From an uncultured Chlorobiaceae bacterium (GTDB taxonomy: Bacteria > Bacteroidota > Chlorobiia > Chlorobiales > Chlorobiaceae), in the NCBI GenBank assembly GCA_903920215.1, contig CAIXLG010000060.1, positions 1 through 32,764 of the forward strand: a stretch of 32,764 nucleotides of DNA, written 5' to 3'. The notes under the pieces were generated by a model, which did no database searches, was not told the DNA's origin, and worked only from the letters and a program-made list of their open reading frames with translations. The position numbers were made by a program, and so were the translations under genes. Shown here piece after piece: positions 1 to 32,764 of this stretch (position 1 is the stretch's first letter; the number at the start of each line of letters is the position of its first letter).

Positions 1-115
1 CGGCCGGCGGTAACCTCGAAAGCTTAACCGCGAACCGCAACCCGGCGCTTGCGGTCAGGTGACGGCAATTGGCTACGTCTGCGAATAAGTTATACATAAC
101 ATATTTGACATACTT
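1..115. other. GC-rich window edge with a small hairpin, no gene
   Basis: I see no reading frame I can support here. The first 80 bases are clearly richer in G+C than the AT-rich DNA that follows. They contain a hairpin, CCGCAA and TTGCGG around an 8-base loop (about 35-54). The truncated ABC ATPase gene stops just to the right, so this may be the flank of an insertion or rearrangement whose body lies outside the window. An integron attC site was considered because of a GCTTAAC box, but no matching second core site was found. Confidence 0.3.
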
Positions 116-544
116 TTAGACTCCGGTGTAACTTTGTCGCATGATTGCTACTTTGAAGTTGGACAGGCCAACTTTCAGCGCCTCATTCCAATCCATTTTT
201 TTCAGAATCAGAGGAATCGCCACGTTTTCCACCGTGGTCAAACGCGGAAAAAGGTGGTAATCCTGAAATACAAAGCCGATTTTGTGCAAGCGCAGATCAG
301 CAATGTCGTCACTTTTCATTTGCCAGATATCTTTACCCTCAACAAGAACACTGCCCTCGTTTGGCTTGAGAATACCTGAAATCATGCTGAGCAGTGTTGT
401 TTTGCCGCTTCCTGAAGGGCCTACAATATAAAGCAACTCTCCAAAGTTAGCTTCAAAACTTGCGCTCTTCACCGCCGTGGTTTTAGTCTCTCCTTCGCCA
501 AACCACTTTACCAATGCATTGGCCTTTATAGCTACTTTTCCCAT
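116..544 (-). pseudogene. ABC exporter ATPase (DevA/LolD-like), truncated after the Q-loop
   Basis: This is the N-terminal 142 residues of an ABC ATPase of the MacB/DevA/LolD type, which would power export together with the adjacent permease. Walker A (GPSGSGKT) is at residues 42-49 and the Q-loop glutamine is near 94 (FVFQDYHLFP). The LSGGQ signature, Walker B and switch histidine are all absent, because the frame ends in an unrelated tail after ENVAIPLILKKMDWNEALKV. Family members are about 220-240 residues long, so the C-terminal 40 percent is missing and the protein cannot hydrolyse ATP normally. It follows the permease stop by only a few bases on the same strand, so the two formed an operon. 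The break probably reflects an insertion or deletion at the left edge. An AAGTTGG/CCAACTT hairpin lies at about 156-174, near the point of divergence. Confidence 0.8.
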
Positions 545-546
545 TG

Positions 547-1683
547 TCAGCCCCTGAAAATATCAAACGGTTGTATCTGGATAACTTTCCGGACACCGAT
601 ATAACTGGAAACTCCTGCTATAATGAGTACCATAAAAAATGCAAAGCTGAGATTGATATAGGTAACCTGGGACGCATAGCTTGGCAGGCGGAGTCTGGCA
701 AGAATCATAAGGCCTGAGGCCAACCCTACACCAAGCCCATAGCCCAGGACGGAGGTAAATGACGCCTGAAACAGAATTATTGCAATCAACTCATGCCCTT
801 TGGCGCCGATGGCTTTCAAGGCACCAAACCGTTCCAGGTTTTCGAGGATAAATGTATAGAATGTCTGGCCGGAAATCGAAAGGCCGACTATAAAACTTAT
901 TGCCGTCATCATCAGGACGTTCATACCCATGCCTGTCTGATAGGTATAAAAATCAGAGATTTTCTGTACAAACTGATCACGGGTCAGTGCCTGATAGCCG
1001 AGTTTTTTGATTTGCTGCTGAATAAAAGGAATATCGGATTCGTGTTTCGGCTCAATCAGAATATATGAGGTGGTAAAGCGCATCGAAGGAATGTAGGTAA
1101 TCGCTCTATTATAGGTAGTGTAGAGGGTAGGAATACCAAAAAGACCCGAAGAAGTAACTTTTGCTACACCAACGATGAGTCCCCGATGGTCATTGATTTC
1201 AAATTCGGTTCCAACGGTGGGACTTTCAAGCTTTTTGAATTCGGCATCCTTGACCACAAAAAAGGCGTTTTCAGCATAAATATCCTCAATCTTTCCTTCG
1301 GTCAATTCCGGTCTGCCATAAAGAGTCGCATCATCAAGACCAACGACAGATACTGCCTGATAAGCGCCGCTTTTGAGTTTGACCAGCGCGTTACCAAAGT
1401 AGATGGGAACGGCATATTTAACCCCGTTGATACTTTTTGCCGTCGAAAGGACATAATCAGGCATGGGAATGCTGCTGGTAGCATTGTTCACCGCAGGATC
1501 CATGACCCATATTTTTGCTCCGACATTATATACTGATGATGAGGAACGAGCTAATATTCCCGAAAACATTGACATCATCATGATCATGAGAAATACAGAA
1601 AACGTAATACCAAGCAACAATGCGAGAAATTTCGTCTTGTCATTGACAAGAAGCTTGAGTGCTATTTTATATATACCTGACAC
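547..1683 (-). CDS. FtsX-like permease of a DevC-type ABC exporter
   Basis: This 378-residue inner-membrane permease has the MacB/FtsX topology: one N-terminal membrane segment (about 17-42), a long periplasmic domain of some 200 residues (MacB_PCD type), and three C-terminal segments (about 255-280, 300-330 and 345-370). The C-terminal part carries the family pattern ERFGALKAIGAKGHELIAIIL, seen in DevC and related exporters that pair with a separate ATPase and a membrane-fusion protein. The start is a GTG with no strong ribosome-binding site, chosen because the open frame begins there and the first membrane helix follows directly. The partner ATPase downstream is truncated and no membrane-fusion gene is visible upstream, so the system is probably inactive unless another ATPase substitutes. 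Substrate unknown. Confidence 0.85.
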   Translation of the reverse strand: MSGIYKIALKLLVNDKTKFLALLLGITFSVFLMIMMMSMFSGILARSSSSVYNVGAKIWVMDPAVNNATSSIPMPDYVLSTAKSINGVKYAVPIYFGNALVKLKSGAYQAVSVVGLDDATLYGRPELTEGKIEDIYAENAFFVVKDAEFKKLESPTVGTEFEINDHRGLIVGVAKVTSSGLFGIPTLYTTYNRAITYIPSMRFTTSYILIEPKHESDIPFIQQQIKKLGYQALTRDQFVQKISDFYTYQTGMGMNVLMMTAISFIVGLSISGQTFYTFILENLERFGALKAIGAKGHELIAIILFQASFTSVLGYGLGVGLASGLMILARLRLPSYASQVTYINLSFAFFMVLIIAGVSSYIGVRKVIQIQPFDIFRG

Positions 1684-1744
1684 CAGTGATTGCCTGTTGT
1701 TAAATTATTAGCTGATAAAGGTAGTTCACAAAGTCTTTTTTTAA

Positions 1745-1907
1745 TTAACTATAGCAGTACGTTATAAGTTTGCCATCGGTGTCAAACAAGCAAATTGTAT
1801 GCTTTGTTTTCCTATGATAGCTCTTGGCTGTTTTGAGTTTGACGATCTTTTCATTTTTTCCTTGCGCAAGAATTTCAACTTTTTTCCATGGGCCAGCATA
1901 ATTATAG
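1745..1907 (-). pseudogene. 3' fragment of an unknown gene cut by an IS3-family insertion
   Basis: Reading leftwards from the IS3 terminus, the frame encodes about 53 residues, including a GPWKKVEILAQGKNEKIV stretch and ending LITYCYS. It is rich in Lys and Thr with a plausible beta-strand pattern, and it has no start codon of its own outside the IS. The gene would have read in the same direction as the permease below it. I do not recognise the family. The fragment begins exactly where the IS end (CGGACCCCGATTTTTAG) begins, so it is best read as the tail of a gene broken by that insertion. Confidence 0.45.
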
Positions 1908-2360
1908 CGGACCCCGATTTTTAGACACTGGATTAAGCTGGTAACTTGCCCTAAACAGGAGCAAGTTATGAGTGAAAAGAAACGAAAAAGCTTTAGTAGT
2001 GATTTTAAGGCCAAGGTCGCACTTGAAGCGATTCACGGGGTCAAAACACTGAATGAAATCGGTCAGGAATTCGATGTTCATCCCGTTCAGGTCGGGAAGT
2101 GGAAGAAAGAACCGCAAGAACAGGCATCGGGCTTGTTTGATGCTAAAAGAGGTGCGAAACCGATTGAGTCGTCTGAAAATCCCGAAAAGCTGTATACAGA
2201 AATCGGTCGATTGAAGATGGAGTTGGATTGGCTAAAAAAAATCTGGATTCTCCCGATGAGAACGCGGAGGAGCTGGATCAGCGAAAAACATCCCCTGCCT
2301 GTTGCAAGGCAGTGTGCACTGGCAGGAACCAATCGTTCTAAATTCTATGTGCTACCAAGC
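1908..2360 (+). mobile_element. Truncated IS3-family element, copy 1 (left end only)
   Basis: The left end CGGACCCCGATTTTTAG is followed by about 40 bases and then a transposase gene with a GGAGCAAGTT leader. The same layout recurs at 5654, where the end reads TGGACCCCGATTTTTAG and the proteins are closely similar. Similarity to the second copy fades near 2355, so the right three-quarters of the element, including most of the DDE domain, is lost. The bases TATAG precede both copies, so they are either part of the true terminus or a preferred target. Confidence 0.75.
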
Positions 2361-2417
2361 ATGGTGGTTACCAACACCAACTCGCCCCTTTTTTGTCTAC
2401 TGGATAGGGTACACTAA
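1968..2417 (+). pseudogene. IS3-family transposase OrfA fused in frame to the start of OrfB, truncated
   Basis: The first ~95 residues are a complete IS3 OrfA: an HTH_Tnp_1 domain (FSSDFKAKVALEAIHGVKTL, HPVQVGKWKKE) followed by the leucine-zipper-like region ending ELDWLKK. Compared with the second copy at 5713, one base is missing just after the run of eight A residues. OrfB (here RSWISEKHPLPVARQCALAG) therefore continues in the OrfA frame without needing the usual -1 ribosomal frameshift. The OrfB part loses similarity after about 40 residues and ends in junk at 2417. No catalytic DDE residues remain, so the product cannot transpose. A ribosome-binding site (AGGAGCAAGTT) precedes the ATG. 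Confidence 0.8.
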
Positions 2418-2427
2418 AGTGACCAGG

Positions 2428-2708
2428 GTACTGTTAAGTTGCGAAGAAGGCTGAAATTTGGTAGGGTTAAACTATGGAAAAGAAAATAAACCCCGATGCG
2501 GAAATAAATATCGGTAACCTGTTTCGAATTTTCCATTGTTAAGAAACAGCCTCTGACTATCGAAATACAAATCATCAAGCTTTTGTGACTTGGCAGAATT
2601 TGACTTGAATCCACAGAGTGGCCTAAATTCTTCAATATTCTCTTCTCAGGTCTAAATCCGCTCGTCAACGATAATCTTCAGTCCTTATTTTCGATAACTT
2701 AACAGTAC
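2428..2708. mobile_element. MITE-like segment bounded by inverted repeats
   Basis: The 13-bp sequence GTACTGTTAAGTT at 2428-2440 recurs in perfect inverted form at 2696-2708. The similarity continues inward imperfectly for roughly 15 more bases (CGAA..., AGG.CTGAA on both sides). The 281-bp interior holds only a 22-codon frame starting at 2474 (MEKKINPDAEINIGNLFRIF then stop), which looks like the first residues of a longer protein. This fits a non-autonomous remnant of a DNA transposon with its body deleted. I cannot assign the family, and no target duplication is obvious. Confidence 0.5.
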
Positions 2709-2736
2709 AGAATTGATTTTTAACTTTCGAGTCAAC

Positions 2737-3192
2737 CTAAACGGGATCTTTTTTTTCTGAACTGGTCACCAGTTTGTGCAGAATGCCGATTACAAGAAGA
2801 GCTACCAGAATAAGTCCAAAATGCCATGGACTCGTAAGCTGTTCTGAACTTTTCACTGCTGTTGCTGTTCGTACTGGTTCAACGATAAGCTGGCGAAGGA
2901 GGCTTATCATAGCAACTTCAATAAAAACAATAACATGAAATACTCCGTTTTGGACATAATTAATCTCTGCAGAAATCAGGGCAGAAAGTGTCCATACAAT
3001 AAAAAGAGTTCCCAGTGCTTTCAAAAAGCCAGAAGCAAGATTATTTATCTCAAATGAATAAACAACATCCATAGAAAACTCCCAAAGAACCATCATACTT
3101 GCCAGCACCAGTGCTATGGCCATAAAAGCGTGCAAGAAATGATTAAAACCTCGTAATGCACTTAAAAGACGATCTTCAAAAGACGATATCAT
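2737..3192 (-). CDS. PsiE-family (phosphate-starvation-inducible E-like) membrane protein
   Basis: This is a 151-residue protein with four hydrophobic segments at about 18-42, 52-75, 82-100 and 125-142, matching the compact four-helix PsiE family (PF06146). Family members are inner-membrane proteins of unknown biochemical role, named from an E. coli gene induced by phosphate starvation. Recognisable features are the N-terminal amphipathic stretch before the first helix, the polar loop SAEINYVQNG, and the basic LLRQLIVEPVR loop. The length is close to the family norm. The gene stands alone, with the MITE-like segment downstream and an IS3 element upstream. I see no Pho box that I would trust and no clear ribosome-binding site at the ATG. 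Confidence 0.7.
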   Translation of the reverse strand: MISSFEDRLLSALRGFNHFLHAFMAIALVLASMMVLWEFSMDVVYSFEINNLASGFLKALGTLFIVWTLSALISAEINYVQNGVFHVIVFIEVAMISLLRQLIVEPVRTATAVKSSEQLTSPWHFGLILVALLVIGILHKLVTSSEKKDPV

Positions 3193-3307
3193 GAACTATG
3201 TTAACGTTTATATAAAAAAACAGCCCAAGCAATGGCTTGAGTTTTTAGAGCCTGTTATTGTAATACTATGTCTTAGTTTTTTCAAGAAATTTAGCTCAAA
3301 ACGGTAA
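3191..3307 (+). CDS. Possible 38-residue single-helix peptide, divergent from psiE
   Basis: A short frame starts at 3191, overlapping the psiE start codon head to head. It reads MNYVNVYIKKQPKQWLEF, then a hydrophobic stretch (LEPVIVILCLSFF), then a basic tail KKFSSKR. The composition looks protein-like: an amphipathic lead, one membrane helix and a positive C-terminus. There is no ribosome-binding site and the psiE promoter must lie in the same stretch, so it may be chance. The rest of 3308-3464 shows nothing I can name. Confidence 0.2.
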   Translation: MNYVNVYIKKQPKQWLEFLEPVIVILCLSFFKKFSSKR

Positions 3308-3530
3308 ATAATAATAAAATGAGGAGTTAAAGCGTTTTTTTTGCAAGTATCAGCATGCTGTATAAGTAAATCTCTATAAGCGCTCAGCAAAAAGTCTTTC
3401 CGTAACACTTTCCTAACGCGATCAATATTTGGCTGACATCTTCTCTAAGACGGCAGCACTACTTTGAACTTGCTATATTTTCGTGGACAGTGTGAGAAGT
3501 CATATGTTCAAACAAAAGGAGATATGAGAC

Positions 3531-3842
3531 ATGACACAGACAGGCAACGAGAGTCGCAGACAGTACAGCAAAGAGTTTAAAGTTGATGCTGTTGAGTTGA
3601 TGATGCGAAGTAATAAATCAATCATAGAGACAGCCGCCAGTTTAGGAATCAGGCCTGATTTGCTGAGGCGGTGGAAAAAGGAATATTCAGCGAGCAAGGC
3701 TGCACCTTTTCCCGGCAGCGGGCATCTGAAAGATCCAGAAGAAGAGCGGTTTCGCAAGCTGGAACACGAACTTCGCATAGTGACTGAGGAACGCGAAATC
3801 CTAAAAAAAGCACTTGCTGTGTTCTCAAAGACACCTTTCTAA
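3531..3842 (+). CDS. IS3-family transposase OrfA
   Basis: This 103-residue protein has an N-terminal helix-turn-helix of the HTH_Tnp_1 type ([38 protein letters not shown]) that binds the IS ends. A coiled-coil heptad region follows (about 65-98, [22 protein letters not shown]) and mediates multimerisation. The ribosome-binding site AAAGGAGATATG precedes the ATG. The heptamer A AAA AAA at 3803-3809, in the CTA-AAA-AAA-G context, is the expected site for the -1 ribosomal frameshift that makes the OrfAB transposase. OrfA alone usually acts as a regulator. Confidence 0.9.
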
Positions 3843-4720
3843 AATATTCATTTATTGAAGGTTATAAGAGTACTTTCGCTGTCAGAACCATGTGCCGTGT
3901 TCTGGATGTTTCTGTCAGCGGATATTACCAGTGGACACAGCGACCTGAAAGCAACCGTAGTATAGAAACCAGGAAAGTGAAGGAAGCCATCAAAAGAATC
4001 CACAAGGAGAATCGTGAAATCTATGGTAGCCCGCGGATTGCCGTTTGCCTGCAAGAGGAAGGTTTTCGGTGTAGCAAACCAAGGACAGCCCGATTAATGC
4101 GATCTCTGGGGATTCGGTCTAAAGTGGCGAAAAAATTCAAGGTAACGACAGACTCAAACCATAAGGAACCGATTGCACATAACCTTCTGGATCAGGTGTT
4201 TGTCGGCGACTTTATCAATGACGCCTGGACGAGTGATCTGACGTATGTTTGGACTGGCAGTGGCTGGCTCTATCTGACAGTCATTATGGATCTGTACAAT
4301 CGTGAAATTATCGGACACTCATTCAGCAAGCGAATGACTGCTGAAACAACGGTAAACCCAGCTCTGGATATGGCATTGATGCACCGCAAACCACCTCGTG
4401 GTGTAGTTATTCACTCGGATCGAGGTATCCAATATGCGAGTGTGTCATTCAGGAAGAAGCTGGCAAAACATGGCCTGATTCAGAGTATGAGTGGCAAAGG
4501 CAATTGCTATGACAACGCTGTTACTGAAACATTTTTCAAAACCCTAAAAACCGAATTAGTGTATAGTGAACACTATCGAACCCGAGAAGAGGCCCGACAC
4601 AGCTTGTTCGAATTCATTGAAGTATTTTACAACCGGAAACGGAAGCACTCAACTTTAGGGTATAAATCTCCCGTTGAGTTTTTACGTTATAATCAACAAT
4701 CAATAGCTATGGCTTCTTGA
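3809..4720 (+). CDS. IS3-family transposase OrfB (DDE integrase domain), made by -1 frameshift
   Basis: The frame is open from the slippery A-run at 3803-3809, giving a continuous OrfB whose start ([12 protein letters not shown]-like, then [15 protein letters not shown]) matches the HTH_21 region of IS3 OrfB. The first ATG in this frame is at 3890, but the sequence before it is clearly homologous, so OrfB is normally made as the OrfAB fusion. Numbering from that ATG, the catalytic residues are D116 (WTSDLTYV), D177 ([11 protein letters not shown]) and E213 ([10 protein letters not shown]), with the canonical 35-residue gap between the second Asp and the Glu. The C-terminus ([18 protein letters not shown]) is typical. 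The transposase appears intact and potentially active. Confidence 0.9.
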
Positions 4721-4821
4721 TGTGTCCATTTTAATGTTGCAAGTCCACTTTCATGATTAAAAAGTGTAGCTGTTTCTGTTTGAATATTTTATTACGGAAT
4801 CAATTCTTGTTGAGCGCTTAA

Positions 4822-4864
4822 CGTTGAGTAGACCTGAGATGAAACTTATCCGGTCTACTCAACG
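4822..4864. repeat. 13-bp perfect inverted repeat around a 17-base loop
   Basis: CGTTGAGTAGACC at 4822-4834 is matched by GGTCTACTCAACG at 4852-4864. No T-run follows on either strand, so a simple terminator is unlikely. It could be a protein-binding site, a transposon tip or a folded RNA. Confidence 0.6.
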
Positions 4865-4901
4865 ATCGCTTTAACCATTAACCATGAAATATGTGATGTT
4901 A

Positions 4902-4933
4902 TTATCTCAAAAAACGGTCGTTTTTTGAGATAA
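4902..4933. repeat. 14-bp perfect palindrome with a 4-base loop
   Basis: TTATCTCAAAAAAC (4902-4915) pairs perfectly with GTTTTTTGAGATAA (4920-4933) around GGTC. The A-run on one arm and T-run on the other would give a symmetric, weakly bidirectional terminator or an extrusion-prone cruciform. No gene on either side obviously needs it. Confidence 0.6.
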
Positions 4934-5089
4934 AAGGTTAGGGAATAGGATTTTAATACACGTATTATTAATACCAAGCTATGTAAAATTGCAAATCTTC
5001 TGAATCAGTCACAGCTTAACATAAGGCCCTATATCCAACAAATTGCATTGTAAACCCTATACGCAGAGAGTGGAAAAAATATTTTTTGA

Positions 5090-5220
5090 GATTGAGTCAT
5101 TGGAAGCTTTTGGAGTATCGAAATATTTTATAAACGAAAGCGCCTGTTAAGGTTATCAATCATCATCAACAACACTGAACAAGGTTTCTTGATGGTGTAC
5201 GTTTTTTCATTGCAAGTCCA
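5090..5220 (+). mobile_element. Degraded right end of the IS3 element seen at 3465-4747
   Basis: The terminus TTTCTTGATGGTG...TTGCAAGTCCA ends at 5220 and matches the right end of the intact element (CTTCTTGATGTG...TTGCAAGTCCA at 4747). Upstream, TATTTTATAAACGAAAGCGCC resembles the end of orfB (GTATTTTACAACCGGAAACGG), with internal deletions. This is a decayed copy in the same orientation, and no coding capacity remains. Confidence 0.6.
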
Positions 5221-5352
5221 GTTCAACTGGCATCAACCTTGAACTCTTTGCTGTACTTCCTGCGACTCTTGTTGTCTCTCTGTCATGTCTCATATCTCCT
5301 TTTGATTGAAGATATGACTTCTCACACCGTCCACGAAAATATAGTAAGTCCA
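5221..5352 (-). mobile_element. Inverted left-end fragment of the same IS3 element
   Basis: Read on the minus strand from 5352, the sequence starts TGGACTTACTATATTTTCGT and continues through the AAAGGAGATATGAGACATGAC leader into about 45 bases of orfA, with small deletions. It matches the left end of the intact element at 3465. It stops exactly where the right terminus of the neighbouring remnant begins (5220/5221), so that copy probably inserted into this one. Confidence 0.7.
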
Positions 5353-5546
5353 GTTTCCCTTGAGATACCACCATCATCATACGAGCTATCTACACATCTC
5401 CACCCTTGGTTTTTTGGACTGAGGATGTATGTATGATTTGCTACACATGCTTCATGCTGAGCATCAAGTGAGTTGAATTCCTGCTTAAGTCCTTTTTCGC
5501 TGGATTTGCTCGTATAGACAGCGCAGGTAAGTCTGTTCATTCTCAC
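5353..5546 (-). pseudogene. Large serine recombinase, N-terminal fragment truncated by an IS
   Basis: About 64 residues of the resolvase-type catalytic domain of a large serine recombinase survive: NRLTCAVYTSKSSEKGLKQE, then EFNSLDAQHEACVAN, then WRCVDSSYDDGGISRE. The family pattern is a (Y)xRxS(S) motif followed by QEFNSLDAQ and YDDGGxSG. Here the motif reads YTSKSS, so the arginine that normally precedes the nucleophilic serine by two positions is a serine. The frame runs straight into the inverted IS3 fragment at 5352 and ends at an in-IS stop at 5322. The recombinase, zinc-ribbon and coiled-coil domains are gone. Such enzymes integrate and excise phages and islands, so the stub marks this region as a former mobile island. 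Confidence 0.78.
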
Positions 5547-5653
5547 TTGACTACTCCGAAAAACTTCTGCCCTGACTAAGCAGTACCAGTGATCAGTTTA
5601 CTGATAAGCCGTGCGACTACGTTAGATCTGACCCGAGTACTCGTATCCTATAG
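5547..5653. other. Short intergenic stretch between recombinase stub and IS3 copy 2
   Basis: This is the upstream side of the recombinase stub. I see no gene. A GTGCG...ACTACG element at about 5611 and CAGTACCAGTGATCAG at about 5582 faintly resemble the stretch at 23155-23180, but not enough to call a repeat. Confidence 0.2.
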
Positions 5654-6246
5654 TGGACCCCGATTTTTAGGCAGCAGTTTAAGTTGTTAACTTGCCCCAA
5701 AAGGAGCAGGTAATGACAAAAAGAACACGAAAACAATTCAGCAGTGACTTTAAGGCGAAGGTAGCGCTTGAGGCTATTCAAGGAGTCAAAACGCTGAATG
5801 AAATCGGTCAGGAATTTGGAGTACACCCCGTTCAGGTCGGTAAATGGAAAAAAGAGCTGCAGGAACAGGCATCGAGCTTGTTTGATGCCAAACGAGGCCC
5901 AAAACCAGTTGAACCGGCGGCTGATCCAGAAAAGCTCTATACTGAAATCGGGCGGTTAAAGGTCGAGTTGGACTGGCTTAAAAAAAAGTCCGGACTTTCC
6001 CGATGAGCACACGCAAAAGGTGGATTAGTGACAAAGAGCCAGTGCCAGTTACAAAACAATGCGCACTTGCGTCCGTTAATCGTTCAACGGTTTCTTTGCC
6101 GTCTATCGTTTCGTTTCCTGCTGCAGCAGAACTGCAGTTACTTGAACTGATTGATAAAGAGTACACCCGGCATCCATTTTATGGCAGTCGGAAAATCATG
6201 CACTATCTCCGCAAACAAGGTTACAAGATCAACAGGAAACGGGTTC
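5654..6246 (+). mobile_element. Truncated IS3-family element, copy 2, interrupted by IS21
   Basis: The left terminus TGGACCCCGATTTTTAG and the orfA/orfB arrangement match the fragment at 1908, but more of orfB survives. The sequence is cut at 6246/6247, where the IS21-family terminus begins. The remainder of orfB does not reappear on the far side of the IS21 element, so a deletion or recombination accompanied or followed that insertion. Confidence 0.8.
5713..6006 (+). CDS. IS3-family transposase OrfA (copy 2)
   Basis: This 97-residue OrfA has the HTH motif FSSDFKAKVALEAIQGVKTL and HPVQVGKWKKE, and ends ELDWLKKKSGLSR. The ATG at 5713 is chosen over an upstream start because AAGGAGCAGG lies 3-12 bases ahead of it and because copy 1 starts at the equivalent residue. 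The run of eight A residues before the stop is the expected frameshift site, and orfB overlaps by ATGA. OrfA is intact but its OrfB partner is truncated. Confidence 0.85.
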   Translation: MTKRTRKQFSSDFKAKVALEAIQGVKTLNEIGQEFGVHPVQVGKWKKELQEQASSLFDAKRGPKPVEPAADPEKLYTEIGRLKVELDWLKKKSGLSR

Positions 6247-6263
6247 TGAATAATCTGCAGTAA
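6003..6263 (+). pseudogene. IS3-family transposase OrfB, N-terminal fragment (copy 2)
   Basis: About 80 residues of OrfB are preserved: RKRWISDKEPVPVTKQCAL, then the HTH_21 region LELIDKEYTRHPFYGSRKI and YLRKQGYKINRKRV. After KRV the homology stops and the frame enters the IS21 terminus, ending at 6263. None of the DDE residues is present, so it cannot be functional. The same segment in copy 1 has a different 3' truncation, so the two copies decayed separately. Confidence 0.85.
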
Positions 6264-6324
6264 AGTGTACCAGGCATTCTGGACCAAAGTGTACCAGTAA
6301 ATCTGCTGCAAAGTGTACCACCCA
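6254..6324 (+). repeat. Three tandem IS21 transposase-binding repeats (left end)
   Basis: The core AAAGTGTACCA occurs three times (about 6262, 6284 and 6310), each preceded by a TCTG-containing segment. The inverted counterparts at 8728-8787 number two. These are the probable IstA binding sites. Confidence 0.75.
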
Positions 6325-6381
6325 AGGAGGACGGATTTGTAACATTGCCTGAGGTACTTTCGGTAAATAACCGGAGACCAA

Positions 6382-7947
6382 ATGGCAAACAATCCATTAA
6401 GCATGTTACAGATTCGCCGTATTTTACAACTCCTGTCCGATGGGCGCTCCGTGCGCATGATCCATCGAGAGTGCAAAGTTCATCGCAACACCATCAAGGC
6501 ATATGTTGTCCGTTTCCAGCAAACCGGCAACAGTTATGCTGAACTGGCAGCACTTCCTGACGCTAAGCTCAGCTCAGTGGTTTATTCTCCACGATCCAGC
6601 CAAACGGCTGATAAGCGTTTTCAGCAGTTAGAGCCAAGGCTTCAGTATTATGGCCAGCAACTCAAATTGCTCGGGGTAACCAAACAACTCTTGTGGGAAG
6701 AGTACCTGAAGGAACAACCGGACGGGTATCGGTATGCGCAATTCAGTCTTCATCTCAAGCACTATATGGCGGCTCAACCACAGGCAACGATGGCGCAGTC
6801 GCATGCACCGGGTGAACGTCTTGAGATTGATTTTGCCGGAAAACCGCTCCAGTATTTTGACCGCGAGAGCAACGAATGGGTAACTTGCCCGGTTCTTGTC
6901 TGTACCTTTCCGTTCAGCAGCATGGGTTATGTCGAGCCCTTGGCGTCAAGCCGCCAGGAGCATCTTATTCCAGCTCTGAACCGTGCCCTTGAGTACTTCG
7001 GAGGGGTACCTAAAATCATTCTGAGCGATAATATGGCTCAAGTGGTCGTGAAAAGTTGCCGCTACGAGCCAGTGTTTACTGAACTGATCGAGCAATGGGC
7101 CCTGCATTATCACACGACCATGAAAGCCACCCGGGTCTCCCGTCCCAAGGATAAACCCTCTGTTGAAAAAACGGTACACCTCTCCTATCAGCAGATCTAT
7201 GCCCGGCAGCGCAACGAGACAGCAACCAGTCTGTCTACCCTCAAGTTCCGGACACGCCAGTTACTCGAAGAGTTCAATGACCGACTGATGCCGCAGTACG
7301 GACTGAGCCGCCGCCAGAGGTTTGAGGAAGGTGAAAAATCGGCGTTACAGGCGTTACCCGAAACGGCATTCCAGCTGAAACATGAAGCTATGGCCACCGT
7401 CAAGAAAAGCTATCACGTTATCCTTGGAGAAGACTGGCACCAGTACAGTGTACCGTATCAGTATATCGGAAAGCGGGTCAAGCTGATCTATGATGAATCG
7501 GTTGTTGAGATTTTCCTGGACTTCCAGCGTATTGCACTTCATCAGCGAACCCTCCTGCGTAACGGGTATACGACCAAACCGGAACACATGCCGGAATCGC
7601 ACCGCCGCTACCGTCTCCACCAAGGATGGTCACCCGGTGACTTTATCTGGAAGGCTGCAGCTATCGGAGCCCATACCGAAACTGTCATGCAGCGCATGCT
7701 CGACTCACGATCGTTTATCGAACAAACCTATGACGCATGCCTTGGAGTCCTTCGGTTGAAGGATCGCTATGGCGCTGACCGACTGGAAGCTGCCTGCGGG
7801 ATCGCCTTGCCGCATCCGACAGTTGGCTACAGGATGTTGAAAAATATGCTTGAAAACAACCGCGATAAACTTCCTGTATTCGAGCAGGACAAGATGCTGC
7901 ACCTTCCGACTCATGACAATATCAGAGGCAAAGAAGCCTATTATTAA
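6382..7947 (+). CDS. istA: IS21-family transposase IstA
   Basis: This 521-residue transposase cuts and joins the IS ends. The N-terminal helix-turn-helix (about 8-45, MLQIRRILQLLSDGRSVRMI then HRNTIKAYV) binds DNA. The rve/DDE core has D150 (LEIDFAG), D216 (ILSDNM) and E262 (KPSVEKTV), spaced as expected for IS21. The C-terminal domain (about 350-500) contains the usual beta-barrel and basic region. The start ATG follows CCGGAGACC. istB begins 18 bases downstream. The frame is unbroken, so the gene looks functional. Confidence 0.92.
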   Translation: MANNPLSMLQIRRILQLLSDGRSVRMIHRECKVHRNTIKAYVVRFQQTGNSYAELAALPDAKLSSVVYSPRSSQTADKRFQQLEPRLQYYGQQLKLLGVTKQLLWEEYLKEQPDGYRYAQFSLHLKHYMAAQPQATMAQSHAPGERLEIDFAGKPLQYFDRESNEWVTCPVLVCTFPFSSMGYVEPLASSRQEHLIPALNRALEYFGGVPKIILSDNMAQVVVKSCRYEPVFTELIEQWALHYHTTMKATRVSRPKDKPSVEKTVHLSYQQIYARQRNETATSLSTLKFRTRQLLEEFNDRLMPQYGLSRRQRFEEGEKSALQALPETAFQLKHEAMATVKKSYHVILGEDWHQYSVPYQYIGKRVKLIYDESVVEIFLDFQRIALHQRTLLRNGYTTKPEHMPESHRRYRLHQGWSPGDFIWKAAAIGAHTETVMQRMLDSRSFIEQTYDACLGVLRLKDRYGADRLEAACGIALPHPTVGYRMLKNMLENNRDKLPVFEQDKMLHLPTHDNIRGKEAYY

Positions 7948-7965
7948 CCCTTAACCACCGTACTA

Positions 7966-8694
7966 ATGAATACACAACAGACGCTTGATCAACTCCGCTC
8001 CTTGAAACTTCATGGCATGGCCAAAGCCTATGAAGCGGCCCGATCTCTTCCTGTTCACGATCAGGTCAGCGGCGATCCATTGATCGCCCAACTGGTCGAG
8101 TCGGAGTGCCACTACCGAAAGGAACAGACCACCAAACGCTACCTGCAGCAAAGCAAGCTGCGTTATCCGGCACATCTTGAACAGGTTCACTGCAACGCCC
8201 AGCGCAACCTTACCCGCGAGCAGCTTATGAGTCTTGCAGATGGCGGTTTTATTGACCGGGCTGAAAACGTTCTGATTACCGGCTACACCGGATGCGGGAA
8301 AAGCTATCTGGCATGCGCCCTTGCCCGGCAGGCCTGTTCACTGGGATACCGGACCCTTTACTTCGGCTTTAATCGCTTCATTGAACAAATCCTCCAGTCA
8401 AAACTGGATGGTACCTTTGTCAAACTGCTGGATCAGATTGAACGAACCCGGCTAGTCATTCTGGACGACTTCGGCCTTCAACCGCTTGACGCAACCACGC
8501 GCATCGCACTGTTGCAAATCCTTGAAGATCGGTATGCGAAACAGGCAATCATCGTCACCTCTCAGTTGCCGGTATCAAAATGGTATGACGTAATCAATGA
8601 TCCAACCTTGGCAGATGCTCTTATGGATCGATTGACAGCAAATGCCCATCGGATTGAGCTTGAAGGGGATACGCTGAGAAGAAAGAAATCCTGA
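7966..8694 (+). CDS. istB: IS21-family helper ATPase IstB
   Basis: This 242-residue AAA+ ATPase of the IstB/DnaC-like family helps IstA choose and capture target DNA. An N-terminal helical domain (about 1-95, QTLDQLRSLKLHGMAKAYEA) is followed by Walker A GYTGCGKS at 106-113, Walker B LVILDDFG at 163-170, a sensor-1 region (IIVTSQLP) and an arginine-containing C-terminus (LMDRLTANAHRIEL). The length is normal for the family. It is co-transcribed with istA, 18 bases apart, and is intact. Confidence 0.92.
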   Translation: MNTQQTLDQLRSLKLHGMAKAYEAARSLPVHDQVSGDPLIAQLVESECHYRKEQTTKRYLQQSKLRYPAHLEQVHCNAQRNLTREQLMSLADGGFIDRAENVLITGYTGCGKSYLACALARQACSLGYRTLYFGFNRFIEQILQSKLDGTFVKLLDQIERTRLVILDDFGLQPLDATTRIALLQILEDRYAKQAIIVTSQLPVSKWYDVINDPTLADALMDRLTANAHRIELEGDTLRRKKS

Positions 8695-8858
8695 GTTTTT
8701 TCTGTATGTTTTCTTTATCAAATCCATCCTGAATTGGGTGGTACACTTTCCTCCAGAATCAGTGGTACACTTTCCCCAGAATATTCAGGGTAAACAACAG
8801 AATCACAACTCAGAGCTTCACGAGTCATAATACCCATTGATTTTTTTTAATGACAACC

Positions 8859-8886
8859 ACAAGTTTTTCAAATAACTGTCGTCGAA
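8859..8886 (+). promoter_or_regulatory. 28-bp element shared with 13052-13079 (putative envelope-stress promoter)
   Basis: The block begins ACAAGTTTTTCAAA and ends TCGTCGAA. It matches 13052-13079 at 24 of 28 positions. It lies 92 bases upstream of the Spy-like start codon. The conserved CGTC resembles the -10 boxes of several ECF sigma factor promoters, but that assignment is inference. Confidence 0.45.
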
Positions 8887-8978
8887 AACTATGAAAAAGT
8901 AATTATTGGCAAAGGAGGATAGGCGATTAACGGACATCCTACATTTTTTTATAAATAAAAAACACTCATGAGAAAACA

Positions 8979-9566
8979 ATGAAAAAGACAATGATGATGC
9001 TTTTAAGCGCAACACTGCTTGGCTTTGGAAGTGTTGCTTCAGCTGCAACAGATTACAGTCACTATTCTGATAGTGAACTGGCCGGCCTCCGTGGGACATT
9101 ACGTAATGCTCCTGTCGAAGAACGAATTGCTTACCACCGTGAATGGGAAAAAAGGCTTGCCGAGCTCGGTTCAGATCCACGAGAACACTTTAAAGGACCT
9201 TCAGAGAATAAAGGATACCACTACAGACAGAACAGATTGAAGGAAATACTTGGATTGAACGACAGCCAGAGTGCGAAAGTGAAGGAACTCCACGAGAAAC
9301 ATTTTAGTCTTGTGGTTGTAGAAAGGACGGAACTTGTAGCATTAAACCGTGAACTTCAAGCGGAATCATTTAAAGTCAGTCCGGATAGAAAAAAGATTGA
9401 GGGCCTTTCAGAAAAAATCGGCAAGCAGCATGCATCGCTGGCTCGCCTGAAAAGCAATTACCTGACAGAACTTGCTTCAATACTGACACCCGCACAGCGC
9501 GTTAAATTACAGACATTGAGAGATGCCCGCCAGCTTCGGGCTCATTATAGCGGGAAGTTCGAATAA
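8979..9566 (+). CDS. Spy/CpxP-like periplasmic protein (LTxxQ family)
   Basis: This 195-residue exported protein has a signal peptide (residues 1-22, hydrophobic core MMMLLSATLLGFGSVA, cleavage after ASA) and a helical, charged mature part. It contains the family hallmark LTPAQR at 169-174 and a weaker first repeat LNDSQ at 93-97, as in Spy, CpxP and ZraP, which act as periplasmic chaperones or dampers of envelope-stress sensing. It is slightly longer than E. coli Spy because of an N-terminal insert (about 25-75). The gene has its own upstream region with the 28-bp element also found before the BamA gene, so it may belong to a shared envelope-stress regulon. No two-component genes are adjacent. 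The family call is good, the precise role unknown. Confidence 0.75.
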   Translation: MKKTMMMLLSATLLGFGSVASAATDYSHYSDSELAGLRGTLRNAPVEERIAYHREWEKRLAELGSDPREHFKGPSENKGYHYRQNRLKEILGLNDSQSAKVKELHEKHFSLVVVERTELVALNRELQAESFKVSPDRKKIEGLSEKIGKQHASLARLKSNYLTELASILTPAQRVKLQTLRDARQLRAHYSGKFE

Positions 9567-9589
9567 GAAAGTAAACCTGTGTCAGCATA

Positions 9590-9619
9590 AGCAGGCCGAA
9601 AGAGTAACGACGACCTGCT
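9590..9619 (+). terminator. Weak hairpin after the Spy-like gene
   Basis: AGCAGG (9590-9595) pairs with CCTGCT (9614-9619), followed by TTC. The loop is long and the T-run poor, so this is only a possible terminator. Confidence 0.3.
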
Positions 9620-9714
9620 TTCTGATCGAATAGATTTTTTGATTTTGCTCAGTAGAAAACTCGGTATAATAATTGAACTGAATGAACCGATGATATTTTG
9701 ATAAAGAATTGCTT

Positions 9715-9959
9715 ATGGTAACGGAACGCAAAACACTGGACCGAGAAGATTCACTGCAGTTGAAAACAGCCTGTGCTCAAGAAAAACTATTCACGAATAA
9801 AAAGATGTTGGGGGACACCTGCATAAGCGGCATTTAGCTGATTATAAAAGCGCTTATCCGCCATACCTGCACATTCTATTTAGCATCCCTGAAGAATGGA
9901 ATAAACCAAGTTATCAAATCGTGATGAGAGAGCTGAAAGTAGATTTTTCAGGAAAGTAA
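9715..9959 (+). pseudogene. Possible small gene broken by a frameshift, unknown family
   Basis: Two adjacent frames look coding. The first begins at an ATG at 9715 (MVTERKTLDREDSLQLKTAC, ending after about 40 residues at 9837). The second, open from about 9810 to the stop at 9957-9959, reads GGHLHKRHLADYKSAYPPYL and later IPEEWNKPSYQIVMREL. A single shift near 9805-9815, within a G-run, would join them into a protein of about 80 residues. I do not recognise it. The remaining parts of 9620-10035 hold nothing else I can support. Confidence 0.3.
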
Positions 9960-10035
9960 TACCTACATACACCTCTATTCCAAGAAGACAGAGGAATATT
10001 TTAGCGGCTTATGGCAATACCTATATAACAGATAC

Positions 10036-11205
10036 ATGATCACATGTCAATTCAATGATTCCTATTTTCCTGTTTTGGATGGCGTAGGCATGACTGCTCA
10101 TAATTATGCGTTTTGGCTTGATAAGTTTAATGCGAATTCCTATTTAATCGCACCAAGAGTTAATAGTTATCTTTCCAAAGAAAACTACAATATTCTGCTT
10201 TTCAAATCCATGACATTTCCCGGTATGAATCCCTACCGCATTGGATTACCGGGTCTCGATATAAAGTTTAAACGTATGATGAACAATACGAGCTTTGAAA
10301 TTCTTCATGCACATTGTCCATTTATTTCTGGAAAATTAGCATTAAATCTATCAAAAAAACTTGATATTCCTCTTGTTGCAACCTTTCACAGCAAATACAA
10401 GGAAGATTTCAAAAAAATATTTGATTCGACCCTTTTTGTGGATTTCATGTTAAAATATATAGTCGATTTCTACAATGCGGTAAAATATGTTTGGGTGCCA
10501 AATCTTTCAACAGGCAAAACGCTTATGGAATATGGGTACCGCGGTGAGTATTCCATAATTCCAAACGGAACAGATATGGAAATCCCAGATAAATCCGCGT
10601 ATGAAAAATATCGTGCGCAAGGAATTGAGTTTCTTGGTTGTCGGAATAATGACCTTATCCTTCTTTTTGTTGGTCAGCACCGTTGGGAAAAAAATGTGCG
10701 AATGATCATCGATTCATTGAAAATCTTGAATGACGAAAATGTGAATTTTTCAATGGTTTTTGTTGGAGAAGGATCTGCTTATGCTGAAATGCAGCGTCTT
10801 GTCAGGCAGATGCATTTGCATAATCATGTACTGTTCACTGGTTTGATCTCTGATAGAGATATTCTGAAAAAACTTTACGCCTGTTCTGACTTGTTTGTTT
10901 TTCCATCAGTTTATGATAATGCACCTCTCGTCATGATGGAGGCCGCCGCATATCAAGTGCCATCTATTGTCGTAAAAGGAGCATCAGCTGCGGAGTGTAT
11001 CCAAGATCAAGTCAACGGATTCATGATTGACAATAACCATCTATCTCTTGCTGCAAAAATTAAATATCTTTCTCTTCATCCTGACAAGATAAAAAGAGCA
11101 GGTGAAAATGCAGCAACATCAATTTATCGCAACTGGGAAGATATTGTAGCAACCGTTTATATGAAATATGCTGATATTATTGATAACCATATGGCCTTGA
11201 AATAA
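10036..11205 (+). CDS. Family 4 glycosyltransferase (GT-B fold)
   Basis: This 389-residue cytoplasmic or membrane-associated glycosyltransferase would transfer a sugar from a nucleotide donor to a lipid or glycan. The N-terminal domain shows the acceptor-side glycine loop (FPVLDGVG, about 11-18), HAHCPF at 91-96 and TFHSKYKEDF near 117. The donor domain carries IPNGTD at 175-180, VGQHRWEKN at 212-220, VGEGS near 243, and the E-x7-E region as D294...E302 (YDNAPLVMMEAAAY), where the first acidic residue is Asp instead of Glu. The overall pattern resembles diacylglycerol or mannosyl transferases of GT4. It stands alone, and base use is more AT-rich than the downstream core genes. Substrate cannot be told. 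Confidence 0.82.
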   Translation: MITCQFNDSYFPVLDGVGMTAHNYAFWLDKFNANSYLIAPRVNSYLSKENYNILLFKSMTFPGMNPYRIGLPGLDIKFKRMMNNTSFEILHAHCPFISGKLALNLSKKLDIPLVATFHSKYKEDFKKIFDSTLFVDFMLKYIVDFYNAVKYVWVPNLSTGKTLMEYGYRGEYSIIPNGTDMEIPDKSAYEKYRAQGIEFLGCRNNDLILLFVGQHRWEKNVRMIIDSLKILNDENVNFSMVFVGEGSAYAEMQRLVRQMHLHNHVLFTGLISDRDILKKLYACSDLFVFPSVYDNAPLVMMEAAAYQVPSIVVKGASAAECIQDQVNGFMIDNNHLSLAAKIKYLSLHPDKIKRAGENAATSIYRNWEDIVATVYMKYADIIDNHMALK

Positions 11206-11330
11206 AACCAGTATAACAAAAATGCTCCTGTACTTATAAGTCTCTCGATATAATTGGATGAACTACTGCGTTAACATCCTTAACAGGATCAGTCATCATT
11301 AATTGTATAAAAATATTCTTGTGGTAAAAC

Positions 11331-11361
11331 ACTTGTGCAGTCAGTTCCAGACTACACAAGT
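11331..11361 (+). terminator. 12-bp stem-loop downstream of the glycosyltransferase
   Basis: ACTTGTGCAGTC (11331-11342) pairs with GACTACACAAGT (11350-11361) with one mismatch and a 7-base loop. A T-rich tract follows after about 10 bases. It is probably a terminator, although it lies 126 bases after the stop. The rest of 11206-11450 shows no gene. Confidence 0.4.
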
Positions 11362-11450
11362 CCCTCTAATTGTTTTTTATGGCAAAGACTGGATCAAACT
11401 CCAGCTAATGTTAACTGGTATGGAGATAAATTTATTTACTCAATCATTTG

Positions 11451-11467
11451 GCTCTTCGCGGAAGAGC
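11451..11467. terminator. GC-rich hairpin between convergent genes
   Basis: GCTCTTC and GAAGAGC form a 7-bp stem with a 3-base loop, between the glycosyltransferase and the convergent membrane-protein gene. A short T-run follows on the plus strand only. Confidence 0.35.
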
Positions 11468-11490
11468 GATGTATTTTCTTGAGCGTACAC

Positions 11491-12309
11491 TCATAGAGCA
11501 ACTTTTTCATTTTCCAGAATATGCTTGATCGGTGCAGTTTTCGGTGCTTGAAGAGGGTGCTTTTGATACCTCTTTGACCAACCCTGTACTGTAAGTGACT
11601 TAAATGTCTTCGTTCCAGTTATAATACCTGTAATTTTCAAATGTTTTCCAGGAACAAGACGAGTACCGGGTCGTACCTCGGCATTGCGGAGATCAACCTG
11701 CCAGATACTCTTGTTAAAATCGCTTAAAACAAGAAGATGTTTATCCTTTTGATACTGAATAACTTTCCCGCCAAGCAAGCCATTTTCTGCGTGTGTCCAG
11801 CGATGTTCATTGGCGTACACCAAATTGTTATAAATGTGAACATTTTCTATTAGATAACGGTGAATATATTTGCCAACATCAATTGTGTTCAATCCAACAC
11901 TGAGCAAAAGGCTCACTAGCAGGGTTCCTCCAATAACCTTCGTAGTGGCATGCTGGTAGCCTGTTTTGGTGTGCCGAAATCCGTAATAGGCAACAAGGGT
12001 AAACAGTGTTAGCGTTGCCAGCCATAAATAAGGGATGCTTGATACAATTTCAGCAATCAACGGCCGCTCTGCTAAAAATAAGTTGATGTATTCATGGTCT
12101 TCAATGAAATCGTTATCAATGAAAACATAAATTGCTGTTGCCATAGCAATACTGCCGGTTAAAACAGAGATTGCTGCAAGCATCCAAAAACCAAATCGCT
12201 GGAGAGCAAAGTGCCAATGCGGCAGCGGCACTGCATTTCTTTTTTCGATTTCTTCCAGAATGGATTCTGAGTGAGTCTTCGGCATAGTCATCAACGGTAA
12301 TGATTTCAA
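11491..12309 (-). CDS. Uncharacterised membrane protein with three N-terminal helices and a C-terminal soluble domain
   Basis: This is a 272-residue protein. A polar N-terminus with PHWHFALQRFGFW precedes a first helix (about 42-66), a second (about 92-112, IPYLWLATLTLFTLVAYYGF) and a third (about 122-144). A C-terminal domain of about 120 residues follows (ENVHIYNNLVYANEHRW, GGKVIQYQKDKHLLVLSDF, LKITGIITGT). The C-terminal part is beta-rich and probably periplasmic or cytoplasmic; I cannot orient it. I recall similar unannotated proteins in other bacteria but cannot name a family. It is monocistronic, with no clear ribosome-binding site at the chosen start. Internal ATGs at residues 7 and 9 are alternatives. 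Confidence 0.6.
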   Translation of the reverse strand: MKSLPLMTMPKTHSESILEEIEKRNAVPLPHWHFALQRFGFWMLAAISVLTGSIAMATAIYVFIDNDFIEDHEYINLFLAERPLIAEIVSSIPYLWLATLTLFTLVAYYGFRHTKTGYQHATTKVIGGTLLVSLLLSVGLNTIDVGKYIHRYLIENVHIYNNLVYANEHRWTHAENGLLGGKVIQYQKDKHLLVLSDFNKSIWQVDLRNAEVRPGTRLVPGKHLKITGIITGTKTFKSLTVQGWSKRYQKHPLQAPKTAPIKHILENEKVAL

Positions 12310-12434
12310 GACACCAGAACGGCAAATGAGTCAATAGAGCTCAGTAAAAGGAATATTGATTCGGTTTGATGGCAAATTATACTTATCAACACACAAGCAA
12401 TTAAAAGTATACCTTTCTCGGCTAAACACTCATT
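12310..12434. other. Intergenic stretch between the membrane protein and the secreted-protein pseudogene
   Basis: I see no gene, repeat or convincing promoter here. Confidence 0.4.
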
Positions 12435-12915
12435 TCAAACTGGATAATCAGTCCCGTAGCTATCAGTATTGTTTAGATTTTCGCTGTCAATTATATTGCC
12501 AAGATGGCCCCGGTCATCTTGACTGCTATTACTTCGAGACTCGAAATCACGAGCTCTCCTTATGTCCTCTAATCGATTTTTTCTTATGACATTAGGAAGA
12601 TTATCCTGCCGGATAACAACCCACGTACCATCTATAAGCTGGAGAAGAATACCAGTAATTGTTAACATAAGTATAGTAGAGATTGTCGTAGTAGATTATG
12701 TCATAAGGATTTCCAACGGAAACTGAAAACCCGTAATCCGACAGGACTATAAAACTCGGTCGTATATCGATAATAAAATACCCACCATTCCATTCCCAAT
12801 GTGGGCCACTTCCCCATCCACGATAACGTATTCTACCGTCTGCATGAACAGTAGAAGGTGCAATGCCAAAAAGTATTCCTGCAATTCCTACTGCTAAACA
12901 GATATTTTTTGTCAT
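12435..12915 (-). pseudogene. Small exported protein with a single-base frameshift
   Basis: The first frame starts at 12915 (MTKNICLAVGIAGILFGI, signal peptide ending VHA at residue 26). It continues with IDIRPSFIVLSDYGFSVSVG, NPYDIIYYDNLYYTYVNNYW and YSSPAYR, then reads out of frame to a stop at 12601. The homologous continuation GTWVVIRQDNLPNVIRKNRL then EDIRRARDFESR lies one base over and ends at 12435. Removing one base near 12630 restores YRGTWVVIRQDNLP, the usual pattern in this family of short exported proteins with YY/YW-rich centres, whose function is unknown. The start at 12915 is preferred because it directly precedes the signal peptide and has CGGGAG ahead. Either the gene is inactivated or the base is a sequencing error. 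Confidence 0.75.
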
Positions 12916-12986
12916 CGGTTTACTCCCGTTAAAGTAACATCCCTCTCCTACATCCAAGTTTCTGTGGTTTTACTTCTATTGGTTTT

Positions 12987-12992
12987 GACGAC
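12987..12992 (-). promoter_or_regulatory. TCGTC box upstream of the exported-protein gene
   Basis: On the minus strand the sequence AATAGTCGTCAAAACC lies 72 bases before the start codon at 12915. It echoes the ends of the two 28-bp elements (TCGTCGAAAAC, TCGTCAAAG). The upstream half of the element is not conserved, so this is a weak third site. Confidence 0.25.
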
Positions 12993-13051
12993 TATTTTTT
13001 TTATTTCCAGCGCATGAAATTTCATTTTTGAAACTTTTTTAGAAAGAAAAC

Positions 13052-13079
13052 ACAAGTTTTTCAAAAAATTATCGTCAAA
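13052..13079 (+). promoter_or_regulatory. 28-bp element shared with 8859-8886
   Basis: It begins ACAAGTTTTTCAAA and ends TCGTCAAA, and lies 263 bases before the BamA-like start codon. The intervening leader has no gene I can support. A GAAACTTTTTT tract sits 15-20 bases further upstream. Confidence 0.45.
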
Positions 13080-13341
13080 GAAATACCAAATCATGGAACA
13101 GGAGCCAATGATGATATTTTTAACTGCGATAATCGATTCATCACCGGTGATTGAGTAATTGGTTGGAAAAGAAGACTTAGGGGAGGTATAGAAAGGATAG
13201 AAGAGAGTTTGGTGTATGGAAAAGATATCGCTTGCGGGTCTTCGGTAGACGAGAGAAAGAGGGTTCGGGCAGACAAGTGAACAAATTCAAAACAAAAATA
13301 TATCTGCCGGCAAGCTTTAACCTGATTAGGAACCTGACTCC

Positions 13342-15849
13342 ATGAAAACATCGCGAAAACTGATAACCTTAGTTCTGCTTGCTCTTGCCCTGAATACTAT
13401 AGGAAACACCGCTGAAGCAAAAACCAAGCCGACTAGGACTGGTAAACAGCTTTTGGCTGCAGAACAGGCAAAAAGCACTGACACAAAAAAAGAGGTGTTT
13501 ACGGTCACCTCCATCTCATTCAGCGGTCTGGAAACGCTGAAAGAACAGGAAATGATCGCAAGTCTTCCACTCAAAGTCAACGATCGGATTGCCATCCCTG
13601 GACCTTAACTCTCCAGTGCGATGCAGTATCTCTGGCAACTCCAGATTTTCAGTGATATCAGCGTTCAACAAACTGATTTAGATCAGCATAAAATCGCCTT
13701 GAAGTTCAGTGTTAAAGAACTGCCTATTCTTGACAAGGTAATTTTTGCTGGCAACAAGAATTTTGACAATGATGAGTTACGGCGAAAAACAGGCCTGGTA
13801 ACCGGGAAAAAAATAGGTCAGCAGGAGCTTCTTACAGCGGTCAACAAAATCGAAAAGCTCTATGCCGGTAAGGGTTATTTGACAGCTGGATCGGAATTCC
13901 GTCTTCAGGAAAACGGTAAAAATCATGTCAACGCCCTTTTTACGATCACTGAAGGCTCAAAAGTATCCATTGAAAAAATCACCTTTCACGGCAACGATGC
14001 CTTCAGTCAAAAAAAGCTGAGAGGGGTATTCAATGAAACCCATCAAAACTCCTGGTGGCGTAAAATTTTTGGATCGCCAAAACTTGATACTGATAAATTC
14101 AACGACGATAAAAACCTGATTGTTGAGTTCTATAGAAACAACGGTTATCGCGATGCCCGGGTATTACGTGATGCGATCAGTTATACCAATGACAAAAAAG
14201 GCCTTTTCCTGGACATTTATCTTGATGAAGGTCAGAAATATTATATCGGAAATATCACCTGGACGGGCAATACAAAGGATTTCGCAACAACAGAAATCCT
14301 CAATACCACCTTCAAATTCAAAAAAGGTGATACTTACAATGCAAAGCTCATCCAGGAAAGGCTGAATTTCTCTCAGGACAATGCGGACGTCAGCTCGCTT
14401 TATCTTGATCGAGGATACCTCTCTTTCAAAGCAAAGCTTGATGAGAAGGTCATTAAACCAAATACCGTCGATCTTGATATATCCCTCAGGGAAGGCGAAC
14501 CGTTCCAGTTGAACACCATCAATATCAAGGGCAACGCAAAAACGAAAGATCATGTCATCCGCAGGGAACTCTATACGGTTCCTGGAGATATGTTCAGCCG
14601 CAAGAATGTTGTACGCAGTATCAGGGAACTGAGCATGCTCAATTATTTCGACCCTGAGCAGATTACACCCGATATTCAGCCAAATCCTGAAAACAATACT
14701 GTTGACCTTACTTATAATGTCAGCGAAAAACAGACCGATACTTTTAACACTTCAGTCGGTTACAGCAGCACAGGGTTCACCGGTGCACTCGGCCTGACCT
14801 TCAGTAACTTTTCACTGAAGGATATCTTCAATCGCGATGCCTACCAGCCTTTACCGCATGGCGATGGCCAGAAACTTGGCTTTCAGTGGCAATTCGGCAG
14901 CGATAACTACAATACTCTCAGCCTTTCCTTTACTGAACCATGGGCTTTTGGCACTCCAACAGCAGTGGGATTTTCAGTTTTCGACACCCATAGCGCCTAT
15001 ATCTATAACAGTGACGGCGTTACTCCGACAGTTATGGATCAGTATGGCTCAACCATTTCAATCGGAAGGCGTCTGACCTGGCCGGACGATTACTTTTCGG
15101 CCAACTTGAAACTCAAATACCTGCACACTACAGGTGGACTGTTGAGTTTATATGCATCGCAGGTAAACTCTCCAAACCAGGCCGATGAGTATTCGGTAAC
15201 ACAAACTTTTGCCCGTAACAGTATCGACAGCCCGATCTATCCTCGAAAGGGCAGCAAGAACTCAATCTCGGGAGAACTTGCCGGTGGACCACTTCCTGGT
15301 ACCGTAGATTTCTACAAGGTCATTGGAAGCTCAAGCTGGTTTTTCCCAATCACAAAAAAACTTGTCTGGAACATTTCAACCGAACACGGTTATCTTGGTA
15401 CCTTTACCAACAACGATTACATCCCCTATACTGACTTCTTTTACATGGGAGGAAGTGGCATGTCAACGCTGCCTACTGTGCCATTGAGGGGGTATAGTGA
15501 CCGGAGCCTTGGAACAAATTTATATCCTAACGACCCTTCATCGACCCTGTATGGAGGTAAAGTTTATTCCAAATTCAGTTCGGAAATGCGATACCCGTTG
15601 AGTATGTCACAGTCAGTGAGCATTTACGGATTGGCCTTCGTTGAAGCTGGCAATCTCTGGATGAACACACAATCGGTAAACTATGGCGACCTGAAAAAAT
15701 CAGCTGGTCTGGGTCTGCGGCTCTACCTCCCGATTATCGGACAGATTGGTATTGATTACGGCTACGGTTTCAATGCCGTTAAAAGCCTTCCAAACAAAAA
15801 GAATCAAGGATTCAACTTTACGTTCAGTTTCGGTGGCGCAAATAACTAA
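13342..15849 (+). pseudogene. bamA: BamA/Omp85 outer-membrane assembly protein with an in-frame stop at codon 89
   Basis: The frame is continuous from 13342 to 15849 (835 codons) apart from one TAA at 13606-13608. The first 88 codons give a signal peptide (MKTSRKLITLVLLALALNTI, cleavage after AEA near 27) and the first half of POTRA 1 (VTSISFSGLETLKEQEMIAS). Immediately after the stop the homology continues (LSSAMQYLWQLQIFSDISVQ), so the codon was probably GAA. Further POTRA repeats, a 16-strand barrel and the loop-6 motif PLRGYSDRS (near 15481) follow. The C-terminus FNFTFSFGGANN lacks the usual terminal aromatic residue. BamA inserts beta-barrel proteins into the outer membrane. Reinitiation at the ATG at 13621 would give a protein with no signal peptide. 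Possibilities are a dying paralogue, readthrough, or a sequence error. Start supported by AGGAACC and the signal peptide. Confidence 0.85.
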
Positions 15850-15882
15850 ACCGTAAATCAAATATGATTGAAAAAAATAAGA

Positions 15883-15900
15883 TTTCAGACGCATCTGAAA
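15883..15900 (+). terminator. Hairpin after the BamA gene
   Basis: TTTCAGA and TCTGAAA form a perfect 7-bp stem around CGCA, 34 bases after the stop. No T-run follows, so termination strength is doubtful. Confidence 0.35.
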
Positions 15901-16027
15901 AGTACCGAAAATCATGGATTAAGGTATTTATGCGCAAGAATATGCCCACGTTCAGCGTCAGATAAAAGTGTGGGGAGCTTTTGATTTGCTTCATCCACAA
16001 TGTCAATCTTAACCATTAAAGAATAAT

Positions 16028-16159
16028 ATGATTATTAACATTCGAAAAGTTGTCATGGGTTTTATGATGCTTGTTATAAGCGTATCACTCTGCAGTGAAT
16101 CTTTTGCAGCAGGGATTCATAAGCATGGCTCACACAAGACACATCAGAAAGCCAAATAG
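16028..16159 (+). CDS. Small exported His/Lys-rich peptide (43 residues)
   Basis: The frame starts with MIINIRKVVMGFMMLVIS and continues to a signal-peptide cleavage site at SFA-A (about residue 27). It leaves a mature peptide of only about 16 residues rich in His, Lys and Gly (GIHKHGSHKTHQKAK). AAAGA lies upstream at modest spacing. The clear signal peptide makes it more likely real than chance. The His-rich tail might bind metal, but that is inference. It sits alone between BamA and the MacA fragment, followed by a strong hairpin. No family recognised. Confidence 0.5.
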   Translation: MIINIRKVVMGFMMLVISVSLCSESFAAGIHKHGSHKTHQKAK

Positions 16160-16238
16160 TGTTAATGGTTTTATGTCTAACAAAAAACAATTGGAATAGT
16201 ATACAGTAATTTCATGCTATTTCATGGCATTCAAGCTC

Positions 16239-16276
16239 TTGCTCATGATGTGATTTGTTTATTGCATCATGAGCAA
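16239..16276. terminator. 12-bp perfect stem-loop
   Basis: TTGCTCATGATG (16239-16250) pairs exactly with CATCATGAGCAA (16265-16276) around a 14-base loop and is followed by TTTAAAATG. It probably ends transcription of the small exported peptide gene. Confidence 0.5.
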
Positions 16277-16292
16277 TTTAAAATGAATGGGG

Positions 16293-16388
16293 ATGAAAGA
16301 GTTTCTTGAAAGTCTCAAAAATCCATTATGGCTTGTAGCTGCAATCATTGCTGCTTGGGCAGCCTGGATGTTGAAAGAGAAAAAATAA
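16293..16388 (+). CDS. Tiny single-helix membrane protein (31 residues)
   Basis: The frame reads MKEFLESLKNP, then a hydrophobic helix WLVAAIIAAWAAWML, then KEKK. The charge pattern and helix length are those of genuine bacterial small membrane proteins. GGGG lies immediately before the ATG, so the ribosome-binding site is imperfect. A second frame begins three bases after its stop and is truncated, which suggests a small operon whose distal part was deleted. Function unknown. Confidence 0.4.
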   Translation: MKEFLESLKNPLWLVAAIIAAWAAWMLKEKK

Positions 16389-16390
16389 CC

Positions 16391-16478
16391 TTGGAAAAAT
16401 TCACTTTCGACTTCAATAAAGGCGGGGATGGTTATCAGTTAAGCTACAGACCTGTATGGTCGGCTATTTTGTTTGTAA
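16391..16478 (+). pseudogene. Possible 5' fragment of an unknown gene, cut at the MacA junction
   Basis: From a TTG at 16391 the frame reads EKFTFDFNKGGDGYQLSYRP followed by VWSAILFV, which looks like real protein. After about 16478 it passes into sequence that belongs, in another frame, to the MacA-like gene. This is best explained as the start of a gene fused by deletion to the tail of macA. I do not recognise it. Confidence 0.3.
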
Positions 16479-17009
16479 GTGAAAAAAAGTGTTCTCTCGG
16501 ATCGACTTATAGTTAAGGCATATGTTGATGAAACCGATATTGGCAGAGTGAAAATTGGCCAGAAAGCTTTGATTGGCCTTGATGCCTATCCGGATATCCG
16601 CGGAAAAGGGGTTGTAGAGCATATCTATTATGAGTCACATCTGCAGAATAACGTGAATATCTATTATGTCGATGTTATTCCTGAACGTGTTCCTAACGTT
16701 TTCCGCTCCGGTATGAGTGCTAATATTAAGATTATTGTTCAGGAAAAGAAAGGTACGCTGCTTTTGCCTGTTGCGGCAGTTCAGAGCAGAAAAGGTAATA
16801 TGGTTGTTCGTCAGAAAAGAGATGATAGTGAACAAGGTAGCCACTATGTAAAGGTACAAACAGGGTTGCAGGATGAACATAACATCGAGATACTTAACGG
16901 CCTTTCGGACAACTCGGTTGTCTTGATTCCCGATACATCTTTTGTTTTGCCGAAAAACTATGGCGGTTCAAATCCTTTCATGCCCCAACAAAGAAGATCG
17001 AAACCATGA
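16479..17009 (+). pseudogene. MacA/HlyD-like membrane-fusion protein, C-terminal half only
   Basis: The 176 residues open at a GTG directly after a stop and enter family homology at once (SDRLIVKAYVDETDIGRVKI, GLDAYPD). They cover the beta-barrel domain and the membrane-proximal domain ([45 protein letters not shown]). The N-terminal membrane anchor, lipoyl/barrel-sandwich half and alpha-hairpin (roughly 200 residues) are missing. MacA-type adaptors link MacB to TolC in the outer membrane, and without the missing part this one cannot. The stop overlaps the macB start (ATGA), so the operon pairing is original. Either a deletion removed the 5' half or the gene is broken further upstream. Confidence 0.8.
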
Positions 17010-18979
17010 GCTCTATGCTTGAACTAGTTGATGTTCATCGGACATATCAAATCGGGGATAGTACTGTTCATGCATTGCGTGGTGTTTCCGTGACGATAGA
17101 GCAGGGAGAATTTGTTGCTATCATGGGGGCTTCGGGGTCAGGAAAATCTTCGCTGCTTCAAATTCTTGGTCTTCTGGATAAACCAGACAAAGGGGAGTAC
17201 CTGATTTTTGGCAATAATGTTAATACACTTTCCGAAGATGAACAGGCCGGAGTGCGGAATAATGTTGCTGGCTTTGTGTTTCAACAGTTTCATCTGCTCA
17301 AGCGAATGGACATTGTCGATAATGTTCGGCTTCCATATATCTATAGCGGGATTAAAGAAGATTTTCGTCAAGAGGCTGTAAAACGCCTCAAGATGGTTGG
17401 ACTTGAACAAAGAATTGATCATACCCCCAATCAGCTTTCAGGAGGCGAGCAGCAGCGGGTAGCTATAGCCAGAGCGCTGGTTCGTGATCCATTGATCATC
17501 TTTGCTGATGAGCCGACTGGCAATCTTGATACTAAAAATTCTGCCGAGATCATGAAGATACTTCAAGGACTTCATGCTGAGGGTAAAACCATCATCATGG
17601 TTACTCATGAAAATGAGATCGCCGCGTATGCTGGACGTGTCATCGCCATGCGGGATGGTATCATTGTTTCCGATGAGCGCAAACCGGGAATGGAGCCAAC
17701 AGCTAAAGTTGCCGGAGAGAGCGGGTTTGACATTCGAAGTGCCGAAATGGGCTCATTATGGCAGAATGGACGTTTTATAGGGTTTATTGCCCAAGCTTTT
17801 CAGGCCATTCTTGCTAATAAGATGCGTTCCTTTCTCTCCGTCCTTGGTATTCTTGTAGGAGTTGCGTCGGTGATTGCCATGATGGCTCTTGGTGATGGTG
17901 CTAAAGAGGCCATGCAGGAGCAGTTAAAGTCTATGGGCTCAAACATGCTCTCAATCCGGGCTGGATCGGCTAAAATAAGGGGCGCTGCTCAAGGTGCTGG
18001 TGCTATTGCCCGATTTACCTTTCTTGATGTCGATGCAATTGCTTCGCTTCACACATTAGTGAAAAATGCTTCCGGGGTAGTAAACGGAAACGGTATGATT
18101 GTTTTCGGAAATAAAAACTGGACGACAAGCCTTAACGGGGTGGGATATGATTACGGTACTATGCGAGCAACGATACCTTCGATTGGGAGGTGGTTTACCC
18201 CTGAAGAGATCCAGACACGGCAAAAATTAGCGATTGTTGGTGTGACTGTTGTCAAGCAGCTTTTCGACAACACCAATCCTATAGGCAAGACCGTTAAAAT
18301 CAACAGAATTAATTTTACGGTTATCGGCATTGCTCCAGCAAAAGGATTTTCTGGGCCTCAGGATCAGGATGACGTAGTGTTCATTCCTGTAACAACGGCA
18401 ATGTACCGTGTGCTTGGAAAGACGTATCTCAGTGGCATTTTTGTTGAGGTTGCCCAACCAAACCTGATTCAAAGAACCACCAGTGCGATAAACGAGCTGA
18501 TCCGTAAAAGGCACCGGCTTAAAGCGGATGATGATTCGTTCAATATCAGGGATATGACAGAAGTTCAGCAGATGCTTAGCAGCACAACTCAGACCATGAG
18601 TCTTCTGCTTGGTTCGATAGCGGCTATCTCGCTGGTTGTCGGAGGTATCGGCATTATGAATATCATGCTTGTTTCCGTGACCGAAAGAACCAGAGAGATT
18701 GGACTTCGTAAAGCCATTGGTGCCAGGAAAAACGATATCATGCTCCAATTCCTTGTGGAATCGGTAGGAATGACAGTCAGTGGTGGTTTTATCGGAATTA
18801 TTTTAGGGATTGGTGTCTCCCTCATTCTTTCCTTTTTTGCTGGCTGGGCGGTAAAGACCTCTCTGATATCGGTTGTGCTTGCAACGGCTTTTTCAGTACT
18901 TACCGGCATTTTCTTTGGTTTGTGGCCTGCAAGGAAAGCTGCGGATCTTAAACCAGTTGAAGCCCTCCGTTACGAATAA
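17006..18979 (+). CDS. macB: MacB-type ABC exporter (ATPase-permease fusion)
   Basis: This 657-residue protein fuses an N-terminal ATPase (about 1-225) to a four-helix MacB permease (about 265-657). ATPase motifs are Walker A GASGSGKS at 41-48, Q-loop FVFQQFHLL near 90, signature [15 protein letters not shown] at 144-158, Walker [10 protein letters not shown] at 164-172 and switch His201. The permease has its first helix near 277-300, a large periplasmic domain, and three C-terminal helices with the FtsX pattern [20 protein letters not shown]. MacB proteins export substrates such as macrolides, siderophores or peptides from the periplasm via MacA and TolC. The gene is complete, but its adaptor partner just upstream lacks its N-terminal half and no outer-membrane channel is nearby. 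The name is by family; the substrate is unknown. Confidence 0.9.
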
Positions 18980-19041
18980 AAAAAGAGTGCGGAACATGTT
19001 TTAATGCATAAAATGCCAACAGAAAGATAGTTATCTTGGGC

Positions 19042-19379
19042 TACTGCATTTCAAGAAACACGCTTGCCGATGCACCCAATAGGGGAAAAACGATTGAGGC
19101 TGCTTTGGGCAAAAGCTAGCTGGAGAAAAATACACTGCTGCTGATTTTCTGGCTCACTCGCAGGTGCCTAATCGAAGCATAACTGCCATTGCGTATAACA
19201 AGATCATCATTATTGATCAGAGTACGCTGTTTAAGGGCTCCTTCAATTTTACCAAGGTTTCTGAAAAGAAGAATGCTGAAAACCTTTTGGTACTCAATGG
19301 CAATCATGCGTTGGTGGATCGATATATCCAGAATTTTAAAACACATCAACAGCACTTTGAGGAGTATGCGGGGAAGTAA
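19042..19379 (+). pseudogene. Phospholipase-D-superfamily nuclease (Nuc-like), decayed C-terminal part
   Basis: The last ~90 residues match the C-terminal HKD half of Nuc-like endonucleases: GEKYTAADFLAHSQVPN, then IAYNKIIIIDQSTLFKGSFN, then FTKVSEKKNAENLLVLNG. The catalytic HxKxxxxD reads YNKIIIID, with Tyr replacing the essential His. Upstream residues (RNTLADAPNRGKTIEAALGKS, then a stop) lie in another frame, so the gene also carries a frameshift. Nothing of the first HKD half is visible. Normal members are about 150-200 residues. Non-functional remnant with a strong terminator after it. Confidence 0.7.
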
Positions 19380-19427
19380 CTTTTGTTGCTGAACCAAAAG
19401 TATATCAAGCCAATAACCGGTCATAAA

Positions 19428-19455
19428 AAAAGCTCCCTCTTGTGAAGGAGCTTTT
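19428..19455. terminator. Strong bidirectional rho-independent terminator
   Basis: AAAAGCTCC (19428-19436) and GGAGCTTTT (19447-19455) form a 9-bp stem. A T-run follows on the plus strand, and on the minus strand the stem is followed by seven T residues. It serves the Lys-rich exported gene from the right and the nuclease remnant from the left. Confidence 0.85.
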
Positions 19456-19494
19456 CTTGTTAATACAATCAGCCTTTTGTTAACAGGGTCAATC

Positions 19495-19746
19495 TTATTT
19501 GCCTGCTTTTGCTTTTCTTTCAGCTCTTTTCTCTGCGTGTCTTGCTCTTCTTGCTTTCTTCGCTTTTTTGTGAGCTTTTTTCTCAGCTTTGATTTCTTCT
19601 TTTATCTCAGCCTTCTTTTCAGCTTTTGCTTCGATTTTTGCTTCAGTCTTTACTTCTGCCTTTTTGTCACCGGCGAAAGAAACCCCACCAAAAATTCCGG
19701 TCATTGCGAGTGAAACGATAATGCCAGCGATAAGATGCTTTTTCAT
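19495..19746 (-). CDS. Small exported Lys/Ala/Glu-rich protein
   Basis: This 83-residue protein has a good signal peptide (MKKHLIAGIIVSLAMTGIFG, cleavage after SFA near 25). The highly charged mature region is built of repeating KAE/KKA units (KAEVKTEAKIEAKAEKKAEI) and ends in an Arg/Lys-rich stretch (KKARRARHAEKRAERKAK). It should form a long soluble helix with strong positive charge in the periplasm. Roles such as nucleic-acid or envelope-polymer binding are speculation. It is followed by a strong terminator and faces away from the deleted IS3 derivative. Low complexity prevents a family call. Confidence 0.65.
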   Translation of the reverse strand: MKKHLIAGIIVSLAMTGIFGGVSFAGDKKAEVKTEAKIEAKAEKKAEIKEEIKAEKKAHKKAKKARRARHAEKRAERKAKAGK

Positions 19747-19881
19747 TTGTGTCTGTAGATAGAGTTTTTTAGTTACCTGAAAGACAGATTATTCTGCGTC
19801 CTAATTCTTAATACGCATGTCGTTGTACTTTCTTTCAATAAATTTTGCAGCTGGGTAAAATATTACACACCTGTTGACGCA
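19747..19881. other. Upstream region of the Lys-rich exported gene
   Basis: This AT-rich stretch should carry the promoter of the minus-strand gene at 19495-19746. I see no convincing boxes and no coding frame. Confidence 0.3.
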
Positions 19882-20270
19882 TTCCCTAAAAACGGGACCA
19901 TTCTAAACTAGAGTTTTCTGGCATTGAGTATCTTGAAACAAACAAAAGATCATTGCTATGAAAAAGACGAAATGCACCGAAGAGCATATTGCTTTTGCTC
20001 TTCGTCAGGCAGATTCCGGCACCCGTATCGAAGAGGTCCGTCGACAGATGGGCATCTCGCAAGCCACCTTTTTCAATTGGAAAAAGAAGCTTGGCGGAAG
20101 GAATTACAATGAGCTCAGACAGCATTATTACTTGAGTGACTTAACACCCATGGAATTCATTGAAAAACAACAAAATGGGCCGGAGAACTCCACTTATAGT
20201 CGGTACAGTTAACGAGATTGACGCACTGTACTGATAAACTTTAGCTTAGAATGGTCCCGTTTTTTGGGAA
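19882..20270 (+). mobile_element. Internally deleted IS3-family derivative (MITE-like)
   Basis: The ends are near-perfect inverted repeats: TTCCCTAAAAACGGGACCAT on the left and, reverse-complemented, TTCCCAAAAAACGGGACCAT on the right, continuing TTCTAA.CTA.AGTTT on both. The 389-bp interior encodes 84 residues (19958-20212). The first ~50 are an IS3 OrfA helix-turn-helix (TEEHIAFALRQADSGTRIEE, MGISQATFFNWKKKLGG). The rest (YNELRQHYYLSDLTPMEFIE) resembles the extreme C-terminus of OrfB, where similar transposases read RPH.SLGYLTPMEF. The whole DDE core is deleted, so it could move only with help from a full copy elsewhere. Confidence 0.72.
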
Positions 20271-20330
20271 GGGGTTACCTCTCATCATCCTAAAGCCAGC
20301 AAGGTCTCGAAACATTGGCTCATGTCCCTT

Positions 20331-21107
20331 TTAAACTACAAACGGATATTGTCCACCATCCATCGATACGGTAACTCCGGTAACATAACCAGCCTTTTCT
20401 GAAGCCAGGAATGTTACCAAATCGGCGATTTCATGGGGTAACGCCATACGTCCTAATGGAATGCGTTCAAGGATGTTTTTACGAGCATTTTCTATCGAAA
20501 TACCTTCCAAGCGAGCAGTTGTGGATACACCCACAACAAGACGTTCTGTTTCAGTAAAACCTGGATTCACGCCGATGACTCGAACACCCTTGTTTGCATA
20601 GGCGGAACCTAAGCCTGCGGTTGCCAGCATCAGAGCGGAATTTGCCGCACCACCAGCAATGTGTGTCGGCATTGCAACTTTGCCACCGATCCCAATAACA
20701 TTTACAATAACCCCATGCCCACGGCTGGCCATCCGCTTTACCAAAGGATCGATAACATTGATATACGAGAAGAATTTTGCATCCATTGCGTTACGCCATG
20801 CAACAGGAGAAAGCTCTTCTGGTAAAACACGTTTGGCTGCACCAGCAGAGTTAACCAGCACATCGATGGGGCCAAATTGTTTTTCAACCTCATCAATTAT
20901 TCGGAGAGCATCTTCCGGATGAATCAAGTCAGCCGTAAGCCCTACAGCATCGGGTAAATTGCGAAGAGCGTTGTCAATATTGATTTGTGACCGCGAGCAG
21001 ATTGCAACTTTGGCGCCTTCCTCCAAGAAAGCTTTGGCGCAAGCGAGACCAATTCCTTTAGATCCCCCGGTTACAAGCACTACTTTTTCCTCCAGATCTA
21101 AGCGCAT
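20331..21107 (-). CDS. Short-chain dehydrogenase/reductase-like protein lacking the YxxxK motif
   Basis: This 258-residue protein has an SDR Rossmann fold: cofactor loop TGGSKGIG at 13-20, NSAG (for NNAG) at 86-89, the helix-4 region, and PGFTETERLV after the active site. Where the catalytic Tyr-x-x-x-Lys should stand, the sequence is AGGAANSAL (151-159), with Gly152 and Asn156 in the Tyr and Lys positions. The nearby catalytic Ser is also not evident. The C-terminus GYVTGVTVSMDGGQYP is typical. I recall SDR relatives with this same HIAGGAAN pattern, so it may be a subfamily trait and not damage. A strong ribosome-binding site (AGGAGGTGA) precedes the ATG. It lies 38 bases after the MFS gene, in the MarR-controlled cluster. 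Substrate unknown. Confidence 0.8.
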   Translation of the reverse strand: MRLDLEEKVVLVTGGSKGIGLACAKAFLEEGAKVAICSRSQINIDNALRNLPDAVGLTADLIHPEDALRIIDEVEKQFGPIDVLVNSAGAAKRVLPEELSPVAWRNAMDAKFFSYINVIDPLVKRMASRGHGVIVNVIGIGGKVAMPTHIAGGAANSALMLATAGLGSAYANKGVRVIGVNPGFTETERLVVGVSTTARLEGISIENARKNILERIPLGRMALPHEIADLVTFLASEKAGYVTGVTVSMDGGQYPFVV

Positions 21108-21145
21108 ATAGTCACCTCCTGTTTAATATTGAGTGTCACTCTCAT

Positions 21146-22375
21146 CTACTTACTGCATACAATTTCCAACGTGCCGATATGCCGTATCGTTAGGCGATCC
21201 CAACCTATAGCTACCCAAAAACCAACCTGTCCCAGCGTTGCTGTCACTGTCAGCACGATAGCCGCAGACAATGTTGGGTTGTGACCAAATCCTACCATAT
21301 AAGTGCAAAGAGCTCCAACCGACATTTGTATGAACCCGTACAGGCCCGCAGCTGATCCGATAACAGTCGGATTACCACTCAATGCTTTCGTCAAGGCTCC
21401 CGGACTTGCAGTCCCTGCTCCAATTCCAAAAACAAACATCAATCCAATCGCGGATACTATCGTCAACCAGCTGGCGAGTGTAACTACAAGCAGGACAATT
21501 GCACTTAGCACACTTACAGCGTTTCCTACAATCAAAAGACGTTCAATAGTAAACCTATGGACGAGATGACGTGTGATAGCATTTCCCATTCCCATCCCAA
21601 CCATCAGCAAGCTAAGGTAAAGTCCGACTTCACCAAGGGAACGATGTAGTTGTGAAGAAACAATAAAAGGTGCTGCAGCAATAAACGAATAAATGGAAGT
21701 TGTCGCGCAACCCCCGCCCAATGCAAACCCCATAAATGACGGAGAACGTAACAGTAGCGTATAATCACTCGCTAATGTAGTTATTTTGATATTCCCTATT
21801 GGTCTAACAGTTTCTGGTAATAGATACCATGTGAACATGAGCGTGACACCACCGAGCAGGGCTAAGAAAAGGAATATGGAGCGCCATCCAAAAATCAGAG
21901 AAAGCCCTGAACCCAGTAACGGAGCTAATCCCGGCCCGACCATCATCATGAGGTTCAGGATGGCAAGTTTTGCGACGGCATCGTTCGACTGGGAGGTATC
22001 ACGCACAATAGCTCGCCCAAGTGCCAGTCCTGCACAACCACCCAAAGCCTGAAATAGCCTTGCTGCAACAAGTGTATGTACGTCTGCCGACAGGGCTGCC
22101 ACAAAACCAGCTACTGTATAGAGGGCAAGTCCCAAAATTAGCATAGGACGACGTCCCATGCTATCTGAAAGTGGTCCATAAACAAGTTGTCCGCCTGCGA
22201 GGCCCAGTATGTATATGCTGACGGTCATTTGCATGGCAGATCTGCTTGCACCGAAGGTGCGTGCAGCATCCGGCAAGGCAGGAACAAACATGTGCATTGC
22301 CAAGGTACCACTGATGACAATCAACACCAGCAACCAGAGAGACGGACTTGTTCTTTCTGTATGTCGAGATATCAT
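21146..22375 (-). CDS. Bcr/CflA-family MFS drug efflux transporter
   Basis: This protein of about 409 residues has 12 predicted helices and would be an inner-membrane proton antiporter for drugs. It shows the Bcr/CflA features: the first helix with MHMFVPALPDAARTFGAS, MFS motif A as GPLSDSMGRRPML (about 68-80), RLFQALGGCAGLALGRAIVRD (about 107-127) and the GPGLAPLLGSGL motif. The ATG at 22375 is chosen over the GTG three bases upstream because GGGAG lies at better spacing. It is between marR and the SDR on the same strand, the usual arrangement for a MarR-repressed efflux operon. Substrate unknown. Confidence 0.88.
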   Translation of the reverse strand: MISRHTERTSPSLWLLVLIVISGTLAMHMFVPALPDAARTFGASRSAMQMTVSIYILGLAGGQLVYGPLSDSMGRRPMLILGLALYTVAGFVAALSADVHTLVAARLFQALGGCAGLALGRAIVRDTSQSNDAVAKLAILNLMMMVGPGLAPLLGSGLSLIFGWRSIFLFLALLGGVTLMFTWYLLPETVRPIGNIKITTLASDYTLLLRSPSFMGFALGGGCATTSIYSFIAAAPFIVSSQLHRSLGEVGLYLSLLMVGMGMGNAITRHLVHRFTIERLLIVGNAVSVLSAIVLLVVTLASWLTIVSAIGLMFVFGIGAGTASPGALTKALSGNPTVIGSAAGLYGFIQMSVGALCTYMVGFGHNPTLSAAIVLTVTATLGQVGFWVAIGWDRLTIRHIGTLEIVCSK

Positions 22376-22502
22376 CACTCTCCCATCTCAGTGTTAGAGA
22401 CTCTATATAGCAGACATTCAATTGCCGATTTTGGGAGCTTTACCGAATAGCTTGAATACAAAGAAATGTTTTTGCTGGCTTTGTTATCGAGGTATGGCTT
22501 CA
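22376..22502. other. Gap between marR and the efflux gene
   Basis: This 127-bp gap is long enough for a separate promoter for the efflux gene. I see no obvious MarR palindrome and no terminator, so read-through from the marR promoter is likely. Confidence 0.3.
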
Positions 22503-22970
22503 TTAAAGGTCCTTCCTCTCAATCGAAAATAGTGTTTCCGCCATGCGTTCAAGAACATGGAAAGCATTTTTCAGTTCGTCTTCCGAGACACAAGCAAGCA
22601 CAGGATTACGATTTTTGCTAATCTGTTCATCAATGAGCTGAGCGGTTGATTTGCCGAGTGTTGTCAGTTGGATAGTTTTTGATCGCCGGTCGATGCCCTC
22701 AACACGCTCAACAAACTTGCTAGATTCAAGTACATCTAAGAGTCGAACAACTGCTGAACTGTCTAGCGAAAGTGATGCTGCCAAATCTTTTTGACACATC
22801 TGTGTCGGGGATCGGGCTATATGTATTAGTGGTAACCACATTGGCTCTGTGAGACCAAATGGTTGCAGCTTACGATTGAGGATGCGTCGCCATTGTCGGT
22901 TAATCTGACCCATGAGAAACATGAAGTCCCGGTGAATGTGCTCAATATTTGAATTATCTGAAATTACCAT
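22503..22970 (-). CDS. MarR-family transcriptional regulator
   Basis: This protein of about 155 residues has a winged helix (about 55-120: QPFGLTEPMWLPLIHIARSP, CQKDLAASLSLDSSAVVRLL, wing RVEGIDRRSKTIQLTTLGK) and N/C-terminal dimerisation helices. The conserved DRRSK.I.LT wing is diagnostic. The start at 22970 is chosen over an upstream TTG at 23033 because a good promoter (TTGATA-17-TATAAT) occupies 23005-23033, so a transcript would begin near 22998. A palindrome lies between the promoter and this start. It probably represses itself and the downstream efflux transporter and SDR, and is relieved by a ligand such as a phenolic compound or a drug. Confidence 0.87.
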   Translation of the reverse strand: MVISDNSNIEHIHRDFMFLMGQINRQWRRILNRKLQPFGLTEPMWLPLIHIARSPTQMCQKDLAASLSLDSSAVVRLLDVLESSKFVERVEGIDRRSKTIQLTTLGKSTAQLIDEQISKNRNPVLACVSEDELKNAFHVLERMAETLFSIERKDL

Positions 22971-22979
22971 AAGATTGTG

Positions 22980-22989
22980 TGATATATCA
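22980..22989. promoter_or_regulatory. Putative MarR operator palindrome
   Basis: TGATATATCA is a perfect 10-bp palindrome located just after the -10 box and before the marR start codon, where an autorepressor would bind. The position is suggestive; binding is inference. Confidence 0.45.
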
Positions 22990-23004
22990 ATAATAAGCAA
23001 GCTA

Positions 23005-23033
23005 ATTATATGAAAAATGGTTGACTTTATCAA
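23005..23033 (-). promoter_or_regulatory. Sigma-70 promoter of the marR cluster
   Basis: On the minus strand TTGATA (23033-23028) and TATAAT (23010-23005) are separated by exactly 17 bases. This is a near-consensus promoter and places the transcript start near 22998. Confidence 0.7.
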
Positions 23034-23381
23034 TCCTCTGCAAGGAAGTTTATCATGTTGGAGAAACTTTATTATTTCCTGATATCACTCCTCTTTTTGT
23101 GCTATCCAAAATTTCGATCTTTAATGCCAAATATCAGTAGTGTCCGGTTAAAAAGTGTGTCGTAGATAAGCAGTACAAGTGATGAGGGCCTGGCCCCTCG
23201 CACTCGGCTTGCAGGAGCAGGGTGCAAACCACCGTATGCCGGGTTGGTTAAAAGCCAGGGTCGTGAGCGATACGGAAAAGGCATCTTCAAGATGTCATAT
23301 GCGAGCCAAGGAAGCCGACACGACTACTCCAACTGTTCGTCAGAAATCTGATTATAAGATGTCCCGAAATGATGTTGAGAT
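23034..23381. other. Gene-poor stretch with a GC-rich structured segment
   Basis: I see no supported gene. TAGTGTCCGGTTAAAAAGTG at about 23140 resembles an IS end. The segment 23185-23300 is GC-rich and rich in short complementary runs (GGGCCTGGCCCC; GCCGGGTTGGTTAAAAGCC). It could be a structured RNA or a group II intron fragment (a GTGTG 5'-like box lies at 23155), but no reverse transcriptase gene is present. Confidence 0.3.
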
Positions 23382-23458
23382 ATTTGTTGTATAATCATCA
23401 GTAAGTAAACCCCTCCTTTTTATCGACAAGATTTGTTGTATAACAATCAATATGTAAA
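23382..23458. repeat. Two 28-bp direct repeats, 49 bp apart
   Basis: ATTTGTTGTATAA begins both copies (23382-23409 and 23431-23458), followed by .. ATCA.TA.GTAAA, giving 24 matches of 28. The second contains the palindrome TTGTTGTATAACAA. They look like a regulator's binding sites or recombination sites left behind. The stretch 23459-23615 has no gene. Confidence 0.45.
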
Positions 23459-23615
23459 GCTACTGTAATGAAATATATTATAAGTAGTTAAGTGTAATTC
23501 AGATTCCGAGGCCCACCTTTTTGCCTCCCTGTATTTTGCTATGGATATCGATATGGATAGGGCTGTATTGAGAGTAAATTTCTGGGCGGCTAACTGAGCA
23601 AAATGGACTATGAAA

Positions 23616-23660
23616 ATCAAATATTAGCCAGTAAAAACGGTTTGCTGTTCAATATTTGAT
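23616..23660. repeat. Inverted repeat resembling the abiE operator
   Basis: ATCAAATATT (23616-23625) is mirrored perfectly by AATATTTGAT (23651-23660), with interior similarity GCCAGTAA against the reverse of CTGTTC. The whole block matches 26347-26387, in front of abiEi, at most positions. Here it lies beside the 3' end of higA with no abiE gene next to it. Confidence 0.5.
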
Positions 23661-23676
23661 GCCTAATTATTAACCG

Positions 23677-24018
23677 TTAATGGCTTGATTGAGCATTTCC
23701 GGCCATATTGGCCTCCTTCGGAGCTAAAGGGATTATGCTTTTTAGCAGGTGATCTTCTGCATTCTTTGCATGATAGAGATCCCATCGCTGTTGGAGATTC
23801 ATCCAGTAGTCAGCGGAAAGGTTGAAATATTTTGCGAGTCTCAGTGCTGTGGCCGGTGTTACACCGCGTCTGCCATTGATGATTTCATTAACCCGCTGAT
23901 AAGGAACGTGGATAGCGTCAGCTAATTGCCGCTGGGTAATTCCCATGGGGTTCAAAAACTCTTCAAGAAGCATCTCGCCCGGATGAGTCGGTGCACGATG
24001 TGTCGGTATGCGTATCAT
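23677..24018 (-). CDS. higA: HigA-family antitoxin (XRE helix-turn-helix)
   Basis: This 113-residue protein shows the HigA hallmarks: THPGEMLLEEFLNPMGITQR at the N-terminus, then the HTH (about 27-62, QLADAIHVPYQRVNEIINGR, RGVTPATALRLAKYF) and SADYWMNLQQRWDLY. HigA neutralises the mRNA-cleaving toxin HigB and represses the operon. HigB normally precedes HigA, but here the upstream partner is only a 16-codon stub that overlaps the start codon (TGATG). The antitoxin is therefore an orphan. It could still repress other loci or protect against a related toxin. AAGAAG serves as a weak ribosome-binding site. A second, truncated higA lies at 26161. Confidence 0.85.
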   Translation of the reverse strand: MIRIPTHRAPTHPGEMLLEEFLNPMGITQRQLADAIHVPYQRVNEIINGRRGVTPATALRLAKYFNLSADYWMNLQQRWDLYHAKNAEDHLLKSIIPLAPKEANMAGNAQSSH

Positions 24019-24065
24019 TGTTGCTTCTTTTTATCTGTTGCCTGATCCTTAACGGATTGTATCAT
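24015..24065 (-). pseudogene. HigB toxin remnant (16 codons)
   Basis: The frame MIQSVKDQATDKKKQQ ends in a TGA that overlaps the higA ATG. HigB toxins commonly begin with MIxSF(K/R)xK, so the first residues look like a true HigB start joined directly to the last codons before higA. The catalytic body (about 75 residues) is missing. It could now act only as a leader peptide for higA. Confidence 0.45.
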
Positions 24066-24449
24066 GGTAACACGGCTATCATGCTATTTGTTAAAAGTAA
24101 CTAATTATTTTCGGATGCGCAGTCAAATACTTGACAATGAATATGTTGTTTATCAACACCATGAAAAAGAGTTAAAATACACTTCTTTTAGCGTTATTTA
24201 GCGTTCGCTTGACAGCGCAAGAACTTGGGGGGCGGAGTTCATAACGTACAGTGGCAACCTTTTTATTTCTGTCGGGAATTACCTGCGGTGATGACGTGTG
24301 GCTGGTGTATATTCAATGAGAAAATTGATAATTAACACCCATAGTCCTTCGTAGTGTAACGGTGTGAAGCAAACTCAGCTTGCTTGGCGATGAAAATCGA
24401 ATCAACCCGGAACTGAAAGGACGCAGAGAAAAGATGATTATAAAACCTT
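24066..24449. other. Intergenic region between higA and the AlbA_2 gene
   Basis: I see no gene in these 384 bases. CATGATA occurs twice in direct orientation on the minus strand just ahead of the higB stub (about 24063-24090), a plausible HigA operator. A TTGACA at about 24133 has no matching -10 box. An AAAGGACGCAGAGAAAAG tract precedes the next gene. Confidence 0.35.
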
Positions 24450-25850
24450 TTGAATTTTACTGAGCTCCTAAAAAATATTGCAGCAGGCGAATCTCTGACG
24501 TTGGAACTCAAAAAGTCAACAGCAGAGAAGGAACGTGCTTGTCGCAGTTTGTGTGCTTTGGCTAACGGCCTCGGTGGGCAAGTGGTGTTTGGTGTAACTC
24601 CATCCGGCAAAGTGGTTGGCCAAAAAGTGACTGATCGTACCCTTGAAGAACTGGCACAGGAGTTTCAGGGTTTTGAGCCACCACTCTCCCTGCAATTTCA
24701 GCGCATACCCCTTTCAGAAGGGGATAGTCTTGGATTGGAAGTTCTCATGGTACAAGTTGAGCGTGATATACATGCCCCCATTTCTTTTCTCGGCATACCT
24801 TATGAGCGCGTGCTGAACACAACGCGCGTCATGCCTCGAGCCAATTACCAACGCCTGTTGATAGAGTCCATGCACACCACCGATCGTTGGGAAATCCAGC
24901 AGGCTGTCGGGTGCAGTGAGGAAGATCTCGATGTCCATGAAATACTTGTCACTCTCGAAGAGTCCATTCGACGCGGGCGTAGCGTTGATCCTGGTACCCG
25001 CGACACCTTGGCAGTATTGCGTGGTTTAGGTTTGCTTGTCAGTGGCGACCTACTATCACGCGCAGCCGTTGCCTTGTTTTGCAAAGATGAAGTGGCGTTA
25101 CCAGAATTTCCACAATTTAATCTCCGTGTAGCCCGCTTCAAAGGCACCAGCCGCGATGAGTTTCTCGACAACCGGCAATATACCGGCAATGCTTTTGCAC
25201 TCATGCGTCGGGCTGAACGCTTTTTGATTGACTGGCTTCCGGTGGCAAGCAAGATCGTATCGGGCCAAATGGCGCGCATCGACATGCCAGCGCTTCCTAC
25301 CGAAGCTGTGCGTGAAGCGCTGGCCAACGCTTTTATCCATCGCGATTATACCAGTGCTGCCGGCTCTGTAGCGGTTGCCTTGTACGACGACCGTCTGGAA
25401 ATCATTTCTCCCGGTGAGCTTCATTTTGGATTGACCCCTGAAATACTTTACCAAGCTCATGAATCAAAACCATGGAACCCTTGGATTGCCAAGGTGTTCT
25501 ACCGCCGTGGGCTAATCGAAACCTGGGGGCGTGGGACGCTCAAAATTGCCAACCTGATGAAGACGGCTGGCTTGCCAGTGCCTACGCTGCATGAAAATAC
25601 GGGCAATGTAGTGATGACATTTAAACTGCCAGAGCAGCGCAGCGGAGTAAATGAGGGAGTAAATGTCGGAGTAAATGCTCTATTTGCATACATTCAGGCA
25701 AATCCTGGTCATAGGGCAGGCGAAATGGCTTCTTCCTTCAAGTTAACACAAAGGACTATAGAAAGATGGCTTAAGCAACTACGAGAAGCAGGTAAGATAG
25801 AGTTTATTGGCTCACCAAAAACCGGTGGCTACTATGGACAAGTATTCTGA
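24450..25850 (+). CDS. AlbA_2 (Schlafen-type) DNA-binding protein with GHKL ATPase domain
   Basis: This 466-residue protein has an N-terminal AlbA_2/Schlafen-like domain (about 1-120: LTLELKKSTAEKERACRSLC, ANGLGGQVVFGV at 38-49, DRTLEELAQEFQGFEPPL). A central GHKL-type ATP-binding domain (HATPase_c_4) has its N-box near 288-301 (REALANAFIHRDYT) and G-box YRRGLIETWGRGTLKI. After a linker of GVNEGVNVGVN repeats comes a C-terminal winged helix (ERWLKQLREAGKIEF). Such proteins are often called RecG-like helicases in error; they are putative regulators found with toxin-antitoxin and defence genes. The start is TTG (24450), chosen because homology begins at once with NFTELL. Intact. Role inferred only. 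Confidence 0.8.
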   Translation: MNFTELLKNIAAGESLTLELKKSTAEKERACRSLCALANGLGGQVVFGVTPSGKVVGQKVTDRTLEELAQEFQGFEPPLSLQFQRIPLSEGDSLGLEVLMVQVERDIHAPISFLGIPYERVLNTTRVMPRANYQRLLIESMHTTDRWEIQQAVGCSEEDLDVHEILVTLEESIRRGRSVDPGTRDTLAVLRGLGLLVSGDLLSRAAVALFCKDEVALPEFPQFNLRVARFKGTSRDEFLDNRQYTGNAFALMRRAERFLIDWLPVASKIVSGQMARIDMPALPTEAVREALANAFIHRDYTSAAGSVAVALYDDRLEIISPGELHFGLTPEILYQAHESKPWNPWIAKVFYRRGLIETWGRGTLKIANLMKTAGLPVPTLHENTGNVVMTFKLPEQRSGVNEGVNVGVNALFAYIQANPGHRAGEMASSFKLTQRTIERWLKQLREAGKIEFIGSPKTGGYYGQVF

Positions 25851-26088
25851 TTCCATCCAATCCAAGTCTATCGCAGTCGCTGTAGCGCCCTCCATCTCCA
25901 GGTTTTTGGGAGTGGTGCCGATTTTACCGGGAGAGTCTGCCGATCTCTATCAGGCAAGTCTTGATACGCTTATCGAAGAGTTAGGCGCTCGTTTCCCAGC
26001 ACTTTCTTTCTCCTCTTTGCCCAAAACTCAGCACTCAGCACTCAGCACTCAGCAGGCAGGCACCTCAGGCGAGGAGCAAATCAGTTAA
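25834..26088 (+). CDS. Fragment of an uncharacterised protein ending in heptamer repeats
   Basis: Starting at an ATG that overlaps the end of the AlbA_2 gene, 84 residues are encoded: MDKYSDSIQSK, then ISRFLGVVPILPGESADLYQ and ASLDTLIEELGARFP. The LPGES.x.Y...LD.LI.E pattern recalls the N-terminus of an unnamed protein family, the rest of which is missing. After about residue 63 the frame runs through the CTCAGCA array (HSALSTQQ) and into the direct repeat, where it ends. It is therefore a truncated gene whose 3' end was replaced by the repeat unit. Confidence 0.4.
   Translation: MDKYSDSIQSKSIAVAVAPSISRFLGVVPILPGESADLYQASLDTLIEELGARFPALSFSSLPKTQHSALSTQQAGTSGEEQIS
26027..26054 (+). repeat. 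CTCAGCA heptamer array, 4 copies
   Basis: Four perfect tandem copies of CTCAGCA. The array lies just outside the left 101-bp repeat. A six-copy array of the same unit lies outside the right repeat. Heptamer arrays of this kind are known in some photosynthetic bacteria, for instance cyanobacteria. Confidence 0.85.
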
Positions 26089-26157
26089 CTAAAAAGTGCA
26101 AGGGCTTGACGATCTGAGGCGTTCTAATAAAATTTACAAAACGAACCCATTCAGTTA
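26057..26157 (+). repeat. 101-bp direct repeat, left copy
   Basis: It begins CAGGCACCTCAGGCGAG and ends ACCCATTCAGTTA. It matches 28318-28418 at 97 of 101 positions; the four differences all fall in the first 40 bases. The pair brackets the abiE genes. It contains a sigma-70-like promoter (listed separately). Confidence 0.9.
26106..26133 (+). promoter_or_regulatory. Sigma-70-like promoter inside the left direct repeat
   Basis: TTGACG (26106-26111), 16 bases, TAAAAT (26128-26133). It points towards abiEi, 300 bases away. The identical boxes recur in the right repeat. Confidence 0.45.
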
Positions 26158-26160
26158 TTT

Positions 26161-26240
26161 GTAATTCCCATCGGGTTCAAAAACTCTTCAAGTGGTATTT
26201 CTCCTGGGTGAGTCGGTCCAGGGTGTTGGTATGCCTGACC
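26161..26240 (-). pseudogene. Second HigA fragment, cut at the direct repeat
   Basis: On the minus strand the frame reads AYQHPGPTHPGEIPLEEFLN then PMGI, closely matching residues 5-27 of the HigA at 23677 (THPGEMLLEEFLNPMGI). It stops at the boundary with the 101-bp repeat (26157/26161). This is the 5' end of another higA whose body was removed. The stretch 26241-26340 between it and the abiE operator shows no gene. Confidence 0.65.
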
Positions 26241-26346
26241 CCGCACTCGTCTTCCACCTCTTGCATGAGCATCGCTCAGTATGCCGCTTTTAGGACATCA
26301 AAGTTCTGCCTTGTCAACTCTGCTATAGATGGTTACTATTTGTAAT

Positions 26347-26387
26347 CAAATAAATGCCAGTAATCTTGGTTTACTGTCCAATATTTG
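26347..26387. promoter_or_regulatory. Inverted-repeat operator in front of abiEi
   Basis: CAAATAAATGCCAGTAATC and, on the other strand, CAAATATTGGACAGTAAAC form a long imperfect inverted repeat ending 50 bases before the abiEi start. AbiEi antitoxins are known to autorepress by binding inverted repeats in their promoter. A near copy lies at 23616-23660. Confidence 0.55.
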
Positions 26388-26436
26388 TTATTTATCGTGT
26401 GCATTTAATAGCCCTATTATGTAACAGATAGCCGCC

Positions 26437-27189
26437 GTGCCAACAGATTTCAGCATAGAACAGCTCAAAATGCGGTTTGCTCATCATCCTCACATTACCC
26501 GTGAAGAGTTGCTGGGCTTTTACAGGTCAGTGGAGCCTGATTTAAAAGAGTCAACATTTGCCTGGCGGATCTATTCGCTTAAAGAAAAAAGCCAGCTTAA
26601 GCCTATAAGGAGAGGTGTGTACACCTTCTCAACAAAGCCTCAGTTTCGCCCACAGATAGAGCCCAAACTAAGAGAGATAGCCCTAAAGCTTAACAAGGCG
26701 TTTCCTGTTGCTCGAAGGTGTGTGTGGAGCACCCAATGGCTGAACGAGTGGATGATTCACCAACCAGGTCGATTTTTGCTGTTGGTTGAGGTTGAAGCGG
26801 TGGCAACGGAATCAGTTTTTTATTTTCTGAAGGATGAGAAATACAAAAACGTCTATTTAAACCCTGATGAAAACCTCCTTGAGCGTTACGTTTATGAAGA
26901 AAGCGAGTCCATCATTGTTAAACCGCTGGTAACAAAAGCTCCTCTTGAAAAAGAACAGAAAATTGCCACGCCCTCACTTGAAAAAATATTGGTAGACATT
27001 TTTGTTGACCGTAAACTGTTCAGCGCTTTTCAAGGCAGTGAACTTGTGCATATTTTCAACACGCTCTACAGGACGTATGCACTCAACATCACCAAAATGA
27101 CGGCTTATGCCAAACGGAGAGCCAAAGATCAGGAACTGATTGATTTCATGACAAAAAACACCCTTCTCTCGGAGTTACTCAGCAAATGA
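26437..27189 (+). CDS. abiEi: AbiEi-like antitoxin of a type IV toxin-antitoxin pair
   Basis: This 250-residue protein has an N-terminal winged-helix-like region (about 12-62: HPHITREELLGFYRSVEPDL, STFAWRIYSLKEKSQLKPIR, RGVYTF). The C-terminal domain is mixed alpha/beta (about 75-250: CVWSTQWLNEWMIHQPGRFL, TPSLEKILVDIFVD, ELVHIFNTLYRTYALNITKM). This is the layout of AbiEi-type antitoxins, which counter the toxin without binding it and repress their own promoter. The start is a GTG at 26437 with a weak ribosome-binding site; an ATG at residue 12 is the alternative. The stop overlaps the toxin start (ATGA), so translation is coupled. Identification rests mostly on the partner gene and domain order. 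Intact. Confidence 0.78.
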   Translation: MPTDFSIEQLKMRFAHHPHITREELLGFYRSVEPDLKESTFAWRIYSLKEKSQLKPIRRGVYTFSTKPQFRPQIEPKLREIALKLNKAFPVARRCVWSTQWLNEWMIHQPGRFLLLVEVEAVATESVFYFLKDEKYKNVYLNPDENLLERYVYEESESIIVKPLVTKAPLEKEQKIATPSLEKILVDIFVDRKLFSAFQGSELVHIFNTLYRTYALNITKMTAYAKRRAKDQELIDFMTKNTLLSELLSK

Positions 27190-28283
27190 TCTTACCAGAG
27201 TCATATACGCCAGACTGGATCAGGAGAAAAAGGAACGATTACCGTAAGACCGCCCCTAACCCTGCCATTATGGAAAAGGTTATTTATGCCCTTTCCTTAG
27301 TCGAGCAGTTGGCTCAAACCGACCTTTCTTTTACCTTCAAAGGCGGAACAAGTCTCCTTCTGATTTTACCCGAACCTAAACGGTTCTCCATTGATGTAGA
27401 TATTGTTACCACCGAAAGCAGAGAAAAAATCGAAGCCGTTTTAACCGGCATTTGTTCGGGAGGTATATTCAGTAAATTCGAATTGGACGAACGGAGAAGC
27501 TATAAACCCGACATACCCAAAGCTCACTACAAACTCACTTTTTTTTCGCAGTCCGACAATAAAGAGCTATGGATCTTGTTGGATATTCTGTTTGAAGAGC
27601 ATGGCTACCCGGCCTTGCTGCAAGCGCCGATTATAAACGAGTGGATTCAGACAGACGATACACGGGTTACCGTTCAAATACCTTCCGCTGATTCCATCAC
27701 AGGTGATAAACTCACCGCTTTTGCCCCCAATACCGTTGGAATTCGATTCAGGGTTGAGGATACCGATGGAGGCATTACCGAAAAACAAATGGAGGTAATG
27801 AAACAACTCTTCGACATTGGTATTTTGTTCGACAGGATATCCAATCTCGATCATCTCAAGCAATCCTTTACTGCAACAGCACAAAAGGAGATTTCCTACA
27901 GAGGGGAGGTAAACATTACAACCGAGTCGGTATTGAACGATATTATCACCACCTCATTGATGATTGGCTCGCTGGGCAAGTTCTTTGATCCGAATCAAGA
28001 ATTTCAGCACATAGCAAAAGGTCTGACACAATTGAAGTCCTACATCTACTATGGGTCATTCCGTATCGATGATGCGGTATTGGCATCTTCCAAAGCAGCT
28101 TATCTGGCCGCCATGATCCTGACAGGTTATGAGGGAGAAATAAGACGATGGGCGGCGGGCAATGATATTACGAATTACAGCATAGCTCCCATAGAGTACC
28201 AATTTCTCAACAAACGAAGAAACATCCCCGGAGCACCTTTGTTTTATTGGCATCAAACGTTGAGCTTGTTAGGGAAATTATAA
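27186..28283 (+). CDS. abiEii: AbiEii/AbiGii nucleotidyltransferase toxin
   Basis: This 365-residue protein of the DUF1814/AbiEii family has a DNA-polymerase-beta-like nucleotidyltransferase fold. Motif I GGTSL is at 53-57, the metal-binding SxDxD as FSIDVDI (D70, D72), a further acidic strand LLDILFEEHG near 131-140, and the GDKLTAFAP motif with K175. The C-terminal half is helical (about 200-365). AbiEii-type toxins block translation or modify tRNA, stopping growth and limiting phage. All key residues are present, so the toxin should be active and needs the AbiEi upstream. It is co-translated with abiEi (4-base overlap). The module sits between 101-bp direct repeats. Confidence 0.9.
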   Translation: MILPESYTPDWIRRKRNDYRKTAPNPAIMEKVIYALSLVEQLAQTDLSFTFKGGTSLLLILPEPKRFSIDVDIVTTESREKIEAVLTGICSGGIFSKFELDERRSYKPDIPKAHYKLTFFSQSDNKELWILLDILFEEHGYPALLQAPIINEWIQTDDTRVTVQIPSADSITGDKLTAFAPNTVGIRFRVEDTDGGITEKQMEVMKQLFDIGILFDRISNLDHLKQSFTATAQKEISYRGEVNITTESVLNDIITTSLMIGSLGKFFDPNQEFQHIAKGLTQLKSYIYYGSFRIDDAVLASSKAAYLAAMILTGYEGEIRRWAAGNDITNYSIAPIEYQFLNKRRNIPGAPLFYWHQTLSLLGKL

Positions 28284-28317
28284 ACGTCCAGTCCCACCGC
28301 AAGCTCCATCATGCCAT

Positions 28318-28418
28318 CAGGCACCTCAGGCGAGCAGCAAATCCGTTAATCAAAAAGTGCAAGGGCTTGACGATCTGAGGCGTTCTAATAAAATTTACAA
28401 AACGAACCCATTCAGTTA
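28318..28418 (+). repeat. 101-bp direct repeat, right copy
   Basis: 97 of 101 bases match 26057-26157. It starts 35 bases after the abiEii stop and ends 23 bases before the six-copy CTCAGCA array. The promoter boxes TTGACG (28367-28372) and TAAAAT (28389-28394) are conserved and point towards lolD, but a terminator intervenes. Confidence 0.9.
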
Positions 28419-28441
28419 GTTGCAAAAAGGGTGTTCCTCCG

Positions 28442-28483
28442 CTCAGCACTCAGCACTCAGCACTCAGCACTCAGCACTCAGCA
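28442..28483 (+). repeat. CTCAGCA heptamer array, 6 copies
   Basis: Six perfect tandem copies. Together with the four-copy array at 26027, these mark the outer borders of the repeat-abiE-repeat block. Copy number is likely to vary by slippage. Confidence 0.9.
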
Positions 28484-28509
28484 TAGGATTGTAGCTTTTC
28501 CGTAAATTC

Positions 28510-28533
28510 AGCTCCGTCTTTCGGGGCTTTTTT
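28510..28533 (+). terminator. Rho-independent terminator before lolD
   Basis: AGCTCCG and CGGGGCT form a 7-bp stem (one G-T pair) around TCTTT, followed by TTTTT. It would stop transcripts from the abiE module or the right repeat before they reach the core genes. A TATAAT at 28538-28543 right after it may be the -10 box for lolD, with no clear -35. Confidence 0.75.
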
Positions 28534-28624
28534 GTTATATAATACCATAGAGGTTGTATGTGTAAAAAGCTTATGACGTTAACGGCTGGACTTGAAAAAA
28601 CCAACATTACGGAAACAGTAGCTG

Positions 28625-29368
28625 ATGGCTGAAGTCATTCTTAAACTTGAGGGTATCCGCAAAGAGCTTGAACTTTCCAAGGATATCCGTCAGACCATCA
28701 TTCCCAATCTTTCCGTTGAAATCATGGCTGGCGACTTTGTTGCTATTACAGGGCCTTCCGGTTCCGGTAAATCCACGCTGCTCTACATTATGGGCGGGCT
28801 TGACAAGCCTACTGCAGGGACTGTGTGGCTTGATGGAGAGGCGATTAACGAAAAGAGTGAACCGGAAATGAACAAGATCCGGAATGAAAAGATAGGGTTT
28901 ATCTATCAGTTTCATTTTTTACTGCCAGAGTTTAATGCTGTCGAGAATGTCAGCATGCCGATGATGATCAATGGAAAGCGCACGAGGAAGGAGATCAAGG
29001 ATAGGGCAAAAATGCTGCTCGATCTTGTTGAGATGCAGAACAAGTATACCAACAAGCCTAGCCAGCTTTCCGGGGGTCAGCAGCAACGTGTTGCTATTGC
29101 CCGGGCACTGGCAAACGACCCGAAGGTGCTTCTTGGTGATGAGCCGACCGGCAACCTCGATTCGCGCTCGGCGAATAATGTCTATAATCTTTTTGACCGT
29201 CTGAACAGGGAGCTGCATCAGACCGTTATAGTTGTTACTCACGATGAGGAGTTTGCCAACCGTGCAGGGCGGAGGATCAATCTTGTTGATGGAAAGATTG
29301 AGAGCGACGTGCGGTTGCGGCCGATGGCAGAAAATGCGGTTGAACAGCAGTTGCAGGATCGGCATTAA
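28625..29368 (+). CDS. lolD: LolD-like ABC transporter ATPase
   Basis: This 247-residue ATPase is of the lipoprotein-release/MacB-type group. Walker A GPSGSGKS is at 43-50, Q-loop [11 protein letters not shown] around 93-103 (LolD proteins read FQ.H.LLPEF), signature [15 protein letters not shown] at 148-162, Walker [14 protein letters not shown] at 167-179 and switch His in VVTHDEEF. With LolC/LolE permeases, not in this window, LolD powers extraction of lipoproteins from the inner membrane for transfer to LolA. The C-terminus has a short extra tail. It opens the intact + strand cluster with the cyclase and ligase; there is a 23-base gap to the next gene. LolD is the best family guess, but other FtsX-type ATPases are close. 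Confidence 0.78.
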
Positions 29369-29391
29369 TATCTTTATACCCATAGTTTTCC

Positions 29392-30930
29392 ATGTCATCG
29401 TTACTCAACCAGATCAAGCAGACTCACCCTCATCTTTACAAGGCATTTTCAACCCTTGCGGATGGAGAGCAGCATCTCGGCCGTATCAAAGAACTTGATC
29501 GTTACTGGGAGCTCCTGAAGCATCCTGTTCGACAGGTCATCATGCCGGGTAGCGACCTGCCCAAAGATGCTGTCATCAGCGGCGAATATGATTTGATCTA
29601 TGCGGGCGGGACGCTAAGCTTGCTTCATGCCGCAGTGATGGCGGGAAAGTATGGCAGGAAGGTTATGATTTTTGATCGTCAGACACCTGCGAAATCCACC
29701 AGAGACTGGAATATTTCAAGAAATGAGCTTCTGAATCTCTCAGCTACCGGTTTGTTTACGGAGAGCGAGATCGATTCGGTTATTGTCCGCCGCTACAAGA
29801 CCGGCTGGGTTGAATTTTACAAGCCGGATGGCAGCCAGAAGAGGCTCTCTATGGAAAATGTGCTCGATTGTGCTGTCAATGCCGACAAGCTGCTTGGCAT
29901 GGCAAAAGAGAAGGTGACGGCAGTTGCAGGGAGCACTGTTCTTGCAGAGCGCTCTTTTTCCTTCTGCTACCGGTTTGACGATCATATTGTTGTCAAGATT
30001 GAGGACGGAAAAGGCAAGGCATTCTATTACAAGGCGAAGGTGCTTGTTGATGTCATGGGGATACTCTCACCCATTGCCTTGCAGCTTAACGAAGGTGTTC
30101 CTCAGACTCATGTCTGCCCGACCGTTGGCACAATAGCGAGCGGTTTTGAAGATGTTGATTTTGATACCGGTGAAATTCTCGCAAGCATAGGGCCTGCCGA
30201 CATGGTCCCGGGCAAGGGACGGCAGCTGATATGGGAGGGGTTTCCTGCCGAAGAGTCGCAGTATATCACCTATCTTTTCTTTTATGACGAGGCGGACTCT
30301 CAGAACGACAAATCACTGCTCGGCCTTTTTGATGCCTATTTCCGCAAGCTTCCTGATTATAAAAAACCCGGAAAGGATTTTGTTGTTCATCGCCCGGTGT
30401 ACGGTATTATTCCTGCTTATTTTCATAACGGTTTCAACCGTACACGTGAGATTGCCGACGACCGCATTCTTCTTTTCGGTGACGCGGCTTCACTTGGCTC
30501 TCCCCTCACTTTTTGCGGGTTCGGGTCGATGGTTCGCAACCTGGCGCATCTGACGGCCGATCTTGACAGGGCGATTGAGGAAAACGATTTTTCTAAAAAG
30601 CATTTGGAAAAAATCAGTGCCTACGAACCCAATGTCGCTTCGATGGCTAATTTGATGAAGTATATGTGTTTTAACTCTGCTACCGATGAGCCGAACTTTG
30701 TCAATGATCTCATGAATGAGGTCATGATTGTCCTTGATGAACTGCCCGAGCGCTACCGACAGGCGATGTTTCGCGATGAGATGAAGATTGAGGATTTGAT
30801 GATGGTGATGCTTCGGGTTGCCTGGCGTTATCCGAAAGTGCTGGTGGCGACATGGGAGAAGCTTGGAATACAGGGCTCTTTCGGCTTTCTGAAAAATCTT
30901 GCCGGCTGGGCATTTTCACCCGTCAGATAA
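29392..30930 (+). CDS. cruA: CruA/CruB-family lycopene cyclase (FAD-dependent)
   Basis: This 512-residue flavoprotein has an N-terminal Rossmann dinucleotide-binding segment ([20 protein letters not shown], 66-85, ending at D95 in VMIFDR). The second FAD motif is [16 protein letters not shown] at 363-378. This matches the CruA family of carotenoid cyclases in green sulfur bacteria and cyanobacteria, which convert lycopene to gamma-carotene on the way to chlorobactene (CruB forms beta-carotene in brown species). Which of the two it is cannot be told by eye. CruA proteins run to roughly 500-plus residues, so the length fits. It lies between lolD and ligA, 16 bases before the latter, all on one strand. 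This gene is the main evidence for a Chlorobi host. Confidence 0.82.
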
Positions 30931-30946
30931 TCTTTTCTTTCTGTCA

Positions 30947-32764
30947 ATGACTGATATCATAAGCGCGTCTGAGGAGATAGCGCACATACGCAAAGAGATA
31001 GAGCGTCATAACCATCTCTATTACGTTGAGGCAAAGCCTGAACTCTCCGATTACGACTTTGACAAGCTTCTCGAAAAGCTTATAGCACTTGAACGGCAGT
31101 TCCCGGATCTTGTTACTCCCGACAGCCCCTCTCAGAGGGTTGGAGGGACAATTACGCGCGTATTTCCTGCGGTGCAGCATCGTGAACCAATGCTGAGCCT
31201 TTCAAATACATACTCACTTGGCGACCTTGAGGAGTTTTACAATCGGGTCAGAAAGCTTCTTCTGCTTGAAGGTGTCCACGAACAGGATATGGTTGCCGAG
31301 TTGAAGTTCGATGGAGTTGCTGTGAGCCTTCTTTATCGAAAGGGTATTCTGGTTCGTGGTGCAACACGGGGTGATGGAGTTCAGGGCGACGATATCACCG
31401 CAAACATTAAAACCATCCAGTCTATACCACTTAGGTTGCCTGATTTTGTCAGCCTGTTTGCTCAAGGTGAAGAGAGTGAGGTTGAGGTTCGCGGCGAAGT
31501 GTTTATGCGCAAGGAGGATTTCAAGCAGCTTAATGAGAGCCGTCCGGAAGAAGACCGGTTTGCCAATCCCCGCAATGCAACTGCGGGGTCGCTCAAACTG
31601 CAGGATTCCTCTGAGGTTGCCCGTCGCAAGATGAGTTTTGTCGCCTACTTCCTGAAAGGGTATGATGATGATGCGGGGTCACAATTTCTTAGACTCCGCC
31701 AGCTCGAAAAGCTCGGGTTTTATACCGGAGGGCATTACCGGTTGTGCCATGAACTGCCTGACATAAGCAGGTTTATACAAGAGTGGGATGAAAAGCGCTG
31801 GAAGCTTCCTTACGAAACCGACGGAGTGGTTCTGAAGCTCAACGATGCCCGACAGTGGGAAAAACTGGGTGCCACGGCTAAAAGCCCACGATGGGCAATC
31901 GCCTATAAATATCCCGCGCAGCAGGCAAAAACGGTACTGCAAGCTGTTGTGTTTCAGGTCGGTCGGCTTGGCACCATTACCCCGGTGGCAGAGCTTGAGC
32001 CGGTGCTGCTCGCAGGCTCAACAGTTTCGCGTTCTACCCTCCATAATTTTGATGAGATCGAGCGCCTTGGCGTCATGCTGCATGACCGGGTGATCATTGA
32101 AAAGTCAGGTGAGGTGATTCCAAAGGTGATCAGTGTTGTGCTTGATGAACGACCTCTCGATGCTGAAGCGGTGAGGGTGCCTTCTGTGTGCCCCGAGTGC
32201 GGGACTACTCTTGAAAAGCCGGAGGGTGAAGTCAGTTATTACTGTCCCAACGAGGATGATTGCCCTGCCCAGATAAGGGGAAGGCTGCTGCACTTTGCCT
32301 CGCGTGATGCCATGGATATCAAGACTCTCGGTAAAGCGCTGGTCGATCAGCTTGTTGACCTCAAGCTGGTGGGTGATGTTGGTGATCTTTATCTGTTGCA
32401 GGAGCCGCAGCTTGAAATGCTTGAAAGGATGGGCCGGAAATCAGCGCAAAATCTGGTGCGTGCTCTGGATGAAAGTCGTGAAAAAAGTTACGAGCGGTTG
32501 CTTTATGCGCTTGGTATACGCCATGTGGGTCGAGCAACGGCCCGCGAACTGGCGAGTGCTTATCCGTCATTCTCTCTGCTCAGGCAGGCAACCGAAGAGG
32601 AGCTTGCAACAGTGCCCGATATCGGGCCTGTGGTTGCCCGGAGTATCTGCGATTTCTTTTCAAAACCTTCACTGCCTGATTTCATTGAAAAGCTGGAAAG
32701 AGCCGGCTTGCCACTATGTGCTTCGGAGCCGAAAGAGCAGGTTAACAAAAAGTTTGAGGGGATC
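30947..32764 (+). CDS. ligA: NAD-dependent DNA ligase LigA (3' end outside the window)
   Basis: 606 residues are present; the usual length is about 670-680, so only the end of the HhH region and the BRCT domain are missing. The Ia domain shows YYxxxxPxxSDxDYD as [15 protein letters not shown] at 25-39. The nucleotidyltransferase domain has catalytic K120 in AELKFDG, followed by [25 protein letters not shown] and the ETDGVVLK motif. The OB fold contains [15 protein letters not shown]. The zinc finger has four cysteines (CPECG...[10 protein letters not shown]), and helix-hairpin-helix repeats follow. LigA seals nicks in DNA replication and repair using NAD+. It starts at an ATG 16 bases after the cyclase stop. 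All catalytic residues are intact. Confidence 0.95.

Follow-up and report, generated by a model that had tools for sequence, protein, structure and literature searches.

A predicted AbiE toxin-antitoxin pair between remnants of a dispersed gene at a strain-variable chromosomal site in Chlorobiaceae

Background

Strain-variable islets of defence or toxin-antitoxin genes bounded by dispersed repeats are a known kind of bacterial locus. The abiE locus described here resembles them in that relatives either have or lack the gene pair at one fixed place in the chromosome, and in that its direct repeats permit loss; it differs in that its repeat comes from an undescribed two-gene unit, of which it forms the 3' end. 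There is also a superficial likeness to integron gene cassettes, with the cargo placed between repeated sites, but here there is no integrase inside and the junctions fall at no fixed position.

The abiE pair of S. agalactiae overlaps by 4 nt, and motifs I/II of AbiEii have the form hG[G/S]x15DhD (PMC3985639). Homology-facilitated illegitimate recombination, as outlined in PMC3240628, joins DNA through one homologous end and one illegitimate end. The locus described below is similar in having one junction with homology and the other without. As far as PMC3240628 describes it, however, that process is known experimentally, from competent species and from E. coli conjugation, whereas here it is read from the junctions.

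The window is the whole stretch of 32,764 nucleotides that was analyzed, from an uncultured Chlorobiaceae bacterium. It was compared with a set of 86 Chlorobiaceae genomes, mostly draft assemblies and including several MAGs. Coordinates refer to the window and features are on the + strand unless otherwise stated.

The abiE pair

Two intact genes on the same strand, abiEi (26437..27189; 250 aa, GTG start) and abiEii (27186..28283; 365 aa), overlap by 4 bp at an ATGA sequence. The putative antitoxin AbiEi matches Pfam DUF6577 (7.4e-81) and the PADLOC AbiEi model (1.8e-90), and the putative toxin AbiEii matches Pfam AbiEii (2.8e-17) and PADLOC AbiEii (7.8e-119). The locus is predicted to carry a type IV AbiE toxin-antitoxin pair. 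Like the described type IV systems (DUF1814; PMC3985639), it is a two-gene operon with a 4-bp overlap whose products match the AbiEi and AbiEii models. Nucleotidyltransferase motifs I/II are present in AbiEii as KGGTSLLLILPEPKRFSIDVD (GG, 15 residues, DVD); the hGGx15DhD motif of the described family reads GGTSLLLILPEPKRFSIDVD here, and an inverted repeat lies upstream of the operon, a possible counterpart of those in these systems (PMC3985639). Unlike them, the antitoxin is of the DUF6577 type. Motif IV (+DxxD) had no clear match by eye in the AbiEii translation.

The inverted repeat upstream of abiEi is a candidate operator, consisting of one 17-nt pair (26347-26363/26371-26387) that is 76% complementary. 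It is kept in five abiE copies, some of which have quite different further flanks. Against six relatives, dN/dS was 0.18-0.30 for abiEi and 0.11-0.26 for abiEii, values that show purifying selection on both genes.

Layout of the locus

The pair lies between two direct repeats, copy 1 at 26057..26164 and copy 2 at 28318..28425, which are identical at 102 of 108 positions (94%), a likeness far beyond chance. The repeat-to-repeat spacing is 2261 bp. A tandem-repeat search (TRF) delimited CTCAGCA heptamers to the left of copy 1 (26026-26054; 4.1 units) and to the right of copy 2 (28442..28483; 6 units). Copy 1 is fused to a 5' fragment of a higA gene on the - strand (about 26161..26236). The coordinates thus reproduce the order given in the original prediction, namely heptamers, a 101-bp repeat, a higA fragment, an operator, abiEi-abiEii, the repeat and heptamers; its count of 97/101 identical positions over those 101 bp and its placing of heptamers on the outer sides only were likewise recovered. 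It had also stated that no mobility gene lies inside, and neither a transposase nor an integrase was found among the ORFs and Pfam matches between the two repeats. Transposase-type genes do occur in the window at 3890-7947, about 18 kb from the repeat pair.

The left neighbours are an intact gene for a higA-type antitoxin on the - strand (23677..24018; Pfam HTH_3, 5.3e-13) and a gene for a Schlafen/AlbA_2-HATPase_c_4 protein (24450..25850; Pfam SLFN_AlbA_2 and HATPase_c_4). On the right the locus is anchored by a LolD-like ABC ATPase gene (28625..29368; Pfam ABC_tran), which is conserved, with a DNA match in all 65 of the 65 genomes of the genus.

Identity of the repeat

The 108-bp repeat has four matches in the genome of the window and was found in 21 of the 86 Chlorobiaceae genomes. 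Alignment together with its flanks, and reading of the gene at many loci, identified the repeat as the 3' end plus tail of a gene, here called gene B, that is itself present in 21/86 genomes. Its product is mostly 111-134 aa long and contains the sequence ...NAxRSSGPRTDxGKRRSSxNAMRHGLT.... Gene B is preceded by a gene of about 204 aa, gene A, and in some genomes the two overlap by 4 bp. A-B units are multicopy, dispersed over different loci and unannotated, and searches found them only within the window's own genus. No gene A was found on plasmids. Neither gene matched Pfam or NCBIfam, and neither had a significant PHROG match; the AlphaFold models of A and B are all-helical (pLDDT 79 and 75), and their best PDB matches are insignificant.

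Both A-B copies at the window locus are decayed and truncated. The left copy is a gutted unit made of the 5' end of A, a heptamer spacer and the 3' end of B. Its gene A remnant (25845..25993; 149 bp) is truncated; the intact gene A of G033, G071, G072 and G073 matches it at 92-99% identity. The spacer (26005..26054), which includes the left heptamers, shares 90% identity with its counterpart in the A-B unit of G072. The Schlafen-type gene sits between the gene A leader and gene A, whereas in G071 nothing separates this leader from gene A. In the right copy, positions 28280-28375 match gene B residues 80-111. Gene B sequence there begins at 28283, which is 35 bp beyond the left edge of the repeat; this segment (28283..28317) is identical to gene B of G071 and G073. 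By these alignments, the repeats are dispersed gene remnants and not dedicated cassette ends. A candidate role for the repeat as a unique att-like site is ruled out by its identity as the gene B 3' end. In G037 and G080 the ABC gene has higA directly on its upstream side, with no A-B unit at that place.

The CTCAGCA heptamers are genome-wide microsatellites, with 84 exact 21-mer matches at about 41 places in the genome of the window. The left array is the usual A-B spacer array, and the right-side heptamers hold the same position beside the repeat in relatives that have no abiE. Because a spacer array lies on the left and resident heptamers on the right, the presence of heptamers on the outer sides only is the normal anatomy of the remnants. 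Their genome-wide occurrence rules out a role as special breakpoints. A literature search for Chlorobium heptamers returned nothing relevant.

Empty and occupied sites in relatives

A single-repeat site was found in the relative G061 (C98:17450-17574), where one repeat lies between the window's left flank, carrying both deletion scars, and the window's right flank. The shared scars are the gene A truncation and a heptamer-CAGGCAGG junction. No abiE was detected anywhere in G061, whose genome is about 99% complete. At the ABC locus of G033, G071 and G072, one repeat follows an intact gene B, again without abiE.

Overall, abiE is present in 8/86 Chlorobiaceae genomes. On contigs G033:C16 and G073:C250 it adjoins a pyridoxamine-oxidase-like gene (so named from its translation alone), and the orthologous oxidase locus in G000, G061, G071 and G073:C77 has no abiE. 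Comparison of the ABC locus and the oxidase locus therefore gives two abiE sites in the group, both polymorphic. The abiE copy of G033 has no repeats around it, and its similarity to the window begins at 26237. G073:C250 carries heptamers, repeat, higA fragment and abiE as a block that is 96% identical over 2259 bp to 26027-28282; this contig may stem from a co-binned strain, as G073 has a second copy of the oxidase locus. Since the whole block is found there, the linkage of repeat, higA fragment and abiE is not private to the window allele. The repeat/higA fusion also occurs at the ABC locus of G072. The site is available both filled and empty, together with another abiE site that is likewise polymorphic, and so offers a concrete and testable case of a toxin-antitoxin pair entering and leaving a chromosome although it carries no gene for mobility.

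In nearly all 500-bp bins between 9001 and 25500 the window and G061 show 100% identity; from about 25620 up to 32764 their identity is about 94%. The shift sits at a 12-bp tandem repeat in the Schlafen-type gene (25643-25677); a recent transfer would account for it, and so would a chimeric contig. The empty-site comparison is independent of this shift, because it lies wholly inside the diverged part.

Junctions and a proposed history

At the right junction the window reads TATA followed by AACGTCC, against TATA followed by GCC in the native abiE context and C followed by AACGTCC in gene B, with zero overlap between the two parents. The join is blunt and falls inside the abiEii stop codon, which changes from TAG to TAA, 35 bp before the repeat. 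It is an illegitimate join and not a site-specific one.

We consider it probable that the locus is a strain-variable islet built by host recombination at a dispersed repeat together with one illegitimate join. An intact abiE pair would have been spliced into an islet upstream of the conserved ABC gene, with host recombination acting on the dispersed gene B 3' end. On one side, insertion would have used repeat or heptamer homology, the repeat, higA fragment and abiE moving as a block such as that of G073:C250; on the other side, a blunt illegitimate join would have linked gene B to abiEii within the stop codon of the latter. The resulting direct repeats would then allow the pair to be deleted, or exchanged between strains, by RecA-dependent recombination. 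We infer this route, its direction and the RecA dependence of loss or exchange from the junctions and the comparisons above. Several points stand against it: the genomes compared are mostly drafts, the G061 repeat differs from both window copies as described below, the 35-bp gene B segment is not explained by insertion into a G061-like site, unless it was carried by the donor, and neither a donor molecule nor an excised circle was found.

The repeat variants bear on the order of events. Copy 2 and the G061 repeat agree at sites 33, 34, 102 and 106, copy 1 and the repeat of G073:C250 agree at sites 102 and 106, and at seven sites (22, 36-38, 47, 66 and 68) the two window copies have the same base while G061 has another. 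This pattern fits copy 2 as the resident and copy 1 as the immigrant, with gene conversion between them. Since it differs from both window copies at those seven sites, the G061 repeat did not arise by simple, recent excision from exactly the window allele. G061 may hold the ancestral single-repeat state, its left scar reflecting no more than the loss of gene B by deletion; abiE, the gene B segment and a second repeat would then have reached the window line from an abiE-bearing strain through homologous exchange. The seven common differences speak for this, and so does the closeness of the G061 repeat to the copies resident in G073_C150 and G071 (2 and 3 differences). It requires, however, that the donor already carried an abiEii-gene B fusion, and no such donor was found; moreover, the shared heptamer-repeat scar resembles the left end of the G073:C250 abiE block, and insertion followed by excision in the G061 line accounts for that scar in one step. 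We give an ancestral G061 site somewhat less than an even chance, a figure that overlaps with our main explanation, which takes in both orders of events.

A cassette moved by recombination between the repeats had originally been proposed, perhaps with the heptamers as breakpoints; in a strict form, the 101-bp repeats would be the recombination sites of a dedicated mobile element with precise insertion and excision. The mobile part of that proposal has gained support, since G061 has an empty site with one repeat and the same flanks and abiE occupies two polymorphic loci. A single repeat at an empty site is, however, also expected from ordinary homologous recombination, and the cassette mechanism fits the remaining evidence poorly: the repeat is a gene B 3' end, heptamers are found across the genome as well as in the A-B spacer, the right junction is blunt within a stop codon 35 bp short of the repeat, abiE in G033 has no repeats, and there is neither an integrase inside nor a clean second cargo. 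The G061 site is what the original prediction had named as one form of support in relatives. The other, a matching pair of repeats enclosing different cargo genes, produced one candidate, on G061:C49, which failed: its copies lie about 4.6 kb apart around an ORF of about 620 codons and are only about 76% alike with their flanks, and the break on the thioesterase side falls outside the repeat. A repeat seen only here and always in two copies was to have counted against the proposal; it is found elsewhere, also singly. We regard a dedicated cassette as unlikely, and its heptamer breakpoints do not stand. Most likely the abiE pair comes and goes by ordinary recombination, and the repeats that suggested a cassette are ordinary dispersed gene remnants.

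Two further explanations were weighed. The A-B unit might be an unrecognised transposon, two copies of which mobilised the abiE pair between them; it is multicopy at varied loci, and in many of its distant copies the end falls exactly on the ...CCCATT of a 19-mer described below. We think this quite unlikely, given that both copies here are decayed, that A and B found no match among known families, nor their models among solved folds, that neither a left terminus nor a target duplication was found, and that the join is blunt and inside a stop codon. Repeat-driven misassembly could have produced the repeat pair or the G061 empty site, as these are draft assemblies, with many of the repeat copies close to the end of a contig. 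It is, however, very improbable in view of the linkage of repeat, higA fragment and abiE on the independent contig G073:C250 (96% over 2259 bp), the lack of abiE in the nearly complete G061 genome, and the single diverged tract that G061 shows, which starts at about 25.6 kb and takes in the ABC gene. Host recombination at the dispersed gene B end remains our preferred account.

A 19-mer at the right end of the A-B unit

Within the repeat lies a 19-mer, TTTACAAAACGAACCCATT, at 26133..26151 in copy 1 and 28394..28412 in copy 2. Allowing at most one mismatch, it was found at about 70 places in 27/86 genomes, and a reversed control gave none. Outside the genus, in a sample of the phylum, matches were close to the reversed-control level, and viral contigs contained none. 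A literature search for the 19-mer core found nothing relevant. A-B units have the 19-mer at their right end, where many distant copies stop exactly at ...CCCATT; a second 19-mer as a left terminus was sought, and a near copy upstream turned up in G051_C4 alone. The three reading frames of the 19-mer would give peptide strings such as KTNPI, QNEPI and KRTHF, and in other phyla, too, hypothetical proteins probably contain such strings.

This by-product of the analysis may matter more than the abiE pair itself, in that a 19-bp sequence found in many contexts across the genus forms the right end of an unannotated two-gene unit that matched no family. Tentatively, the A-B unit with its right-terminal TTTACAAAACGAACCCATT could be an undescribed mobile or recombinogenic element, whose scattered 3' ends and lone 19-mers would be recurrent platforms for swapping toxin-antitoxin and other genes between strains; we hold this to be doubtful at present. 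The 19-mer occurs without gene B in at least a dozen contexts. In one of these, sequence conserved across the genus begins about 20 bp downstream of the 19-mer, and the sequence to its left is found in only six genomes.

Dispersed copies of the repeat core

The 19-mer core of the repeat, TTTACAAAACGAACCCATT, is located at 26133-26151 and 28394-28412 of the window and was also found in the extracted loci L217-L256; dispersed copies are present in 27 of the 86 Chlorobiaceae genomes compared. This sequence lies at the right end of A-B units, and it also occurs alone, in at least a dozen unrelated contexts. In L260-L289, the sequence to the right of the 19-mer is conserved across the genus, while that to the left is common to six genomes only; the conserved sequence starts about 20 bp past the 19-mer. 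The unannotated genes A and B mostly adjoin each other (L076:2237-3183, L180:2625-3609, L179:3940-4939), and several copies of the pair are carried by some Chlorobium genomes. When family and fold matches were sought for the two genes, none were found. In G073, tandem-like units of repeat, spacer and CTCAGCA heptamers recur (L072:1-560 and L066:1-300), with an array of the 9-mer CAGGCACCT, an arrangement that suggests slippage or unequal exchange.

Related abiE and flanking loci

The same abiE pair occupies a second chromosomal site, in G033 (L089, approximately 4076-7010) and in G073 (contig C250, L066), where it adjoins a pyridoxamine-oxidase-like gene; the orthologous loci of relatives lack abiE.

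Window positions 8784-25600 match G061:C98, the locus with one repeat and no abiE in another genome of the genus, over about 16.8 kb at essentially 100% identity, but beyond approximately 25600 identity falls sharply to about 94%. This step could reflect either a recent transfer or a chimeric contig. The match starts just past a stretch (3890-8694) that holds genes of transposase type, in which rve/HTH_21 and Mu-transpos_C_2 domains are recognised, and a 242-aa ORF (7966-8694).
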